Assembly (NCBI RefSeq): GCF_013343005.1
Contig: NZ_CP054491.1
Location: 620,001-684,000, forward strand
Length of the DNA stretch: 64,000 nt
Source of the DNA: Candidatus Reidiella endopervernicosa
GTDB taxonomy: Bacteria > Pseudomonadota > Gammaproteobacteria > GCF-013343005
Direction: 5' to 3'
In this document: one piece after another, positions 1 through 64,000 of the stretch
How the letters are laid out: each line of letters opens with the position of its first letter
Numbering within the stretch: position 1 is the first letter of the stretch
Program-made: the position numbers and the translations under genes
The notes under the pieces: generated by a model
What the model was told of the DNA's origin: nothing
What the model saw: the letters and a program-made list of their open reading frames with translations, nothing else
Databases searched by the model: none

Positions 1-2
1 TG

Positions 3-998
3 GTTGTGGTGCGTGCACGCCCTGCTCAGCTGCGTGAGGTGGAGCGTTACCTTGATACCTCACAAAACGTAATGCATCGACAGGTGATTCTTGAGGCGAA
101 GATTCTCGAGGTAGAGCTGAGTGATGGCGCGCAGTCTGGTATCAACTGGTCGGCGCTGGCTGAGCAGAGCAGTATGAACCGTTCGCTGACCGTAGGGCAG
201 ACGGGTGGTGGTTCATCTATAGCCGATGGTTCTTCAGAAATTGCCGGCAACACAGGTGTGCTCGACCCCAACGCACTGTCCCAGATTGTTGGAACCAGTG
301 CCTCAGCCTTTGGCGGCGTTTTCAGTCTGGCGCTCAGCAGCGGTGACTTCACCGCCTTTATTGAACTACTGAAATCGCAGGGTGATGTGCAGGTGCTCTC
401 CAGTCCGCGTGTCGCAACCATGAACAATCAGAAGGCGGTGATCAAGGTCGGTAATGATGAGTTTTTTGTAACCGAAATTCAGAGCGATACCACCAGCGGT
501 ACCGGCGGTACCACCACCACGCCAGAGATTACCCTGACCCCCTTCTTCTCCGGTATTGCGCTCGATGTGACACCACAGATCAGCGCAGATGGTTTTGTCA
601 CGCTGCATATCCACCCCTCGGTCAGTGAGGTCACCGACCAGACCAAACACATCACCGTTGGCGGGCAGGATCAGACCCTGCCGTTGGCCTTCAGCAGCGT
701 ACGTGAATCGGACACCATTATTCGTGCGCAGAGCGGTCAGGTGGTGGTGATAGGTGGTCTGATGAAGGACAAGACCAGCCGTGACCGTGCCGCAACTCCG
801 GGGCTGGGAGATCTGCCGATGGTTGGTAATCTCTTCCGCCACAAACGTGACAGCAAGCAGATGAGCGAACTAGTCATCCTGCTGCGCCCGATGGTGGTAA
901 AGGATCAGAAAGACTGGATTCGTGAGCTGCAGAAATCACAGGGACGCTTCAATAGTTTTAGCGGTGAGATGGAGCGTCGTCAGACGCGTCAACGATAA
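3..998 (+). CDS. mshL: MSHA pilus secretin MshL (C-terminal part, cut by window edge)
   Basis: This is the outer-membrane secretin of the MSHA type IV pilus, through which the pilus fibre would leave the cell. The frame is open to the left edge, so only about the last 331 residues are seen. The C-terminal secretin signature is clear: VVVIGGLMKDK, then PGLGDLPMVGNLFRHKR and a hydrophobic VILLRPMVV stretch, as in GspD/PilQ/MshL proteins. A Gly/Ser/Thr-rich loop around residues 165-180 fits the variable gate region. It is followed after 45 bp by the ATPase gene mshM, the usual MSHA order. The family is certain; the mshL name rests on the neighbouring msh genes. Confidence 0.93.
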   Translation, partial: VVVRARPAQLREVERYLDTSQNVMHRQVILEAKILEVELSDGAQSGINWSALAEQSSMNRSLTVGQTGGGSSIADGSSEIAGNTGVLDPNALSQIVGTSASAFGGVFSLALSSGDFTAFIELLKSQGDVQVLSSPRVATMNNQKAVIKVGNDEFFVTEIQSDTTSGTGGTTTTPEITLTPFFSGIALDVTPQISADGFVTLHIHPSVSEVTDQTKHITVGGQDQTLPLAFSSVRESDTIIRAQSGQVVVIGGLMKDKTSRDRAATPGLGDLPMVGNLFRHKRDSKQMSELVILLRPMVVKDQKDWIRELQKSQGRFNSFSGEMERRQTRQR

Positions 999-1043
999 GC
1001 AGTCGGTACAGAGGGATTCCGAGTCGGTGTTGGGTGAAGCGCA

Positions 1044-1958
1044 ATGTATCTAGAGCACTTTGCACTGAGTGAGATGCCCTTCACCATCACGCCCAATACA
1101 GGTTTTTTCTTTGAGTACGGCGACTATCGTGCTGCACACAATATGCTGCTGCTGGCACTCCGCTCGGGCGAAGGTTTTCTCAAGGTCGTGGCAGAGGTCG
1201 GGATGGGTAAAACACTACTCTGTCGTGCACTGCTAAATGATCTCGGTGATGACTATGTCACCGCCTATATTCCCAATCCACAGTTGACCGCACCAGGTCT
1301 ACGCATGGCGCTAGCCGATGAGCTTGGACTCGAGTTCTCACGTAACATCGGACAGCATCGACTGCTTAAACTGATAAATGAATATCTGGTGGAGCAGCAC
1401 GCGGCCGGTAAGCGTGTGGTGCTCGTGATTGATGAGGCGCAGGCGCTACCCGATGAGGGATTAGAGGCGTTGCGCCTGTTGACCAATCTAGAAACCGAAA
1501 GCAGCAAACTGCTGCAAGTGGTGCTGTTTGGTCAGCCAGAACTGGATGAACGTATATCTCATCCCTCTTTGCGGCAGCTTAAACAGCGCATCACCTTTAG
1601 CCATCGTCTCAAGCCACTCGACTATCCATCACTGGTTGCCTACCTGCGTTATCGACTCCATGTTGCCGGCTATCGTGGTACCGAGTTATTTACACCCGGT
1701 GCAATGAAACGACTCTATCGCAGTAGTCGTGGCATCCCGCGTGTTATCAATATACTCAGCCACAAGGCCTTAATGGTCGCTTTTGGTAAGGGTGATGAGA
1801 AGGTGCGCAGTGGATATATGAAAGCAGCGATTCAGGACTCTACGGATGTGCTCTCATCGACCTTCAGTCGTTCGCCGATCTTGGCTTACTGGTTGGCCTC
1901 ACTGCTGACCTTCTCAGCCGTAGTGATTGGTGTAGTTATTTGGAGTCGTCTGTCGTGA
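1044..1958 (+). CDS. mshM: MSHA biogenesis AAA ATPase MshM
   Basis: ExeA/GspA-type AAA ATPase, 304 residues, thought to help assemble the secretin through the cell wall. The Walker A motif AEVGMGKT lies at about residues 50-57 and the Walker B motif VVLVIDEAQ at about 126-134. A single hydrophobic segment (ILAYWLASLLTFSAVVIGVV) near the C terminus would anchor it in the inner membrane. The N-terminal YLEHFALSEMPF is typical of this family. It lies between mshL and mshN and its stop overlaps the mshN start by 4 bp (GTGA), so the two are probably translationally coupled. Confidence 0.93.
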   Translation: MYLEHFALSEMPFTITPNTGFFFEYGDYRAAHNMLLLALRSGEGFLKVVAEVGMGKTLLCRALLNDLGDDYVTAYIPNPQLTAPGLRMALADELGLEFSRNIGQHRLLKLINEYLVEQHAAGKRVVLVIDEAQALPDEGLEALRLLTNLETESSKLLQVVLFGQPELDERISHPSLRQLKQRITFSHRLKPLDYPSLVAYLRYRLHVAGYRGTELFTPGAMKRLYRSSRGIPRVINILSHKALMVAFGKGDEKVRSGYMKAAIQDSTDVLSSTFSRSPILAYWLASLLTFSAVVIGVVIWSRLS

Positions 1959-3391
1959 GCCTGATCAATGAGATGCTCAAGGACCTCGAGAGCCGTAAGG
2001 GCGTGAACGCATCACAAGGCGTGCCCTACACCGATCTCAACAGCAACATTCAGCGTAGACCGACAATACCGGTCTGGTTGATAGTGGCACTGCTTGTCGC
2101 CGCACTGCTGGTTGGTCTGGCTGCGTGGCGCATGATTAATAAGTCTAGTGCTGATGACATTAAGGTGTCGGAGAATCAGTCGACAGTAGAGCCTGTCGTT
2201 GAAAAGAGAGTGGTTGAGCCAGAACCGCTAGCTGAGCCTGAGCAGGCAAAGGCGGAAGTGGTAAAAACAGAAACTGTTGCAAAAGCGCCAGCGAAAATAA
2301 TTCCTCTGGTACAAGCAACCAGGGTTGCACCTGAACTACCGATAAATAAACCGGAGCTAAAACGGACCGAGCCGAAGGTTGTGCATGAGAGGCTTGCGGG
2401 GCTATCAAGCATTGCGGTGGAATCTAAAGATGAGTGGTCACGACTCAAATTTAGCTTCAATAAACGCGTCGACTATAGGCTCGTATCGGCACGCGAAGGA
2501 AAAGAGTGGCGACTCATCATAGAAAAGGCAGAATTGAAGAGCGTTCCACCACCACCCACGGATCTGGGTGTGGTCTCACAACTCGATATTGAACATAAAG
2601 ATCGCCGTCTGGAGGTGGTGATGCAGGGGGCCGTGCCGCTCAAAGCGAGCAGTAGCTCGGCACGTTCGGCGGCTAACAATGTTGTAGTGCTCGATTTTGT
2701 AGCTGATTCGAACCCGGAGCCTGTTGTTGTGGCTGTGGCAGAGAAACATAAGGTGGCCAAAGTACCTGAGCCGAAACCTCATGCAACGGTTGAGAAGCGC
2801 GCTGTAGTATTGAGCCGTGATGAGCAGGCGGAGCAGTACTATCAACAGGCGGTAGATACGCTTGAACGGGGAGAGATTGCTGAGAGTGAGTCCATCCTAC
2901 GCAAGACGCTGTCCTACTCTGCAAAACATCGTGGCGCACGTGAGTCACTATCGATGTTAATGATCAATGCTAACCGCCTGCGAGAGGCAGGCGATATACT
3001 CATCGACGGCATCGCACTTGATGGGGAATACCTCAACTATCGTGAGCTCTATGCGCGTCTACTGGTGGCAGAGCGACAGGTTGATCGAGCGCTGCATATA
3101 CTCAAACGTGACCTGAATGAAAAAACACTACACAGTGATCAGGACTATCTAGCACTGATTGCTGCCCTTGAGCAGCAGCTTGAACAGCACGTTGATGCGG
3201 CGTCACACTACCAGGCTCTGGTCGATCAACAGCCCGGCAGGGGACTCTGGTGGATGGGGCTGGCGATCTCCCAGGAGAGTCTCGATCAGTTCGATAGTGC
3301 ACTACAGTCATATCGAAATGCAGCAGGTAGTGGCAACCTGCCGACGAACGTTGTCGACTATGTTAATGGACGTATCGGGGCGCTCGACTAG
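1955..3391 (+). CDS. mshN: MSHA biogenesis TPR protein MshN
   Basis: Inner-membrane protein of the MSHA machine with a short cytoplasmic N terminus, one transmembrane helix at about residues 39-58 (PVWLIVALLVAALLVGLAAW), a long Glu/Val/Lys-rich periplasmic linker and C-terminal TPR-like helices from about residue 290. I chose GTG at 1955 because it gives the family start MSLINEMLKDLESR and a 4-bp overlap with mshM; an upstream TTG at 1940 in the same frame is less likely. Of the MSHA genes it is among the least conserved, so the assignment uses both sequence and position. Confidence 0.88.
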   Translation: MSLINEMLKDLESRKGVNASQGVPYTDLNSNIQRRPTIPVWLIVALLVAALLVGLAAWRMINKSSADDIKVSENQSTVEPVVEKRVVEPEPLAEPEQAKAEVVKTETVAKAPAKIIPLVQATRVAPELPINKPELKRTEPKVVHERLAGLSSIAVESKDEWSRLKFSFNKRVDYRLVSAREGKEWRLIIEKAELKSVPPPPTDLGVVSQLDIEHKDRRLEVVMQGAVPLKASSSSARSAANNVVVLDFVADSNPEPVVVAVAEKHKVAKVPEPKPHATVEKRAVVLSRDEQAEQYYQQAVDTLERGEIAESESILRKTLSYSAKHRGARESLSMLMINANRLREAGDILIDGIALDGEYLNYRELYARLLVAERQVDRALHILKRDLNEKTLHSDQDYLALIAALEQQLEQHVDAASHYQALVDQQPGRGLWWMGLAISQESLDQFDSALQSYRNAAGSGNLPTNVVDYVNGRIGALD

Positions 3392-3418
3392 AGCCGGTGC
3401 GTAGAGGGAGTGAGATAG

Positions 3419-5171
3419 ATGGCGGCACCTAAAAAAATCAGACTCGGTGACCTGCTGGTTGAGAGTAAGACGATCTCAGAACAGCAGCTGATGACTGCAC
3501 TCTCTGAACAGAAGAAGAGCGGTCGTAAACTGGGCGCAGCATTGATCGATCTCGGTTATATCACCGAAGATCAGATGCTCAAGTTTCTATCCCAACAGTT
3601 ACAGATCCCCTTTGTCGATATTCGCCAGTACCGCTTCGATCAGGAGATGGTGCGTAAACTCCCTGAAATCTACGCGCGTCGATTCCGTGCGCTGCTGCTC
3701 GATGAGCAGAATGGTGAGTGTCTGGTCGGTATGGCCGATCCGCTCGATATCTTCGCCTTTGATGATCTTTCTCGAATTCTGAAAAAGCCGATCCGTCAGG
3801 CCGTGGTGCGTGAGTCGGATCTGATGAGCACCATCGACAAGGTCTACCGCCGTACCGATGAGATCAGCAGTATTGCCGAGGAGCTAGGCGAGGAGCTGAC
3901 CGAGACCGATATCGATCTGGCGCAGCTAGCCAGTACCTCCGATGTCAGCGAGGCACCGGTAGTGCGACTTCTGCAGACGATCTTTGAGGATGCGGTGGTG
4001 GCGGGTGCCTCCGATATCCATATCGAGCCCGACGAGAGTGTGCTGCGCATTCGTCAACGCATCGATGGTGTGTTGCAGGAGCAGGTGATGAATGAGAAGC
4101 GCATCGCCTCGGCACTAGTCTCGCGCATGAAACTGATGGCCAATCTTAATATTTCAGAGAAACGCCTGCCGCAGGATGGGCGCTTCAATGTGCGTATTAA
4201 AGAGAAGAGTATTGATGTACGTGTCTCGACCATGCCGATCCAGTATGGCGAATCGGTGGTTATGCGGTTGCTCGACCAATCAGGTGGTACGGCCAATCTC
4301 GATGAAGTCGGTATGCCCGATGCGATACGTGATCGCATGCGCAGGAATGTAAATAAACCTCACGGCCTGGTGCTGGTAACAGGGCCGACCGGTAGTGGTA
4401 AAACCACCACCCTCTACGCGGCGTTGAGTGAGCTGAATAAACCAGAAACCAAGATTATCACTGTTGAGGATCCGGTTGAGTACCGACTGCCGCGTATCAA
4501 CCAGGTGCAGGTCAATCCAAAAATCGGCCTCACCTTTGCGGGTGTTCTACGTACCGCACTGCGTCAAGATCCCGATGTGGTTCTGATCGGCGAGATGCGT
4601 GACACCGAAACAGCCGAGATTGGACTGCGCGCCGCGATGACGGGCCACCTGGTTCTCTCCACATTACATACCAATGATGCGGTCAGTACCGCCAACCGTC
4701 TGATCGATATGGGTGCCGAGGGGTATCTGGTCGCGACCGCACTGCAAGCGATCCTGGCGCAGCGTCTGATTAGACGAATCTGCAGCGATTGCAGTGCTTC
4801 TTACGAGCCGATGCACATGAAAGAGTTTGGCTACGTAATCTGCTCGGAGAGGCCTTCACGGCGATTGAATTCAAGAAGGGTCTGGCTGTCCACACTGTAA
4901 CAATACGGGTTATCGCGGCCGTATAGGCGTCTTCGAACTGCTGGAGATCGACGAGCCGCTTGCCGATGCACTACGACGTAACGACTCGAGCGGCTTTGCC
5001 AAGGCAGCGGCAGCCAACAAGGATTACCGCAAATTAGCCTTTAATGCGCTCGACTATGCACGCCAAGGTATTACCAGTCTTGAGGAGGTAGTGCGCGTCT
5101 CGGGTGAAATCGATGAGATCGAACCGCTACAGCAGGTAGTAGTTGAGCCAGCACCGGAAGTGGAGGACTAG
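3419..5171 (+). pseudogene. mshE: MSHA pilus extension ATPase MshE, frameshifted near the 3' end
   Basis: GspE/PilB-type ATPase that powers pilus assembly. Residues 1-150 are an MshEN domain (RLGDLLVESK...), known in the family as a cyclic-di-GMP binding module. The ATPase core has Walker A GPTGSGKTTT near residue 321 and the Asp box LIGEMRDTETAEIGL. The open frame ends early at 4900, but the family C terminus continues in other frames: WLRNLLGEAF from 4828, then CPHCNNTGYRGRIGVFELLEI to TAG at 5169. Two single-base losses, near 4820-4828 and near 4878-4883, restore one protein with both CxxC pairs (CSDC and CPHC). It is either a recent pseudogene or two sequence errors. ATG at 3419 follows mshN by 27 bp. 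Confidence 0.88.
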
Positions 5172-5179
5172 ACTGAGCG

Positions 5180-6402
5180 ATGACGACATTCACTACAAGG
5201 CCCGCAACAAACGTGGCGAGGCGGTTGAGGGAAAACTGGAGGCTGCTTCGAGCGAACTGGTCGCCTCACAGCTGCTCAATAGCGACATCATTCCGATTAG
5301 CATCGATGAGGTGGCGGAGAAGCAGGATGTACTGGCTGATCTCAAGCGCAAGCTCGGTATCGGCCGTCCCGAACTCGATGATCTGATCCTTTTCTGTCGC
5401 CAGATGTACACCCTGGCCAAGGCGGGTGTACCGATCATAAGGGCCATTACCGGCCTTGCTGAGACATCACGTAACGCACAGCTGGTCGAGTCACTGCATC
5501 GCATGAAGTCCGATCTTGAGAGCGGCCGAGAACTCTCCACTGCAATGGCCACCTATCCTGAAATCTTCTCCACCCTGATGGTAAATATGGTGAAGGTGGG
5601 TGAGAACACTGGTCAACTCGATGAGGCGTTTGTGAAACTCTCGCAGTATCTGGAGATGGAGAAGGATACCCGCGACCGCGTGAAGGCGGCGATGCGCTAC
5701 CCGACCTTTGTCATTATCTTCATCGCCATCGCAATCGGTATTGTGAATATCTTTGTGATTCCCGCTTTTGCAGGTGTCTTTGAAAAATTCGATATGGATC
5801 TGCCGTGGCAGACATCACTGCTGATCAACACCTCAAACTTCACGGTCGCCTACTGGCCCTACATCCTGAGTTTGCTGATAGTCACGATTATTGCTGTGCG
5901 CTCTTACTTAAAAACAGAGCAGGGGCGTTACCGTTGGGACCGGCGCAAGCTGCGTCTGCCGCTCGTGGGAGGCCTATTGATGCGCGCCACTCTGGCGCGC
6001 TTCACTCGCTCCTTTGCGATGACCACCCGGGCCGGCGTACCGCTGGTGCAGGCACTTACTATCGTTGCGCGCGCAGTTGATAACAGCTTCGTTTCGGAAC
6101 GCATCAATAGCATGCGAAACGGCATCGAGCGTGGTGATTCACTGTTGCGCACTGCGACCGCTACCTCACTCTTTACGCCGCTGGTGCTACAGATGATCGC
6201 CGTCGGCGAGGAGACCGGTGCGGTCGACGATCTGCTTGATGAGGTGGGTGGTTTTTATGAGCGAGAGGTCGACTACGACCTGAAGAGTCTTAGCTCGGCG
6301 ATCGAACCGATTCTGATCGTAGCAGTCGGTATTCTGGTGTTGATTCTGGCACTCGGCATCTTCCTGCCGATGTGGGATCTGACCCAGATTGCCAAGCGTT
6401 GA
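5180..6402 (+). CDS. mshG: MSHA inner-membrane platform protein MshG
   Basis: GspF/PilC-family polytopic protein with two T2SSF domains of about 120 residues each (FCRQMYTLAKAGVPI... and FTRSFAMTTRAGVPL...) and hydrophobic segments near the middle and at the C terminus (ILIVAVGILVLILALGIFLPM). It forms the platform on which MshE assembles pilin. The start is uncertain. ATG at 5180 gives MTTF but is one frame off; adding one base near 5190 would give MTTFHYKARNKRGE, the usual family start. Without correction the open frame can begin only at TTG 5143 or CTG 5173. This would be the third single-base loss within about 370 bp. Confidence 0.88.
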
Positions 6403-6432
6403 GCCATCACCTGGGCAAGGGAGTCTGCCGGA

Positions 6433-7008
6433 TTGAGCGCTATTAAATCGAGAAGAGAGCGGGGTGCCTCGACCACCCAGTTTGTGGTGATTCTGGTGCT
6501 GCTGGGCGTCTTAATCACGGTGGCTACCGATCGAATCTGGACACTGCGGATGAGCGCTGAGCGAGTCGGTGTCGAGCATCTGATCGCCTCGCTAAAGAGT
6601 GCGTTGGCAGCGAGAATGACGTCGATTGTGGTTAAAGAGGGGGCGATGGGATGGGCGAGGCTCGATCGAGTCAATCCGATGAGTCTGCTCGGCAACGACC
6701 CGGATGCCGGGATCGTAGCTGGTAAGTTGCCGTGGAACTACATCGGTGAGCGCGACACGCTCACGCCAACCGAAATCCCGGTCCACCGCTGGTATTTCGA
6801 CCGCCAGCAACGGATGCTGGTCTATCGTGTCCTCTTTGACGAGGCGTTTGAGAGCACGCTTACCGGACCGAAGCGGATCCGTTTACAGCTCCTGCTCGAC
6901 TATGAGGACGATAATCGAAACGGTAGCCACGATGCGGGTGAACGGGTGAGAGCGATCTCACTGCAGGTGCTCGATAGATACCGCTGGTTGGAGAGCGAGA
7001 AAAGCTAG
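6433..7008 (+). CDS. mshF: MshF-like MSHA pseudopilin-type protein
   Basis: A 191-residue protein with a short basic N terminus, one hydrophobic helix at about residues 14-33 (TTQFVVILVLLGVLITVATD) and a periplasmic domain. It lies between mshG and the pilin gene, the position of mshF in MSHA operons. Unlike true prepilins it lacks the G-FTLIE cleavage motif; the equivalent region reads GASTTQFVVI. The start is TTG at 6433, 30 bp after mshG, with a GGGAG upstream; no ATG lies further upstream in this frame. The role of MshF is poorly known, so the name rests mainly on synteny. Confidence 0.75.
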   Translation: MSAIKSRRERGASTTQFVVILVLLGVLITVATDRIWTLRMSAERVGVEHLIASLKSALAARMTSIVVKEGAMGWARLDRVNPMSLLGNDPDAGIVAGKLPWNYIGERDTLTPTEIPVHRWYFDRQQRMLVYRVLFDEAFESTLTGPKRIRLQLLLDYEDDNRNGSHDAGERVRAISLQVLDRYRWLESEKS

Positions 7009-7059
7009 AGTCGTTCACATTAAGATGCCCTAGCATCATAATTTTTCAGGAAAATGTTC

Positions 7060-7089
7060 TTGCTATGCGTTGTAGCGCTGCGCTAGTAT
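7060..7089 (+). promoter_or_regulatory. Possible sigma-70 promoter before the pilin gene
   Basis: The 180-bp gap between mshF and the pilin gene holds TTGCTA at 7060 and TAGTAT at 7084, separated by 18 bp. A separate promoter for the major pilin is common in pilus operons. The match is modest and nothing else supports it. Confidence 0.25.
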
Positions 7090-7188
7090 CGGGCCATAGC
7101 TTCTATGCGGTATAGCGCCCGTTGTTGAACTAATAGCATTTCAAGATAACAAATTAAGATATATAGAACCCAAATAGGGCTGGGAGAG

Positions 7189-7551
7189 ATGAGGATGAGA
7201 AGAGCAAGTGGTTTTACCCTGATCGAGCTGATCATGGTTATCGTAATATTGGGAATTCTGGCAGCAACAGCACTGCCAAAGTTCGTCGATCTGAGCGATC
7301 AGGCGGAGCAGGCATCGATAGATGGAGTTGCTGGAGCGCTTAGCTCGGGAACGGCCATTAACTATGCTGCATGTAAAGCGGATCATGCCGATTGCACAAC
7401 CGTTGCTGATTGTGATGATGCAGCGGGTACCATGCAGGATATTCCTACCGGCCTGACTTACGCTGGTACAGCACCCGATTGCACAGTAACAAGTGCCTCG
7501 GGTTATTCGTCGAGCTATCGCAGTATTGCAATCACTGATCCTTCACCTTGA
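7189..7551 (+). CDS. mshA: Major MSHA-type prepilin (MshA/MshB-like)
   Basis: Type IV prepilin, about 120 residues. A short basic leader ends in Gly before the class IV cleavage site G-FTLIELIMVIVILGILAA, and the hydrophobic N-terminal helix would anchor the subunit and then form the fibre core. Four to five Cys residues in the C-terminal half could form the disulfide loop. GGGAG at 7182-7186 is better spaced for ATG 7195 (MRRASG) than for ATG 7189; either gives the same mature pilin. A strong hairpin terminator follows at 7572, so this gene may be made in larger amounts than its neighbours. Most MSHA loci carry separate mshB and mshA here; only one is present. Confidence 0.9.
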   Translation: MRMRRASGFTLIELIMVIVILGILAATALPKFVDLSDQAEQASIDGVAGALSSGTAINYAACKADHADCTTVADCDDAAGTMQDIPTGLTYAGTAPDCTVTSASGYSSSYRSIAITDPSP

Positions 7552-7571
7552 TCTAGTGAATCTTCGAATTT

Positions 7572-7594
7572 AAAAGGGGCCGAAAGGCCCTTTT
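7572..7594 (+). terminator. Rho-independent terminator after the pilin gene
   Basis: AAAAGGGGCC-GAAA-GGCCCTTTT forms a GC stem with a GNRA-type loop and a T run 20 bp after the pilin stop codon. It would separate the abundant pilin message from the downstream genes. Confidence 0.85.
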
Positions 7595-7665
7595 GATTCT
7601 GAAACGATATTGTTACGAATATAGTGCATGGCACATTGTTAGGTCTTTGAGAAAACACTCTATTG

Positions 7666-9591
7666 ATGCAGTTTAAAGACAGATTAATTAATGTGAGGCC
7701 TAACGAGTGGATCGCTTCGATATTTTTTGTGGTATCACTCTACTTTGGTCTGAAATTTACCGGTGGGGTGCGTTTCGACTTTATGTCGATAGCCGTGCTT
7801 CTCTTAATCGCTTCGGCACTCATTTCATCAAAGGGCTATTTTCCCGCCTCAATTCTTGCAAATCTAAAATATCCACTTGTCGCTTTCATGGCTTTGACTG
7901 TGTGGATTGCCATCTCGGTGTTGTGGAGTGTTGCGCCATCCACAACATACCTTTTGATGGCGCTGCCAATGGCGATGCTATTTTCCATGATATTCGGTGC
8001 ATCTATGTCTGTCGGCCTGAGGTCATTGCTGGCGTATCTGTTGATGGTTTGTGGCGTTCTGCTTGCGGTTTTAAGTGTTTTTCAAACGGTTATTTTAGAT
8101 GCAGGCCGCCCGACAGGGTTGTTTATTAATACAAACAGTAACGCGGCGCTGATGAGTCTGATGGTGTTGCCGGTTATATCGTCCTTCTTTTCTGAAGGAT
8201 CCCTCAGAAAGGATGTTGTCAAAGGCATAGTGATTACCCTTTTGACGTTAACCATCTTTCTTTGCCAAAGCCGGGGAGCGCTTCTAGGGTTAACGATTGC
8301 TCTACTCTTTGTTTTTTATGTTTTAAGAGAGGTGAGCTTTAGAAAAAAAATAGCACTGATCATATGTCTGGCTGTCGGGTTTGTTGCTGCGGAATTGATT
8401 CAAAAACGCTCGTTGACCGATCGTATTGAACAGACCGTCGTTGCCGTGAACACAACTGCAACGACAGCGCTTTCAGATCGAACCGATATCTGGAATGCTG
8501 CGTGGGAGATGTACAAGGCGCGCCCATATGTTGGCTCAGGATGGGGAACGTTCTGGGCCTCCTATCCGTCGCACAAGAAAAATGAGGAGAGATCGGCAGG
8601 TCAGCACGTCCATAATGACTATTTGGAGATGCTGGTCGAGCTCGGTCCTGTTGCTGTCATTCTGCTAGCTATTGCTGCGACTCTGCTGTTCAAACAGGCA
8701 GCGAGAGTTCTAAGAATAGACAAACAGACCCGTTATGAAGCTGCTGGTATCTATGCGGCAGTCTTGGCCGTATCAATACATAGCCTGTTTACATTTAATT
8801 TCTATCTGATTTCAATTCTGATAATTGTATGCCTCTATATCGGCTGGTTGACCGGATATGAACGTGGCGCGCCACTGATCGGTATTGCTTCTGAAGGTAA
8901 AAGCATCGTGAGTGATAGTGGTCAGCTAATAAGTTACGTAATTATTTTTCTAGCGGTGACATGGCTGACTCTGTTAACCATTAGCGAATACCGGCTGAAT
9001 AATATTAATGATAGCGACAACGCGGGTGAGGCGATCCTCAAAATCAGTGAGGCTGGTAAGCTGTTTCCGTTTACAGATCGGCCAGAGATTTTAATAGCCA
9101 GACAGATCGATAGGGCACTGAGAGAGCAGAGTGTCACTATTGACAATAGAGATCGTGTGATTGAGTTTGCACTTGTGCAGCTAGAGCGGGCAGAAGAGAA
9201 GTTTCCGATTAGATGGGAGAACTATTTTTATCGGGCTCAGTTAATGAGAAATTCAACAAAAGCGTATTCAGTTGCGGTTATTGAGCATAACTTTCAACGG
9301 TCACTGGAAAATAACCCGGCCTATCTCCCGGCGCGGTTAAACTATGCCGACTATCTGGAGTCGCTGGGTCGCGGTGCAGATGCATTCAAGCTGCTTGAAG
9401 ATGGGTGGGGCCGTTACTACTATGAGAGTACAGTCAATATTGAGAGTTATCTGGAAAAAATAGTTAGTGGTAGAGTCGAGGCAGGCCATGTTGCGGAGGC
9501 GCACAAGGCTGAGCAGCTGTTAGAGAAAATCAGAATGAGGATTGGGAAGAGAAGAGGAGAGTTTGTTAACTTCGTGGCGAAGCTTCCGTAA
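7666..9591 (+). CDS. O-antigen ligase/polymerase-like membrane protein (Wzy_C), possible pilin oligosaccharyltransferase
   Basis: Polytopic membrane protein of about 641 residues with roughly ten hydrophobic segments in residues 15-460. The large periplasmic loop contains SDRTDIWNAAWEM, GSGWGTFW and HVHNDYLEMLVELG, the signature of the Wzy_C family (WaaL, Wzy, PglL/TfpO). The C-terminal 150 residues are soluble and helical, TPR-like (ARLNYADYLESLGRG). ATG 7666 directly follows a TTG in the same frame. It lies between the pilin gene and mshC, not a standard MSHA gene position. PglL/TfpO-type enzymes that glycosylate pilins often lie beside the pilin gene, so pilin glycosylation is a reasonable inference, but LPS ligase or polymerase activity is also possible. 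Confidence 0.82.
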   Translation: MQFKDRLINVRPNEWIASIFFVVSLYFGLKFTGGVRFDFMSIAVLLLIASALISSKGYFPASILANLKYPLVAFMALTVWIAISVLWSVAPSTTYLLMALPMAMLFSMIFGASMSVGLRSLLAYLLMVCGVLLAVLSVFQTVILDAGRPTGLFINTNSNAALMSLMVLPVISSFFSEGSLRKDVVKGIVITLLTLTIFLCQSRGALLGLTIALLFVFYVLREVSFRKKIALIICLAVGFVAAELIQKRSLTDRIEQTVVAVNTTATTALSDRTDIWNAAWEMYKARPYVGSGWGTFWASYPSHKKNEERSAGQHVHNDYLEMLVELGPVAVILLAIAATLLFKQAARVLRIDKQTRYEAAGIYAAVLAVSIHSLFTFNFYLISILIIVCLYIGWLTGYERGAPLIGIASEGKSIVSDSGQLISYVIIFLAVTWLTLLTISEYRLNNINDSDNAGEAILKISEAGKLFPFTDRPEILIARQIDRALREQSVTIDNRDRVIEFALVQLERAEEKFPIRWENYFYRAQLMRNSTKAYSVAVIEHNFQRSLENNPAYLPARLNYADYLESLGRGADAFKLLEDGWGRYYYESTVNIESYLEKIVSGRVEAGHVAEAHKAEQLLEKIRMRIGKRRGEFVNFVAKLP

Positions 9592-9597
9592 TACGAT

Positions 9598-10068
9598 ATG
9601 AAAATGTGTGTAATACAAAACAGAGGGTTCTCTCTCATAGAGTTGATCATGGTTATAATTCTCCTTGGAATTGTAGCTGTTGTGGCAGTTCCAAGACTGC
9701 CATCAATCACAGATTTTGATGAAATGGGTTTCTTTGATGAACTGGTAGGTGCGGCGCGTTATGGACAGAAGCTGGCAATCGCGACCAACTGCAAGGTAGA
9801 GCTGGAGGTGACGGCTTCGAGCTATGCGCTCTCGATGCCTAGCAGCGTTGGTAACTGCTTTGCCTTATCACCAACCTTCTCAACCGATGTGCCTCACCAC
9901 TCGGCATCCGGGCAGTACAGCAATGCCGCCCCGAGCGGTGTTTCGATCTCCAATCCTGCCACGATCGTTTTTGATGCATCGGGTGGTACCAGTACCAGTC
10001 ACACCTTCTCTATTGATGGTCGCTCCTTTACCGTGCATGCCACCAGCGGTTATGTGGAGAGACTGTAG
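9598..10068 (+). CDS. mshC: MSHA minor pilin MshC
   Basis: Prepilin-like protein of 156 residues. The leader MKMCVIQNRG precedes FSLIELIMVIILLGIVAVVAV, the class IV prepilin cleavage site and membrane helix. The C-terminal domain (VFDASGGTSTSHTFSIDGR) resembles GspH/FimT-type minor pilins. It starts 6 bp after the ligase-like gene and overlaps mshD by one base, so the genes are co-transcribed. Minor pilins prime and regulate fibre assembly. Confidence 0.85.
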   Translation: MKMCVIQNRGFSLIELIMVIILLGIVAVVAVPRLPSITDFDEMGFFDELVGAARYGQKLAIATNCKVELEVTASSYALSMPSSVGNCFALSPTFSTDVPHHSASGQYSNAAPSGVSISNPATIVFDASGGTSTSHTFSIDGRSFTVHATSGYVERL

Positions 10069-10514
10069 TGAGGCGTTCTCTGCATCAAGGTGGCTTCACG
10101 CTGGTTGAGACGATCATGGCGATCGTGATTATCTCGATTTCGGTGGTGGGTGTGTTGAAGGTGATGGACTACACCACTATGCATAGCGCCGACCCAATGG
10201 TGCAGACACAGGCGGTGGCAATTGCCGAGGCCTATCTCGAGGAGATCCTCTCGAAGTCGTATGACGATCCGGACGGAAGTGATGGTGAGTCGGCACGCAC
10301 TAGCTTCGATGATGTCGACGACTACAACGGCGTATCCGATTCAACCCCGGTCAACAGTCTCGGAAGCCCCATAACATCGCTTTCGGGATACAGCGTGGCG
10401 GTAAGTGTCGCGACCGAAACGGTGAGTGGTGCAACGATGAAATGCGTCGATGTGACAGTCTCACATGCAACCGGACTATCTATTGATGTGAGTGGTTATC
10501 GTGGCAGCTTCTAG
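10068..10514 (+). CDS. mshD: MSHA minor pilin MshD
   Basis: Prepilin-like protein of 148 residues with the class IV motif G-FTLVETIMAIVIISISVVGV after a short basic leader (MRRSLHQG). The start is GTG at 10068, whose G is the last base of the mshC stop. The soluble part carries the PMVQTQAVAIAEAYLEEILSK segment typical of MshD/PilV-like minor pilins. It is part of the mshCDOP block. Confidence 0.85.
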   Translation: MRRSLHQGGFTLVETIMAIVIISISVVGVLKVMDYTTMHSADPMVQTQAVAIAEAYLEEILSKSYDDPDGSDGESARTSFDDVDDYNGVSDSTPVNSLGSPITSLSGYSVAVSVATETVSGATMKCVDVTVSHATGLSIDVSGYRGSF

Positions 10515-10521
10515 TCTGACA

Positions 10522-11337
10522 ATGAGGCGCTGTGCAGGCTTTACCCTGATCGAGATGATCATGGTGATCATTATCACTGGAATTATTGCCACTGTGCTGG
10601 CGGGGGTGATCAAGCGTCCGATCGATGGTTATCTCGATCTGACACGCCGTGCCGAGCTGGTCGATGCCGCCGATTCAGCGCTCAGACTCATCGCGCGCGA
10701 TATTCGTCGAGCACTGCCCAACAGTGTGCGAGTCGATTCAACAGGGCCATCGCTGGAGATGATCAACACCGTCGATGCGGTGCGATATCGCCTCGGCCCA
10801 CCCGGAAATCAGAGCAAACGTCTCCGCTTCAATCCCGATGATGACGAGTTCAACACCATCGGTGAGTTCACCAATCTCACTCCGCCTGTAACCAGTTCAA
10901 CCGACTATCGGCTGGTGATCTACAACCTGGGAATCTCAGGGGCGAGTGCCTATGAGAATGCCAATGTCATTACCCCGGCGGCCACCCAGGTCACCATTAC
11001 CGACGATGGAACAAGTGACCACATTGCGCTGAGCAGTGCCTTTCAGTTTGCCTTCGAGTCACCACGCCAGCGTCTCTATGTGGTCGATGCATCACCGGTC
11101 AGCTATATCTGTGACACCGCCAATGAAACGCTACGCCGTTATGCCAGCTACTCCATCGGTTCAACGCAGCCCTCGGGCAGCAGCGTGGTGGTGACCAAAC
11201 ATCTGACAGCGTGCTCCATCAGTTACGATGCAGGCTCTACCGGTCAGGCCGCGCTGGTGACCCTCTCGCTAACACTGAGTGATGGAGGTGAGAGCGTCAC
11301 CATGCTCCATCAGGTGCGGGTGGATAACGTGCCATGA
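10522..11337 (+). CDS. mshO: MSHA minor pilin MshO
   Basis: A 271-residue minor pilin of the GspJ/PilW type. The leader MRRCAG precedes FTLIEMIMVIIITGIIATVLA. ATG 10522 is preferred because it gives a normal short prepilin leader; a GTG at 10492 in frame would overlap mshD by 23 bp. The motif LIARDIRRALPNSVRV after the helix is characteristic of MshO. Its stop overlaps the mshP start (ATGA at 11334). Confidence 0.86.
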   Translation: MRRCAGFTLIEMIMVIIITGIIATVLAGVIKRPIDGYLDLTRRAELVDAADSALRLIARDIRRALPNSVRVDSTGPSLEMINTVDAVRYRLGPPGNQSKRLRFNPDDDEFNTIGEFTNLTPPVTSSTDYRLVIYNLGISGASAYENANVITPAATQVTITDDGTSDHIALSSAFQFAFESPRQRLYVVDASPVSYICDTANETLRRYASYSIGSTQPSGSSVVVTKHLTACSISYDAGSTGQAALVTLSLTLSDGGESVTMLHQVRVDNVP

Positions 11338-11792
11338 TGAAGTCTAATCAACAGCAAGGCTTCTCACTGATCGGTGCCATCTTTCTGATGGTAGTGCTTG
11401 CGGCAGTGGGTGGTTACATGGTCAGCATCAGCAGTGGTTTCCATATCTCGGGTGCTAATGCCGTTGAAGGTTCGCGTGCCTACTACGCTGCAAAGGGTGG
11501 TCTGGAGTGGGCGATCAGCGAACTTGAGCTCGATAATGTGGCCGTCGATTCGGCTTCTGCCTGCAGCGGTACGGTCAATGGCCAGGTAACCAACTACTCA
11601 TCCGGTGCGCTCGACGGTTTTAGCGTGTCGCTCAGTTGTAGCCCCAGTGGTTACACGGAGATGCCACACGACCCTGATTCGATTTTTATCGTCGAGGCAC
11701 GCTCCTATAAAACGGCTCTGGGTGTTGGAGCGATCGGTTCACTCGGATATGTTTCGCGTTCAATGAAGGCGAAGGTGACTGATGCGCCGTAA
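11334..11792 (+). CDS. mshP: MSHA biogenesis protein MshP (PilX-like)
   Basis: A 152-residue protein with a short N terminus (MMKSNQQQG), then FSLIGAIFLMVVLAAVGGYMV, a prepilin-like helix in which the usual Glu5 is replaced, as in PilX/MshP proteins. SRAYYAAKGGLEWAISEL is the family signature after the helix. It overlaps mshO by 4 bp. Confidence 0.85.
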   Translation: MMKSNQQQGFSLIGAIFLMVVLAAVGGYMVSISSGFHISGANAVEGSRAYYAAKGGLEWAISELELDNVAVDSASACSGTVNGQVTNYSSGALDGFSVSLSCSPSGYTEMPHDPDSIFIVEARSYKTALGVGAIGSLGYVSRSMKAKVTDAP

Positions 11793-11909
11793 AGTGTGAT
11801 CAAATAGACACTTGATTGAGCCGTGTGGTGGATGAAAGCTATACGTGCGTTACATTGAGTCAGGTGAGATGTGCGCTGTACGGAGATGTCGGAGACTATT
11901 ATTCAGGTT

Positions 11910-14900
11910 ATGAGAACGTCTGTTACAAATTACATTATCCGAATCCTGCTACCGGTTCTATTAATTGTTGCGGGAAGTGCAGCTATCGGTAGTTCTGCAT
12001 ACGCAGCAGACTGCTCATCTTATGCGGGTTTGGCGACGTTAAACGAATTTTTTCGAGACAATACAAATGCCAATTACAGTGCTGCCGGTTTTGTTGAGGT
12101 GAAAATTCTCGATACTTCCATTGAATACGACACATACAAGAACTGGACGGTGAGATTATGTGAGCGCAATGGCCCAGGGCCAAATGACACGGATGGCTGC
12201 AGCAGTCCAATTGGTAGTGAAATAACTATTGCTGATTTTACTGAAAATAGCGTGCTGCCTTGGTTGGTGCTTAAGAATGGCACGATCGGTAAATATATGC
12301 ATTTCAAGAATGGATTTGATGCGATTCTTCGAGATGGTGGTGGCAAGGTAATTGACTACGTTAGTGTTGGTTACAGTCCTCAGGAGGATGGAAGTTGTGA
12401 CCGCGATGACCTCCCTACGATTCGGTGTTTTCTGCGCCTGGAAACAGCGCCAAGTTTATTTTCCGTATACCCGACGGTACCGGTGACTGGGACCATGAAA
12501 CATCAGCAGCGGAAGACCCGACGGAGGACGCATCGAACGAGGGTGATACCGTACCGGCGTTAAGTTTTGAGGATCAATCGGTCGCACCGGGCGATACGGT
12601 GACGATCACCTTTACCCTTGATGCACCAGCGACGGCCCAGATCGACCTAGAGTTCTACACGATCGATGGAACGGCCACCTCGGCGGGTGGGGACTATACC
12701 GAGGTCGGCACGCAGATTGCGCCTTTTGAAGTCTCGATCGGCGTTGGGGAGAGTGAGGTAACGGTAGAGATACCGACTGGCGCCGGTGCGACGATTGGTG
12801 ACTACTTCGACTTCTTCGTCAATGTCTCTGACACTTCGGCAGGCGGTGCAACGATTACCGACCACGTTGGTACCGTTACCTTCACCGAGGCTTCGGGACC
12901 GGATCACTACGCTATTTCACACGCGGGCGTCGGGGTTACCTGTGACGGTGACGGCACACGATGCGTCCCATGCGGCAGTGGCACCGGCGGCCGGAACCGA
13001 AATCACCCTGACCACCTCGCCACTGGTCGATAGCGGTAGCGGATCGACCTACACCTTCACCGGCACCGAGACGTCGACCACCTTCTATCTGACCGAGACC
13101 ACCGCAACCACCTCACCTCACATCAATATCAATGTGACCGACGGCACGGCGAGCGAGGATGCCAGCGAGGATCCGGCACTGCAGTTTGTCAATACAGCGC
13201 TGCTCTTCAGTAGCACTACAAGCCAGACCTCCTGCGAGAACTCTGCGACCATGACGCTACGTGCAATCCGTACCGATGATTCGACCGGTGCCTGCGTGGC
13301 GCGTGTGACGGGCGATCTGGCAGTCGACATGGCCTACGCCTGTGTCGATCCGACCACATGCCATGGTGACAAGAACGACGCGGTGACGATCCGTGCCCTC
13401 GATACCGACGGCACTACGCTACTCAACAGTGGTTCGATCGCCGATAATCCCGATGACTCGGTGAGTGACTACATCAGCCGCACCCTGCGTTTCGATGGCT
13501 CGGGTGTCGCCAACTTCACCGCCAGTTATAGCGATGCCGGTGAGATTGCTCTCCATGCACAGTTAAGCTTGGCGGCGAGTAGCCCAGACCCGGCGATCAC
13601 GCTCAGCGATAGCTCAGAGAGCTTCGTGGTGGCACCGGAGAGTTTCAAGGTCGAGTCGTTCAAGAGCGATGGCACCACCGCACTGAATAACAGTGGTAGC
13701 TCGGGTGCACCGAGCCAGGTGGCGGGCGACGCCTTTCAGCTCAAGGTGGTGGCGCAGTGCAGTGACGGTACGGTGACCAAGAACTACGCCTGGGATACCG
13801 ACATCAGCGCCGTGGCACCCTCATCACCCGACACCGGTTCGGGCGGTACGCTCGGCAACGTCTACTTCAGTAGTGACGACACCAAGGTCTATGGCGATGC
13901 CGGTACCACCACGAGTGCATCGGCCTCAGACTTTAGTGACGGTGTGGCACTGCTGACCAACGCACGCTACAACGAGGTCGGCAGTGTGACCTTTCAGGCC
14001 AATGCCAACAACTACCGGGATGATGCATCGGCCGATATCACCGGTACCACCTCGGGTGAGGCGGGGCGTTTTATCCCCGATCGCTTTATCCTCTCGGCAC
14101 CGACGCTGACCAACCGCTCGGATCTGGCACCGACGATTCCCGCAGACTTCACCTATATGGATGAGGCATTGGAGCTCGGTTTCACGCTTACTGCTGTCAA
14201 TGCACAGGGAGAGACAACACAGAACTACGAAGGGAGTTACGCGAAGCTGGATCCGACCGCGAGTGGTGACCTCGGTATCGGAGCACGTGATCCGGTGGGA
14301 GGAGCCGACATGACCTCAAGAGTTGATGTAGGAACCTCATCAGGAACATGGAGTGGTGGCACAGTGACGGTTTCTGCTGAGGTGGCTCTTAACAAACTTG
14401 GTTCGCCTGATGGCCCCTATGAGGGGCTGCTGTTTGGCGTAATACCATCAGATGGTGATGGCGTAACACTCGATCCATCGACGCTTGATCTCGATGTGAA
14501 TGGCAACTCCACCAACGACCACGCCGAGATTGGTTCAACCGATATACTCCTCGGTCGGCTCAACGTGGTCGATACCACCGGCCATGAGTCACTGCCACTG
14601 CCGGTCACATTGCAGGCAGAATACTTCGATGGTAGTGGTTTTGTTACCAACGACCGGGATGATGCCTCGCTCTACAACTCGACCTATGGCGAACTCGATA
14701 ACTACACCGATAATCTACCCACCACTAGTGGTGAGCCGACCCTGAGTGGTAGCGGTACGCTGAGCGACGGAACGGGTAGCGGCATGAGTCTATCGGCACC
14801 GGGTTCGGGCAATACCGGCAGCGTCGATCTCGAGTACTGTCTCGAGACCTGCACCAACGGGACGGGTGGGGCGGGACTCGGCTATCTGCAGTATGACTGG

Positions 14901-14999
14901 GATGGTGACGGCAGCCATGATGATAACCCGACCGGCACCGCACGCTTCGGTATCTACACAGGTAGTGATCGTCAGATCTATATCGAAGAGATCTACTAG
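11910..14999 (+). pseudogene. mshQ: MSHA biogenesis adhesin-like protein MshQ, frameshifted
   Basis: Large secreted or surface protein, the last gene of the MSHA operon. ATG 11910 gives a clear signal peptide ending SSAYA-ADCSS. The N-terminal domain runs to about 12420, a Calx-beta-like domain (TVTITFTLDAPATAQ, DYTEVGTQIAPF) to about 12900, then repeated MshQ domains (FVVAPESFKVESFKSDG) to a C terminus ending IYIEEIY. The coding frame changes near 12420 (one base lost) and near 12945, where VTC is followed in another frame by PVTVTAHDASHAAVAP, consistent with loss of about 11 bases. Both joins restore family-like sequence. It ends in a strong terminator. Confidence 0.82.
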
Positions 15000-15020
15000 C
15001 CTGTTACTCGAGTGGAAACA

Positions 15021-15055
15021 AAAAGGGTGGACAACTCTGTTGTCCACCCTTTTTT
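15021..15055 (+). terminator. Strong terminator after mshQ
   Basis: AAAAGGGTGGACAAC-TCTG-TTGTCCACCCTTTTTT forms a 14-bp stem followed by Ts, 22 bp after the mshQ stop. The A run on the other side means that it could also stop transcription of ntrC from the right. Confidence 0.88.
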
Positions 15056-15075
15056 ATCGATCTGGCAGTTACTGA

Positions 15076-15105
15076 GGTACCGGAGTCGGTATCGACTCCG
15101 GTACC
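15076..15105. repeat. GTACCGGAGTC palindrome (copy 1 of 2)
   Basis: GGTACCGGAGTC-GGTATC-GACTCCGGTACC is a perfect 12-bp inverted repeat just past the 3' end of ntrC. A closely similar palindrome lies just past the 3' end of ybiT at 34217-34246. Both are REP-like in position and composition. Confidence 0.6.
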
Positions 15106-15120
15106 TGTTGGACAAACCGG

Positions 15121-16539
15121 CTAGGCGCTCTCTTCGTTACCGTCCATCCCCAGCTCCTTGAGCTTGCGCGTGAGGGTATTGCGCCCCCAGCCGAGGCGCT
15201 TGGCCGCATCCTGACGACGCCCACCCGTCTCGCGCAGTGCCGCATCGATCAGGGTGCGCTCAAAGGCGGGCACCGCCATATCAAGAAGATCCGATTCACC
15301 GGCCGCCAGATGCAGGTCGGCCCAACGCTGTAGCGCACCGATCCAGTCATTACTGTTCTCGTCACCGCTGGTATCGTGGCGTAGCTCGGGTGGCAGGTCA
15401 TCCATATGGATCTCGCGACCTGAGCCCATCACGGTCAGCCAGCGGCAGGTATTCTCCAGCTGGCGTACGTTGCCGGGCCAGTCGATCTGCGACAGGTAGC
15501 GATCCACCTCAGGGCGCAGCAGCTTCGCCTCAACATCGAGCTCCTTGGCGGCGCGTGCCAGAAAGTGTTGGGCGAGACGTGGAATATCCTCACGCCGGTC
15601 ACGCAGTGAGGGGATGTGAATACGAATGACGTTGAGACGGTGGAACAGATCCTCACGGAAGTGGCCCTCGCGCACTCGTTGCTCCAGATCCTGGTGGGTG
15701 GCGGCGATGATGCGGACATCGACCTTGATCGATGTGTGGCCACCGACGCGGAAGAACTCGCCCTCGGCGATGACGCGCAGCAGGCGTGTCTGCAGCTCGG
15801 CCGGCATATCACCGATCTCGTCGAGGAAGAGGGTGCCACCATCGGCCTGTTCAAAACGTCCCTGGCGTGAACCCTGAGCGCCGGTGAAGGCACCGCGTTC
15901 GTGACCAAACAGCTCTGATTCAAACAGATCGCGAGGAATTGCTGCCATATTCAGTGCAATAAACGGTTTGTCGGCGCGTGGGCTGTGACGGTGCAGTGCT
16001 GCTGCGACCAGCTCCTTTCCGGTCCCCGACTCACCGTTGATCAATACCGTGATGTTGGAGCGGGTCAGGCGACCGATGGCCCGAAACACCTCCTGCATTG
16101 CTGGGGCTTCACCGATAATCTCGGTGCTCTCCTGGGGGGCAAGGGCCGATTCTGAAGCGGTGCTCTGGCGAGCATGCTCCACAGCGCGTTCTACCAGAGC
16201 GACTGCCTCATCGACATCGAAGGGTTTTGGCAGGTACTCAAAGGCTCCGCCCTCGTAGGCGGACACGGCGCTATCGAGATCGGAATGTGCGGTCATAACA
16301 ATCACCGGTAGATTGGGATGGCGCTCACGGATACGCTGCAACAGTTCAAGGCCATCGATACCGGGCATGCGGATGTCGGTGATGATCGCATCGGGGGTAT
16401 TTGCTTCCAGCTCCGTCTCGATGGTGGTGCCATTCTCAAAGCTGGTGACCTGCATGCCCTCCTGGCTGAGTGCGCGCTGGAGTACCCAGCGGATGCCGTA
16501 GTCGTCATCGATTACACAAATGTTTTTCTGATCACTCAT
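15121..16539 (-). CDS. glnG: Nitrogen regulation response regulator NtrC
   Basis: Sigma-54 activator, 472 residues. An N-terminal receiver (ICVIDDDYGIRWVL; phosphoacceptor Asp in DAIITDIRMPG near residue 55), a central AAA+ domain with Walker A GESGTGKE and the sigma-54 contact motif GAFTGAQ, and a C-terminal Fis-type helix-turn-helix (AAKRLGWGRNTLTRKLKELG). It activates genes of nitrogen assimilation when phosphorylated by NtrB. Its ATG lies within the end of ntrB (8-bp overlap), a coupled two-gene unit. Confidence 0.95.
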   Translation of the reverse strand: MSDQKNICVIDDDYGIRWVLQRALSQEGMQVTSFENGTTIETELEANTPDAIITDIRMPGIDGLELLQRIRERHPNLPVIVMTAHSDLDSAVSAYEGGAFEYLPKPFDVDEAVALVERAVEHARQSTASESALAPQESTEIIGEAPAMQEVFRAIGRLTRSNITVLINGESGTGKELVAAALHRHSPRADKPFIALNMAAIPRDLFESELFGHERGAFTGAQGSRQGRFEQADGGTLFLDEIGDMPAELQTRLLRVIAEGEFFRVGGHTSIKVDVRIIAATHQDLEQRVREGHFREDLFHRLNVIRIHIPSLRDRREDIPRLAQHFLARAAKELDVEAKLLRPEVDRYLSQIDWPGNVRQLENTCRWLTVMGSGREIHMDDLPPELRHDTSGDENSNDWIGALQRWADLHLAAGESDLLDMAVPAFERTLIDAALRETGGRRQDAAKRLGWGRNTLTRKLKELGMDGNEESA

Positions 16540-17611
16540 TGTCCGGCTCCAGTGGCAGCAGCAGTGTAAAGATGGTGTTGCCGGGCTCGCTGGTGCACTC
16601 GATGAGCCCGTGGTGTTGGTTAATAAGAGTCTGGGCGATAGAGAGTCCCAGCCCGGTACCCTCGGCGCGTCCTGTCACCATCGGGTAGAAAATGCTCTCC
16701 AGCAGCTCGGGAGCGATGCCCGGGCCGTCGTCGACAATATCGAGACGAATCACTAGTTTGTGGCGCTTCTGACCAATGGTGAACTGGCGCTGGATGCGGC
16801 TGCGCAGGGTGATGGTGCCACGTTCACCCAGTGCCTGTACGGCGTTGCGCACGATGTTGAGTAGTGCCTGCAGCAGCTGGTCGTTATCACCGATCATATC
16901 GGGCAGGCTGGGGTCGTAGTCGCGTTCGATCTTGATCGATGCGGGGGCCTCCGCTGCAACCAGGGTGCGAACCCGCTCGAGGATCTGGTGGATATTGACA
17001 TCCTGCAGACGCGGCAGCTGGTTGGGTCCCAGCATCCGGTCGACCAGGTTTTTCAGTCGGTCGGCCTCCTCAATGATGATGGTGGTGTACTCCTTCAGCT
17101 CAGCGCTGTTGAGTTCACGCTCGAGAAGCTGCGCGGCACCGCGCAGTCCACCGAGCGGGTTTTTGATCTCATGGGCCATGCCACGCACCAGTGCACTGGT
17201 GGCGTTGTGCTGCACGATCAGGTTCTCTTCGCGGCTGATACGCAGGTGGCGATCGAGCAGTAACCACTCGACCAGTAGCATCGGTTGCTGATTCGGTTCC
17301 TGCATCGGGGTAACGATGCAGTCGACGGTGACCTGGCGTTTACCCGCGATCACTAGCGGTAGTTCACGTTCGCTAAAGGATTGGTCGTTGGTCAGTGCCT
17401 GGCGCAGGCTCTCATGGATATGGGTGTAGCCGGGCAGTAGTGACTCGAGCGCCATGCCGATCGCTTTACGTGCGCTGACACCGAAGAGGTTCTCGCCGGC
17501 GGGATTGATATAGGTGAGGCGCATGTCGCTATCGAGCGCCATCATCGCCACCGTCAGATTCTCGGTAGCGCGAAATGCGATCTCACGTGATTGTTCGTCC
17601 ATCTCTCCCAT
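16532..17611 (-). CDS. glnL: Nitrogen regulation sensor kinase NtrB
   Basis: Soluble histidine kinase of 359 residues, the partner of NtrC and under PII control in the family. A PAS domain (ALDSDMRLTYINPAGENLFG) fills residues 20-110, the phosphorylated His lies in HEIKNPLGGLRGAAQLL near residue 147, and the ATPase part shows VDDGPGIAPE and GTGLGLSIAQTLI. No transmembrane segment is seen, as expected. glnA is not next to it. The 284 bp upstream (17612-17895) hold no gene that I recognise. Confidence 0.94.
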   Translation of the reverse strand: MGEMDEQSREIAFRATENLTVAMMALDSDMRLTYINPAGENLFGVSARKAIGMALESLLPGYTHIHESLRQALTNDQSFSERELPLVIAGKRQVTVDCIVTPMQEPNQQPMLLVEWLLLDRHLRISREENLIVQHNATSALVRGMAHEIKNPLGGLRGAAQLLERELNSAELKEYTTIIIEEADRLKNLVDRMLGPNQLPRLQDVNIHQILERVRTLVAAEAPASIKIERDYDPSLPDMIGDNDQLLQALLNIVRNAVQALGERGTITLRSRIQRQFTIGQKRHKLVIRLDIVDDGPGIAPELLESIFYPMVTGRAEGTGLGLSIAQTLINQHHGLIECTSEPGNTIFTLLLPLEPDNE

Positions 17612-17895
17612 GCACTCCTATTTAGCAAGAAACAAACCAGTCGGTGCGATCCATGGCCCTAAAAGCTATATTGTTTAAATATCCAAGATAAACAATGAGT
17701 AACAGCTGTTGTCCGGTTGAATTAGTGCCTAATAGGCAAGATCGCATGACTTGCTATGCACAATAGTAGTGCATTCCGCTCTCAGGTCTATGGTGATCTG
17801 TTCAGTAATGGTGCATGGGCTGTCGTTAAACGAGAGCGAGGAGTGAATGGGGTGTAGCGGGCGCTGGTGCTGAAAAGCGTCTCTCTTCTGCCCGA

Positions 17896-20800
17896 TTAGA
17901 GGGCGTTGAGTGCCTGGTTGAGTCGCTCTTCGATGCGTTTTTTGTGGTTGAGATAGTGAATTGTCTGCAGTGAGTCGACACCGCTATCGCTGATCATCGC
18001 CTTTGAGATGTCGATATCGGTGATGTAGATCGGGTAGCCCTCACCGCTGCTGCGCCGATCAAAGATGTCGCGTGCCACCTCCTGAAAGAGGGCGTCACCG
18101 TGTTCCAGGCTGGAGAACTCACGATCGTCACAGTAGATGGTAAAGACGGGGCGATCATCCATCAGGTCGCCGATTACCTGTACGTTGAAGTAGCGATGAA
18201 CGCCGGCAGAGTGCGGTACCTTGCGTGGTTCAAGCCGGAATTCGCCGGTATTGGTGTTCTTGACGATCTGGTAGAGCGAGACATCACCCTGGAAACCGGC
18301 CTCGCCGGTCTGCTCACTAATCATGAAGCTGAGACGTGGCAGTACCGTATCGAAGAACCACTGGTATTGAGTGAGCAGTGTGGCGCTGTCGTGGAAGGGA
18401 AGCTCCTGGTGGAACAGTGAACCGCGCTCATCGAGCACATAGATCTCAGCGGTTCCATCGTGGACCTGATAGAAGAACTGCACTGCGTTGCGTTTGTTGG
18501 CCTTGAACAGCAGCGGTAGTGGCGACTCCTTCAAGGTGTAGCGGTCGACGATGATCGGGCTGAACTCGGATTGTGTGGCTGAGAGTGCGCGCAGCAGGTC
18601 GTCCACCAGTCCGGCTGACTCGAAGGTGAGGCGGTCGTTCTTGGCGCTGAGGATGTAGAAACGATCCTTAATGCGCAGGATGTAGCGTGAGTTGGTGACG
18701 CTTCCTGGTGAGAAATAGCACTCCGAGACGTCGTGGTAGAGGTGTTCGATACGACGTGCGATCGAGTTACCGCGTGCAGATGAGAGCGAGTAGACCGAGA
18801 TCGATGCCGGTGGTTCGTTGGCGGAGATCGGAGAGTTCTCAAAATATTTACACAGGCTTCGCAGCACTGCAGTGTTGCCGCTGGCCCGATAGGTATGCAC
18901 CTCCTGCCAGCTATTAACGGTGATCTGGTCGAAGTGTAGCGCCAGGTTCTCCCAGGTGGCACCAAAGCTGAGCGCATCGGTACGGCCAGTGGTCAGGTGG
19001 GAGCCCATCAGGTGGGTGGTTGCGAGCGGATCGAAGCCGATGTTCACAAACAGTGCAGCGGCACGCACCTGTGCCGGTTTGGCCAGGTCGTCGAGGTCTG
19101 ATTTGGGTAGCTTGCCCTTGGGGAAGTTGCGCGAAAACGCCTCAATGGTGGCACGTAGCTCCTTCTCGGTCAGGTGGCTTGATTCGGTCTGTACAGTGAA
19201 CATCGTGCGCCGGGTAACGATATGGTTGAAGTGACACCAGGCGAGCAGTTCGAGCAGACTGCTGGCGCGTTTAACGGGTGTGTCAGCTAGCCGTGCCGTG
19301 CCAGGCAGGGTGAGATAGAGTGACCAGGTGTGGAGACCCTTATCGTCGCAGTTCTGCTGGAAGGTGAGGTGAGGTTCGCTCAGATCTTCTGAGATACCAG
19401 GATTGACCAGTTCAACCTTGCCCGCCTTACGCTCCAGGGCGGCATAGATCTTTCGCCCCAGGATATTGAGATCTGAAGGATTGATGTGGGCATCGTCGGC
19501 ATGCTCACGGATCAGTGCCGAGAGCATGCGATAGCTGAGAGTCAGTTCGTCGACCAGCATCTTGCGCTCCTTGAGCACCTGGTCGATCTTCCACCGCTGA
19601 CCGCCATGGATAGCGAAGCGAAGGCGGTTAGTCCGCGATAGTCGACGCCGTCTGCCTATTCGTAGTTGAGAGCGCGAGCGAACGACGAAGAAGATGCAGC
19701 AGCGGCTTTATGTCGGCGTAGAGTCACTGAGGGAGTTGTGTAGAGCCGCGAAGAGGTGATTACGCAACGAACGCAGGACGGTCGGGGCGCCGTAGGCATA
19801 AACGGTCGCGTTAAGTATTTGCCGCTTGCTTGGGCTTGATGCCCAAAACATGCTTCCGCAAAATAGCGACTCCCCGATCCGGGCGTGAGTCGAGCAGAAC
19901 AACATGCCCTTCGCCCCATCCCCAGTCCTGGGTGATCTCGCGTAGCAGTTCATGGCGCCACGTCTTGGCGTGGCGGTGGTGAGTGAGCGGTAGGTCGACC
20001 TTAAAGTAGAAGCAGCGGCGTGCCAGCTCGCGACGATCCCCCTCCATCTCCAGATACTCAGCCACCTTCTCATACATCATCACATAGGGGTCAAGATCAT
20101 CAAGGCTGGTGACGTTTTCAAATACGGCGCGTTTGTAACGCAGGCTGAGTAGATCGATGTTGGGGTGTTCGTTGGCGTAGGCCTCCATCACCAGGATCTT
20201 CAGTACCGACTTATAGGGAGAGTCGATGCCCTTGAAGAGCTGCCAGAGTGCGGCACCGATGAACTCCTCCGCAGGGATTCTGCTCAGACCACCAAAATCG
20301 ATCACATCGTGCTCTTTTACAAATCGCTGGCGTAGCAGCATCTGTGTGTAGTTGTCGTAGTCGTGCTCATGTTCGGGTGGGACCAGCCACCAGATCGGAA
20401 TCCGACCGGCGATGTGCAGGCCGGTGCGGTAGAACTCATCAAGCAGCAGGTTGTGCTGAGCACTACCGCTGCTCTCCTTAGAGAGTTCAGACTTCTCACC
20501 ACTACGGAACTTCTCGGCATCCATGAGGAAGAAGTGGACCTCAAGCCCCAGTGTCTCTGCCCACTTCTCAATCGCCTCCGCCTTCTGTTGCAGTTCGGCA
20601 ATCTGTGTTTCGCTTAGATCGGGGGTGTAACAGAGCCAGAAGTCGAAGTCGCTTTTGTCGGAGTAGGCGATGGTACCGCTACTGCCCATGACGAAGATCG
20701 ACTGAATGTAGGGGCGCAGCAGGGCGCGTCGTTTGTGTTCAAAGCCTTTGAATAACTTCTTGGTGGAGCCGACGATCGCTTTGGTGGGCTGGAAATCGTA

Positions 20801-21019
20801 GACGCCCGCGGGAGTCTCTTTAGAAATATAGCCGGGGAGTAGAGGGTGGTTGATATGAAACAGCAGCGGCAGAATATCGATAAAGGGCTGCTGGCGTGAC
20901 CTCAGCGCATCTCGGAGTCGCTGTAGTCGCGAGATATTAAGCAGCTGAAAGCGTTGACGGACGGCCTTGTAGTCGATCGTATCGCCATCGCGCAGCTTCT
21001 TTTTCTTCAGGGTGCTCAT
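17896..21019 (-). pseudogene. cyaA: Class I adenylate cyclase CyaA, interrupted by repeat element copy 1
   Basis: Adenylate cyclase of the enterobacterial class I family, making cAMP from ATP. The N-terminal catalytic part (21019 to 19876) has the nucleotidyltransferase signature GSSGTIAYSDKSDFDFWLCY. Then a 280-bp element at 19596-19875 breaks the frame. The rest resumes at 19595 with RWKIDQVLKERKMLVDELTL and runs to 17896. Removing the element exactly joins DSRPD to RWKIDQ, giving one protein of about 947 residues without a lost residue. Without removal, translation stops inside the element and the regulatory half cannot be made from the normal start. Either the gene is dead or split, or the element is removed from the RNA. 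Confidence 0.9.
19596..19875 (-). mobile_element. 280-bp intron-like repeat element, copy 1 (in cyaA)
   Basis: First of six copies. Read in the sense of the host gene it starts GGGGAGTCGCTATTTTGCGG and ends GGCGGTCAGC. It sits after ...CCGGATC and before GGTGGAAG with no target duplication. Near the start is a hairpin (TTTTGGGC-ATCAA-GCCCAA, extended by GCATG/CAAGC with one mismatch) and at the end a hairpin ACCGCC/GGCGGT. It belongs to the same subfamily as copy 3. Copies differ in length by small indels and no shared reading frame is conserved, so it is unlikely to encode a protein. Confidence 0.85.
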
Positions 21020-21150
21020 CGATTTGGCTGTGAGGTCTCTCTGCGCAGGCCACTATGCGTAATCCGTGCATGTAGGTGCTACTTAATTAGGCGTTCAGAA
21101 TACCGGGCTTTAGATAGGGGCGCCACAAAATCCATGTTATTAGAGGGCTA

Positions 21151-21525
21151 TTACAGGTCGTACTCTTCGGCGCGCTTGGCGCTGCCACTTACCTTCTCAA
21201 CGGGGTAACGTGATTCGTTGATTTCCACCTTTCGCCAGGCGGCCTTGAGCAGGTCGATGTCGAGTCGTTCAGCGGTGCGGATCAGGTAGATCAGAATGTC
21301 GGCCAGTTCGAGTGAGACCTCCTCGTGCTTCTCCTCGGAGAGGTTGTAGCTCTGCTCTTCAGAGAGCCACTGGAAGTGTTCGACCAGTTCGGCGGCCTCG
21401 GCAATCAACGCCATTGAGAGATTCTTGGGCGAATGGAACTGTTCCCAGTCACGATCGCGGGCGAAGCGGGTCAGGCGCTCGTTGAGCTGTTCAATGGAGT
21501 CGTTATTGGTATTCGTATCAGTCAT
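21151..21525 (-). CDS. MazG-like nucleotide pyrophosphohydrolase
   Basis: A 124-residue all-alpha NTP pyrophosphohydrolase of the dCTPase (RS21-C6/DCTPP1) type, likely removing non-canonical or excess (d)NTPs. The metal-binding pattern is seen as ALIAEAAELVEHFQWL followed by EEVSLELADILIYLIRTAE. Length fits single-domain members. It stands alone between cyaA and the M23 peptidase gene, on the same strand as both. Confidence 0.86.
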   Translation of the reverse strand: MTDTNTNNDSIEQLNERLTRFARDRDWEQFHSPKNLSMALIAEAAELVEHFQWLSEEQSYNLSEEKHEEVSLELADILIYLIRTAERLDIDLLKAAWRKVEINESRYPVEKVSGSAKRAEEYDL

Positions 21526-21573
21526 ATCGATGTTTTTCGCTCATTATGGGTATTAATTGATCTAATGAGCGTG

Positions 21574-22419
21574 TTAAGACCGGGGTTTGCAGGCGTAGGG
21601 CCAGATCACCTTGGTCTCTACCGGGACCGTCTCACCTGTGGTGAGGCGGTAGGGGATCGTGACCTTTTTCTCACCGCGAGGTAGATCGGCCAGCGCTCTG
21701 GAGTCGAAGGGTTCTCCGCGATAGAGGGCCATCAGATCGAGCCACTTTCCCTGGTCGGGAATAAAGCTCCTACGTTTTTCGTACCGATCATTGGGGCTGG
21801 TAAAGAGTGCGAGATGGAGGTGGGAGTGGCCGCTGGCGCCGTAGTAACCCCCCGTGGTGCCGGTGGTACCGGTATTGCCGACCGTGTCGCCCATGTTGAG
21901 TCGATCCCCCACCTTGTAGTCGGGCAGTTGCTGGAGGTGTTTGTACTGTGAGTAGCTCCAGAGCGGTAGGCCGGTCTGTTCCGGCGAGTGCTGCAGGATC
22001 AGCGCAAGGCCACCGATATTGGCACCCTCGCTCACTTCAACCACGGTACCAGCGGCAACGGCCAGGATCGGTGTTCCCTCCGGTATTGGTATATCGCTAC
22101 CGCTGTGGTGACCGTGAAAGAAACGTTGTGAACGTCGGCTACCATCACCACGGGTTGTGGCTGCAAAGGGTGAGTCGATATCGGGGCAGTCGGCGTTGGC
22201 GGGATAGATCGGTTTCAAGCCCGTCTCAACCAGGCCACCCGCTTTAATCTGACTGTAGCTGGAACCCATCGGGCTGAAGGGGTGATTGATCTCCATCTTT
22301 TTGCCGCCCTCTTCGGAACGGAACTTGCCCTTCATGCCACCACCGCCGCCGAAGGGTTTGAAGCCGGTGAGTAGCAGTGCACTAATAATAAGGAGAAGGG
22401 TGGTTGATCGTCTGCCCAT
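21574..22419 (-). CDS. M23 family metallopeptidase (LytM domain), secreted
   Basis: Cell-wall peptidase or peptidase-like protein of about 281 residues. ATG 22419 (MGRRSTTLLLIISALLLTGF) gives a signal peptide; an in-frame upstream ATG at 22482 would put 21 residues before it and is less likely. The LytM zinc motifs are present: HHSGSDI (HxxxD) and GHSHLHLALF (HxH). A Gly-rich stretch follows the signal peptide. Substrate and localisation beyond the periplasm are not shown. Confidence 0.86.
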   Translation of the reverse strand: MGRRSTTLLLIISALLLTGFKPFGGGGGMKGKFRSEEGGKKMEINHPFSPMGSSYSQIKAGGLVETGLKPIYPANADCPDIDSPFAATTRGDGSRRSQRFFHGHHSGSDIPIPEGTPILAVAAGTVVEVSEGANIGGLALILQHSPEQTGLPLWSYSQYKHLQQLPDYKVGDRLNMGDTVGNTGTTGTTGGYYGASGHSHLHLALFTSPNDRYEKRRSFIPDQGKWLDLMALYRGEPFDSRALADLPRGEKKVTIPYRLTTGETVPVETKVIWPYACKPRS

Positions 22420-22576
22420 GCGAAATCCTGTTTGCCTGAGTGAATTGGAGTCGACTATTACCCACACGCGCCTCTGTTTCAATCGTTGGCCGAGTGGTGC
22501 AGCTTTTTAAGAGCGGTCTAATTTGCTAATATTCGCGCCCATTTGCTGTTATCTAGAACCCATCTGAGGCCTTCCG

Positions 22577-24109
22577 ATGATTTTCAATTTCGAGTGCACC
22601 GAACACGGCTGCCCCAAGAACGATATTCTCTCCGGCCTGACCGTCGCCCTGGCGCTGGTCCCGGAAGCGGTCGCTTTTGCATTCGTCGCCGGTGTTGAGC
22701 CGCTGGTGGGCCTCTACGCGGCCTTCATGGTTGGGCTGATTACCGCCATCATCGGCGGCCGTCCTGGCATGATCTCAGGTGCTACCGGTGCACTGGCCGT
22801 GGTGATGGTCGCGCTGGTGGCGCAGCACGGTGTTGAGTACCTCTTCGCCGCCGTGGTGTTGATGGGCCTGATTCAGATTGGCGTCGGTATACTCCGACTC
22901 GGTAAGTTTATTCGTATCGTTCCCCACCCGGTCATGCTCGGCTTTGTTAATGGCCTGGCGATTGTCATCTTCCTCGCCCAGCTTGAGAGCTTCCAGGTCA
23001 AGGACGCAGCGGGTGTGTCGTCCTGGCTTGAGGGGGAGATGCTCTGGTTAATGCTGGGTCTGGTGGCACTGACCATGGCGATCATCCAATATCTGCCGAA
23101 GTTGACCAAGGCGGTTCCCTCGTCACTGGCAGCGATCATCGTGGTCTCACTGATCGTAATCGGCTTCGGGCTGGAGAGTCGCACCGTCGGTGACATGGCA
23201 TCGATTGCAGGTGGGCTGCCCGAGTTCCACATCCCGATGGTTCCCTTCACCCTTGAGACACTCTGGATCATCCTCCCCTACTCGGTGATCTTTGCTGCCA
23301 TCGGCCTGATCGAGTCACTGCTGACCCTGACCCTGATCGACGAGCTGACCGAGACCCGCGGTCGCGGCAACAAGGAGTGTGTCGGACAGGGCGCGGCCAA
23401 TCTCGCCACCGGTTTCTTCGGCGGTATGGGCGGTTGCGCGATGATCGGCCAGAGCATGATCAACATTAACTCCGGTGGTCGTGGCCGCCTCTCTGGTATC
23501 ACCGCCGCCATCTCGCTGCTGATATTTATCCTCTTCGCCTCTGGCCTGATTGAGATGATCCCGCTGGCAGCGCTGGTGGGCGTCATGTTCATGGTGGTCA
23601 TCGGCACCTTCGAGTGGTCGAGCTTCCGTATCATGGGCAAGATTCCACGCGCCGATGCCTTCATCATTATTCTGGTTTCGGGCGTCACCGTGGCGACCGA
23701 CCTGGCGATTGCGGTCGTGGTTGGTGTCATCGTCTCAGCGCTGGTCTTTGCCTGGGAGCACGCCAAGCACATTCGTGCGGAGATCACCGAGGGGGCGATG
23801 GGCTCCAAGATCTACGATCTGCACGGTCCGCTCTTCTTCGCCTCGGTGAAGAACTTCCAGGACCTGTTCGATCCGAAAAACGATCCCGATGACGTGGTGG
23901 TGGAGTTTAAGAATTCCAAGGTAATGGATCACTCCGCGATTGAGGCGATCGATACCCTCGCCGAGCGTTACATGAATGCCGAGAAGCGCCTCCACCTGCG
24001 ACACCTCAGTGCCGAGTGTCAGATGCTATTGAGCAAGGCGGGTGATCTGGTTGAGGTCAACGTGATCGAAGATCCGAAATACCACGTAGCGGATGATCGC
24101 CTCGCCTGA
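22577..24109 (+). CDS. SulP family anion transporter with STAS domain
   Basis: Inner-membrane SulP/SLC26 transporter, 510 residues, with about 12-14 hydrophobic segments in residues 15-395 ([20 protein letters not shown] near the start) and a C-terminal STAS domain ([31 protein letters not shown]). Likely substrates are sulfate, bicarbonate or dicarboxylates; the sequence alone does not decide. It is a single gene, with no carbonic anhydrase or sulfate assimilation gene beside it. Confidence 0.92.
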
Positions 24110-24135
24110 GGCTGTCTCAATACAGAGAGGCCTGA

Positions 24136-24690
24136 CTACTCCTGCTTGGGATTAGATCGCAGGCGACGTCGTTCAGAGTTCTCACCCCAGGTATAGGGAA
24201 TCTCGAGCGCATCGTGTTGCAGGCGATAGTGGTCGGGGTCTTCGTAGTTGTAAGGACGGGTTGGGAAGTTGAGCATGATGGCATCAGTGGTGCCGAGGTT
24301 ATGCATACCATGCCAGACGCCGGGTGGGATGAGCAGGAAGGCGGGGCGCGCATCGCCAGCAATATGTTCCTGCAGCGTTCCATGAGTCGGACTATCTTCA
24401 CGGCCATCAAAAAGTACAATCTTCAAATGTCCCTGGCTGACGAAGAGTCGATCGACGGCGAGCTTATGGCAGCTCCAGGCACCAATCGCACCGGGAAAGA
24501 GGCGCGACTGGTAGATCTGAGCGACAGGAACACCACTGGGATCCCACTCGGGTCGGAAGATCTCGGTCAGCACACCGTGGTCGCGCGGCACGTGCAGCAC
24601 TTCCTTGGCAATAACCCCCTCTATCGGCTTTGAGAACTTCTGCCAATCTGAAGTGATCATTTGCATATCTTTGACGGCTGAGTCAAACAT
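24136..24690 (-). CDS. dTDP-4-dehydrorhamnose 3,5-epimerase-related cupin protein
   Basis: A 184-residue RmlC-like cupin. The middle carries WSCHKLAVDRLFVSQGHLKIVLFDGRED and LIPPGVWHGMHNLG, the beta-barrel motifs and His residues of the RmlC superfamily. It is not accompanied by rmlA, B or D, so it may be a related epimerase or a non-enzymatic homologue used in surface glycan synthesis. It begins 4 bp after the end of the glycosyltransferase gene upstream, so both form one unit. Confidence 0.75.
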   Translation of the reverse strand: MFDSAVKDMQMITSDWQKFSKPIEGVIAKEVLHVPRDHGVLTEIFRPEWDPSGVPVAQIYQSRLFPGAIGAWSCHKLAVDRLFVSQGHLKIVLFDGREDSPTHGTLQEHIAGDARPAFLLIPPGVWHGMHNLGTTDAIMLNFPTRPYNYEDPDHYRLQHDALEIPYTWGENSERRRLRSNPKQE

Positions 24691-24694
24691 GGTG

Positions 24695-25609
24695 CTACTC
24701 CCGTTTTGATGATTGTCTGGGATTCAGATCCTTATAGATCTGAGACTGCTCAATGAGATTGAGTGGTCTCCCAAAAATCTTGCTGAGTTTGTTAAGGAGG
24801 CGGAGTTTAAAAAAAGATTGATAGCGCCGCCGCTTAAATTGTAGAGCGAGCGATTTTAACTTCTCGCCGTTTGAATCGATCTGGCTAAGTTCGATGTAAC
24901 ACTTGGCGAGCTCAACGGCCTCGAGTTCAGGCTCGCTGCTGATACGATCGTACCAATAGTGCTGCTCATCACAGCTTCTAAGTTTATAGACATTCCTTCT
25001 ACAGGCAGCAGGTATCTTAAGTGCAGAGAGCCGGGGCACATTAACAAATTTCTTTCCCGCATCTGCAGCGCGTTGAATCAGTTCGGAGTCGGGGCTTTGC
25101 TTGAGCTCTCTGTGCAGTCGCCACGCGCCAATATCATCAATCAGTGAGCGTCGGTGTAACACGGAGGATGGTGGAATCCACATGCCCGTGATGTAGGAGA
25201 CAGAGATTGGGAGTAGATGGTGCAGCCCCTCTTTCTCAGCAATAGAGAGTGTCAGAGTGTAACTCAGGTCGAAGCCCGTTTCGAGCGCATCAACGGAAGA
25301 CTGTAGATGATGCGGAAACCAGAGGTCATCGTGTCCAAGGTAGGCGATATACTTTCCACGTGCGTTGGAGATACCGATATTGTTGGGTTCCGCTTGATGG
25401 CCGTGGTTGTGATCGAGACCGATCCATTTAACCCGTGGATCATCGAACCCTTCAACAACGGCCTGAGAATCATCGGTACAGCCGTCTCCTACTACCAGAA
25501 CCTCAAAGTCGGTAAAGGTTTGGCTCAATACAGAGCTGATCGCGTAGGCAAGCGCATTGCTACGATTGTAGGTGGCGATGACAACAGAGACGAGAGGTGG
25601 CTGGCTCAT
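24695..25609 (-). CDS. Family 2 glycosyltransferase
   Basis: GT-A fold glycosyltransferase of 304 residues, start PLVSVVIATYNRSNALAYAI and catalytic region LGHDDLWFPHHLQ (DxD-like). It probably adds a sugar to a lipid-linked glycan or LPS/EPS precursor. It lies upstream of the RmlC-like gene, on the same strand. The acceptor and donor sugar are unknown. Confidence 0.88.
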   Translation of the reverse strand: MSQPPLVSVVIATYNRSNALAYAISSVLSQTFTDFEVLVVGDGCTDDSQAVVEGFDDPRVKWIGLDHNHGHQAEPNNIGISNARGKYIAYLGHDDLWFPHHLQSSVDALETGFDLSYTLTLSIAEKEGLHHLLPISVSYITGMWIPPSSVLHRRSLIDDIGAWRLHRELKQSPDSELIQRAADAGKKFVNVPRLSALKIPAACRRNVYKLRSCDEQHYWYDRISSEPELEAVELAKCYIELSQIDSNGEKLKSLALQFKRRRYQSFFKLRLLNKLSKIFGRPLNLIEQSQIYKDLNPRQSSKRE

Positions 25610-25760
25610 GGTGTTTTCGTGTGTCGGTGAGTGATCTGTTTATAGTAACCGGAAACAGTGGTGAGCAGCAGTGGAGAAAACGATGGCTACTAGGTCGTGC
25701 AAATAGCGAGCATCAAGATTCAATGGAATATGAAACGATCGTTAAAGAGATGAGAGCGTT

Positions 25761-26636
25761 TTGAAAAAGATAGTGGCAAAACTCAGAGAGAGTTTCTTTA
25801 AGCACTGCTTAACCCGACGATATATCAGTGATCGTTTTTATGAGTATCACGGCTATGCGCTGAATCTGAAAAACCCACGAACGCTCTCCGAAAAGCTTCA
25901 CTGGATAAAAGCCAACCACGATCTAAGGCAACTATCGCGCTATGTCGATAAAGAGAAGGTCAGGACCTTTGTGGAAGAACGGGTGGGTTCAGAGTTGTTA
26001 GTGCCGGTGATCGGTCTCTATGATCGCTTCGAGGAGATCGATTTTGATACGTTGCCCAGCAGCTTCATGTTAAAGACAACCCACGGTAGCGGTTGGAATA
26101 TCGAGGTAAAGTGTAAAGAGACGATTGACTGGCCTGCTACGGGTAGATGAGTGAACGCATGGCTAAAACGCTGTTACGACTCAAAGATTAGGGGCGAGGG
26201 TCAGTACCGAGGTATCAAGGGCCGCATCATCATCGAGAAGTATCTACGAGAAGAGGAGACTGATTTTCTCGATTACAGGATCTACTGTTTTTCAGGAGAG
26301 CCATTGCTTTTCCACGTAAGTATCGATGGCCCCGGTGGTGACTACTACCGTATCTATAACACTGAGTGGAAAGAGATCCCGAAAACGGATCTTGAGGCAG
26401 ACCGAAAGACGCCGAAGATTGAGAGACCAGACAACCTGGGTGAGCTGTTAGAGATAAGTCGAAAATTATCCCAGGATTTTCCCTTTGTGCGAGTCGACCT
26501 ATACGGCGTGCTTGGGAAAATCTACTTTAGTGAATTGACCTTCACGCCGAGCAACGGTTTGATTGTGCCAGATCCGGTCAAAATTGATCGGTTATTAGGG
26601 GATGCGCTCGATTTGGGTCTCTATAAGAGTGTCTAA
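25761..26636 (+). pseudogene. TupA-like ATP-grasp protein with an in-frame TGA
   Basis: ATP-grasp family protein (TupA/glycosyltransferase-associated), found in polysaccharide loci, where it may ligate glutamate or amino acids to sugars. The N-terminal half (LNLKNPRTLSEKLHWIKANH, LVPVIGLYDRFEEIDFDTLP, KTTHGSGWNI) and C-terminal half (GRIIIEKYLRE, DYRIYCFSGEPLLFHV, FPFVRVDLYGV) are in one frame but separated by a single TGA codon at 26148-26150 (GGT AGA TGA GTG AAC). Conservation continues on both sides without an indel, so this looks like one nonsense change. A restart at GTG 26151 is possible but would lack the first ATP-grasp half. Confidence 0.8.
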
Positions 26637-26658
26637 GACGTTCAGCAAGCGATGAAAT

Positions 26659-26913
26659 CTATTTTTGATAATCGGTCGGTTTTTCAAGATCGAAGATGGA
26701 GCCTGAAATTTCATCAACCTTTAGTGCCATCAGTGCTTGTGCATCATAAACACCACGATTGTAAAAATATGAACCGATCTCAGTAGCAAAAAAGTCGATA
26801 AGAAATTCGGCCTCAAAACCACCGATCTCCTGATCGAGCTCCTCCCTGAAATAGAGCTTCACCTTCTGCGCTATCTGCTGCTTCTCTTCTGGAGAAAATT
26901 TAATCTCACTCAC
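26659..26913 (-). CDS. DUF2164 family protein
   Basis: Small 84-residue protein (KFSPEEKQQIAQKVKLYFRE, ...FLIDFFATEIGSYFYNRGVYDAQ) matching the DUF2164 pattern, a short cytoplasmic family of unknown function. Length is normal for the family. A clean ATG is present. It is convergent with the ATP-grasp gene. Confidence 0.8.
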   Translation of the reverse strand: MSEIKFSPEEKQQIAQKVKLYFREELDQEIGGFEAEFLIDFFATEIGSYFYNRGVYDAQALMALKVDEISGSIFDLEKPTDYQK

Positions 26914-26974
26914 AGGAGTCTCGATATGGTTGTTTAAAATACTCAGATCACTTTACCATATTGTTGGTGTTCGA

Positions 26975-27363
26975 CTAATCCTCATCACCAGGCATGTCAC
27001 GGTACGCTACTTCGCCGACCTCGAAGCCTGTAATATTCAGTGATGCCAGAAAGTTGTGATAGCCATCAAGGGAATCGTAGGGGCCATGAATTCCTTGCAT
27101 CGCTGTCCACTTGTCACCAGTTCCGAAATCCATAATGTAGAGTTTTTTATTGTAGTTAAACGCCGTAACCCAGTGGTGCGGTGGTCCGTCATTGTTCCAT
27201 ATAAAGCCCCATCGAGCATTGTGGGCAGGATCTATTTTATTGAGGCTTTTCAGAGCGAAGTTAGCAGAGTCACCGCAGTGGTCGGGAGGCAGTTTCTCAA
27301 AGATCTTTTAGTCTCCTCCTCGGTGATAATGGGGGCCTCTTCGAGTATTGCGTCCAGTTTCAT
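26975..27363 (-). pseudogene. Unrecognised small protein with Cys/His/Asp motifs, one frameshift
   Basis: Read from ATG 27363: MKLDAILEEAPIITEEETK, then after adding one A in the AAAA run near 27310 the frame continues KIFEKLPPDHCGDSANFALKS... WGFIWNNDGPPHHWVTAFNY... and ends RDMPGDED at 26975, about 129 residues. The order Cys (DHCGDS), His (PPHHWVTAF), Asp (YIMDFGTGD) resembles a papain-like or transglutaminase-like cysteine hydrolase, but this is inference from the motif spacing only. Without the correction the frame ends in 37 residues. Confidence 0.5.
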
Positions 27364-27739
27364 GAGTATCATCCCTAGTGTGCTCGGCTGTTTTAACGAA
27401 CTGGATATCCATTTCAACCAGTAACCGATATACATAATTATTGTTATGAAATAGAGAAATACTGTTCACACAATGTCGGTGATAAGCCATCAGCCAAAGG
27501 TATGAATTTGATGTTGTCTAGAGGGTGTGCCGATGTGAGATGAGCGGTGGGAGTAGAGTGTAATAGTGAGGAGTATGGAAATTCTCTGTTTGTTTGTCAG
27601 CGTGTTTGCTTAACGCTAATCGTGGTTAGAACACAGTGTTATCCAATAATAGAATTAATTGTGTTCTAAACCCGATTTAATTGCACAAGAAAGTAACAAC
27701 AAAAACTAAGTTTCATCTGATCCCACTTATCGATGGCTT
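27364..27739. other. Gene-free stretch before the cassette array
   Basis: AT-rich region with no convincing gene on either strand. It holds near 27630-27675 two copies of an inverted motif built around GAACACAGTGTTATCC and GAATTAATTGTGTTC. It separates the preceding gene from the first attC-like site. Confidence 0.5.
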
Positions 27740-27832
27740 GTTAAACCTAGCGATCCAGCTCAGGCGACCGTTACCGCAGAGCGACTAAAAGAGCGGCGCG
27801 GCAGTGGGTCGACCTGAAGCGCCGTGTTAGGC
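27740..27832 (-). repeat. attC-like recombination site 1
   Basis: Ends in GTTAGGC (27826-27832), a proper R' box (GTTRRRY), and starts GTTAAAC, close to RYYYAAC. Inner arms CAGGCGACC and GGTCGACCTG pair with one extrahelical base, a hallmark of integron attC sites. It follows the 3' end of the cassette gene at 27898-28255. Confidence 0.65.
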
Positions 27833-27897
27833 ATGACTTCATTGACTTAAAATCCTTTTCGATAAATCTGGGTCTATCTGTGGTGGTTCCTCAGGCG

Positions 27898-28255
27898 CTA
27901 CCTGAGGGCCAACAAGAACACATTTTCCGCCTTACACTCAGACTTACTAAACTTCTGAAATCTACAATCCCGGGCAATCTCGTTGGTCATGACAGAATTC
28001 CGCCACAGATTTTCATACCGCTTAGCCGTTTTCACAGTCTCTGAGAGCAGCTCTTTATCATTTGTTGATATTGCGAATTCATAATTTAATATAGCGCAAT
28101 CAGCCCACCCTAATGTTAACGATGAGCAATCTTTATTCACACTACAACTCGCCTTGTTCGATAGCTCATTCAATTTACTTAACAGGCTTTTGCATTTTAT
28201 CAGCCACGGAAATAAATGGCTGAGAAAATAATAAAGCAGCTATGAGTAACCTCAT
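27898..28255 (-). pseudogene. Cassette gene: small secreted Cys-rich protein, frameshifted
   Basis: ATG 28255 gives a signal-peptide-like start MRLLIAALLFSQPFISVADK. One surplus base in the AAAA run near 28202 shifts the frame; the protein then continues CKSLLSKLNELSNKASCSV and ends at 27898. The mature part has several Cys residues (SCSV, KDCSS, ADCAI, RDCRF, SECKAE). No family is recognised. It sits directly after a GTTAGGC site (minus strand) and before attC 1, the layout of an integron cassette. Confidence 0.55.
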
Positions 28256-28263
28256 TTATATTT

Positions 28264-28375
28264 GCCTAACTATTAGATTGCATATGTGTCATTCGCCTAT
28301 GTATTTCCCATTGGTAGATATTATAAAATCAGTACTAATTGGCGCAAATGCTCTTAACCCACCATCATCTATAGA
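28264..28375 (-). repeat. Cassette boundary with degenerate attC site
   Basis: GCCTAACTATTAG at 28264 reads GTTAGGC on the minus strand immediately before the preceding cassette gene's start, the expected R' box. The other half of the site is degenerate. No gene is seen in this stretch. Confidence 0.4.
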
Positions 28376-28447
28376 GAAGAATCGGTACCAGAGAGCAATT
28401 GTTTATTATATTAAAGTGTATTGCTCTCTGGCCCGGTTTTTCTTAAA
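28376..28447. repeat. Palindromic repeat, copy A (GTACCAGAGAGCAAT...ATTGCTCTCTGG)
   Basis: A roughly 70-bp sequence with arms CGGTACCAGAGAGCAAT and ATTGCTCTCTGGCCCGG around an AT-rich loop. A near-identical copy lies at 30409-30478. Each forms the 3' end of a cassette gene, so both proteins finish with the same residues (ESNTL). Confidence 0.75.
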
Positions 28448-29773
28448 TGCTCCTCACAGCTATCAACGACATGATCTACCAAAACAGATAGCGACCCTGA
28501 TTCATAAGTTACTATAGGTAAAACCCATTGATATTTCTTGAAGTGTTCAAACATACCATATTCTTCGCTTGATGATTCTAGAATTGGCTGAACTGGAACA
28601 GAAGGCAAGTGAGGAATAATTGCTGTTAATTCTTGAGGTATGCTTCGTGGATCAGATAGATCAGCGACAATAAATTTAGATAGCGTTGCTAGGGTTATGA
28701 CAGTTTCGGTAATGTCACGGGTTGCTGGCACTTCAAAATCAAATAACACGGCCAAGTAACCATGTTGATCTAATTGATCTTTTATATCGTCAAGAACTTT
28801 CGCTGACCGCCATGGAGAGCGAAGTGAGGGCGGTTAGTCCCCGATAGTCGACGCCGTCTGCCTATTCGTAGTTGAGAGCGCGAGCGAACGACGGAGAAGA
28901 TGCAGCAGCGGCTTTATGTCGGCGAAGAGTCACTGGAGGAGTTGTGTAGAGCCGCGAAGAGGTGATTACGCAACGAACGCAGGACGTCGGGGCGCCGCAG
29001 GCATAAACGGTCGCGTGAAGTTTTTGCTGTTTGCTTGGGCTTGGGTGCCCAAAACAAACTTTCGCAAAATAGCGACTCCCCGGTTTCCTCTCTGGAGTAA
29101 ACCTTCCCAATATAAGCACAACCTTAGAGGTAATTGTTTCGATTACTTGGCGAAGATTCTTGCTATTTACTAAAAGAGATATGAATTGCGCAAGCTCTAT
29201 TGTTGAGCTGTAATTGATCTATGGACTCGTAAATAGCAATATTGGCTTGTTTGCATCCATCAAGTTTTAAATCCCAAGCTGAAACTCCATGGGCACATGC
29301 ACCATCAATTTGTGCATTTGTGAAGTCGGTTTTACTAAACTCATGTTGCTTAGATTTGTACCAAGCAGAATTGAACCAGTAAAGTTTGTTTCTTCTGCGC
29401 TACAGTAGGAAAGGTCAGTGTTGGTGAAGTTGCAATCAATAAAATTGGCTGAACCAATCTTAGAAACGTTTAATTCAGAACCGCTGAAGTTACACCTCAA
29501 ACAATACGAATCTACTAAATCGGAAAAATGAAAGTAACAGCCGGAAAAGTCACACTCAATGAAAGTGCTATTTCTCATCGAAACTCGATTCATGTTTGTC
29601 TGCGAAAAGTTGTAACCTTGAAATTCAGGGAGGTCGTAAAACCCATCTCCAGGACAAACAGACACAAAGTCAATATCGCCAAGATCCACGTTATGACCTT
29701 CATTAGTGTTGCGCCATCGGTTCCATGCGTCAGCACCAGAATTCAGCATTTCTATGCATTTATCAGTTGGCAA
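28411..29773 (-). pseudogene. Pentapeptide-repeat protein with C-terminal Rossmann/TIR-like domain, frameshifted and interrupted by element copy 2
   Basis: Starts at TTG 29773 (MPTDKCIEMLNSGADAWNRW). The first 150 residues are pentapeptide repeats (FSQTNMNRVSMRNSTFIECD). One missing A near 29327 and a +1 shift near 29195 must be allowed before the C-terminal domain: LRQVIETITSKVVLILGRFTPERKP, then the 280-bp element at 28802-29081, then KVLDDIKDQLDQHGYLAVLFDF, TRDITETVITLATLSKFIVAD and IPQELTAIIPHLPSVPVQP. Deleting the element joins the two parts in frame. Proteins pairing pentapeptide repeats with this C-terminal domain are common in bacteria, with unknown function; the domain may be TIR- or nucleosidase-like. 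It lies between attC-like sites, so it is a cassette. Confidence 0.78.
28802..29081 (-). mobile_element. 280-bp intron-like repeat element, copy 2 (in pentapeptide-repeat gene)
   Basis: In host sense it lies after ...GAGAGGAAACC and before GAAAGTTC. It belongs to the second subfamily (GTTTGTTTTGGGC hairpin arm pairing with GCCCAAGCAAAC). The terminal hairpin arm reads GAGAGCGAAGTGAGG on the plus strand where other copies have GATAGCGAAGCGAAGG, so it is one of the more divergent copies. Confidence 0.82.
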
Positions 29774-29778
29774 GATAG

Positions 29779-30345
29779 TTACCTAGTGAATCTAACGATT
29801 GAATTAAACCGCACCGCTTTTGGCGTCGGTTTGAATGACTGGTTAGGCGTTTTGTCAAACCTTAGCCAAATATCTGCCACCCAGATTTTAGGAGTGCCTT
29901 TGGTGTTTATCGTATATTTCTCAAATTCTACTATTGTGCTCACATAACCACCCTTTTGTAGCTCGGTCTCGATTTCTTGGAATAGCTGGGTTGTTTTAAA
30001 GGCTGCTGAAAAACTTTTAATTAAAGGACGCAACGTAGGATTATGTAAATTACCTGACGAAGCTAGTGCTTTCTCGAGTTCATTAGGAATTTTTCTTTTG
30101 TAATAAGAAATAAGTTCTCTATTTGATATTTCTGAAAATTCACCGAGAATACGGACAGCAACTGAGTCCTTTTCAATTTCTATTTCCTTGAGTATTTGAG
30201 AAAATGCTTTTCCTTTTCCTAATCCATATTGTAGCTGTACAAAGAAATACTTTTCGCGTGTTTCGGTAGTGCTGAGCTGAAACTGTTCAGCAGTAGCGGT
30301 CACAGAAAAGAGATATAAGGCTATGAGATATAAAAGTTTCTTCAT
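29779..30345 (-). CDS. Cassette gene: secreted protein of unknown function
   Basis: 188 residues starting with a signal peptide (MKKLLYLIALYLFSVTATA-EQF), then a mostly helical soluble domain. The last 21 residues (NQSFKPTPKAVRFNSIVRFT) are translated from attC site 2, a known by-product of cassette structure, so the functional protein probably ends near residue 166. No family recognised. It starts 8 bp after a GCCTAAC box, as expected for a cassette gene. Confidence 0.65.
   Translation of the reverse strand: MKKLLYLIALYLFSVTATAEQFQLSTTETREKYFFVQLQYGLGKGKAFSQILKEIEIEKDSVAVRILGEFSEISNRELISYYKRKIPNELEKALASSGNLHNPTLRPLIKSFSAAFKTTQLFQEIETELQKGGYVSTIVEFEKYTINTKGTPKIWVADIWLRFDKTPNQSFKPTPKAVRFNSIVRFTR
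29790..29848 (-). repeat. attC recombination site 2 (59 bp)
   Basis: Perfect end boxes ATCTAAC (29790-29796) and GTTAGGC (29842-29848). Inner arms GATTGAATTAAACCG and CGGTTTGAATGACTG pair with extrahelical bases. The 59-bp length is the classic attC size. This is the best attC site of the window. Confidence 0.85.
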
Positions 30346-30352
30346 TTTCTTC

Positions 30353-30408
30353 GCCTAACTATTATTAGACACCCTAAAAGCTCCATTACAAACGGAGCAT
30401 TTAGGGTG
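30353..30408 (-). repeat. attC-like boundary with CACCCTAAA hairpin (copy 1)
   Basis: GCCTAAC at 30353-30359 followed by TATTATTAGACACCCTAAA and a hairpin CACCCTAAAAGCTCC/GGAGCATTTAGGGTG. The same unit occurs at 31760-31813. It seems to be a lineage-specific attC type or a terminator fused to the cassette end; no second R box is evident. Confidence 0.5.
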
Positions 30409-30478
30409 AAAGAATCGGTACCAGAGAGCAATTGTTTATTATATTAGAGTGTATTGCTCTCTGCCCCGGTTTTTCCTA
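30409..30478. repeat. Palindromic repeat, copy B
   Basis: Second copy of the palindrome at 28376, differing at a few positions (TTAGAGTG for TTAAAGTG; CTGCCCCGG for CTGGCCCGG). It forms the end of the small gene at 30444-30614. Confidence 0.75.
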
Positions 30479-30614
30479 ATGAAACAAGCCTATATGCAGA
30501 GTGCATATGCCAACTTGGTAAATAATTCGTTGAATATACATAAACCATAAACAACCCAACACATACAGCCGTGACGGATGTTGTTTCTAGTGTTGGGAGC
30601 TTTTGTTTGCTCAG
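30444..30614 (-). CDS. Possible small membrane protein of the cassette array
   Basis: From CTG 30614 about 56 residues: SKQKLPTLETTSVTAVCVGL, a hydrophobic segment (VTAVCVGLFMVYVY), then YLPSWHMHSAYRLVSLGKTG and the repeat-derived end AESNTL. It lies right after attC site 3 in cassette orientation. The start codon is weak and no homologue is recognised; it may be non-coding. Confidence 0.3.
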   Translation of the reverse strand: MSKQKLPTLETTSVTAVCVGLFMVYVYSTNYLPSWHMHSAYRLVSLGKTGAESNTL

Positions 30615-30620
30615 TATTAA

Positions 30621-30724
30621 CCCTAACGTTTCAGCTAAACCGACCGCTGGAGCGGTGCATGTTTTGTGCGATCTGCACAATAAATGTGCCGCGGAGGTGG
30701 GTCGGATGAAGCACCTTGTTATGC
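30621..30724 (-). repeat. attC-like recombination site 3
   Basis: Boxes CCCTAAC (30621-30627) and GTTATGC (30718-30724), with inner arms AAACCGACC and GGTCGGATGAAGC. The stop codon of the gene at 30719-31270 lies in the R box (GCATAAC on the minus strand), typical for cassettes. Confidence 0.72.
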
Positions 30725-31270
30725 ATTGTTGTCCTTGCACTTGTTTCTAAATAGCTCGATAGGTAAGTCCCCAAGTCCTCGTATACGATCACCAGAATAA
30801 GTCATAGACATTCTCGTAATTGCCGGAGATCCAGTAAAGAAAATAACAATTCCATCTCCATAGCTTGTATTTTCGCTTGGATAATAACTAGAAGAATGAT
30901 ACTCATCTCCAATGTCGTAATAAATGGTGATGTCATCATCCTTCTTTAAAAACTCCGTTATTATTGCTTTCATTTGTCCGTCAGGAGCAGGCTCGTACTT
31001 TGCTATTGCTATAGCACTAGACTGACTAATTTGTTCATCTATTCCTAGCTCGTGGAATGGGGTTGTCGGTGCCCTGGCTACGGGTGGTTTGTGGAGTATA
31101 GATGACCTGTTCTCTGGAACAATTGCTATTGGCTGTTGTTCGTTAAGTTGCTCTATCTGTGAGTTTATAATTATCGGCTGAATCAGATAAGCAGCTACGC
31201 ACCATAAAGCAATAAATGAGATGGCAAATCCACTGCCAAACACAAGCCCATCAGTAAACTTTTTGATCAT
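30719..31270 (-). CDS. Cassette gene: membrane-anchored protein of unknown function
   Basis: 183 residues from ATG 31270, chosen for the GGAAG 5 bp upstream; an ATG at 31288 lies in the attC site. One transmembrane segment (GFAISFIALWCVAAYLIQPIII) near the N terminus, a Pro-rich stretch (KPPVARAPTTPF), then a soluble domain (KKDDDITIYYDIGDEYHSSS). No family recognised. It is bounded by attC 4 upstream and attC 3 downstream. Confidence 0.65.
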   Translation of the reverse strand: MIKKFTDGLVFGSGFAISFIALWCVAAYLIQPIIINSQIEQLNEQQPIAIVPENRSSILHKPPVARAPTTPFHELGIDEQISQSSAIAIAKYEPAPDGQMKAIITEFLKKDDDITIYYDIGDEYHSSSYYPSENTSYGDGIVIFFTGSPAITRMSMTYSGDRIRGLGDLPIELFRNKCKDNNA

Positions 31271-31284
31271 GTATCTTCCTTTAT

Positions 31285-31368
31285 GCATAACGCCAGTAAT
31301 AAGGGGCCGAGGCGAAGCCGAGATCCCAGCAGCCCCAAAGGGGATGCGCCTTGATTTTCTTGTTATGT
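31285..31368 (-). repeat. attC-like recombination site 4
   Basis: Boxes GCATAAC (31285-31291) and GTTATGT (31362-31368), with a GC-rich inner palindrome (AAGGGGCCGAGGCG..., AGCCCCAAAGGGG). It lies just after the stop of the cassette gene at 31376. Confidence 0.75.
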
Positions 31369-31375
31369 GTTTTCT

Positions 31376-31749
31376 TCATTGTTGGCTTGGGAATGGGTGG
31401 TGTTTGACAAGCCCCCATTTGCCATCTGCTTTTTCTGAGCCACGTGCTTCAAGTTCAACTAGAAGCCGCTTTGTTTCTTCCTCACTAGTTCCTACTACCG
31501 CAGAAAGAGTTTCGAGATAGCGCCATTTATCTGGGAAACGATCATCTTCAAGCATGAGCTTGAGTGTTGCCTTTCTTTTCGCATCCAGATCTTTCTGCGG
31601 CTTTTCTTTGAACTTGTGCAAGATGATATTGCCGCCAGTGTGAGCAATGAATCGACGATACCTCCAAGGATTCCGATCAGCGCTATCCAGAACTTTGTGT
31701 CGGAAACCACCTGGGTGGAAATTATTGTAGCCAGTGTCGATTCATCCAT
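31376..31749 (-). pseudogene. Cassette gene: small membrane protein with winged-helix-like C terminus, frameshifted
   Basis: ATG 31749: MDESTLATIISTQVVSDTKF, a hydrophobic helix (WIALIGILGGIV), a one-base loss near 31660, then FIAHTGGNIILHKFKEKPQK and a C-terminal domain (LMLEDDRFPDKWRYLETLSA, GTSEEETKRLLVELEARGSE, GKWGLVKHHP). I recall similar unnamed proteins in many bacteria with the same membrane-helix plus small domain layout; function unknown. Confidence 0.6.
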
Positions 31750-31759
31750 GTTTTTTCTC

Positions 31760-31835
31760 ACATAACTATTATTAGACACCCTAAAAGCACCATTACAAAC
31801 GGAGCATTTAGGGTGTATAGAAAACTTTGTTGTAT
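31760..31835 (-). repeat. attC-like site 5 with CACCCTAAA hairpin (copy 2)
   Basis: Boxes ACATAAC (31760-31766) and GTTGTAT (31829-31835). The interior TATTATTAGACACCCTAAA and TTTAGGGTGTATAG pair. It shares about 48 bp with the unit at 30353. Confidence 0.55.
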
Positions 31836-32129
31836 GAAAACAAGGGGTTAACTCCAGAAAACGGAGCCCAAATGAAGAGGCTAAGAGAGCATCCTGTTTG
31901 ATGCCGGATGTGGTTGTTTCGAGTTGGGTGGTTCTGGATGGATTCGTCTTCATTGGGCTTCCTGCCTTTTCGTTTATTGTTATAGCGCCGGTAATGCTGC
32001 CGTGATCTGTTTGCTGAGAATCTACTACGCGCCATATAAAATCAAGTGGATGTAAGAGGACTCAAGGCTGTATTACGGCAAGTAGCTCGTATGGTGTGAA
32101 CCGTTTCCTAGGAAGTGATTTATCTAATT
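31836..32129. other. End of the cassette array, no confident gene
   Basis: A minus-strand open frame from 31953 (MKTNPSRTTQLETTTSGIKQ) runs into the attC-like site and may be fortuitous. GTTATAG at 31979 could be another R box remnant. No integron integrase is present here or elsewhere in the window. Confidence 0.4.
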
Positions 32130-32188
32130 CCCGGATTGCCCTAAAGACTCGAACCTCCGGTACATCGCGCGTTGCTTCATCCGGGCTA
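32130..32188. repeat. REP-like CCCGGAT...ATCCGGG palindrome
   Basis: CCCGGATTGCC at 32130 and ATCCGGGCTAC at 32179 form the ends of a roughly 55-bp imperfect hairpin just past the 3' end of the gene at 32194-32736. Its shape resembles the GTAGCCCGGAT repeats widespread in gammaproteobacteria. Confidence 0.45.
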
Positions 32189-32193
32189 CGGTT

Positions 32194-32736
32194 TTATTGG
32201 TTGACCAGGTTCTGCAGGAAGTTGTTGAGATCGCCCATTGCCGTGTACTCGGCGATATCAATGCCGGCGCCCTTGAAGTTGATGGCGTCGTGGTAGGGGC
32301 TGGCGGTTTCGCCCCGCTGCTTTGTCTCTGTGCACCATTGCTTGCACCAGCTCGCTGCGCTCTCTAGCACAGGTTTCTCAGTGCTCTCTGCCAACTGTTC
32401 CATTACTTTCCAGAAACCGCTGCGTGAGAGTGGGGTGTAGATGTGAGCGATAGAAGCTACATCTCGCTTCGCCACAGCCACCTTCAAGGCTTCGCCCTGT
32501 TCAACCATCAGTGTTCGGCGGGCACGTTCGGTGTGGTCGTCGATGATGTTACGGATGGTGGTGTAGTTCTCTCCGCCGTGAAGGGCGCTGTCGCTGGTGG
32601 CTGAGATGAAGGTCTGCAGGGTGACGAGCGCGGCGACTCTCTGTGCAGCACTGTTGGTGCTCGCCTCGATCTGTTGGCAAAGTTTGTTGGTCAGTGCGGT
32701 ATCGAGCGTAAGAGTGAGCGGTTCGAGAGTGTCCAT
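32194..32736 (-). CDS. Unrecognised soluble protein
   Basis: 180 residues from ATG 32736 (MDTLEPLTLTLDTALTNKLC), helical, with a Trp/Cys-containing motif SWCKQWCTETKQRGE near residue 145. No signal peptide or membrane segment. An upstream GTG in frame at 32775 lies inside the next gene. It closes a block of small genes of unknown role (32.2-34.2 kb). Confidence 0.6.
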   Translation of the reverse strand: MDTLEPLTLTLDTALTNKLCQQIEASTNSAAQRVAALVTLQTFISATSDSALHGGENYTTIRNIIDDHTERARRTLMVEQGEALKVAVAKRDVASIAHIYTPLSRSGFWKVMEQLAESTEKPVLESAASWCKQWCTETKQRGETASPYHDAINFKGAGIDIAEYTAMGDLNNFLQNLVNQ

Positions 32737-32738
32737 AG

Positions 32739-32972
32739 TTAATCGGGTGAAGAGCGTAAATGTTTGAGTCCCCACCTTGCTGAGCGGGTGCCGAATATGA
32801 GCGCGATAATACCGAGGAAGAGTATCGGTAGATACCAGAATAGAAGTGATTGGTCGGGTTCTCCGATTCTGTAGATGAACGCCTCCAGACTATAGAGCAC
32901 TATGAACACAATGCCGGTGACGGCCGCCAGCCCACCAATCAGAAGTGCAGTCCACGATAGCGCTCTGTTCAT
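32739..32972 (-). CDS. Small membrane protein, two transmembrane helices
   Basis: 77 residues from ATG 32972: MNRALSWTALLIGGLAAVTG with helix 1 (ALLIGGLAAVTGIVFIVLYSL) and helix 2 (LLFWYLPILFLGIIALIFG), then a basic end (RSARWGLKHLRSS). Its stop is 3 bp before the start of the next gene. No family recognised. Confidence 0.6.
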   Translation of the reverse strand: MNRALSWTALLIGGLAAVTGIVFIVLYSLEAFIYRIGEPDQSLLFWYLPILFLGIIALIFGTRSARWGLKHLRSSPD

Positions 32973-33006
32973 CGGTTCTGCTCCTGATGGTAGTCGATGA
33001 GCCTGG

Positions 33007-33348
33007 TTATGATTTCTCGGCGCACTGGATGCAGAGTGTGGCGGAAGGGTCGATTTCAAGTCGGTGTGGGTTGATTGATTCATCGCAGCGCAGGCAGTAA
33101 CCGTAGTCGCCGCTTTCGATGCAAGCCAACGCTGCCTTGATACGTTGTAGCTCGAGGGTACGGCGTTGTTCCATCTCCTGTGAGACGGCCTGTGCCTGCA
33201 TCGCGTCCATTCGAGAGAGGCGTCCGACCGCACTCTGGTCGAGTTCCACGGTGGCGGCCGCTTCATGGCCGATCTGCTCAACACTCTGCAACTCTGCCTG
33301 TCGATTAAGCAGGAGTTGGCGAAAGTGGTTGGTTGTCTTTTCGTCCAT
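33007..33348 (-). CDS. DksA/TraR family zinc-finger protein
   Basis: About 113 residues from ATG 33348 (MDEKTTNHFRQLLLNRQAEL). A coiled-coil helical part is followed by a four-Cys zinc finger CLRCDESINPHRLEIDPSATLCIQC. Short DksA/TraR proteins bind the RNA polymerase secondary channel; this one lacks the Asp-Ala coiled-coil tip motif that I can identify in DksA, so it is more likely a paralogue. It overlaps the end of the corrected upstream gene. Confidence 0.83.
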   Translation of the reverse strand: MDEKTTNHFRQLLLNRQAELQSVEQIGHEAAATVELDQSAVGRLSRMDAMQAQAVSQEMEQRRTLELQRIKAALACIESGDYGYCLRCDESINPHRLEIDPSATLCIQCAEKS

Positions 33349-33741
33349 AGTGGTGTGAGTGAGGCTGTGGTTCGCAGTTATTGACACCAAGCCACTGCAT
33401 GGCTTGTTTGGCATTGTCGAAGCCACGAATATCGATCGACTTGTTGGAGATGATCATCTTTGCAAAATTGATGTTTGATCGTCATCCTTGAAGAATATGG
33501 CCAGTTTCACACCCTGTGGAAATTCAGATTTGTTAAATGAGTAGGCGAATTTGGTGAAGCCGACGGCTCCGATGTCTTGGTGAATCTGACTTGAATCGAT
33601 GAAGAAACGGCGGATATCTCGCTCCTGCCGAATAGTGATGCAGCGCGCCTTGGCGGCTATGCGCTCCTCCAGGGTGAGATCGCCTCTGTAGGTGATCTGG
33701 AAGTAGCGATTGTCGGGATCGATGAACTCTTCGTAAGGCAT
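33305..33741 (-). pseudogene. STAS/SpoIIAA-like small protein of unknown function, frameshifted
   Basis: ATG 33741: MPYEEFIDPDNRYFQITYRG... DIRRFFIDSSQIHQDIGAVG... GVKLAIFFKDDDQTS. Adding one A near 33478 (TCAATTTTGC to TCAAATTTTGC) changes the end from a stop at 33454 to NFAKMIISNKSIDIRGFDNA KQAMQWLGV, giving about 145 residues, the alternating strand/helix pattern of SpoIIAA/STAS-like proteins ending near 33305. The family call is tentative. Confidence 0.5.
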
Positions 33742-33815
33742 TATTATTTTTGTCTCATCAGCTTACTTTGGTGTGATAGTAGAAGAGGAGGTGTGGTGCT
33801 GGCAATCGGAATGTT

Positions 33816-34196
33816 TCAGTGATGCCCATCAAGAAGTGGTCTGAGTTGGTCGGGTGTGACGGGAAGGGTGAGCACACTGTGCAACGGTACGATCTCGTTG
33901 AGCTTGTCGACATACTGTCGCTGATCCTTCGCCACAAGCACAATCACTTTTGTATCGGGCGAGTACTTCACCAGCGAGTTAAGCAGCACATCGAGGTTGC
34001 TGATGTTGACTGCCTGGTAGTAGGTGTTAAAGCCGTAGAAGAACTCGGCGACGATGTAGTCGGGCTGGTTCTTCTTTAGCTGGCTGATCGCCTTACGCTG
34101 TGAGTTGAGCGTGATCACCTCCAGCCCCAGCTCGTGGTAGAGCGACGAGAAGTTGGGGTGGGTGGGTGATTCGACGATGGAGAAGAGTGTGTTCAT
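33816..34196 (-). CDS. Receiver-like protein lacking the phosphoacceptor pattern
   Basis: 126 residues with the alpha/beta order of a CheY-like receiver: MNTLFSIVESP, DYIVAEFFYGFN (the place of the phosphorylated Asp is Glu), TKVIVLVAKDQRQ and LTLPVTPDQLRPLL (no conserved Lys). It is probably an unphosphorylated pseudo-receiver; family members are conserved hypotheticals. It lies alone before the ybiT terminator. Confidence 0.55.
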   Translation of the reverse strand: MNTLFSIVESPTHPNFSSLYHELGLEVITLNSQRKAISQLKKNQPDYIVAEFFYGFNTYYQAVNISNLDVLLNSLVKYSPDTKVIVLVAKDQRQYVDKLNEIVPLHSVLTLPVTPDQLRPLLDGHH

Positions 34197-34216
34197 CTTG
34201 ATGCAGTGTAGGTGAA

Positions 34217-34246
34217 GGGGCCGGAGTTAATGCCGACTCCGGCACC
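34217..34246. repeat. Palindrome past ybiT (copy 2 of the GCCGGAGTC repeat)
   Basis: GGGGCCGGAGT-TAATGCCG-ACTCCGGCACC, similar to the palindrome at 15076. It is 9 bp past the ybiT stop and may end transcription or act as a REP element. Confidence 0.55.
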
Positions 34247-34255
34247 TGCCTCCTG

Positions 34256-35851
34256 CTAGCCCTCGATGCCCTGGCTGCTCAGGTACTCGTCGTAATTTCC
34301 ACGGAAGTCGACGATGCCATCGGGGGTCATTTCGAGAATGCGGGTGGCGAGTGAGGAGACGAACTCACGATCGTGGCTGACGAAGAGCAGTGTGCCGGGG
34401 TAGTTCTCCAGTGCCAGGTTGAGTGATTCGATCGACTCCATGTCGAGGTGGTTGGTCGGCTCATCCATCAACATGATGTTGGGTTTCTGCAGGATCAGCT
34501 TGCCGAATAACATGCGGCCCTGCTCACCACCGGAGATCACCTTCACCGACTTGTCGATCTCCTTCTGCGAGAAGAGCAGGCGGCCAAGGGTGCCGCGAAT
34601 CACCTGCTCGTCATCACCCTCGCGTCCCCATAGCCCCATCCAGTCGATCAGGCTCATGTCGTTGGCGAAATCGTCGGAATGATCCTGACCGAAGTAACCG
34701 ATGTTGGAGTTCTCCGACCACTTCACATGTCCGTCGTCGGGCTCGAGATCATTAAAGAGGGTGCGTAGCAAGGTGGTCTTGCCGATACCGTTGGGACCGA
34801 TAATGGCGATGCGTTCACCGACCTCAACACTCATGTCGAAATCCTTGAGCAGCGGCCCTTCATCGTAGCCCTTGGTGAGACCCTCAACCTCGAAGGCGAG
34901 ACGGTAGAGCTTCTTCTCCTGCTCAAAGCGGATGAAGGGGTTTACGCGGCTGGAGGGTTTCACATCCTCGAGCTGGATCTTATCGATCTGCTTGGCACGC
35001 GAGGTCGCCTGTTTTGCCTTCGAGGCGTTGGCAGAGAAGCGGCTGACAAACGATTGCAGCTCGGCAATCTGCGCCTTCTTCTTGGCATTATCGGAGAGCA
35101 GACGATCACGGGCCTGGGTTGAGGCGGTCATGTACTCGTCGTAGTTGCCGGGGTAGATGCGCAGCTCACCGTAGTCGAGATCGGCCATGTGGGTGCAGAC
35201 GCTGTTCAGGAAGTGGCGGTCATGCGAGATGATGATCATGGTCGAGTTGCGTGAGTTGATAACTCCCTCGAGCCAACGGATGGCGTTGATATCGAGGTTA
35301 TTGGTCGGCTCATCGAGCAGCAGGATATCGGGATCGGCGAAGAGCGCCTGTACCAGCAGCACACGCAGCTTCCAACCGGGAGCGACGGCGCTCATCGGGC
35401 CGTTGTGCTGCTCAAGTGGAATGCCCACACCGAGCAGCAGCTCACCGGCTCGCGATTCAGCGGTGTAGCCATCAAGCTCGGCAAACTCCACCTCCAGCTC
35501 GGCGACCTTCATCCCCTCTTCCTCGCTCATCTCAGGCAGGGAGTAGATGCGGTCGCGCTCCTCTTTCACTGCCCATAGCTCTTTGTGGCCCATGATCACG
35601 GTATCGATCACCGTGTGCTCCTCAAAGGCAAACTGATCCTGGCCCAGTTTGCCGAGACGCTCATTGGGGTCGTAGCTGATGTTTCCGGCACTCGACTCCA
35701 GCTCCCCGGTGAGGATCTTCATAAAGGTCGACTTGCCGCAGCCGTTAGCGCCGATCAGGCCGTAGCGGTTGCCCTCGCCGAATTTGACCGAGATGTTTTC
35801 AAAGAGGGGCTTGGGCCCGAACTGCATGGTGATATTGGCTGTGGTGATCAA
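34256..35851 (-). CDS. ybiT: ABC-F family ATPase YbiT
   Basis: Soluble 531-residue protein with two ABC ATPase domains and no membrane part, which acts on ribosomes in this family. Walker A sites GANGCGKST and GPNGIGKTT, Walker B with [11 protein letters not shown] and [11 protein letters not shown], and the inter-domain linker rich in Lys/Gln ([19 protein letters not shown]). The length and linker fit YbiT more than EttA or Uup. One clean ATG; single gene. Confidence 0.92.
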
Positions 35852-36010
35852 GGTGTTGTTCCAGTCTGTCTGTTGCGGGTGGTAACGGTGCGCAATCGAA
35901 GCGACGCGACGCCGGGAATAAAATCGGCGGCCATTCTCTCACACCTTGGCGGATGACGGCAGAGTAACGCAGTGATCTTGCCGCTTAGCGACAGATCACC
36001 CTCTGTCTGA

Positions 36011-36039
36011 TTGACTAGATCGAATGTTCGTTATAGTAT
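36011..36039 (+). promoter_or_regulatory. Sigma-70 promoter of the TetR gene, possibly leaderless
   Basis: TTGACT (36011) and TAGTAT (36034) with 17-bp spacing are a good sigma-70 match. The -10 box ends 6 bp before the ATG at 36046, so transcription would begin at or beside the start codon. The overlapping GAATGTTCG could be an operator, but this is not shown. Confidence 0.5.
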
Positions 36040-36045
36040 CGATCC

Positions 36046-36621
36046 ATGAGTGAAACGAAGCTGACAACCCGAGAGCGGATCCTCGCCGCAGCGCTTGAGT
36101 TATTTAGTGAGCGTGGTTATTTCAATACTGCCGTGCCCGATATTGTGAAGGCGTCGGGTGTGAGTACCGGTTCGATCTACCACCACTTCAAGGATAAGGA
36201 GGGAGTGGCAAGGGCGCTGTTTAGTGACTTATTGGCGCAGATGGACGATAAGTTGGCGCATATCGATGCCAATAACGAGGGTGCTGAGGCGCAGTGTCGT
36301 GCCGTTGTAGCGCTGCTGTTCCAGATGGCGAGCGAACAACCGCGAGTAATGGCCTTCATGCTCTCGGCCCGTCACCGCGAGTTCATGCCCAATGAGCCGC
36401 CGATCTGCTCATCACGACCCTTCAACAAGATGCGCGAACTGGTGGCCAGTGGCATCGAAGAGGGCGTGGTGCGATCGGGTGACCCGATGGTGCTCTCGGC
36501 AATGCTGTTTGGCGGACCGCTGCGAATGATCTCGCTGCATCTGGACGGCATCCTGGAGCGACCGTTGGCGGAGTACCTCGATGAGTCCTGGCAGAGTGCG
36601 TGGCGGGCAGTCGCCGTATGA
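36046..36621 (+). CDS. TetR family transcriptional regulator
   Basis: 191 residues. The N-terminal helix-turn-helix is typical: RERILAAALELFSERGYFNT, VPDIVKASGVSTGSIYHHFK. The C-terminal ligand domain does not identify the inducer. No ribosome binding site is seen before ATG 36046, in line with a leaderless message. The next gene follows after 30 bp on the same strand. Confidence 0.93.
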   Translation: MSETKLTTRERILAAALELFSERGYFNTAVPDIVKASGVSTGSIYHHFKDKEGVARALFSDLLAQMDDKLAHIDANNEGAEAQCRAVVALLFQMASEQPRVMAFMLSARHREFMPNEPPICSSRPFNKMRELVASGIEEGVVRSGDPMVLSAMLFGGPLRMISLHLDGILERPLAEYLDESWQSAWRAVAV

Positions 36622-36651
36622 GAGGTGTAAAGAGTGGGTGAATTAGCAGAG

Positions 36652-36852
36652 ATGACAGACGCGCAGGAGCAGTGGTGTTTTGGCTGCGTCTTCTATCCGC
36701 AGAACCTGCCCCGCTTCGCCTATGGCGATGAGGATTGGGTCGAGTTGCAGCAGATGGCGTGCGCCTACGAGTGCGTACCGGGTGAGGTGGATTGCCTCTC
36801 ATTCAGAAAAACGAGCTGTTCGGTGGTCGACCTGCAGCCGGTGGCGAAGTGA
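36652..36852 (+). CDS. Small cysteine-rich protein of unknown function
   Basis: 66 residues from ATG 36652 (a GTG at 36634 is in frame). Cys residues at CFGCVFYP, MACAYECVPGEVDC and KTSC could bind a metal. No family recognised. It lies between the TetR gene and the DsrE-like gene on the same strand and may be co-transcribed. Confidence 0.55.
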   Translation: MTDAQEQWCFGCVFYPQNLPRFAYGDEDWVELQQMACAYECVPGEVDCLSFRKTSCSVVDLQPVAK

Positions 36853-36868
36853 GATGAGGTTACAAGAT

Positions 36869-37366
36869 ATGGTTAAGACAAAGTTTGTAGTGATGCTGTT
36901 TGCGCTGTTGATGATGGCGATTCCCTTTGCACAGGCGGCAAAAATCGACGATGCGGCGGCGCTTGCTGAGATGAAGACGGGCAAAGGGGTCTTTCTGGTC
37001 GACATCGGCGATGCAAAGAAGCTCGCCTTCTACCTCGATGTGATTCGCGGTACCCACGCGGGGATGGTCAAGCAGGGGGTAGAGCCCGACTTCATCCTCG
37101 TCTACATCGGCCCGAGCGTGAAGTATCTCACCAGCCAGCCGAATGAGGATGACTACTTTGACAACAACGTTAGCTACGACAAGATTGCCGAGAACGTTGC
37201 TGAGCTGGGTAAGCTGGGCGTTCGTCAGGAGATCTGTGCGGTGGCTACCCGTGTGTTTGGGGTGAAGAATGAGACGGTACTACCGGCGTTAACCCTGGTG
37301 GGTGATGGTTTTATCTCACTGATCGGCTGGCAGGCACAGGGGTATCATCTCGTCCCCGTGTTTTAA
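36869..37366 (+). CDS. Periplasmic DsrE/F-like protein
   Basis: About 165 residues from ATG 36869 (an ATG at 36854 in frame adds five residues). Signal peptide MVKTKFVVMLFALLMMAIPFAQA-AKI. The mature part has the DsrE fold pattern (LAFYLDVIRGTHAGMVKQGV, PDFILVYIGPSVKYL, KLGVRQEICAVATRVFGV). Cytoplasmic DsrE proteins carry sulfur; exported ones have no settled role. One Cys (QEICAVA) remains. Confidence 0.78.
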   Translation: MVKTKFVVMLFALLMMAIPFAQAAKIDDAAALAEMKTGKGVFLVDIGDAKKLAFYLDVIRGTHAGMVKQGVEPDFILVYIGPSVKYLTSQPNEDDYFDNNVSYDKIAENVAELGKLGVRQEICAVATRVFGVKNETVLPALTLVGDGFISLIGWQAQGYHLVPVF

Positions 37367-37383
37367 CGGGCACTGAAGATGCC

Positions 37384-37749
37384 TTAGCTACCGAGCGAAA
37401 GGAACGGCATCACTGAGAGGTAGAGAACCAGCAAGATACCGGCAAGATAGAGTATGAACTTCATCGGATCGTCGATGATAAGGTCAATTAGACGCCGTTG
37501 ACGTCCCTCGCTACGCAGCTGCTGATACTCGGCTTGCATCTGTTCACCCCGTTCAACCTCGTAGTCGGCGATCAGTGATTTTGCCTTTTCTACGACGTCA
37601 CCATCATGGGTCCAGATACCGGGCATCGAGATACCCCAGTTACCGGCAGATGTCTCGTAGAAGTCGATGGCGTGTTCGTGCAGCAGACGACGGATATCCT
37701 CCGCCTCATCCTCGGGAACACCGCGAAGTCTGAAGAGTAGGTGGGGCAT
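37384..37749 (-). CDS. DUF6164-like membrane protein
   Basis: 121 residues: a soluble N-terminal domain (HLLFRLRGVPEDEAEDIRRL, SAGNWGISMPGIWTHD) and a C-terminal helix (FILYLAGILLVLYLSVMPFL). Matches my memory of the DUF6164 family; function unknown. It is convergent with the DsrE-like gene. Confidence 0.6.
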   Translation of the reverse strand: MPHLLFRLRGVPEDEAEDIRRLLHEHAIDFYETSAGNWGISMPGIWTHDGDVVEKAKSLIADYEVERGEQMQAEYQQLRSEGRQRRLIDLIIDDPMKFILYLAGILLVLYLSVMPFLSLGS

Positions 37750-37770
37750 GGTGAGTAGTCGCGTGCCCGA

Positions 37771-38160
37771 TCAGGCGACGCGGTTGTGCTCCTGACCCTT
37801 GACCAACGCATTGATCGTCTCAATCACGCTGTCACAGATCTGCTGTGATTCGGCAGAATTGGCCGGGTCGAGTCCTGGTACGTTACAGATTTTGATGCCG
37901 CGCGCCTGAGCCGTTTCGATATCGATGTGGTCGAACTTCTCACCGGCAGCGATGATCATCTTCAGCTTGAACGCCTTATCGATCGTCTCTTTATCAACAG
38001 GAGTCGAGACCGAAACGATCACATCACCGCGCCAGCAGCGCTCGGAGGTCTCTTCACTGGGGGTATGGGTGTACTGCAGCCAGCCAAATTTTGGCAGGTC
38101 GACCTCGGGAAAGTCGGGTTCGCCGGCGAGCTGGTCGCTATCGAGCATTACAATGTTCAT
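37771..38160 (-). CDS. Truncated D-2-hydroxyacid dehydrogenase-like protein (catalytic half only)
   Basis: 129 residues resembling the N-terminal catalytic domain of D-isomer-specific 2-hydroxyacid dehydrogenases: VIVSVSTPVDKETIDKAFKL, MIIAAGEKFDHIDIETAQAR, GIKICNVPGLDPANSAESQQ. The NAD-binding domain (GxGxxG) is missing and the normal stop follows INALVKGQEHNRVA. No downstream remnant is seen. It is either a stable short paralogue or a truncated gene. Confidence 0.72.
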   Translation of the reverse strand: MNIVMLDSDQLAGEPDFPEVDLPKFGWLQYTHTPSEETSERCWRGDVIVSVSTPVDKETIDKAFKLKMIIAAGEKFDHIDIETAQARGIKICNVPGLDPANSAESQQICDSVIETINALVKGQEHNRVA

Positions 38161-38357
38161 GGATAGAGCCTGTATCGGATTGAGCCGCCATTATAGGGGG
38201 GGCTGAGGCTGGAAAGACAGTCAATCAACGCTGAATAGGCGCGTAATGTGTGTGGTCTTTTCTCATTGTAGTGACAAATCATTTATCATTGCCGCCGCTC
38301 CTGAGGGCTTTGGATTTTTTTGTGCAGAGTGCGTTGGCACTCGAGGTGGTTATCGAT

Positions 38358-38744
38358 ATGCGTCTATTTTTCAGATATTTCTTCAAGCTGGTTCACCTGA
38401 TCGTCGGCCCAATGCTACTTGCCTGGGACTGGGCGACGACGCCGAAGGGCATCGACCGTGAGCGGGAGCAGCAGCAGCGCATCGACGAAGAGACGCAAAA
38501 CTTTACCCTCTACCAGTTTCGTACCTGTCCCTTCTGTATTAAGGTGCGCCGGGCGATTAAGCGCCTCTCGCTTAATATCGATCAGTGCGATGCACAGCGC
38601 AATGGCCCCTGCCGCGAGGCGTTGCTTGAGGGCGGCGGCGCGGTGAAGGTGCCGTGCCTGAAGATTGCACGTGCAGATGGCACCACCGAATGGCTCTACG
38701 AGTCGAACGATATTATCGCCTATCTGCAGCAGAACTACGCCTGA
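38358..38744 (+). CDS. Glutaredoxin-like protein
   Basis: 128 residues from ATG 38358 (MRLFFRYFFKLVHLIVGPML): an N-terminal hydrophobic segment, then a thioredoxin-fold domain with the CPFC redox motif (TLYQFRTCPFCIKVRRAIKR) and the cis-Pro loop KVPCLKI. The end EWLYESNDIIAYLQQ fits glutaredoxin/GST N-terminal domains. An earlier start at 38250 is less likely. It ends 15 bp before the flavoprotein gene. Confidence 0.85.
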   Translation: MRLFFRYFFKLVHLIVGPMLLAWDWATTPKGIDREREQQQRIDEETQNFTLYQFRTCPFCIKVRRAIKRLSLNIDQCDAQRNGPCREALLEGGGAVKVPCLKIARADGTTEWLYESNDIIAYLQQNYA

Positions 38745-38759
38745 TCACGGCCATAGCCG

Positions 38760-39947
38760 GTGGCGACCGAGGCGTGTGATGTCCTGATAGTCGGTGCCAG
38801 CGCCTCGGGCCTGATGTGCGCTATCGAAGCGGGTAAACGCGGCCGTTCGGTGGTGGTGCTTGATCACTCGGCCAAGCCGGGTAACAAGATTCGCATGGCC
38901 GGTGGCGGACGCTGCAACTTCACCAACTACGATGTCTCGGCCGATAATTATCTCTCGCACAATCCTCACTTCTGCAAATCGGCGCTGAGTCGCTATACCC
39001 AGTGGGATTTCATCGACCTTGTGCAACGCTACGAGATCCCCTACCACGAACGTTCCCACGGCCAGCTCTTCTGTAATGAGAGTGCCAGGGATATTCTCGA
39101 AATGCTGCTGGCCGAGTGTGATAAGGCGAGTGTCGATGTTCGACTCAAATGCACAGTGGATAATATTACTTCGCGTGCCGAGGGTGGTTTTGCGCTTCAG
39201 ACCAGCAGTGGTGCGATGCAGTGTCAGTCACTGGTGATCGCAACCGGTGGTCTATCAATCCCGACCAGTGGTGCAACTCCCTTCGGCTACAAGGTTGCCG
39301 AGCAGTTCGGTCTCAAGGTGTGGCCGACCCGTGCCGGACTGGTCCCCTTCACCCTGCAGCCCGCCGACAAGGCGGAGCTCTCTACCCTGTCGGGCATTGC
39401 CGTCGATAGCGTGGTGAGCTGTCACAATCAGTCGTTCAGGGAGCAGCTGCTCTTTACCCATCGTGGTCTGAGCGGCCCGGTGATCCTGCAGATATCCTCA
39501 TTCTGGAGTGCGGGTAATGAGATCGAAATCGATCTGCTACCCGATACCGATCTTGCTGCGTCATTAGAGGGGGCGCTGGTTGAACATCCACAGCAGCAGC
39601 TGAAGACCTATCTGAGTACGCATTTACCGAAACGACTGGTGGCGATTCGCCTTGGAGAAGCGTTGGCAGAGTGCCCCCTGAAGTCGCTGACGACAGCACA
39701 GATTGAAGAGACCATCAGGCGTTTTAAACAGTGGGTTATAAAACCTAATGGAACCGAGGGTTACCGTACTGCGGAAGTGACGCTCGGTGGTGTCGATTGC
39801 GATGCGCTCTCATCTAAAACGATGGTTGCACGTAAGGTCGAAGGACTCTACTTCATCGGTGAGGTGGTCGATGTCACAGGCTGGTTAGGTGGATATAACC
39901 TGCAGTGGGCCTGGTCGTCGGGCTGGTGTACCGGGCAGTATGTTTGA
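38760..39947 (+). CDS. BaiN/YhiN (HI0933-like) FAD-dependent oxidoreductase
   Basis: 395 residues with an N-terminal FAD-binding Rossmann fold (DVLIVGASASGLMCAIEAG), the family motif KPGNKIRMAGGGRCNFTNYD and the C-terminal FIGEVVDVTGWLGGYNLQWA. The start is GTG 38760. The substrate of this widespread family is unknown. It probably shares a transcript with the glutaredoxin-like gene. Confidence 0.9.
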   Translation: MATEACDVLIVGASASGLMCAIEAGKRGRSVVVLDHSAKPGNKIRMAGGGRCNFTNYDVSADNYLSHNPHFCKSALSRYTQWDFIDLVQRYEIPYHERSHGQLFCNESARDILEMLLAECDKASVDVRLKCTVDNITSRAEGGFALQTSSGAMQCQSLVIATGGLSIPTSGATPFGYKVAEQFGLKVWPTRAGLVPFTLQPADKAELSTLSGIAVDSVVSCHNQSFREQLLFTHRGLSGPVILQISSFWSAGNEIEIDLLPDTDLAASLEGALVEHPQQQLKTYLSTHLPKRLVAIRLGEALAECPLKSLTTAQIEETIRRFKQWVIKPNGTEGYRTAEVTLGGVDCDALSSKTMVARKVEGLYFIGEVVDVTGWLGGYNLQWAWSSGWCTGQYV

Positions 39948-40012
39948 GTTAAAGGTTACAGGCAGTAGAAGTGGATTTTTGGTGTCTACATGTTCTGGTT
40001 AATAATCGACAT

Positions 40013-42003
40013 TTACGCGCTTGGCTTTTCACTATGCTGATTTAGCGAGGGGTGTGGTCCACGTTTGATAACATCAGTGAATGCGTTGATGTAGGGTTGC
40101 AAGTCCTGATCTGAATTAATGGCAATGGAATCTTCCGTTTTCATCTCAATTTCAAATATATTGTTTGCCTTGTACTGCCTGTACTCAGATGCATTATTCC
40201 AGTGTTTGTTTTCAATAATGGCTTTATCGCATTTCTCTTCAAAGTCAGAAAGAAATTTAAAGTGTAATAGCGGTGCCACCAGTGGTGAGGGACGGGGGTC
40301 TGTCAAGGCGTGTGGATTGGCAAATTTGAGTGGGCCATCAGAGTAGAAAAATAGCGCCTGTTTTGTCATTAGTGGACCAAGCCCCTCATCAGGATTGTGG
40401 CGCATGCGTGGGCCGCCGAAAATACGTAGGTAACCATTCGTTTGCCACTTGGCGACATAGGTGTCGACCGGGTCGGCAAGGTGACAACTCTTCTGAAATG
40501 GTTGGCCCGACTGATATCGGGCGGAAGAGGATATCGACTGTTCTGCATAGAGATCGATCATCGGGGTGAAAAAGCTTGTGATTCCGCGCTGTTCAGCCTT
40601 TTTAGTCAGGCCGCTTAACCCTTCGTTTAACGAGTTTGGCCAGCAGAGTAGTTCGTCGGCATCGACTTTTATCACCCAGCGGTTTTTTGCGTGAATCGGC
40701 AATATGGCATTTATCCAATCGGTACCAAAGTGACTGCTCTGACGCTGACCGCCATGGATAGCGAAGCGAAGGCGGTTAGTCCCCGATAGTCGACGCCGTC
40801 TGCCTATTCGTAGTTGAGAGCGCGAGCGAACGACGAAGAAGATGCAGCAGCGGCTTTATGTCGGCGTAGAGTCAGTGAGGAGTTGTGTAGAGCCGCGAAG
40901 AGGTGATTACGCAACGAACGCAGGAGTCGGGGCGCCGTAGGCATAAACGGTCGCGTTAAGTATTTGCCGCTTGCTTGGGCTTGATGCCCAAAACAAGCTT
41001 CCGCAAAAATAGCGACTCCCCGATCATACTTAAGATTGTTGACATGATAGATGATGGTGTCGTTGCGTGGCCGTACTATTTCAAGAGAACCATCTGTTGA
41101 TCCGTCATCAATAACAATAAAGCCGGCACAGTTGAGTTGGGTGTAGTACTCCAGAATCCATGGCAGACGTAGTGCTTCATCGCGAATAACCAGAATTATG
41201 ATTACACCCTCTTTAAGTCTCTTATCAGCCATTTTTGTTTCGAGTACCAGTGATCCTTTTATTGTTGGGGTAGTTTGCGATTCCTGTTGTCGGGAGAGTG
41301 TCTCCTGACTGATATGTCTTGATTGAGCAAGAGTGCTCTGTTTGGCGCCATAGCTATGCACAGTGTTTAGAACTTTTAACGTCTCATGCTCAGAGAAGGG
41401 TGCGCCAAGAAAGGAGAAGAGCTGCTTGATGTGGTCAAGGTCGCTGATGATTTCCTCATACTTGACGAGAAAGGTGTTCGAATGATTTAGACAATAGTTT
41501 GCAAATAACTTTGTTGCCTGTTCGATAAGTGGTGTGCTGACATCCGCCTTTGATTGCCACCATTGGCTAGAGATTACATCTGAGATGTTGCGTGTATTAA
41601 AGATAATCGCAGGCTGTGGAAATATACGGTTAAGAAATTGAAGATAGTCCTCGAGATCATCGAGATGGTTCATGTAGCGAATCTCTTTGAATCCGTAGAC
41701 GGTGTCCGTTGATGCATCGGCTGGCAGGAGCTGCGTACGAACGATCGATTTTGCCTGTGCAATGAATGCGTGCTGATCGAAATTTTCTGCGCCGTACCAG
41801 GGGTTATTCGGTGAACTGGCAGGTGTGTGATTGCCGTAGTGATCCACGGTGCTATTGATGGCCTGCCAGGATTTGTAGAGCCCATAACAGAAATCGTAGT
41901 TCTCACCGCGAATAATGGTGTCGTCGATTGAGTTCAGCAGCCCCTGCAGCAGGGTAGAGCCGCTACGTCCATAGGTGACGATGAGGATGCTCTTGTAGTT
42001 CAT
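40013..42003 (-). pseudogene. Sulfotransferase-glycosyltransferase fusion, interrupted by element copy 3
   Basis: ATG 42003. Residues 1-250 are a sulfotransferase domain with the PAPS-binding motif VTYGRSGSTLLQGLLNSI and FNTRNISDVISSQWW. From about residue 260 a GT2/GT92-like glycosyltransferase domain begins (VIRDEALRLPWILEYYTQL, FIVIDDGSTDGS). The 278-bp element at 40744-41021 follows LKYD. Deleting it gives YDRQSSHFGTDWINAILP and continues to IKVDADELLCWPNSLNEG (DxD motif), ending at 40013, about 570 residues. As it stands the glycosyltransferase domain is cut in two. Confidence 0.85.
40744..41021 (-). mobile_element. 278-bp intron-like repeat element, copy 3 (in sulfotransferase-glycosyltransferase gene)
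   Basis: In host sense it follows ...AAGTATGATC and precedes GTCAGAGC. Same subfamily as copy 1: hairpin GCTTGTTTTGGGC-ATCAA-GCCCAAGCAAGC with all pairs intact. It is the shortest copy; it lacks the GACGGTCGG/GACGTCGG base variation seen in the others and reads GGAGTCGG there. Confidence 0.85.
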
Positions 42004-42068
42004 GATGAGTAATTATATTTCGAGGTGATGAGCGTTAGGGGGAGTGTATTTTGAATCAGCAATAGCAG

Positions 42069-42905
42069 TTACTGCTCTGCTGCAAGCAGGGTACTGATTT
42101 CCTCTCTACTAAACTGGTAGATCAGTGTGCGGTTTCGTTTAATGTCGCGATAGGTTTCGGCATCTAGTGCGATCTCGATTCTGGATGGTTTACCAAATTC
42201 TATGGTTTTACTGATGTTGTCGATGAGTGCCTTGTAAAGGTTCGATCGTTCCTGCTTTGGTAGGGCTTTGCGTAACAGGGTTTCGATATCCAGTTTGATC
42301 CTGGCGTAGTATCTATTGATGCCTCGACTGAGATTGACGTCCTTCCATTTGTAGTTGTCTGTGCGGATCTTGTCGCTGTGGGTGATGGTGTCGATCAACT
42401 CATCGGACATGATATAGAGAAGATGACCCGCTCTCTCCATTCTCAGGTAGAGGTCAATATCCTCATATCCCCAACCCTGCATAACATCATCATAGCCGCC
42501 GATTTTATCGAAGAGTTTTCGTTTGATGAGAAATGTGCCCATTTTCTCTTTGTCGGCGTTGACTGGGTCTGTTCGAAGAGCACTTTCGGTCGTGATGCGA
42601 CTAAAAATCGTGCTGATGAACTTGGGTGCGAGTAGTGCATCTGCATCTATGAACAGCAGCCACTCCCCGGTGGCGTGGTCAATGGCGGCATTTCTAGCGG
42701 CTGAAAGATTAAATTGATTCTGTCCAGGAACTCTGACTACGGTAACGTCTGGGTGATTATTTTCTACCCAGTCGCCACTGTTTTCGGGGCATGAGTAGTC
42801 AACGACGATGCAGTGACTATTCTGCTGTGTGATGGCTAACGGTAGGGATTGCTGCAGGTGTTCCAGCCTACCCATGCAGGTAATGATGATGTCTGTGGTG
42901 TGCAA
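42069..42905 (-). CDS. Family 2 glycosyltransferase
   Basis: 278 residues, start TDIIITCMGRLEHLQQSLPL and catalytic region NAAIDHATGEWLLFIDADAL (DxD). The later QGWGYEDIDLYLRMERAG is the galactosyltransferase/GT7-type C-terminal motif that binds the acceptor. It lies upstream of the sulfotransferase-glycosyltransferase gene on the same strand, so both may act on one surface glycan. Confidence 0.88.
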   Translation of the reverse strand: MHTTDIIITCMGRLEHLQQSLPLAITQQNSHCIVVDYSCPENSGDWVENNHPDVTVVRVPGQNQFNLSAARNAAIDHATGEWLLFIDADALLAPKFISTIFSRITTESALRTDPVNADKEKMGTFLIKRKLFDKIGGYDDVMQGWGYEDIDLYLRMERAGHLLYIMSDELIDTITHSDKIRTDNYKWKDVNLSRGINRYYARIKLDIETLLRKALPKQERSNLYKALIDNISKTIEFGKPSRIEIALDAETYRDIKRNRTLIYQFSREEISTLLAAEQ

Positions 42906-43113
42906 TGGCTGGCCTTTGTGATCTCACTTTATGTGTGGGTATGGTATCAGAAGAGTCAGATAACAAAGAAGTGTCCCGTGGTGTTTGTCATCTGGTGATT
43001 GCATAAATAGATCACAAAAAGTTGAGTGCACCTCCATTGTCGATAGTCACAACAATCATTGTGGATAGCGAGTGTTATGATCCTGGTCTACTGATGGAAT
43101 GCAGGTGTTCGAG

Positions 43114-43392
43114 ATGAAAAAAAAGTTACTAATATCCGTGGCGGCCTTGCTACTGGTCGCGTGCAGCGAAGAGCAGCAGAACAAACTATCCCGTCTCGGT
43201 GTGACCTGGTTGGAGGGCAACTACCGAGTGACCTATGCCGACGGCTCGCATGTGAAGAGCTGGGAGGTGAGAGATGGCAAGGTAACGGCCGAACCTGATA
43301 AGGGTTACTACTACTTCTGGATCAAGGTCGATGGCAAGAAGCGTTATGTGCAGACACCTATCGGCCGGAGTTACATTGAAGAGATTCAGTAG
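43114..43392 (+). CDS. Small lipoprotein of unknown function
   Basis: 92 residues from ATG 43114. Lipoprotein signal MKKKLLISVAALLLVAC-SEE with a clear lipobox (LVAC). The mature part (GVTWLEGNYRVTYADGSHVK, GYYYFWIKVDGKKRYVQTPI) is beta-rich. No family recognised. An in-frame ATG at 43099 would put five residues before the signal peptide. Confidence 0.75.
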   Translation: MKKKLLISVAALLLVACSEEQQNKLSRLGVTWLEGNYRVTYADGSHVKSWEVRDGKVTAEPDKGYYYFWIKVDGKKRYVQTPIGRSYIEEIQ

Positions 43393-43521
43393 CGATAGAC
43401 AGACTATTTTGATGTCCGGTTTGAAAATGGTGTTACATCGCTCGGTGATGATATTTCCACGTGTTGATCAGGTGGGCATTCAGGAGCGAATGGATGGTAT
43501 ATGTAAATAAGGACTATGTTG

Positions 43522-43755
43522 ATGCCAGGAATTGGGATTACAAAAGTAGACAGCATTAAGAAGGTCGAGAGTTAGGCTGGCAAGAAAAAGGGTAGTTGGT
43601 TTCAGTACGCCATCACCAATGAAATTACCGAGATCAACGGCACCCGACAGGGTGGTCGTGATGAGGTCGCCTCTTTTGTCAGCGCTCGTAGTGAGCGTAT
43701 TAATAGACGTTATCATGTTTCACAACCGACCAAACAGCTATCGTTTGAGCATTAA
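43522..43755 (+). pseudogene. Small unrecognised gene with an in-frame TAG
   Basis: ATG 43522 gives MPGIGITKVDSIKKVES, a TAG codon at 43573, then AGKKKGSWFQYAITNEITEI, GGRDEVASFVSARSERINRR and an end at 43755, all in one frame (about 77 codons). The two parts read as one protein, so a nonsense change is likely. Function unknown. Confidence 0.4.
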
Positions 43756-43764
43756 AGTGCGTAA

Positions 43765-44883
43765 CTAGTATTGCAGCTCAAAGTTAACCAGGTTGAAACG
43801 TTTGCCGTTGATCAATAGTTCTACGGCGTGCTGGCCGGGGTAGTAGCGGCGGGTGGTGATCGGTTTGATGGGGTGGCGCCGCTCTATAATCAACCGTTCG
43901 CCTGGCTGAAGCTTGACGGTTTTGAGTTTGAACACCTTGGGTTTCAGCTTGCCATTGGCCTTCATGAAATGAATGGCGTAGTCGATGACCAGACTCTGAT
44001 CGTCATGGCTGGACGATTCGATCTCGACTCTGAATGACAGCGAATCTCCAAGGGCGATGTTGGTGTTTTCGACTAGCAGTGTTGCCGTTGAGAACGCTGG
44101 TTCCACGGTGTGACCGAGCAGTGCAAAGCTGCCGGGATGACCCGCCTTGACCAGACTGCGAGTGGCGTGGCGAATGATCCAGTTTCGTTCTGCGCTCGCA
44201 TCTGTTTTCCAGTTTCGGCAGGTGTCGATAACCGTGTCGGGGTGGTCCTTGGAAATATCATTAAGAGTGTTAGCGACAGAGCGACGTACATACTCGCTAT
44301 GATCATCTTTGAGTCTTTCCAGCAGTGCTATCACGGGGTTTGGGTCTGCGATAAAGCGGGGCAGCTGTGGTGCCCATGGGAGTCGTGGACGACTCCCTTC
44401 GGAGACGAGTCGGCGTACATGGTGGTTGTCGTCATCACACCAGTTCTGCAGGGTGCGATAGGTCAGTTTGTAGTGGTGTTCTATAAAGGGACGGATCGCC
44501 ATCTCAGCAGAGAAGAGTGGGGTGAGCTGTCTTAACAGCGAGAGTGAGATTTCGGGATGGTTGAGGCCGTGCACCCCTACGTAATCAATCAACGGCCAGG
44601 CAGCGAAGCCACCGAGTGGATCACCCTCAGTGCCGTGGTCCCACACACTGGGAACCCGTTCAAGCAGTTTGGCCACGTCCTGGTAGTGATCAGGGAGATG
44701 GCGATGCAGCACCTCTATCAGATGGTGAACGCGCGCCTTTAGCTCCAGATCACTTAATCCAGTGAGTGCATCGTCGGTAAACGTATCAACAGGAAAATGG
44801 GGTTCAACCGTTGAGAGTGCTAGAGCAATTCGTTCGATGGCAGGACGCTCAAGCCCCGACTTCATCTCACGCTGTTTGCCCAT
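43765..44883 (-). CDS. AlkC-like DNA alkylation repair protein
   Basis: 372 residues. HEAT-repeat helices typical of AlkC/AlkD glycosylases (VRRLVSEGSRPRLPWAPQLP, YVRRSVANTLNDISKDHPD, NWIIRHATRSLVKAGHPG) are followed by a C-terminal Ig-like domain (ENTNIALGDSLSFRVEIESS, RRYYPGQHAVELLINGKRF), the feature that separates AlkC from AlkD. It would remove N3/N7-alkylated purines. The stop is 6 bp before the next gene. Confidence 0.86.
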   Translation of the reverse strand: MGKQREMKSGLERPAIERIALALSTVEPHFPVDTFTDDALTGLSDLELKARVHHLIEVLHRHLPDHYQDVAKLLERVPSVWDHGTEGDPLGGFAAWPLIDYVGVHGLNHPEISLSLLRQLTPLFSAEMAIRPFIEHHYKLTYRTLQNWCDDDNHHVRRLVSEGSRPRLPWAPQLPRFIADPNPVIALLERLKDDHSEYVRRSVANTLNDISKDHPDTVIDTCRNWKTDASAERNWIIRHATRSLVKAGHPGSFALLGHTVEPAFSTATLLVENTNIALGDSLSFRVEIESSSHDDQSLVIDYAIHFMKANGKLKPKVFKLKTVKLQPGERLIIERRHPIKPITTRRYYPGQHAVELLINGKRFNLVNFELQY

Positions 44884-44889
44884 TGCTGA

Positions 44890-45885
44890 TTAGCTGGCGG
44901 TTGCGCCGAACCAGAAGTCCGAGCTCTTCTCCAGGAACTCATCGAAACGCATGTAGTGGGAGCCGTCGCAGGAGAAGTTGAGGCCGACCATGCCGTTGAT
45001 GACGTTTAAGGAGCCGGCACGTAGATAGATGTTCTCGTCGGCAAAACGCAGGGTGCGGAACATCTCGAATACCGGGGCGATCTGATCGGTCGGCACGATA
45101 GCGCGCTCATGGTAGGGACGGCGCGGGTAGGCGAGCACGATGTTGGGATCGGTCAGTTCATCAATGCTGAGGATGCGGTAGCTGAAGGGATCGTCGACCA
45201 TCCAGATAGTGGCGCGGCTGCTGGAGAAATGGAGCTTTCCGTGGAAGACGCCGTGCTCGCTCATCAGTTCAGTCATGATCGGTAGCACCTCATCGAGTTG
45301 CTGATCCATCACGCTATCGACACGGCACTGTTGGAACAGCCCACCGCGGATTGCAGGGTCACCCTTTACCTGACGCCAGTTGTCTGGCTCCTGGTAGATG
45401 CGTTCTGTGTGTGGCAGCTCGCGCAGGTCGTAGTCGGCACCGAGGAAGCCGATCAACTCGCCCGCATCGTTGCGGATGGCGTGGATGGCGGTGAGTGAGG
45501 GGCGTTTTTTGTTACGGCTGATGTAGGAGTTGGAGAGTTTGAAGTCGGTAATGCCGACGATCCCTTCCATATAGGGACGGCCCATACGGTTGCGGCCGAA
45601 GTGGTCGGGGTCGGGGCTGGTGCTACGAATATTATCGGTGAGCTGATTACCCGCGACATCCATCACATAGAGGTGTTTGCAGTAGGAGAGTTTGGGTAGC
45701 TCCTCGGTGAGCAGCGCCTCAAGTTTGTCGCGTTCACCGATGACTGCCGCGCACTGGTTGGCCAGTTCGAGCATCGATACCCCGAGTAGTCCCTTTAGCG
45801 CATCACGCTGTAGGCGAATGCTCTCTTTGAGTGTGGTGGCGGTCAACAATCGGCTCCTTCGGAATTGTGATTCTGTTGGAGCCAT
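44890..45885 (-). CDS. Free-standing PDC (Cache-like) sensor protein
   Basis: About 331 residues from ATG 45885 (MAPTESQFRRSRLLTATTLK); an in-frame start at 45918 is possible. A PDC/Cache-type ligand fold is suggested by PKLSYCKHLYVMDVAGNQL, FGRNRMGRPYMEGIVG and SLTAIHAIRNDAGELIGFLG. No signal peptide, membrane helix or output domain (kinase, GGDEF, MCP) is visible, which is unusual for a Cache protein. It is close to the AlkC-like gene, same strand. Confidence 0.72.
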   Translation of the reverse strand: MAPTESQFRRSRLLTATTLKESIRLQRDALKGLLGVSMLELANQCAAVIGERDKLEALLTEELPKLSYCKHLYVMDVAGNQLTDNIRSTSPDPDHFGRNRMGRPYMEGIVGITDFKLSNSYISRNKKRPSLTAIHAIRNDAGELIGFLGADYDLRELPHTERIYQEPDNWRQVKGDPAIRGGLFQQCRVDSVMDQQLDEVLPIMTELMSEHGVFHGKLHFSSSRATIWMVDDPFSYRILSIDELTDPNIVLAYPRRPYHERAIVPTDQIAPVFEMFRTLRFADENIYLRAGSLNVINGMVGLNFSCDGSHYMRFDEFLEKSSDFWFGATAS

Positions 45886-45990
45886 TATATGGAACTGTGT
45901 GCGGCAGGTGCAGCGCAATGTGGGTAGCGCGTGCCGATTCGGTGCAGAGCAGTGGGCACCGCCCCCTTCTGGGGGCGATGGCTAGCAGGG

Positions 45991-46410
45991 TTACTGTTGG
46001 GCGAGCTCTTTTAGCAGAGCCACATAGATGCCGTGACAGAACGACTCCGCTTCATCATTGGCTGACTCCCATGAGGAGGCCCATTCGACCAGGGTGGTGT
46101 TATTGATGGTATCGGCAACCAGGTGGATAGTGCCGATATAGTTACGCACATCGGCGGATGAAACGGGCGAGGGGCCGTCGTCGATAGAGTAGCGGAGCTG
46201 ATGACCGACCGGATCGACCTCGAGCAGCGTTTCGTGGAACGCCTCATTAAGCACCCGTTGGGCGCCGGGTTCGGTCCCCGTCTTATCGCCGACCGCATCG
46301 CAGCGCTCGACGACGTGGGGTGCCCAGGACATATCGTGGAAGTTACTGAGCTGCCCCCATACACGCTCAATGGGTGCGTTGACGGTAATCGACTGGTAGG
46401 TTTGAGGCAT
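45991..46410 (-). CDS. SRPBCC (START-like) family protein
   Basis: About 139 residues. Typical polyketide cyclase/SRPBCC pattern: SITVNAPIERVWGQLSNFHD, RYSIDDGPSP, NTTLVEWASSWES and a long C-terminal helix (EAESFCHGIYVALLKELAQ). Starts at ATG 46410; a GTG at 46416 is in frame. These proteins bind hydrophobic ligands; the ligand here is unknown. Confidence 0.82.
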   Translation of the reverse strand: MPQTYQSITVNAPIERVWGQLSNFHDMSWAPHVVERCDAVGDKTGTEPGAQRVLNEAFHETLLEVDPVGHQLRYSIDDGPSPVSSADVRNYIGTIHLVADTINNTTLVEWASSWESANDEAESFCHGIYVALLKELAQQ

Positions 46411-46591
46411 CTTCACTCTCCTCTGAGGTGTTGTTGAAGCTATGAGTACAGATGGTGCTCTATACCCAACAAGCGTAGTCGACTACTGTCGCTTTGCCAG
46501 AGACTGGTTGTGGTGCAGCGGCGGGCATAGAATAGCGGCCCGAACCCAATTGATGGACTGAATCGTTGTCGATTCAAATAGATGTGAAGCG

Positions 46592-47539
46592 ATGAAACTG
46601 CTGCTCGCCCCGATGGAGGGGCTAATCGACCCCTACCTGCGCAAGATCCTGACCCGTATCGGTCACTACGATTGGTGTGTGAGTGAGTTTATTCGGGTTA
46701 CCGATCGGGTGTTTCCGCGGCGCGTCTTCCATCGTTCTGTACCTGAGTTGAAGCAGGGTGGCCGTACCGATTCAGGTACACCGGTGGTGGTGCAGCTGAT
46801 GGGTAACGATCCGTCAGTGCTGGCCGGTAACGCAGTGCGTGTGGTTGAACATGGCGCACTGGGTATCGATCTCAACTTTGGTTGCCCTTCGAAGACGGTT
46901 AACAAAAAGCGTGTTGGTGCATCACTGCTGGAGGAGCCGGAGCGTATCAATGAGATCACGGCTGAGGTCCGCCGTGCGGTGGCCGCCGAGATACCGGTGA
47001 CGGCCAAGATTCGCCTCGGTTATGACCATCCCGACCATGCAGTGGAGATCGCGCAGGGAATCGAGGCGGCAGGTGCCGATCTGATCACCGTACATGCACG
47101 CACCCGTGCCGACGGCTACCGTGCTCCGGCGCGCTGGGAGTGGCTGGCAAAGATCAGAGAGGCGGTCAGCTTCCCGGTGGTGGCCAACGGTGATATCAAC
47201 GATGTTGAGAGCTTCCGCCAGTGTCGTGAGATCAGTGGTTGCGATCACTTCATGGTCGGACGTGGTGCGGTGCACAACCCCTATCTGGCGCAGCATCTGC
47301 ACCAGAGTGAGGCGGGTGAAGAGGTCTCTGAAGTCGCGTGGTCTGAGCAGCGTGCACTGGTGATTGAGCTGGCCGAAATGATGGCCGATGCCGAGAATCA
47401 ACGTGGTGCGGCAACTCGCATCAAGCAGTGGCTCGGTATGTGGAGTGAGCAGCAGGGTGGCGAGGCGAGCCTGTTGTTTGAGCAGGTTCGTAAAGAACGT
47501 GAGCTGTCGACCATTACCGCGCTTCTACAGGCGGCCTAG
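46592..47539 (+). CDS. dusC: tRNA-dihydrouridine(16) synthase DusC
   Basis: FMN/NADPH enzyme of 315 residues that reduces U16 in tRNA. Dus motifs: LLAPMEGLIDPYLRKILTRI, IDLNFGCPSKTVNKKRVGAS (catalytic Cys in GCPSKTVN), VTAKIRLGYD, TVHARTRADGYRAPARWEWL and VANGDINDVESFRQC. The YRAPARWEW and GCPSKTVNKKR wording fits DusC rather than DusA or DusB. ATG start, single gene. Confidence 0.93.
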   Translation: MKLLLAPMEGLIDPYLRKILTRIGHYDWCVSEFIRVTDRVFPRRVFHRSVPELKQGGRTDSGTPVVVQLMGNDPSVLAGNAVRVVEHGALGIDLNFGCPSKTVNKKRVGASLLEEPERINEITAEVRRAVAAEIPVTAKIRLGYDHPDHAVEIAQGIEAAGADLITVHARTRADGYRAPARWEWLAKIREAVSFPVVANGDINDVESFRQCREISGCDHFMVGRGAVHNPYLAQHLHQSEAGEEVSEVAWSEQRALVIELAEMMADAENQRGAATRIKQWLGMWSEQQGGEASLLFEQVRKERELSTITALLQAA

Positions 47540-47541
47540 TC

Positions 47542-48303
47542 TTACCAGTCGTACCGCTCACCGAGCAGCTCAAATAGTGCCTCGTTGTGGGGCGCAAAAT
47601 AGCGGTTAAGGTAATCGTAGACCTCCGCATTCACTACAGTACGTCGGGTTCCGACATTGCGCGGTTTCAGGTCAGGAATCTTGTAGCCATCATCGACGTC
47701 CAGGAATTGGTAGACCTCTCGAAGAGTCTCTTCCGGTTGAGTAAAGAGGCGCTCACTGTTGAGAATCAGTAGCTGCTCGCGGTCAAAGAACTGGAGATAT
47801 CGCTCAATCTGTTTACGGTAGTGGCCGCGTAGTTTATAGGCGTGACATCGATATTCGTTTGACTGAAAGTTGTTCGTATTTAGGCTTTTCTCAAGTCGAC
47901 TATCTTCAGCTTCAAGTGCCTCCATGATAGGGAGTACCTCGCAATCCCGATTTATCTCATGGAAGTAGTGTGAGATTGCACGTTCGGTGGAGTTTCTCAG
48001 TAGCAGGATCAGCTTGGTGTCGGGTTTCGTCTGATGGATACGTGCTGGGACGTGGGGATAGAGCAGGTACATCGGTGTCGCCTCCCCACAAATTTTTCCC
48101 CTCATCTCCATGCGTAGCGGAAAGTGGCTGCGGTACCATTTCTCGCCCAGTTTGTAGGTATCCCCAGCGTTGATACGACCACTATTGAAATAGTGAACCT
48201 CCTTACGCTGAGCCCGCTTTATCTGGGGGTGTTGAATCAGATATTGATAGAGGCTGGTGGTGCCCGACTTCATCGCGCCGATAATGAGGAAATCGGGGAG
48301 CAC
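47542..48303 (-). CDS. Sulfotransferase domain protein
   Basis: 253 residues. PAPS-binding motif FLIIGAMKSGTTSLYQYLIQ and 3'-phosphate motif KLILLLRNSTERAISHYFHE. The start is GTG 48303. Sequence just upstream in another frame (from ATG 48388: MPLSLKKIAKFFINPIRHPF, HWTAEYLR) resembles the N-terminal lead of such proteins, so the true start may be 48388 with a +1 shift near 48305. It is directly downstream of the APH-kinase gene. Confidence 0.88.
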   Translation of the reverse strand: MLPDFLIIGAMKSGTTSLYQYLIQHPQIKRAQRKEVHYFNSGRINAGDTYKLGEKWYRSHFPLRMEMRGKICGEATPMYLLYPHVPARIHQTKPDTKLILLLRNSTERAISHYFHEINRDCEVLPIMEALEAEDSRLEKSLNTNNFQSNEYRCHAYKLRGHYRKQIERYLQFFDREQLLILNSERLFTQPEETLREVYQFLDVDDGYKIPDLKPRNVGTRRTVVNAEVYDYLNRYFAPHNEALFELLGERYDW

Positions 48304-48371
48304 GCAGATACTCTGCCGTCCAGTGGCGAAAGGGATGACGGATCGGATTGATAAAAAACTTGGCGATCTTT

Positions 48372-49945
48372 TTAAGGCTCAATGGCATTGATGATCGTTT
48401 CGCTAATAGTCGTTGCACAGTGGAGCTTACCGGTCTCGATGACGATGGTTGCATCGAGTTCATCGTCTTCTAGCGGTTGGTAGCTGTGCAGTTGGGCGTC
48501 AAGCACCTCGACACCGGCCTCCGAGGGGTCGTTACCTAGTGCAGAACGTTCTGTGACCCACTTTCTCAATAACTCGGGTGGAGCCTGGAAGCTGATGATA
48601 TGGAAGGGCAGTTTGAGTTGTGTAGCGAGTGAGCGGAAGCGCTCACGCTGCTCGCGTTTGAGGAAGGTCGCATCGACAACAACCGTGTAACCACCGGCAA
48701 GAATAGCCGTTGTGAGGCTGGCAAGCTGAGTGTAGGTCTGCCCGGTTGCGTCACGACTGTAGATCGCTGTACCGATATTGCTACCGCTGTGCGCCAGTGC
48801 GTCGAGTCCAAAGAGCCGTTTACGCTCAACATCGGAGCGAATGCGAATCGCATTGAGCTTCGCCAGTAGCGGTTTGGTCAGGGTGCTTTTTCCTGAACCC
48901 GAGAGGCCGTGGGTAATGATTAAATGCGGTCTGGTGCCCTGACTGTAGCGCTCGGCGAGGCTGAGATAGGCGGAGAAATCATTAAGGACTTTTGTCGTTG
49001 TGCGTGTTTGAGATTCGTCTGGTCCAGACGTAGCGTGGCGACCTTGGCACGCACCATGGCGCGGTAGCTGAGGTAGAAGGGGAGCAGGCGCACGCCCTCA
49101 TAGTCACCACTGAGTTCGAGGTAGCGGTTGAGGAATTGGTTGGCCAGATGGTCAGCACCGTGCTCCTGAAGATCCATTACCAGAAAGGCGATCTCGCTTA
49201 TGACATCGATAATGCGCAGCCGCGCGTTGAACTCAATGCAGTCGAACAGCTGCGGTTTTTCATCCAGCAGGATGATGTTGTTGAGATGCAGGTCGCCGTG
49301 GCAGTCGCGGATAAAGCTATCGGCCTTACGTTGAGTAAAGAGTGGCTGGTGGGTTTCGAAGAACTCGCGGCTTTGTTGTTCAACGCTTTGCAGTCGTTGT
49401 AACAACTCGAGGTCATCAATACGTTCACGAATCTGTTCGAAATTCTCACTAATGGGGTGGAAGAGCGTCTTGGGGGTGCCGAACTCAGAGTCTTCGGCTG
49501 CACGCTCAGTGGTGCGATGGAATTCGGCGACCTGCTCGGCGAGTAAATCGATGTGGTTTGGTTTGAGCCGCTTCTGCTTAAGCTGTTGGCTGAAGAGCGC
49601 ATGTTGTGGGAAGCGGTGCATCTTTACCATGTATTCAATGGCGGGTTGTTGATCAATCAACGGTGCATCGGTTTGGCCACCGATTGCGACCACATCGAGA
49701 TAGATATTGGCGGCAGTACGGTTGTTTAGGCGCAGCTCGGCCTCGCACTGGCGACGACGCTTTTCGAGTGTGGAGTAGTCTAGAAATCCGAAGTCGATCG
49801 ATTTTTTCAGTTTATAGGCGTAGTCACCTGCCAGGATCACCCAGGAGATGTGGGTCTCGATTAGCTCGGCCTCTTCACCACTCGCCAGCTGACTATGCAG
49901 ATGGTTGATCAGGGTACGTTGTTGGCTGAGATCGAGTTCGGACAT
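48372..49945 (-). pseudogene. APH-like/AAA kinase bifunctional protein, one frameshift
   Basis: Two-domain protein of about 524 residues. The N-terminal part is aminoglycoside-phosphotransferase-like (YAYKLKKSIDFGFLDYSTLE, catalytic RDCHGDLHLNNIILLDEKPQ, LFDCIEFN). After one missing base near 49000 the frame continues VLNDFSAYLSLAERY and a P-loop kinase domain THGLSGSGKSTLTKPLLAKL with a zeta-toxin/Pan-like pattern, RIRSDVERKRLFGL, DATFLKREQRERFRSLA. The combination is a known family (APH/ATP-binding protein) of unknown substrate. Confidence 0.8.
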
Positions 49946-49985
49946 GTGGCGAGTATAAACCTATCATCAGGTAGGAATGTGGGCT

Positions 49986-50261
49986 TCAGGAGACCTTAAT
50001 GCGCACTACATTCATCACTTCGAATTCGATGCCTGAAACAGTCACGGTGGCTGGGTAGTAAGTCATATTGACGCGCTGGCCCTTGAGATCCTTGTAGCGC
50101 TGTTTGCGTTTGTACTTGAAGGGGACGTCATATCCCTCAATCATCACGGTGTTGATGATCCACTCTCCCGATTCACGCTGCACATGTGAGGTGACCTTAA
50201 GCATCTCAGAGTGTGTCAGCTCTTGATGACGTTTGGTGAGTTGTTCAGCTTCTCGGTTCAT
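49986..50261 (-). CDS. Small conserved protein of unknown function
   Basis: 91 residues from ATG 50261 (MNREAEQLTKRHQELTHSEM). Pattern QRESGEWIINTVMIEGYDVP, FKYKRKQRYKDLKGQRVNMT, YYPATVTVSGIEFEVMNVVR suggests a small beta-barrel domain. An in-frame ATG at 50375 lies far upstream in non-coding-like sequence. Confidence 0.65.
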   Translation of the reverse strand: MNREAEQLTKRHQELTHSEMLKVTSHVQRESGEWIINTVMIEGYDVPFKYKRKQRYKDLKGQRVNMTYYPATVTVSGIEFEVMNVVRIKVS

Positions 50262-50540
50262 GGGGTCATCCGTTGCAGGGTTTGAATGGGGTGGGCAGTA
50301 TAGCGGAATAGAGTGATTTGGCTGATGGAGCGGGTTGCTCGGGTTTTCCCCAGCTACCAAAATAGTGCAGATCACACCATAATAACCGCCTGATTTGGTC
50401 GGAATAGTGACCGCTGGCAGTCGTGAGCGTCAGTTATTGTCACTGGTCTGACCCGGAAAATAGGTCAACAATAAGAAGATTGTGCCCTTGAATGGTGCGC
50501 TGCATCGGACGGCGTGTCACCACCTAACTGAGGAGTAGTC

Positions 50541-51119
50541 ATGAGATTAATCATCAACCTGTTTGCACTGGTCGGACTGGCCGCTGTCATCGTTGCTGTT
50601 GTTGGAACGAATCGCGTCAATCAGGAGCTGGAGCAGTTCGACCCGAAGGCGCTTGATACCTACATGGCGATGGGTGAGAAGATCATCGAGACGCGCAATG
50701 CTGCTGAGGCGACGATCTGGAAGGTGCCGGTGGCGGAAGGCATGAGCGCCGATGAGGTTGAGGAGACGATGAAATTTGTCGCTAATGAGCACAACATCTC
50801 AAATGTCGGTGAGTTGCCACTCTATAAAGATGTTGAGGCGAAGAGCGGAAAGCCCTACCGATACGCCAAGATTTTCATGTTCTGTAACTCACTGACGGCG
50901 GCAATGATGCTCGACTACAGTGATGCCTTCTCCGCTTATCTACCCTGTCGCATCACCATGATTGAGGACAAGCAGGGCAAGCTGTGGCTCTACGCGCTCG
51001 ATATGGATCTGATGATTCACGGTGGCGAGCCACTGCCGGCAGAGCTGAAGGCAGAGGCGATTAAGGTTAAGGAGATCATCCTCGATATCATGAAGCGAGG
51101 CGCTGAAGGCGATTTCTAA
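50541..51119 (+). CDS. DUF302 family membrane-anchored protein
   Basis: 192 residues: one N-terminal helix (LIINLFALVGLAAVIVAVVG), then a DUF302-type domain (FVANEHNISNVGELPLYKDV, KIFMFCNSLTAAMMLDYSDA, YLPCRITMIEDKQGKLWLYA). DUF302 proteins are often found with sulfur or redox systems, but no partner gene is here. GAGGAG lies 7 bp before ATG 50541. Confidence 0.82.
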   Translation: MRLIINLFALVGLAAVIVAVVGTNRVNQELEQFDPKALDTYMAMGEKIIETRNAAEATIWKVPVAEGMSADEVEETMKFVANEHNISNVGELPLYKDVEAKSGKPYRYAKIFMFCNSLTAAMMLDYSDAFSAYLPCRITMIEDKQGKLWLYALDMDLMIHGGEPLPAELKAEAIKVKEIILDIMKRGAEGDF

Positions 51120-51132
51120 TTAAATCGGAACA

Positions 51133-51166
51133 ATAAAAAAGCCCGGCATTGCCGGGCTTTTTTATT
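51133..51166. terminator. Bidirectional terminator
   Basis: AATAAAAAAGCCCGGC-ATT-GCCGGGCTTTTTTATT: a GC stem with A and T runs on both sides, between the convergent genes ending at 51119 and 51181. Confidence 0.92.
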
Positions 51167-51180
51167 GTTTAAGAGAAAGA

Positions 51181-51603
51181 TTAGTTGGCGCAGCCACCTG
51201 TCCGCTCTCCGGAGATGGTTGAATTCATGGTCATCCCCTGCGCGATGACATTCATAGTTCCCTGTGCCGTATCGCCGCTGTAGTTCATTACACCGTTCAT
51301 CGTTGAGCTGCCCTGTGGTGATGAACAGTTCACGGTCCAGGTCACCTGACTATTGCTGATGGTCTGGTCGGTAATGGTGCAATCGCCGTGCTGATTTTGA
51401 TTGGTGGGGACAAGGTCTTCACGGTTGATGCAGCCACTGTGCACAACCGGAGGAACCTGCATCGTCATACCGGGTATCTCCATCTTGGTTGTCCACTGCC
51501 ACATGCCAGGTTGTAAATTAATCTCATCGGCCTGTAACGGTGTAATTATGCAGGCAGTAAGAAAGAGTGTGGGAACCACCGTTTTCAATAAATAGCTGAC
51601 CAT
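51181..51603 (-). CDS. DUF3617 family exported protein
   Basis: 140 residues with a signal peptide (MVSYLLKTVVPTLFLTACII...LQA-DEI; a Cys in the hydrophobic part makes a lipoprotein possible). DUF3617 pattern: LQPGMWQWTTKMEIPGMTMQ, CINREDLVPT, GTMNVIAQGMTMNSTISGER. Function unknown. ATG start. Confidence 0.82.
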   Translation of the reverse strand: MVSYLLKTVVPTLFLTACIITPLQADEINLQPGMWQWTTKMEIPGMTMQVPPVVHSGCINREDLVPTNQNQHGDCTITDQTISNSQVTWTVNCSSPQGSSTMNGVMNYSGDTAQGTMNVIAQGMTMNSTISGERTGGCAN

Positions 51604-51790
51604 TATTCAACCTTATGTATTTGTTGCCGCAATCTTCTCAAGTAGAGAGTCGAGTGTGAGGTGATTATATATTTATGAAGTTGTAACGAGATTGGTTATA
51701 GACCGGATCGGTGATTGGGACAAGTTACCGGAGTTGGTTTGGTTCAGTTAAATAGATGCGATAATAATTTCGCCTTGATGGTGGTGAAGA

Positions 51791-51823
51791 GGTCCATCTG
51801 ATGTGAATCCAATCAGATGGACC
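51791..51823 (-). terminator. Hairpin after trpB
   Basis: GGTCCATCTGAT-GTGAATCCA-ATCAGATGGACC, 11 bp past the trpB stop. A 12-bp perfect stem without a strong T run. Confidence 0.6.
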
Positions 51824-51833
51824 TGCATATTAA

Positions 51834-53057
51834 CTACATACGATTGGTAATACCGTAATCCTTGCCGTAGTTCTCAACAACAAAGTCGATATCCTTGTCA
51901 CCGCGACCCGAGAGGTTGATCAGGATCGAACCCTTCTCGCCACGCTGTGCCAGCTTGATGGCAAAGGCGATAGCGTGTGCTGACTCGATTGCCGGGATAA
52001 TGCCCTCTTCACGGGCCAGTTCGAAAAAGGCATCGATCGCCTCCTTGTCGTCGATGTGCTCATAGTTGCAGCGATCGATATCCTTCAGGTAGCTATGCTG
52101 CGGACCGACCGAGGGGTAGTCGAGTCCGCTGGCGACCGAGTAGACCTCCTGCGGTTCACCTGCCTCATCCTGCAGCATGTACGATTTAAAACCGTGCATG
52201 ACACCGGGCTTTCCCTTGGTGATGGTGGCGGCGTGGTCACCATCCTTCTCCACACCGTGGCCGGCAGGTTCAACGCCGTGTAGTTTGACCGAATCATCAT
52301 CGAGGAAGGCGGTGAAGATACCCATCGCGTTACTGCCACCACCGACACAGGCGACGATGTTGTCGGGTAGGCCGCCGGTCAGCTCCTGCATCTGCTCCTT
52401 CGCCTCGTTACCGACGATCGACTGGAAGTCGCGTACCATCATCGGGAAGGGGTGGGGACCAACGACTGAGCCGATCGCATAGAACTGATTGACGGGATCC
52501 TGCATGTAGCCTTCGAATGCAGCGTCGACCGCCTCCTTGAGCGTCTTGCGGCCGTGGGTAGCGGGAATCACCTTGGCGCCGAGTATCTGCATGCGCACCA
52601 CGTTGGGGTGCTCCTTGGCGATGTCGACCTCACCCATGTAGATGTCGCACTCCAGTCCGACCAATGCAGCAGCGGTGGCCAGAGCCACGCCGTGCTGTCC
52701 GGCACCGGTCTCTGCAATCAGCTTCTTCTTGCCCATCTTCTTACAGAGCAGTGCCTCGCCGAGGCAGTGGTTAATCTTGTGCGCGCCGGTGTGGTTGAGA
52801 TCTTCACGCTTGAGGTAGATATCAGCGCCGTACTTCTCTGAGAGGCTGGCGGCATGGAAGATCGGGCTGGGGCGGCCGACATAGTGGCGATAGAGACGCG
52901 CCAGCTCCTTCTGAAACCCGGGGTCCTTGCGAATCTCAAGATAGGCCTCGGTGATCTCATCCATGATGGTCTGTAGCTGCGGTGGAATGAAGCTACCACC
53001 ATACTCGCCAAAAAAACCGTTGCTATCGGGAAGGGGAGAATCGAAGGTGTTTTTCAT
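51834..53057 (-). CDS. trpB: Tryptophan synthase beta chain TrpB
   Basis: PLP enzyme joining indole and serine. About 407 residues from ATG 53057 ([20 protein letters not shown]); the in-frame start at 53108 adds 17 residues with no family match. The PLP Lys lies in [20 protein letters not shown], and the phosphate loop is [32 protein letters not shown] is intact. trpA and other trp genes are not adjacent. The sequence is of the canonical TrpB1 type. Confidence 0.95.
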
Positions 53058-53174
53058 GTCGGCTCCAGCATCTGTTGGTCTAGTTGTGAACACCAGACGA
53101 TAACACAATGTCAGCCGACGAATAGTGCGAATAACCCCTGAATTTTGTGGACGATACGGGGTCTGAGATTGGAC

Positions 53175-53369
53175 TCATTCCGGCATGTTGGGGCCGCCTC
53201 CGCCCTTGCCTGATAGCAGGTAGACCCCGGCGATCACCAGTGCGATCCAGAGTCCCATCGCGGCACCCCCCATTGCCTCCCAGATAGCACCCATGAAGAG
53301 CAGCATGATCAGTGCGACGGCGAGTACGGCGTTGCCGAGCCAGAACTTGGTGGAGTTTGAATTGTTCAT
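53175..53369 (-). CDS. Small membrane protein of unknown function
   Basis: 64 residues: two hydrophobic segments (FWLGNAVLAVALIMLLFMGA, AAMGLWIALVIAGVYLL) and a Gly/Pro tail (SGKGGGGPNMPE). ATG start. No family recognised. Confidence 0.6.
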   Translation of the reverse strand: MNNSNSTKFWLGNAVLAVALIMLLFMGAIWEAMGGAAMGLWIALVIAGVYLLSGKGGGGPNMPE

Positions 53370-53466
53370 CTCTGGTGTTCCATCTATCGACTTGGGTTGG
53401 GTGCTTTATATGGGCATGATAACTCAATACTATGCAGCAGAATTTGTTAATAGAGAGCACTCAATC

Positions 53467-54026
53467 ATGACACTACCCACTCACTACCTGATCACACCGA
53501 GCCCGGAGGATGAAGCGGCATTTATCGAGGGCGTCGAGAAGAGCCTTCAGGCGGGAACGCGACTGATGCAGCTTAAGGCGAAGGGTTACAGTGAAGAGGC
53601 CTACGCATCATGGCCAAGCGGGTCGTTGCGCTGGCCACAGTTACACTGCAAGGTGCTATTGACCGGCGAGGCATCGCTGGTTGAGCAGTGGGTGCCGATG
53701 GCCTGCATCTCGATAGCAAGGCGCTTAAGCAGTGCAAACAAAGACCACTGAGTAAACGATACCTGATCGCAGTATCGGCACATACGTTAGAAGGTCTGCA
53801 GCAGGGTGAGGCGATTGGGGCCAGCTTTGGCGTGCTCTCACCGGTCCGATACACCAAGGCGCACCCCGATATAGAACCGATCGGTTGGCAGGGTCTTAAA
53901 CAGATTGCGACGACAACACATACCGTTATACGCACTAGGTGGTGTGAGCAGTGACGATGAAGATGAGGCGAATGCAGCCAATGCGCAAGGTATAGCGGGC
54001 AACAGGGCTACTGGAAAGACAGCTAA
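53467..54026 (+). pseudogene. thiE: Thiamine phosphate synthase-like (ThiE/TenI) gene with five frameshifts
   Basis: Family sequence is present in order but in changing frames: LPTHYLITPSPEDEAAFIEG and RLMQLKAKGYSEEAYA; then AKRVVALA near 53608; then CKVLLTGEASLVEQ near 53646; then GADGLHLDSKALKQC, AVSAHTLEGLQQGEAIGASF and GVLSPVRYTKAHPDIEPIGW from about 53688; then IPLYALGGVSSDDEDEANAA from about 53920; then QGYWKDS to TAA at 54024. Read together it is the ThiE-like domain usually fused behind a Nudix (MutT) domain, here without the Nudix part. The number of shifts argues for a decayed gene, unless this stretch was poorly sequenced. Confidence 0.75.
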
Positions 54027-55340
54027 ATTAGTGGTTGCTGGTGTCGCGGTTGAGCATGACGCTGAGGTGCTCAGGAATGATTTTGCGCCACTGAAATCGG
54101 TGTTTAGCAAGACCGAATCAGAATGCGCAGTGAGAGTCGGCGTCAACAAGGGCTGATCAAGGCGTACGCCATTGAAGTCAGTGCGCTGATAGATCGGTGT
54201 AAAGTCTCCCATACAGGCGCAGCGGTCGACTGCGGGGAAAGTCGGTAGGTAGCGGTCGCTATCTAATCAGTGCGCGTGATAGCATCCTTTGAAAGTTACT
54301 CCCTACCAGGCTCCCCAGCAAGACTGCGTGTAGACAGTTGTGAAAAGGCTACGTGCGTGACTCAATCTGGCTGGCAAAAACATGGCTGAATTTTCTGCCA
54401 CAGAGTATCGCCCTCATCGCTGAATGATGGCCTTCAGTAGTGGACCGATGATGCAACATCGCATACGCTGCCGTGAGATTGCATGGGCTTGGGAGCAAAG
54501 ATTGCAGTTGAAGAGGCGAATTTTGCGAAATCAGTACGCCATCAAGCCGTAGCCGTGCGGAATACGTCGGTCCGTCCATTGAAGTCGGCAGATCGGTGCG
54601 GTGGTTAGCCACAAGCCCCCGCCTGCAGACTTCAGCAGAGGAATTTCCACAACAGCGAAGAGAGCAGCGTGGTAGAATGAGCCATTCAGCATGTGATCCG
54701 TGCAGTCAATAGTGTAGACGACAGTTAATCGTTAGCAGGTGACGTGGCATCCGGTATGACGACGTGTGGAATTTCATACCGTCCGCGCTCATTAGTTAGC
54801 CAGGCATGAATGTTGCACCAACGGCGAATGCCGAGTACAGACGGTGTTTACGTAATCTCGCGTCTCTCATCCTGAGCGGTACGGCAAACTGAACGAGCTT
54901 AATCGTGGAGCGTGACGCTCGCTTCACGCTAATGACGATCGATGATGAATTGAATTTCACAATACTCGTTCTGCTTGTCATTGGGTGTAGGGTCATCGGA
55001 GCAGCTGCAGCCGGCAATGATGCCCGAGTAGAAGATCCCGGATTTTACCGTAATAACATCGGTTCTTCAATAAGTAAGGAGTTACGGAACTTTGAGCTTT
55101 GACTCACTGTAGCTATTGACAACCTGCCTGCCGGCAGAGTACTTTCAGTCGAGCTGCTGTACCTGTTTGAAGTCTGTTAAAGCGGATTTGCCAATGGAGA
55201 AAGGGATAAATCTAATCATATCTCGATGTTTTAAATTTCAAGTTTGTTGGTGAGTAAATAAGTACAGGAATTACAGGGGTATTTTGAAGTTTGAACCAAG
55301 TCATTCAGCTATATTCACGTTACATGGTACCCGCACGAGG
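54027..55340. other. 1.3-kb stretch without recognisable genes
   Basis: Short open frames exist on both strands, but none shows family motifs, a plausible start with ribosome site, or codon use like the neighbours. Directly follows the broken thiE gene. It may be a degraded gene or element; I could not identify it. Confidence 0.5.
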
Positions 55341-55351
55341 AGGTGGTTGTC

Positions 55352-55552
55352 ATGAAGATGAATGTAGGCTCACTCGACAAGGTGGCCAGACTGGCTATTG
55401 GTATCATCCTGATCGCACTGGCGATGAGCGGAACAATCGGCATCTGGGGTTGGATTGGTGTTGTACCGATCATCACAGCGCTGGTGGGTTGGTGCCCGTT
55501 CTACCATATTGTCGGTATAAACAGCTGCCCACATGGAGGTCACTGCACATAG
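55352..55552 (+). CDS. DUF2892 (YgaP-type) membrane protein
   Basis: 66 residues from ATG 55352, with AGGAGG 8 bp upstream, which decides against the in-frame GTG at 55343. MKMNVGSLDKVARLAIGIIL, a second hydrophobic segment (IGVVPIITALVGWCPFYHIV) and the Cys-containing end GINSCPHGGHC are the DUF2892 pattern. Some members are fused to rhodanese domains; this one is free. Confidence 0.87.
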   Translation: MKMNVGSLDKVARLAIGIILIALAMSGTIGIWGWIGVVPIITALVGWCPFYHIVGINSCPHGGHCT

Positions 55553-55577
55553 CTCGTTATCTCGAGTTGATGGGCTG

Positions 55578-55937
55578 CTAGCTATTGATCTCAGACCAGA
55601 CGGCAAACTCATTGCCGTTGGGGTCGGCGAAATGAAATCTCCGCCCGCCGGGGAAGAGGAAGATTGGTTTAATCGTTGAGCCCCCAGCCTTTTCAATCTT
55701 TGCCTGGGTCTGCTCCAGGTCGTCGCTATAGAAGACAATCAGTGAGCTGCCGTTCTCAGTAGACGATGAAAGATCAGCACGATAGAAACCACCCGCTATA
55801 CCCGCATTTGAGAAGGCGACGTAATCTGGACCGTAATCGACAAATGACCAGTCGAAGACATTTGTGAAAAAGTGCTTGGTAGACTCGATGTCTCTAGCGG
55901 GTAGTTCCACGTAATTGATCTTCTCATGTTCATTCAT
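55578..55937 (-). CDS. VOC family (glyoxalase-like) protein
   Basis: 119 residues: KINYVELPARDIESTKHFFT, FSNAGIAGGFYRADL, EKAGGSTIKPIFLFPGGRRF, FADPNGNEFAVWSE. The last motif carries the metal-binding Glu typical of the vicinal oxygen chelate fold. Substrate unknown. ATG 55937. Confidence 0.9.
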   Translation of the reverse strand: MNEHEKINYVELPARDIESTKHFFTNVFDWSFVDYGPDYVAFSNAGIAGGFYRADLSSSTENGSSLIVFYSDDLEQTQAKIEKAGGSTIKPIFLFPGGRRFHFADPNGNEFAVWSEINS

Positions 55938-56323
55938 ATTTCAATCTCGAAACAGGTTGATTGGCAGGGAAGTGTTGATGAATATAGTCCAATCGAGATG
56001 GGTCGACTAGAAATATACGACTAATTTCTTGGTGTTATTAAATGGTGACGTGTAGAGACGGCTTGACGAAGAGAGTGTTGGTGCTACGTTTATATCTTCT
56101 ACTCACTCGTGTGCATGATTGTTTTTGATTGTTAGTCACTATCGAGTGGAGGTGTTGGCAATATAAAGGTTTTGTTAGTGCACTACTGGTTATGCTTATA
56201 GCTGATGAGTGTTTGATTGTGGTGAGTTGTAGTTTTATTGGGGCTGGTGGTGCTGAGCTGTCAGTCCCTTTTTTTAACTGAAAGTAGTCACGTTAAAGAG
56301 ATGTCTGTTTTTTTGGGCTGGTT
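55938..56323. other. Intergenic stretch without recognisable features
   Basis: 386 bp, T-rich on the plus strand, with no convincing gene, hairpin or promoter. Confidence 0.5.
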
Positions 56324-57074
56324 TCATTGTGTGATTGCAGCGAATGAGGCACTTGCGAGTCTGCAGAGATCATTTGGTGCAAGCTCAATCTCAAGACCCC
56401 TGCGACCCGCGCTTACGTAGATGGTCTGATATTGCTGTGCACTCTGATCGATAACGCTCTTCAAACGACGCTTTTGTCCCAATGGACTGATGCCACCGAG
56501 TAGATAGCCCGTTGCGCGCTCAGCATCGGACTGACTGGCCATCTCGGCACGTTTAGCACCCAGGGATTTAGCCACGGTCTTCATGCGCTGACCGCCATGG
56601 ATAGCGAAGCGAAGGCGGTTAGCCCCGATAGTCGACGCCGTCTGCCTATTCGTAGTTGAGGCGCGAGCGAACGACGAAGAAGATGCAGCAGCGGCTTTAT
56701 GTCGGCGTAGAGTCAGTGAGGAAGTTGTGTAGAGCCGCGAAGAGGTGATTACGCAACGTACGCAGGACGGTCGGGGCGCCGCAGGCATAAACGGTCGCGT
56801 TAAGTTTTTGCTGTTTGCTTGGGCTTGGATGCCCAAAACAAACTCTCGCAAAAATAGCGACTCCCCAGCTCAATAGGGTGGAGACGGGTAAAACACCAAT
56901 GGCCAGATCACAGTTGTCGAGTTTGACTACCAGTGTTTTAAAAACACGCTGCTGATCGACGCCTAGCTTCTCCGCGGCCTCCAGACCAAAGGATTCATGC
57001 TTTGGGTCGTGTTGATACTCATGAATCGTAAACGCGTTCTTGGCGTCTTTGGCGATATTGATAGCGGGTGTCAT
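56324..57074 (-). pseudogene. ybaK: Cys-tRNA(Pro) deacylase YbaK, interrupted by element copy 4
   Basis: YbaK/EbsC family editing enzyme that hydrolyses Cys-tRNA(Pro). ATG 57074: KNAFTIHEYQHDPKHESFGL, EAAEKLGVDQQRVFKTLVVK, AIGVLPVSTLLS, then the 280-bp element at 56587-56866, then CMKTVAKSLGAKRAEMASQS, DAERATGYLLGGISPLGQKR, IYVSAGRRGLEIELAPNDLC to the stop at 56324. Deleting the element joins STLLS to CMKTVAK in frame, giving about 156 residues, the normal family length. The catalytic Lys lies in RVFKTLVVK. Confidence 0.9.
56587..56866 (-). mobile_element. 280-bp intron-like repeat element, copy 4 (in ybaK)
   Basis: In host sense it follows ...CTATTGAGCT and precedes GCATGAAG. Second subfamily: GTTTGTTTTGGGC-ATCCAA-GCCCAAGCAAAC. 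It differs from the others by small indels such as AGTTGAGGCGCG for AGTTGAGAGCGCG. Confidence 0.85.
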
Positions 57075-57075
57075 A

Positions 57076-57630
57076 TCAAGAAGTTAATTTATCGATCTGG
57101 TTGACCAGGTGTGGGATTTGAGAGAGCGCAGGCGCGCCGTCCATCAGGAGCGCGATCGGCATCACCTCAAAGATCGCCTCGGGAGTTACACCAATCTTGT
57201 AGGCGGCCTTGGTATGCAGTTCAATGTGTCGCTTCTGCTGACGTACGATACCGATGCCAAGTCCAATCAGTTCACGATGTTTGCGGTTAATCGCACCCTT
57301 GGAGGCGGAAAAGACCGCCCACGAATCCTTCCACTCTCGCCAAAGGTCTTCATTTTTGTCGGCAGGACTGGCGTTAAGAAACAGCAGTACCTTGTTGACC
57401 TCACGCAGCTCCTTGTTTTTTGCACCGAGCTGCTTCGCTGCCTGGGTATGAATCGTGATGCAGCGGTTACACCCCTTGGCCAGTGCAATACCCAGTGTAA
57501 TCAGTTCTTTGGTTTTTCGTTCAAGCTTTCCTTTGCGTTGTGACTCTTGAGAGAGTTCTCCAAGAAGTTCCAGATATTCGCCAATACCGTACTGGCGTGC
57601 CTTGGTCATAGCTGCTGCGAGATCACTCAT
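57076..57630 (-). CDS. Carboxymuconolactone decarboxylase (AhpD-like) family protein
   Basis: 184 residues with two CMD repeats: KTKELITLGIALAKGCNRCI with TIHTQAAKQLGA, and HRELIGLGIGIVRQQKRHIE with LHTKAAYKIGV. The first repeat has the CxxC-His redox motif (CNRCITIH); in the second both Cys are lost. Probably a peroxidase-like or redox protein. Its stop lies just before the ybaK start, so the two are co-transcribed. Confidence 0.88.
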   Translation of the reverse strand: MSDLAAAMTKARQYGIGEYLELLGELSQESQRKGKLERKTKELITLGIALAKGCNRCITIHTQAAKQLGAKNKELREVNKVLLFLNASPADKNEDLWREWKDSWAVFSASKGAINRKHRELIGLGIGIVRQQKRHIELHTKAAYKIGVTPEAIFEVMPIALLMDGAPALSQIPHLVNQIDKLTS

Positions 57631-57784
57631 TGCTTATTAACTCTTGTTGGAGAACATTGAATATATCGCCTCGTACGTTACGAGCCGATGTCATGGTGGA
57701 AGTTTGAAATACTGTTAGGAGGTAGAGCGTAACGGCTTGGCGATTAAACACAATAGTGTTTGGCGACGAAGCTATTGAAGAGCA

Positions 57785-60574
57785 CTAAATAGAGGCAAGA
57801 GCGATGCAGTGTCGACCAGTCTCCTTGGCGCTATACATGGCTGAGTCGGCAGCGGTTATGAGTTCAATATCGCTGGTGCCGTGCTCGGGGTAGATTGCGA
57901 TACCTATGCTGGCGCTGGTGATAATCTCCTGATCACCGAGTTGATAGGGAGCGGAAATTGCCTCGGAGAGTTTTTTACCAACCTTAAACGCCTCATGTTC
58001 ATCATTGATAGTGGGCAGTATTACAGTGAACTCATCGCCGCCGAGTCGTGCCACAGTATCGCTCTCACGTAAAACCGAACCGATGCGCTGTGCGACCTCC
58101 TGTAGCAGCTGATCACCTATCGTATGTCCGTAGGTATCGTTGATCGGTTTGAAACGATCCAGATCGAGGAACATCAGTGCAAAGGTGCCTTTTTCACGTT
58201 TTGTCAGTGAGATGGTGTGTTCGAGTCGGTCGTAGAAGAGTGCACGGTTAGGAATACCGGTGAGCCCATCGTGGTGAGCGAGATACTCGATCCGCTCCTG
58301 TGCCTCTTTCTGTGCAGTAATGTCTTCGTGGATGGCGATGAAGTGGCTGATTTCACCTGCATTATCGAAGATGGGAGTGATTGTCTGGCTGACGATGTAG
58401 TGGGAGCCGTCAATATGACGCTCCACTGTTTCAGAGGCCCAGCGTTTACCATTCAATATCGTATTCCACAGCTCTGCGTAGTAGTCGTTGTCATGTTGAT
58501 GTGATTTTAGAATGCGTGGTGTCTGGCCGATTGCCTGACTCTCACTGTAGCCACTCTGTTTACAGAACGACTCATTTACCCAGACGATTTTGCCGTCACG
58601 CTCAGTGATGATGACACCGCTACCCGCCGCCGAGAGTGCAGCACCTAACAGACGCTGATGCTGCTGATTAATCGAGGTGTCGGAGGCGATGCGGAGGCGG
58701 TTGGCAATACTGGTGATACGTGTGATTTCAGCCTCATTGTCGAAAACCTGTTCCAGATTGGAGTAGAGCGTGAGTGCACCATATACCTCACCCTTGATGG
58801 TGAGTGGCAACGAATAGACCGACGCTAGACCATACTTTTGTGCAGCGCACTGCCACGGCTTAAAGCGCAGATCACTGATCTTGTAGAGCTGCGCCTCACC
58901 GGTACGAATGGCCGTGCCGACCGGACCACGTCCTTGTGGAGACTCATCCCAACGCACACCAATCTTTTTGAGTTCGTCACCATACCCACTGGCATGTCCG
59001 AAGAGGCTGACGATATCGATGTTGCCGCCAATCTCTTTACGTCCAATCCACGCCAGTTCGAAATCGAGCTTCTCGACCAGCTCCTTGCAGATCATATTCA
59101 TCAGATCTTCGATGCAATCGGTCTGTAGAACGTGACTATCGATCGCTGACCGCCATGGAGGCGAAGCGAAGGCGGTTAGCCCCGATAGTCGACGCCGTCT
59201 GCCTATTCGTAGTTGAGAGCGCGAGCGAACGACGAAGAAGATGCAGCAGCGGCTTTATGTCGGCGTAGAGTCAGTGAGGAAGTTGTGTAGAGCCGCGAAG
59301 AGGTGATTACGCAACGTACTCAGGACGGTCGGGGCGCCGCAGGCATAAACGGTCGCGTGAAGTTTTTGCTGTTTGCTTGGGCTTGGATGCCCAAAACAAA
59401 CTTTCGCAAAATAGCGACTCCCCAGATCACGGAGCAGAATCTCGGTGGCCTGTAGCCGATGCTCTTCGGTGACGTCCTTGGCGAAAACTGCGACGCGTTC
59501 AACCGCGCCCTCATCGTTTAGCACTGGATAGATAGACGACGAGAAATAGAAGCCTCCACGTGAATCATCAAGGGTAACGGGTTGACCACTATAGATGACG
59601 CGTTGGAAGTGCTTCTTTCTTGGTTCTCTCAGTTGTTCGGGAATAAATGAGAAGATATCTTTGCCTAGCATATCCGCAGGCGTAGTGCGCAGACGTTTGG
59701 CGCCAGTCTCATTAATGAAGGTAACGGTGTGATCACGTTCGGTGAGAGAGACAGATTCGGTAGTGGCATCAAGCAGTGCACGAATATTGGCTTCGCTATC
59801 ACGTAGAGCATGCTCGTTATCAACCCGTTTGCTGATGTCGCGGACGGTACTGAGTATGGCCGGTGTACCCTGGAATTCGATCAGTCGCGAATTGATTTCA
59901 ACCGGAATATGTCGGCCATCTCGCGCTACATGGCATGAGTCGGTGAGCAGGTGGCCCTCCTTCAGAAGCACACCTATCTTTGCGGCGAACTGCTCTCTCT
60001 CTAACGGTGTTTTCAGATCCTTGGCATCCATCCTCAGTAGCTCAGCACGCGAGTAGCCCAGATCACGGTAGGCCGCCTCGTTACACTCGACGATGTGACC
60101 GTTCATATCGAGAATATAGATTGCATCGGCGGTGTTATTAAACAGGGTATGGAAGCTCTGCTCGATCTGATGGCGGGCATTATCGGCTTTGACATGGCTG
60201 GTGACATCGATGAGCGTCAGTAACAGGCCATCAATCTCATTGTCTGCGTTGTGAACCGGGGTAAGCTTCCAGTCCCAGTAGGTTACGCCTCGATCAGGTT
60301 CGTCAGGGTACTCAAACGGTTTGGCGTGGGCGATATAGGGTTCTCCGCTCTTGATAACGCGGCGGAATATTGCCTCATTCTCTGCATGAGGATAGAGCTC
60401 GAAATGATTCTTGCCGATGAAAAAGGAGGGTTCGTGTCCATCGGCTTCAGCGTAGGCCTTATTAACTTTGATGAAATTACAGTCACAGTCGAGATAGGCG
60501 ACCAGTCCGTAGATACTGGAGAGCAGCTTCTCCAATGACTGGTCTGTCTCTGCGGATTGAGTCTCACTGCTCAT
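57785..60574 (-). pseudogene. PAS-PAS-PAS-GAF-PAS-GGDEF diguanylate cyclase, interrupted by element copy 5
   Basis: ATG 60574. Three PAS domains (YLDCDCNFIKVNKAYAEADG; TADAIYILDMNGHIVECNEA; ALLDATTESVSLTERDHTV), then the 279-bp element at 59145-59423 after ATEILLRDL, then IDSHVLQTDCIEDLMNMICK, a GAF domain (FELAWIGRKE, QGRGPVGTAIRTGEAQLYKI), a fourth PAS (GSGVIITERDGKIVWVNESF) and a GGDEF domain with intact RLGGDEF (AHHDGLTGIPNRALFYDRLE). No EAL domain. Deleting the element leaves about 836 residues in one frame. It would make cyclic-di-GMP, the likely ligand of the MshE N-terminal domain. Confidence 0.9.
59145..59423 (-). mobile_element. 279-bp intron-like repeat element, copy 5 (in PAS-GGDEF gene)
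   Basis: In host sense it follows ...CGTGATCT and precedes GATCGATAG. Second subfamily. Its length is a multiple of three and both gene halves are in the same frame, yet the element itself contains stop codons in that frame, so simple read-through would not give the full protein. Confidence 0.85.
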
Positions 60575-60643
60575 AATTGGCTACGCCAGATGGTGTTATT
60601 AAAGTGTAACCTGAATGGTTCTTTAAATAGTCATGCCTCATTC

Positions 60644-60925
60644 GCTGACCGCCATGGATAGCGAAGCGAAGGCGGTTAGTCCGCGATAGTCGACGCCGTC
60701 TGCATATTCGTAGTTGAGAGCGCGAGCGAACGACGAAGAAGATGCAGCAGCGGCTTTATGTCGGCGTAGAGTCACTGAGGGAGTTGTGTAGAGCCGCGAA
60801 GAGGTGATTACGCAACGTACGCAGGACGGTCGGGGCGCCGCAGGCATAAACGGTCGCGTTAAGTTTTTGCTGTTTGCTTGGGCTTGGATGCCCAAAACAA
60901 ACTTTCGCAAAAATAGCGACTCCCC
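60644..60925 (-). mobile_element. 282-bp intron-like repeat element, copy 6 (upstream of PAS-GGDEF gene)
   Basis: In the same sense as the others it follows ...GCGACATTC and precedes GAATGAGG, 70 bp before the start of the PAS-GGDEF gene. It is the only copy not inside a recognised protein; it may lie in the 5' leader. Longest copy and second subfamily. Confidence 0.85.
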
Positions 60926-61094
60926 GAATGTCGCAATCTGGGAGAGCGTCCAATATCGAAAAAGTGGTATAGGTTGTTGAAAATTCTGCGATATACCTTA
61001 TAAAAAACAAGCTATATGGTCGATTGAGGTGGCTTGAGAGAAGTTCCGCGCCAGCTGTGGGTCCGAGAGTTCGGGCAAGAGAAGTGTTGAGCAG

Positions 61095-61128
61095 GTGTGG
61101 CCGATAACCCATCTGTTATCGGCCACAC
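61095..61128 (-). terminator. Strong hairpin between copy 6 and the amphipathic protein gene
   Basis: GTGTGGCCGATAAC-CCATCT-GTTATCGGCCACAC, a 14-bp perfect stem without a T run, 28 bp after the stop of the gene at 61156. A terminator or REP-like structure. Confidence 0.6.
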
Positions 61129-61155
61129 AGAATTACTGAATAGCTCTACGTCGGT

Positions 61156-61497
61156 TTACTCAAAGAGATCAAGGAACGACTGCCAGAGACTCTTGGACTC
61201 CTTCTCGGTGCTCTTAGCGACGTCTTTAGAGGCTTCAGTGGTTGCTTTCCAACCCTCCTTCGAGCCCTCCTTTACATCCTCCCATACCTTGCCAGATCCC
61301 TCTTTAGTCGCCTCCCAGCCCTCTTTAGACTCCTCTTTAACCTCTTCCCATACTTCGCCAGAGCCCTGCTTCACCCCTTCCCACGCCTGCTTGCTGCCAT
61401 CTTTGGTCTTCTCCCAGGCACTCTCCTCTGCGTGAGAGAGGGCGGGGATGGATGAGAGTGAAAGTGAGAGAAGGGTGATTGTGATTAGTTTGCGCAT
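61156..61497 (-). CDS. Exported protein with repeated amphipathic 11-mers
   Basis: 113 residues from ATG 61497: signal peptide MRKLITITLLSLSLSSIPALSHA-EES, then about eight repeats of the form W-E-x-V/T-K-x-G/E-S (AWEGVKQGSGEVWEEVKEES, GWEATKEGSGKVWEDVKEGS). The pattern resembles LEA-like or apolipoprotein-type amphipathic helices and suggests membrane or stress binding. In-frame start codons further upstream precede the signal peptide. No family named with certainty. Confidence 0.75.
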   Translation of the reverse strand: MRKLITITLLSLSLSSIPALSHAEESAWEKTKDGSKQAWEGVKQGSGEVWEEVKEESKEGWEATKEGSGKVWEDVKEGSKEGWKATTEASKDVAKSTEKESKSLWQSFLDLFE

Positions 61498-61586
61498 CTG
61501 TTTGGTCCACATGTATTTATAAAGTCGTGAATGTAGATGCCATGTTAGCAAATAAGTTTCATTGAGCTATCGATGTGATTTGCGTC

Positions 61587-61610
61587 CCCTTCCACGCAGT
61601 GGTGGAAGGG
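61587..61610. repeat. CCCTTCCAC hairpin
   Basis: CCCTTCCAC-GCAGTG-GTGGAAGGG between two minus-strand genes; a possible terminator of the gene at 61648. Confidence 0.45.
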
Positions 61611-61647
61611 AGGCGAATCGGTTGCCGTGGGAGAGTTTGGTGCCCTC

Positions 61648-61992
61648 TTACCCTTTCACTACATAGAGGTGTTTGAACATAAACATAAAGCCGAGCATCA
61701 GGGTGAAGAGACCGTGCTCTTCATCACTCCACTCATGTTTAGGTAGCTGCTCAAGCGTGCGTCGCATGGTGCAGCAGCTTTCGGCTGCAGCGTAGGCAAA
61801 CGAAGAGGGCGTAGTGGTACGTGCCTCTGTGCCCATGAACTGATCGTAGAGTTCCAGGTAGGCGCTCATTAGCAGGGCGGAACCCTCATCATCAAGTGAG
61901 CGTTCGGAGTGCTCCTTGTTGTGCAGGTAGTTGACGTTGGCCTGAGCGATGCAGGCAACCCGGTCGAGAAATTCTCGAGTATCTGGACTCAT
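61648..61992 (-). CDS. Unrecognised small protein
   Basis: 114 residues from ATG 61992, 5 bp after AGGAGG, which decides the start. MSPDTREFLDRVACIAQANV, then a helical protein with a Cys pair (AAAESCCTMRRTLEQLPKHE) and a hydrophobic end (HGLFTLMLGFMFMFKHLYVV). No family recognised. Confidence 0.6.
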   Translation of the reverse strand: MSPDTREFLDRVACIAQANVNYLHNKEHSERSLDDEGSALLMSAYLELYDQFMGTEARTTTPSSFAYAAAESCCTMRRTLEQLPKHEWSDEEHGLFTLMLGFMFMFKHLYVVKG

Positions 61993-62156
61993 CTCTGCCT
62001 CCTGTGCCGACGTCAAAAAATGGTCGGCTCTGTCTGCTTATATTGATCACAGCAAATAGTGTTCCAATTTGCTCGGTTATATAAACAGATAGCTCATGAT
62101 GAGAGAGAGTGGTGTGATTGGTTGCACAAATTTGTAAATCGAAAAATAGAGCCACC

Positions 62157-63323
62157 CTATTTAGGAAGTGTATGACGAAGTACAAAGTAACCGCATACCG
62201 CAGAGAGCAGTGAGCCGATGATGATACCGAGGCGCTCATCGAAGAGCATATTTATGCCGGTCTCCTCAAAAGCGAGTGAGCCGACGAAGAGGCTCATGGT
62301 GAAACCGATACCGGTGATCAGCGAGACACCATAGAGCATGCCCCAGCTGATGTCGCTGGGCAGGCGTGCCAGCCCCAGCTTGATCCCCAGCCAGCAGAAG
62401 AGAAACACACCAATCTGTTTGCCAAAGAAGAGTCCGGTGGCAATACCTAGCGGCACGGGATGGAGTAGCTGGGAGAGGCCGATACCCTCGAGTGATATAC
62501 CCGCGTTGGCAAAGGCAAACAGCGGCAGGATAAAGAATGCGACGGCCCCGTGTAGATCGTGTTCCATCTGTTTGAGTAGTGATTGGCCGGGATTGTGACG
62601 GCTCTTCATCGGGATGAAGAGTGCCAATGCGACACCGGCCAGAGTGGCATGAACCCCAGATTTAAGTACAGCAACCCACATAATGGTGCCGAGCAGAATA
62701 TAGGGTGTCATCTCGCTGGTGCCACGGCGGTTGAGAATAAAGAGGCCAACCAGGCAGGAAGCAGCAATCATCATCGAGAGCAGAGAGATATCGGCGGTAT
62801 AGAAGATAGCGATAATAATGATCGCACCCATATCATCAAAGATCGCCAGGCTAACGAGAAAGATCTTCAGGGAGATCGGTACACGTTTTCCCAGCAGCGA
62901 GAGCACGCCGAGTGCGAAGGCGATATCGGTCGCGGTGGGAATGGCCCAGCCCTGCATGGCGGTGGTGTTGTCCTGATTAAAGAGTAGATAGAAGAGAGCG
63001 GGCACTACCATTCCGCCAACGGCGGCAAGGCCGGGTAGCACGACGTTACCAATCTGTTTGAGCTCACCTTCGAGCAGTTCGCGTTTTAGCTCCAGGCCGA
63101 CAAGGAAAAAGAAGACCGCCATCAGGCCATCGTTAATCCACAGCAGCAGTGGCTTGGCGAGTTCGAGTGGTCCAACACGAACCTCAACCGGCATCTCGAT
63201 CAACATGTTGTAGTAGATTGCCAACGGTGAGTTGGCCATGATCATCGCTAAGATGGCAGCGACGACAAGGATGATGCCGCTGGAAGATTCGAGCTTAAAA
63301 AATTCACGCATTGACGACATCAT
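62157..63323 (-). CDS. nhaA: Na+/H+ antiporter NhaA
   Basis: Inner-membrane antiporter of 388 residues with about 12 transmembrane segments, exporting Na+ for H+. The key acidic residues are in [17 protein letters not shown] (the Asp pair of the ion site) and [17 protein letters not shown]. The N-terminal [20 protein letters not shown] and the [20 protein letters not shown] loop are typical. ATG 63323; an in-frame ATG at 63311 (MREFF) is also plausible. Suggests a saline habitat, but NhaA is widespread. Confidence 0.95.
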
Positions 63324-63489
63324 TTCTGTATCAAGTCCCTGTTCGTATTGATGGATTCACTATGTCTGTTCAGTGCTTGATAAGCGCAAGCCTGGATAGG
63401 CTTGGAGGCGGAAAAGAGTCAAAAAGTTCCGCACAAATATGCGGTTCAATCTGATGGTTCGTAACGGATTTTAGTGTGTCGTATGAATG

Positions 63490-63825
63490 CTATAGCAGGG
63501 AGAAGGAGGCATCACGTTCGTTGATGCACTCGACGCTGCCCATCTCGAAGTCACGACAGATCTGTGGGCGATCATCATAGATTGTGCAGAGCATGGTGGT
63601 ACGATCGAGCGCAGTACACCAGCCGTCGTCTCTTCGTAGCATTACCTCACCACCCCAGCTGCTCTGCTCGGTCATCGTCTCAGGCACCCGGTTGTCATCA
63701 ACCAGAATGACCTGAAGGCGACAGCAGGCAGCATCACAGCTGTCGCAGGTTATCTCGGTAGTAGTGATAGCCGTGACCCTATAAACAGGCGAACGATCGG
63801 AGTGAGATCCAGATCGTCGTAGCAA
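63490..63825 (-). CDS. YkgJ-like cysteine cluster protein
   Basis: About 100 residues with the zinc/iron-chelating pattern of the YkgJ/CxxCxxCC family: ITCDSCDAACCRLQVI, GWCTALDRTTMLCTIYDDRP, QICRDFEMGSVECI. The start is not clear: the open frame begins at TTG 63825 and no good ATG precedes the Cys cluster, so the N terminus may be shifted. Function unknown. Nothing else is recognised from 63826 to 64000. Confidence 0.75.
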   Translation of the reverse strand: MLRRSGSHSDRSPVYRVTAITTTEITCDSCDAACCRLQVILVDDNRVPETMTEQSSWGGEVMLRRDDGWCTALDRTTMLCTIYDDRPQICRDFEMGSVECINERDASFSLL

Positions 63826-64000
63826 GCTGAGGGAGAAGAAGAGCGGTAGTGAGCTGTCTCATTATCAAACCCTGGGTGGCGATGATACGAACGAACCCCA
63901 ATCATATATCCGATATCAGAGGGGTGAAAGCGGTTCTGTTTCAACGAGGAAGGGATGATTAAATCAACATCTTGTTACAGGCGATTTCGATTTGGGGTTG

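Follow-up and report, generated by a model that had tools for sequence, protein, structure and literature searches.

A WaaL-type ligase with a TPR tail in the MSHA pilus operon as a candidate pilin O-oligosaccharyltransferase

Introduction

MSHA pili serve attachment and biofilm formation. The O-oligosaccharyltransferases (O-OTases) have been divided into the classes TfpO/PilO, TfpM, PglS, and PglL, of which TfpO and TfpM carry neither PglL_A nor Wzy_C_2, and general PglL enzymes are also known (PMC12645811, excerpts). Genes for PglL and PglS have a pilin gene adjacent in 21 of 31 cases (Schulz 2013, PMC3643930, excerpts). In P. aeruginosa, pilA is followed by a Rho-independent terminator and then, depending on the strain, by TfpO or TfpW, unrelated transferases for which pilin modification has been reported; group II strains have no transferase after pilA, and the pilin-terminator-accessory layout also occurs with TfpY and TfpZ, which do not glycosylate (PMC11841053, excerpts). 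In V. cholerae, the broad-spectrum O-OTase gene pglL (VC0393) is located upstream of the msh genes, and glycosylation of MSHA was called "tempting to speculate" (PMC6901666, excerpts). Among the matches listed by a title- and abstract-level search of the open-access literature on MSHA glycosylation, MSHA ligases, and O-OTase classes, no ligase inside an MSHA operon appeared, and the TPR-tailed ligase branch treated below was described nowhere; excerpts of PMC7762298 and PMC8578077 contain nothing on a ligase at MSHA.

We analyzed a stretch of 64,000 nucleotides from Candidatus Reidiella endopervernicosa (hereafter the window; contig NZ_CP054491.1, positions 620,001 to 684,000), in which a predicted membrane ligase is encoded between two pilin genes of an MSHA operon, together with related loci from genomes of the same class.

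Results

Gene order of the MSHA operon

The features of the operon are as follows (window coordinates).

6 to 998, + strand: mshL, C-terminal part, the gene beginning before the window (TIGR02519, 285.6 bits, cut-off 250.2)
1044 to 1958, + strand: mshM-like AAA ATPase (AAA_22; gene order as in related loci)
1940 to 3391, + strand: mshN-like TPR protein (TPR_19; gene order)
3419 to 4900, + strand: mshE assembly ATPase, frame interrupted near the 3' end (tblastn with a relative's MshE)
5143 to 6402, + strand: mshG (46 to 62% identity to MshG of related MSHA loci; 37% in L055)
6433 to 7008, + strand: mshF-like gene (about 26 to 36% identity to same-place genes in related loci)
7189 to 7551, + strand: MshA-like major pilin of 120 amino acids, the proposed acceptor (N_methyl/IV_pilin_GFxxxE, class-III signal; position)
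7573 to 7597, + strand: terminator-like hairpin, a proposed attenuator (fold z −2.8; similar sites before other slot ligases)
7666 to 9591, + strand: WaaL-type ligase with a TPR tail, the proposed MshA O-oligosaccharyltransferase (Wzy_C, fold, MSHA link, residues)
9598 to 10068, + strand: mshC-like pilin (N_methyl, class-III signal; order)
10068 to 10514, + strand: mshD-like pilin (N_methyl; order)
10492 to 11337, + strand: mshO-like pilin (33 to 44% identity to 11 MshO relatives)
11334 to 11792, + strand: mshP-like gene (order and tblastn)
12786 to 14999, + strand: mshQ-like gene, main open frame (matches mshQ in related loci)

The order mshL-M-N-E-G-F-A-C-D-O-P-Q was found in the window, mshL scoring over its cut-off and the other genes being assigned by order and similarity. 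The reading frame of mshE is broken in this assembly, the tblastn similarity to a relative's MshE running on in other frames to about 5114, and that of mshQ is probably broken too; assembly error is likely because other genes of the assembly also show frame breaks. The ligase frame is free of internal stops and encodes 641 amino acids from 7666, or 642 from an upstream TTG at 7663. Two statements of a preliminary description of this DNA, that a ligase-like gene lies within the MSHA operon and that a pilin, a terminator, and a TPR-tailed ligase precede mshC, are borne out by the open reading frames, the hairpin, and the predicted fold: a Wzy_C membrane ligase of 641 residues stands between mshA and mshC.

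Domains and predicted fold of the ligase

Pfam Wzy_C matched residues 190 to 334 of the window ligase with 80.3 bits (cut-off 31.7), and the Pfam TPR signal was weak (E = 0.095). An AlphaFold2 model built from a 30-sequence alignment (pLDDT 89.2, pTM 0.90) displays a clear TPR tail at residues 438 to 629. Residues 8 to 402 of the model resemble the O-antigen ligase WaaL (7tpg; VIA Z 26.2, rmsd 4.7, 359 aligned residues), followed by FtsW (Z 16.5) in an FtsW/RodA range of Z 14 to 16.5; 7tpg was likewise found by Foldseek (E = 1.4e-7) and by the sequence profile of the ligase (E = 3.6e-24). Structural matches to the tail include MamA (15.6), OGT (14.6), and, among many others, PilF. Neither PglL_A (PF15864) nor Wzy_C_2 (PF11846) gave a Pfam match at E ≤ 1, so that of the earlier label "Wzy_C/PglL-like" the first half holds and the second, judged by the HMM search that had been proposed as its check, is wrong. 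The best NCBIfam match was TIGR03097 (PEP_O_lig_1), and an identity as an exosortase-type ligase was dropped at 59 bits, far below the cut-off of 188.1. The protein belongs to the WaaL/PglL ligase superfamily: it has Wzy_C, the WaaL fold, and equivalents of R215, R288, and H338 of E. coli WaaL. Its locus does not fit an O-antigen ligase proper, as the gene is flanked on both sides by MSHA genes and does not lie in an LPS locus.

Comparison of catalytic residues with PglL

Residues important in E. coli WaaL and common to PglL are R224, R298, and H349 in meningococcal numbering, and residues specific to PglL are Q178, N180, G316, G318, H400, E404, and P406 (Schulz 2013, PMC3643930, excerpts). 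The equivalent positions were placed by motif on an alignment with three PglL_A proteins of the class (L208 to L210). R224, R298, H349, G316, and G318 have equivalents in all 31 MSHA-linked rows, and N180 and H400 in 30 of the 31. The Q178 position is occupied by N in 23 rows and Q in two, the E404 position by T in 19 and D in eight, and the P406 position by N in 28. The window ligase keeps N180, G316, G318, and H400 and has N, T, and N for Q178, E404, and P406, respectively; in the PglL H-x3-E-x-P motif, the Glu has thus become Thr and the Pro Asn.

Three of the 369 class genomes have PglL_A, the window genome not being among them. The domain is absent from the 24 families matched at E ≤ 0.1 by 19 of the ligases, the window ligase included, and Wzy_C_2 appears weakly in two of these 19 (best E = 0.0038). 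Membership in PglL was therefore rejected on PglL_A, Wzy_C_2, and the residues at Q178, E404, and P406. Judged from sequence, the TPR-tailed ligases are a branch neighbouring PglL, not PglL itself, because those three residues are replaced and PglL_A is confined to 3 of the 369 genomes.

Recurrence of the ligase at MSHA loci

The homologue search covered 369 genomes of the same class, with at most three candidates scored per genome, by which the slot ligase of genome G118 was missed. The window ligase matched 114 of them at E ≤ 1e-3 and 25, its own included, at E ≤ 1e-20. The surroundings were examined in all genomes of the latter set and for five weaker matches (G250, G040, G362, G109, and G118), and none of the stretches fetched for these five lay in an MSHA cluster. 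Among the 24 other strongly matching genomes, 20, spanning 13 other families, have the ligase inside the MSHA cluster. It lies between mshA and mshC or mshD in ten (G214, G071, G123, G163, G131, G154, G340, G119, G265, and G019), G131 having two ligases, one behind each of two pilins. In G146, the ligase follows mshA at the end of a contig; in G011, mshA and a fragment of the ligase close one contig, and a second contig opens with a ligase fragment and mshC, representing either a single gene broken between contigs or two genes. Eight of the 20 have it elsewhere in the cluster: after mshP on the opposite strand (G110, G227, and G326, one genus), before mshE (G081 and G310), or between mshG and mshA (G101, G235, and G120). 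A second copy outside MSHA is present in five of the 20 (G227, G081, G326, G110, and G310; L037, L043, L044, L048, and L060). No MSHA genes were found in the stretches examined of the remaining four strong matches (G078, G026, G171, and G181), of which G026 and G171 have MshO elsewhere. By eye, among the matches listed, no weaker row is within 20 kb of an MshO match; one of them, G011:C164, nonetheless lies in an MSHA cluster, directly after mshA at a contig end.

An MshO profile at E ≤ 1e-15 placed MSHA in 88 of the 369 genomes, and 79 of these were examined, the other nine being mostly the weakest MshO matches and many assemblies being in pieces. Nineteen of the 79 have a ligase in the cluster and the rest contributed 60 more loci (L148 to L207), among them that of G118 (L153), whose slot ligase is absent from the homologue search. 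The ligase is consequently present in at least 20 of the 88 MshO genomes, and in addition in G101 and G310, which have no MshO match. Its presence is patchy: the operon lacks it in G093, of the genus of G214, and in G244, which shares a genus with G131 and G340. A named-locus scan with one pattern returned at least 79 loci, at least 16 of which have a ligase in the MSHA cluster. At least ten of these are new, including loci from one MAG each of Thiohalomonas denitrificans, Betaproteobacteria, and Acidiferrobacterales, the last with two successive ligases, and six were already in the class set, among them Thiohalophilus thiocyanatoxydans DSM 16326, the locus of G123. In the wider ligase family, a pilin lies upstream of 29 of 110 ligases (duplicate loci included) versus 38 of 716 background ORFs (MSHA genes included). 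The linkage of the ligase to MSHA is recurrent and conserved, and the proposed survey of other MSHA loci for the same insertion had this positive outcome.

Contents of the mshA-mshC slot

The junction could be read in 40 of the 60 additional loci, with mshA then mshC on one contig; L183, L199, and L201 were excluded for unclear labels or distances. Thirty-four of the 40 lack an ORF of at least 170 amino acids, in agreement with the earlier remark that MSHA loci usually pass from mshA directly to mshC, and six have one. L153 holds a ligase, L162 a 636-residue membrane-TPR protein, and L193 a 958-residue TPR-GT41-methyltransferase together with a 360-residue TylF. The GT41 family comprises O-GlcNAc transferases, and TylF enzymes modify sugars. 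The other three were not counted as transferases: the ORF of L151 is a Y1 transposase, that of L187 an AAA_14/DUF4143 protein, and that of L195, with 171 residues, was counted as a non-transferase.

The L162 protein has a TPR tail and, by eye, DD in loop 1, K-E-N-x-x-T, and E-H-R-A-Y. The TMTC motif list includes DD, KE..T, E.R..Y, RxD, and DW (PMC7801869, excerpts), of which RxD and DW were not clearly present by eye. Pfam reported TPR for this protein and no notable match for its membrane part, there was no NCBIfam or PDB sequence match, and PF08409 was not found in its genome. We tentatively regard it as a GT-C/TMTC-like membrane transferase, tentatively because the membrane part has no convincing family match and only some of the motifs are present. 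Different transferases have entered the slot on more than one occasion, since the L153 ligase belongs to a separate lineage in the tree and the occupants of L162 and L193 differ from it.

Hairpin between pilin and ligase

A hairpin, AAAAGGGGCC-GAAA-GGCCCTTTT, lies at about 7573 to 7597 between the pilin and ligase genes. It folds with −19 kcal/mol (z −2.8; 5 of 200 shuffles equally low), on the + strand it has only a short U tract (TTTT), and a consensus scanner lists it just on the − strand. In a simple scan of the 230 nt before each of 18 slot ligases, a strong terminator-like hairpin was found for 10 and none for the other eight, the mean in shuffles being 0.1; upstream of mshC, mshD, mshO, or mshG in ligase loci, 0 of 58 regions had one. 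Ligase-free loci have one between mshA and mshC in 9 of 32 and none in 92 upstream of mshD, mshO, or mshG. The same scan found no terminator upstream of the slot genes of L162 and L193. Because such hairpins also follow mshA in some ligase-free loci and, in ligase loci, are not seen before mshC, mshD, mshO, or mshG, we associate the hairpin with the pilin gene; the ligase comes after it.

Phylogeny of the ligases

The tree comprised 76 rows, without near-copies (L070, L073, L078, L080, L085, L096, L104, and L133), partial sequences (L050, L083, L084, L092, and L100), and rows below 160 bits or 550 residues. Thirty-one of 32 MSHA-linked rows fall within one set of 46 (SH-aLRT 86, not strong), in 14 rows of which no MSHA link was seen. 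The MSHA label changes three times on the tree against a shuffled mean of 9.0, a number as low being reached in 0 of 500 shuffles. The ligase of L153 groups with L066 and L134 outside the main clade, and a sister set of 17 includes five ligases at most 300 bp after PilA-type pilins (L060, L062, L064, L090, and L101). The window ligase, on an end branch of 1.3, groups with L071 and L072 (Methylococcaceae) and L077 (a symbiont) with support of 92. No MSHA genes were found in the stretches of these three; the ligase of L072 adjoins a Bac_transf (sugar-phosphate transferase) gene and a Wzt-like ABC gene, and that of L077 a GT2/methyltransferase gene. Of all the results, these non-pilus nearest relatives weigh most against a pilin target for the window ligase.

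In the same-genus pair L047/L054, the ligases share 40% and the MshA tails 38% identity, versus 89% for mshE, 90% for mshO, 79% for mshD, and 70% for mshC, a hint, from these sequences, of co-divergence of pilin and ligase. The pattern is not repeated evenly in other close pairs (L035/L040: 56 versus 73, the ligase outside the slot). Co-evolution of MshA and ligase over 120 pairs was rejected as evidence because ligase identity tracks the MshA tail (correlation 0.58) no better than mshC (0.78) or mshG (0.64).

Acceptor and donor

By eye, no conserved C-terminal Ser/Thr acceptor was found among the pilins of slot ligases, which end in many different residues, the window MshA in Ser-Pro. On the donor side, the window genome has no PF02397 initiator. 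Of its two PF00953 genes, the first belongs to the division cluster, and the second adjoins a glycosyltransferase within a polysaccharide cluster located 62 kb past the window. From neighbours and motif, we take the former to be MraY and the latter to be WecA-type. Another Wzy_C gene, its coding sequence divided between two frames, is located at 1.31 Mb with glycosyltransferase genes around it. No clean Wzx was found in this genome, the candidate being frame-broken. A lipid-linked glycan donor is plausible because of the WecA-type PF00953 gene near glycosyltransferases.

Discussion

We consider it reasonably probable that the window ligase is an O-OTase dedicated to MshA, combining a WaaL fold with a TPR tail. 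Because related ligases recur at MSHA in several bacterial families, the pilus is probably sugar-decorated, and probably by an enzyme that escapes the customary PglL search model. A glycan would be assembled on undecaprenyl diphosphate and flipped to the periplasm, where the membrane domain would hold it through Arg203, Arg272, and His316 and transfer it en bloc to Ser/Thr of the MshA encoded directly upstream. The TPR tail, periplasmic by analogy, would probably help to hold the pilin, and the hairpin after mshA may keep ligase expression under the pilin level. The preliminary description had suggested a glycosylated MSHA pilin, and this is the best explanation because an MSHA cluster houses the ligase in 20 of the 24 other strongly matching genomes, but the nearest tree relatives are non-pilus and an acceptor site is not evident. 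This reading gains from the low number of label changes on the tree, the invariant key residues, the WaaL fold, the other transferases found in the slot, the hairpins before slot ligases, the PilA-adjacent ligases of the sister set, and the second PF00953 gene. It is weakened by the rows in which no MSHA link was seen and the second copies, the patchy presence of the gene, ligases placed elsewhere in the cluster, slot genes with no hairpin found upstream, co-divergence clear in a single close pair, the broken mshE frame, and the finding of neither a PF02397 initiator nor a clean Wzx. Of the two observations it had named as jointly contrary, a best match to WaaL or O-antigen enzymes is partly there, in the 7tpg fold and those same relatives, but the absence of an MSHA link is not.

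WaaL as the closest solved fold and the missing PglL_A would also suit an LPS ligase, or a surface-polysaccharide ligase or polymerase, that is simply housed in the MSHA operon, perhaps for co-expression in biofilm growth, as would the Wzt-like ABC and sugar-phosphate transferase genes by L072 and the GT2/methyltransferase gene by L077. This appears rather unlikely: placement right behind the pilin gene recurs in several families, the slot is also filled by unrelated transferases, one of them of GT41 (O-GlcNAc), and the other Wzy_C gene among glycosyltransferases could serve such a function despite being divided between two frames. An O-OTase whose main target is a minor pilin (MshB, MshC, MshD, or MshO) or several periplasmic proteins instead of MshA would account for the two ligases of L046, one per pilin and the second after an mshC-like pilin, and for the lack of a conserved MshA acceptor, and general PglL enzymes offer a precedent (PMC12645811, excerpts). 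However, the ligase follows mshA in ten other class genomes readable on two sides, in the window, and in G118, and the terminator pattern ties the slot to the major pilin, so we regard a different target as unlikely.

That the ligase domain is inactive and the protein a pilus-assembly accessory resembling TfpY or the TPR helpers of the PilF type seems highly improbable to us, as the three key residues of WaaL and PglL are invariant and the WaaL fold is retained; the layout of the non-glycosylating TfpY/TfpZ (PMC11841053, excerpts) and the resemblance of the tail to PilF, among many others, speak for it. A chance or decaying insertion without function in the window genome, which the broken frames of mshE and probably mshQ might suggest, is extremely improbable, the ligase frame being intact over 641 codons and frame breaks elsewhere in the assembly making assembly error likely. 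Returning to MSHA pilin glycosylation, we see about an even chance for a broader reading, in which the position after mshA is a variable pilin-modification slot where at least three unrelated transferase classes were acquired separately, namely the WaaL-type TPR ligase (two lineages), the GT-C/TMTC-like TPR protein, and the OGT-like TPR-GT41 protein with TylF. On this reading, glycosylation of MSHA would be widespread and diverse and would escape the PglL_A model, and pilus-binding phages or surfaces would probably be the pressure behind the variety.

If MshA is the target, MSHA pili would be glycoproteins in several lineages, and a branch of O-OTases would have been missed by the PglL_A model (3 of 369 genomes, versus 25 of 369 with strong ligase matches). 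MSHA would be linked to the work on pilin glycosylation and phage escape in Pseudomonas, and a set of TPR-tailed ligases would be on offer for glyco-engineering. One ligase gene adjoining one candidate acceptor makes a clean test system.

Comparison with known systems

WaaL acts on lipid A-core. Its structure 7tpg shares the fold of residues 8 to 402 of the window ligase (Z 26.2), but the aligned part has no TPR tail and the window ligase sits in a pilus operon. The exosortase-linked putative O-glycosylation ligases of TIGR03097 gave the best NCBIfam match, yet with 59 bits against 188.1. With PglL and PglS, the window ligase shares the Wzy_C core and equivalents of R224, R298, H349, N180, G316, G318, and H400, but it lacks PglL_A and Wzy_C_2 and has N, T, and N at Q178, E404, and P406. 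The pglL gene of V. cholerae is likewise an O-OTase gene near an MSHA locus for which MSHA glycosylation has been suggested; it lies upstream of the operon, not inside, the comparison here being one of gene position (PMC6901666, excerpts). As in TfpO and TfpM, Wzy_C occurs without PglL_A or Wzy_C_2 and a pilin gene lies on each side, of which one would encode the cognate pilin, but a C-terminal Ser/Thr acceptor is not seen, the window MshA ending in Ser-Pro. The Pseudomonas pilA-tfpO/tfpW cassettes, compared here by layout and domains, belong to a T4aP PilA locus, whereas the window has an MSHA operon, a ligase with a TPR tail, and a putative modification; what they have in common is the order of pilin, terminator, and transferase, with different transferases in one place (PMC11841053, excerpts).

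Frame breaks and a dispersed repeat

In the window, the open frame of mshE (3419-5143) stops after 493 amino acids, and a similarity comparison showed that two other frames beyond it still match the 592-amino acid MshE of a relative, to approximately position 5114. Because the MshE similarity carries on in these two frames, mshE is frame-broken in this assembly, and the break may reflect either decay or a sequencing error. Likewise, mshQ (window 11871-14999) seems to be spread across frames. Elsewhere in the genome, the second Wzy_C gene, which lies among glycosyltransferases (L068 8449-9995; genome 1.308-1.310 Mb), is divided between two frames, and the Wzx candidate (L217 662-1902) is split as well. 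Broken frames seem to be common in this assembly.

We also observed a dispersed repeat, about 290 nt in length, whose pieces are 71-98% similar to the reference copy:

40738-41023, window, copy
56581-56868, window, copy
59142-59426, window, copy
60638-60927, window, copy
near 19708-20073, window, ORF pieces, recognized from translations only
11558-13226, L068, ORF pieces, recognized from translations only

The repeat extends into ORF ends and seems to interrupt genes.

Other arrangements of MSHA loci

One MSHA operon (L046 7172-11795, genome G131) carries two different ligases, each immediately 3′ of a pilin gene, and another locus (L069) has two ligases in tandem. Genes of other kinds occupy the mshA-mshC interval in L162 and L193. 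In L162 (G060; reverse strand, 6565-8472), the interval encodes a 636-amino acid membrane protein with a TPR tail; a family search with its membrane part returned no match of note, and the protein has some GT-C/TMTC-like motifs. In L193 (G317; reverse strand, 937-4781), the interval holds a TPR-GT41-methyltransferase gene and a TylF gene; this is an OGT-like transferase within an MSHA operon.

Follow-up and report, generated by a model that had tools for sequence, protein, structure and literature searches.

A probable attI-headed cassette array, lacking an integrase gene of its own and in decay, in a bacterial chromosome

The stretch of DNA which we analysed (hereafter the window) is 64 kb in length and comprises bases 620001-684000 of a complete 3,446,950-bp chromosome (C1). 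On its minus strand, reading from 31891 to 27745, we found an array in the order attI, g1-attC, g2-attC, orfX-(truncated attI), g3-attC, g4-(truncated attI) and g5-attC. The features of the array, in window positions, are as follows.

31760-31891, minus strand: attI copy F, almost complete, which heads the array and has its crossover G^TTATGT at 31766-31760
31376-31749, minus strand: g1, a frameshifted cassette gene in two overlapping frames
31285-31368, minus strand: attC D (R1 30.2 bits, E 8.3e-6)
30719-31270, minus strand: g2, an intact cassette gene with an open frame, the stop codon of which lies within R'' of attC C
30621-30724, minus strand: attC C (R1 22.4 bits, E 0.001)
30480-30620, minus strand: orfX, a short open frame placed between attC C and truncated attI E, presumed to be a cassette remnant without attC
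30410-30479, minus strand: palindromic repeat D1, copy 2, 96% identical to copy 1
30353-30408, minus strand: truncated attI E, consisting of the hairpin and the crossover GTTAGGC, recognised by its similarity to the intI-adjacent attI
29779-30345, minus strand: g3, a cassette gene intact in translation, with a signal-peptide-like N-terminus
29790-29848, minus strand: attC B (R1 29.5 bits, E 1.3e-5)
28411-29782, minus strand: g4, a cassette gene in several frames for a pentapeptide-repeat protein with a C-terminal domain (PF00805, E 3.7e-16)
28799-29082, listed on the minus strand with its orientation not fixed: MITE-like repeat of ~283 bp inserted in g4, one of six window copies which are 93-95% identical
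28377-28446, minus strand: palindromic repeat D1, copy 1, from a repeat search
28264-28277, minus strand: candidate truncated attI G, the 14-nt core TCTAATAGTTAGGC only, which resembles the ends of E and F
27898-28255, minus strand: g5, a cassette gene frameshifted as judged from its frames
27745-27832, minus strand: attC A (R1 26.4 bits, E 8.8e-5), with the crossover core GCT instead of GTT

The attC sites were located with a covariance model (R1) built from 10 attCs from other genera and none from the host genome. Salinisphaera contributed six of the ten, and the source loci (Salinisphaera, a Burkholderiales MAG, Verrucomicrobia and Akkermansiaceae MAGs and one unclassified bacterial MAG) were found via an IntI search. 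When run across the 64-kb window with filters off, R1 gave four strong matches, all on the minus strand and all inside 27740-31990, and beyond those four nothing better than E 0.8. Comparison with the open reading frames placed every one of these attCs at the 3' end of a minus-strand gene. The initial annotation had proposed an array with four to six attC-like sites and had named a lack of attC covariance-model matches as the result which would speak against it; with this independent model the matches are present and the array stands, with four sites. The site which had been singled out as the best, attC B, is indeed a canonical attC, scoring above every shuffle match. It is 59 bp long and on the minus strand reads GCCTAAC-CAGTC-ATT[C]AAACCG ... 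CGGTTTAAT-TCAATC-GTTAGAT, that is R''-5 nt-L'' (with one extra, extrahelical base)-loop-L'-6 nt-R', and because this canonical order is read on the minus strand its orientation is that of the minus-strand genes. A hand-written, rule-based structural score gave 18.7 for this site, compared to a maximum of 16.8 in 12 dinucleotide shuffles of the window. attC C scores 61.4 bits under a model of the host genome's own attCs, of which it is itself a member, and the covariation of the R and L stems in 16 host-genome attCs exceeds that of all of 500 shuffles. Rfam at gathering thresholds gave no match in the window, and a tRNA search of the window found none.

It had also been suggested that one protein end is encoded by an attC, and this agrees with the translation of g3, the last ~22 residues of which (...FKPTPKAVRFNSIVRFTR) are encoded by attC B. 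Family searches with g1, g2, g3 and g5 were without a match (Pfam, NCBIfam and PADLOC for g2). Three of the five cassette genes (g1, g4 and g5) are broken, with g4, whose C-terminal domain shares 66% identity with a Vibrio pentapeptide protein, disrupted both by frameshifts and by the MITE-like insert. Other window copies of this MITE-like repeat lie near 19595, 40743, 56586, 59143 and 60641, and a further 166 kb of the host genome, taken from other stretches, contains 34 copies, some of them within genes. Repeat D1 (70 nt) precedes both attI stubs of the window and is also found at C1 335-338, 511, 779, 783, 1752 and 1941 kb; it lies within 4 kb of an att site at 5/6 loci vs 2.9% of random positions, using a cut-off which was picked after inspection of the data. 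To the left of the array, 26659-27400 contains a DUF2164 gene and a frameshifted small ORF with no attC, which may be old cassettes minus their sites. At 25761-26636 a TupA-like ATP-grasp gene is divided in two by an in-frame stop, either further decay or a sequence error near the array.

The elements at 30353 and 31760 had been described initially as a second attC class with an unusual CACCCTAAA hairpin. We rejected this assignment, as R1 gives 8 bits at 30353 and nothing at 31760 and both elements match attI. A repeat search returned 64-nt repeats at 30345-30408 and 31752-31815 which contain the hairpins of E and F, and the matching attI is the region between the intI of the host genome and its first cassette, 400 kb from the array. 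F is 78% identical to this attI over 132 nt (E 3.4e-21) and E is 86% identical over 50 nt (30356-30405, E 5.7e-9). As the first cassette, g1 is joined directly to an attI copy, and this junction is not of the attG type (non-attI, non-attC). Further into the array, attI stubs are found in place of attC: orfX is followed by E (56 nt) and g4 by G (14 nt), and R1 detects no attC at either position. With its 14 nt, G is the weakest and least certain of the three attI sites in the window. A putative Pc (TTGTTT-N17/18-TATAC(A/C)) is conserved by eye in three attI copies, and a sigma-70 scan does not call it.

In a class-wide DNA search of 369 genomes, the attI core was found in three other genera. 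In two of them, which are unrelated, the core is found immediately upstream of an intI with similarity only in its N-terminal part, and this placement beside intI in other genera is the strongest evidence that the hairpin elements are attI. The third genus (G192; L122 9846-12011) has a core which is identical to that of the window at 23/24 nt and which heads a cassette named TIR-like by eye from its sequence, followed by two attCs. No intI was found within about 10 kb on either side, and this locus is a possible second attI-headed integrase-less array. The attI core was not found in the viral contigs searched, and attI F, D1 and g3 had no relatives in the plasmid collection. A Salinisphaera genome searched in full contains a single attI copy. 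No real attI duplication was seen at 15 other integron loci, some of which have an uncertain intI start or an uncertain or short upstream stretch; local "attI duplications" in Pseudoalteromonas (L065) and Colwellia (L070) were actually duplicated cassettes.

A search of the window with TIGR02249 returned no IntI, in agreement with the initial annotation. The description of the array as integrase-less is therefore correct locally; it does not extend to the chromosome as a whole, which contains one intI, broken as assembled. This only intI of the genome (C1:247116-248050, TIGR02249 match) is 59% identical to the Salinisphaera IntI over 317 columns of a frameshift-aware alignment, with the IntI-specific region present, and contains five single-base frameshifts and zero in-frame nonsense codons. 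It may be a young pseudogene. Some of the frameshifts may be indels of the assembly; both Xer-like genes are nevertheless open. The other TIGR02249 matches are these two intact genes, which resemble XerC/XerD (598 and 2697 kb), and a short one at 2066 kb. A heavily deleted IntI-like tyrosine recombinase occupies C1:2066.4-2066.7 kb on the minus strand, ~2 kb upstream of another attC array.

For the attCs of the whole chromosome we used a second model (R2), built from the host genome's own attCs; as 150 candidates were scored, its genome-wide counts are lower bounds. R2 detected at least 25 attCs at E below 0.01 in nine chromosomal places (248-250, 337, 648-651, 1748, 1846, 1901-1902, 1939, 2068-2070 and 2995-3001 kb). 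Two of these attC clusters span C1:2994760-3000986 and C1:1846385-1847406. Among the arrays away from intI, only those of the window and of 1.90 Mb are headed by attI. The further attI copies, in chromosomal positions, are listed below.

782980-783048: attI copy which has lost an internal segment between two GCTCCGTT repeats, with no attC detected
1904643-1904770: attI copy at the head of the 1.90 Mb array

When the five clear attI copies were aligned, all were found to diverge right after AATAG^TT(A) and to continue into different genes, as would be expected if each were an attI with a different inserted cassette. The copies are still about 80% identical and share nearly the same starting point, which in three of them is 10-13 bp ahead of the intI start codon. 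We sought traces of intI next to the attI copies and none adjoin them.

We think it likely that this region is an attI-headed, integrase-less array which was formerly served in trans by IntI and is now decaying. The single IntI, encoded ~400 kb away beside its own attI, would have inserted circular cassettes at F by attI x attC recombination, and we infer that the array was built up in this way at a second attI (31.8 kb). The truncated sites E and G are, by analogy with class 1 and 2 integrons, most likely of delta-attI type: a crossover inside attI would give a circle with a gene followed by an attI stub, not an attC. The "orfX-attI stub" cassette is a reconstruction, orfX being a short remnant. 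As genes with an attI stub upstream are reported not to have been excised (PMC12901181), g3 and g5 may have become fixed in place. The present stage would be one of decay, with intI frameshifted as assembled, 3/5 genes broken, one attC core mutated and a MITE-like repeat inserted.

Two other explanations may be considered. It is highly improbable that this is a plain CALIN, with cassettes inserted at ordinary attG sites or left behind by rearrangement and with the hairpins as an unrelated small mobile repeat near cassettes. Most other arrays of the chromosome do have attC and no attI copy, and small repeats (MITE, D1) are abundant in the host genome; however, the hairpin element sits exactly between intI and the first cassette in the host genome, its core adjoins intI in two other genera, and every clear copy stops exactly at the crossover point before a different gene. 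Several whole integrons (intI, attI and cassettes) may instead have been present once, with all intI but one deleted, which we regard as unlikely. The near full-length F is what duplication of a platform would leave, and the deleted IntI-like remnant at 2.066 Mb lies near another array, but the N-terminus of this remnant looks longer, and our search for attI gave no copy next to it. With attI copies which are so similar, an equally old intI ought still to be recognised, but there is no trace of one adjoining them; together with the shared start of the copies, this argues against duplication of whole integrons, although all attI copies could descend from one truncated copy.

The array served in trans, which we prefer, may also be part of something wider. 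In a distributed integron the attI region (~125 bp, stopping 10-13 bp before intI starts) would be a copyable module present at several loci, each of them a cassette entry platform served in trans by one IntI and perhaps also serving expression. We put this forward tentatively, as a possibility which is rather doubtful at present; if it is true, the array in G192 would be a possible second case.

CALINs are numerous, and loss of intI, rearrangement and attG insertion have been proposed as their origins. The working definition of a CALIN (cluster of attC sites lacking an integron integrase, in the sense of IntegronFinder) requires two or more attCs within about 4 kb and no nearby intI; here there are four attCs with gaps of 561-1958 bp, as located with R1, and the nearest intI is at 247 kb while the array is at 648-652 kb. 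The array can thus be called CALIN-like, as it was initially, in that it has several attCs in one orientation, small genes without known function and no intI nearby. It is unlike a plain CALIN in that it is headed by a near-complete attI copy and contains truncated attI sites. An attI at the array head (31760-31891, E 3.4e-21) is a property of complete integrons, but a functional intI next to attI is lacking, with none in the window and five frameshifts in that of the genome as assembled. CALINs are common in genomes which are losing intI, such as Xanthomonas, and decaying intI is well known (PMC12444791). Insertion of cassettes at attG sites explains arrays away from intI (Loot et al. 2024, as cited in PMC12444791); the acceptor at the window locus, however, is an attI copy and not a generic genomic site. 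As in a sedentary chromosomal integron, intI, attI and the first attC-bearing cassettes of the host genome lie at 247-250 kb, but only about three attCs are found beside this intI, which is broken as assembled, and the other arrays are scattered over the chromosome.

E and G are each an attI fragment ending in GTTRRRY which replaces attC after a gene, and in this they resemble the delta-attI cassettes of class 1 and 2 integrons. In those cassettes an attI fragment comes after the gene and stops at the crossover; they are proposed to arise by a crossover within attI, and IntI1 has been shown to excise them (PMC12901181). Unlike those cassettes, the window stubs are chromosomal and decaying, derive from a different attI, of which they retain 14 and 56 nt, and have a palindromic repeat before them. 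Dispersed attI copies heading chromosomal arrays were not found in our searches of the open-access literature. That an integrase-less array is headed by an attI copy suggests one more route to CALINs, the capture of cassettes at duplicated attI sites, and attI-headed arrays without an integrase can be searched for in other genomes. CALINs and, in mobile integrons, truncated-attI cassettes are known already; the unusual part of the present case is the dispersal of attI copies without intI in a chromosome.
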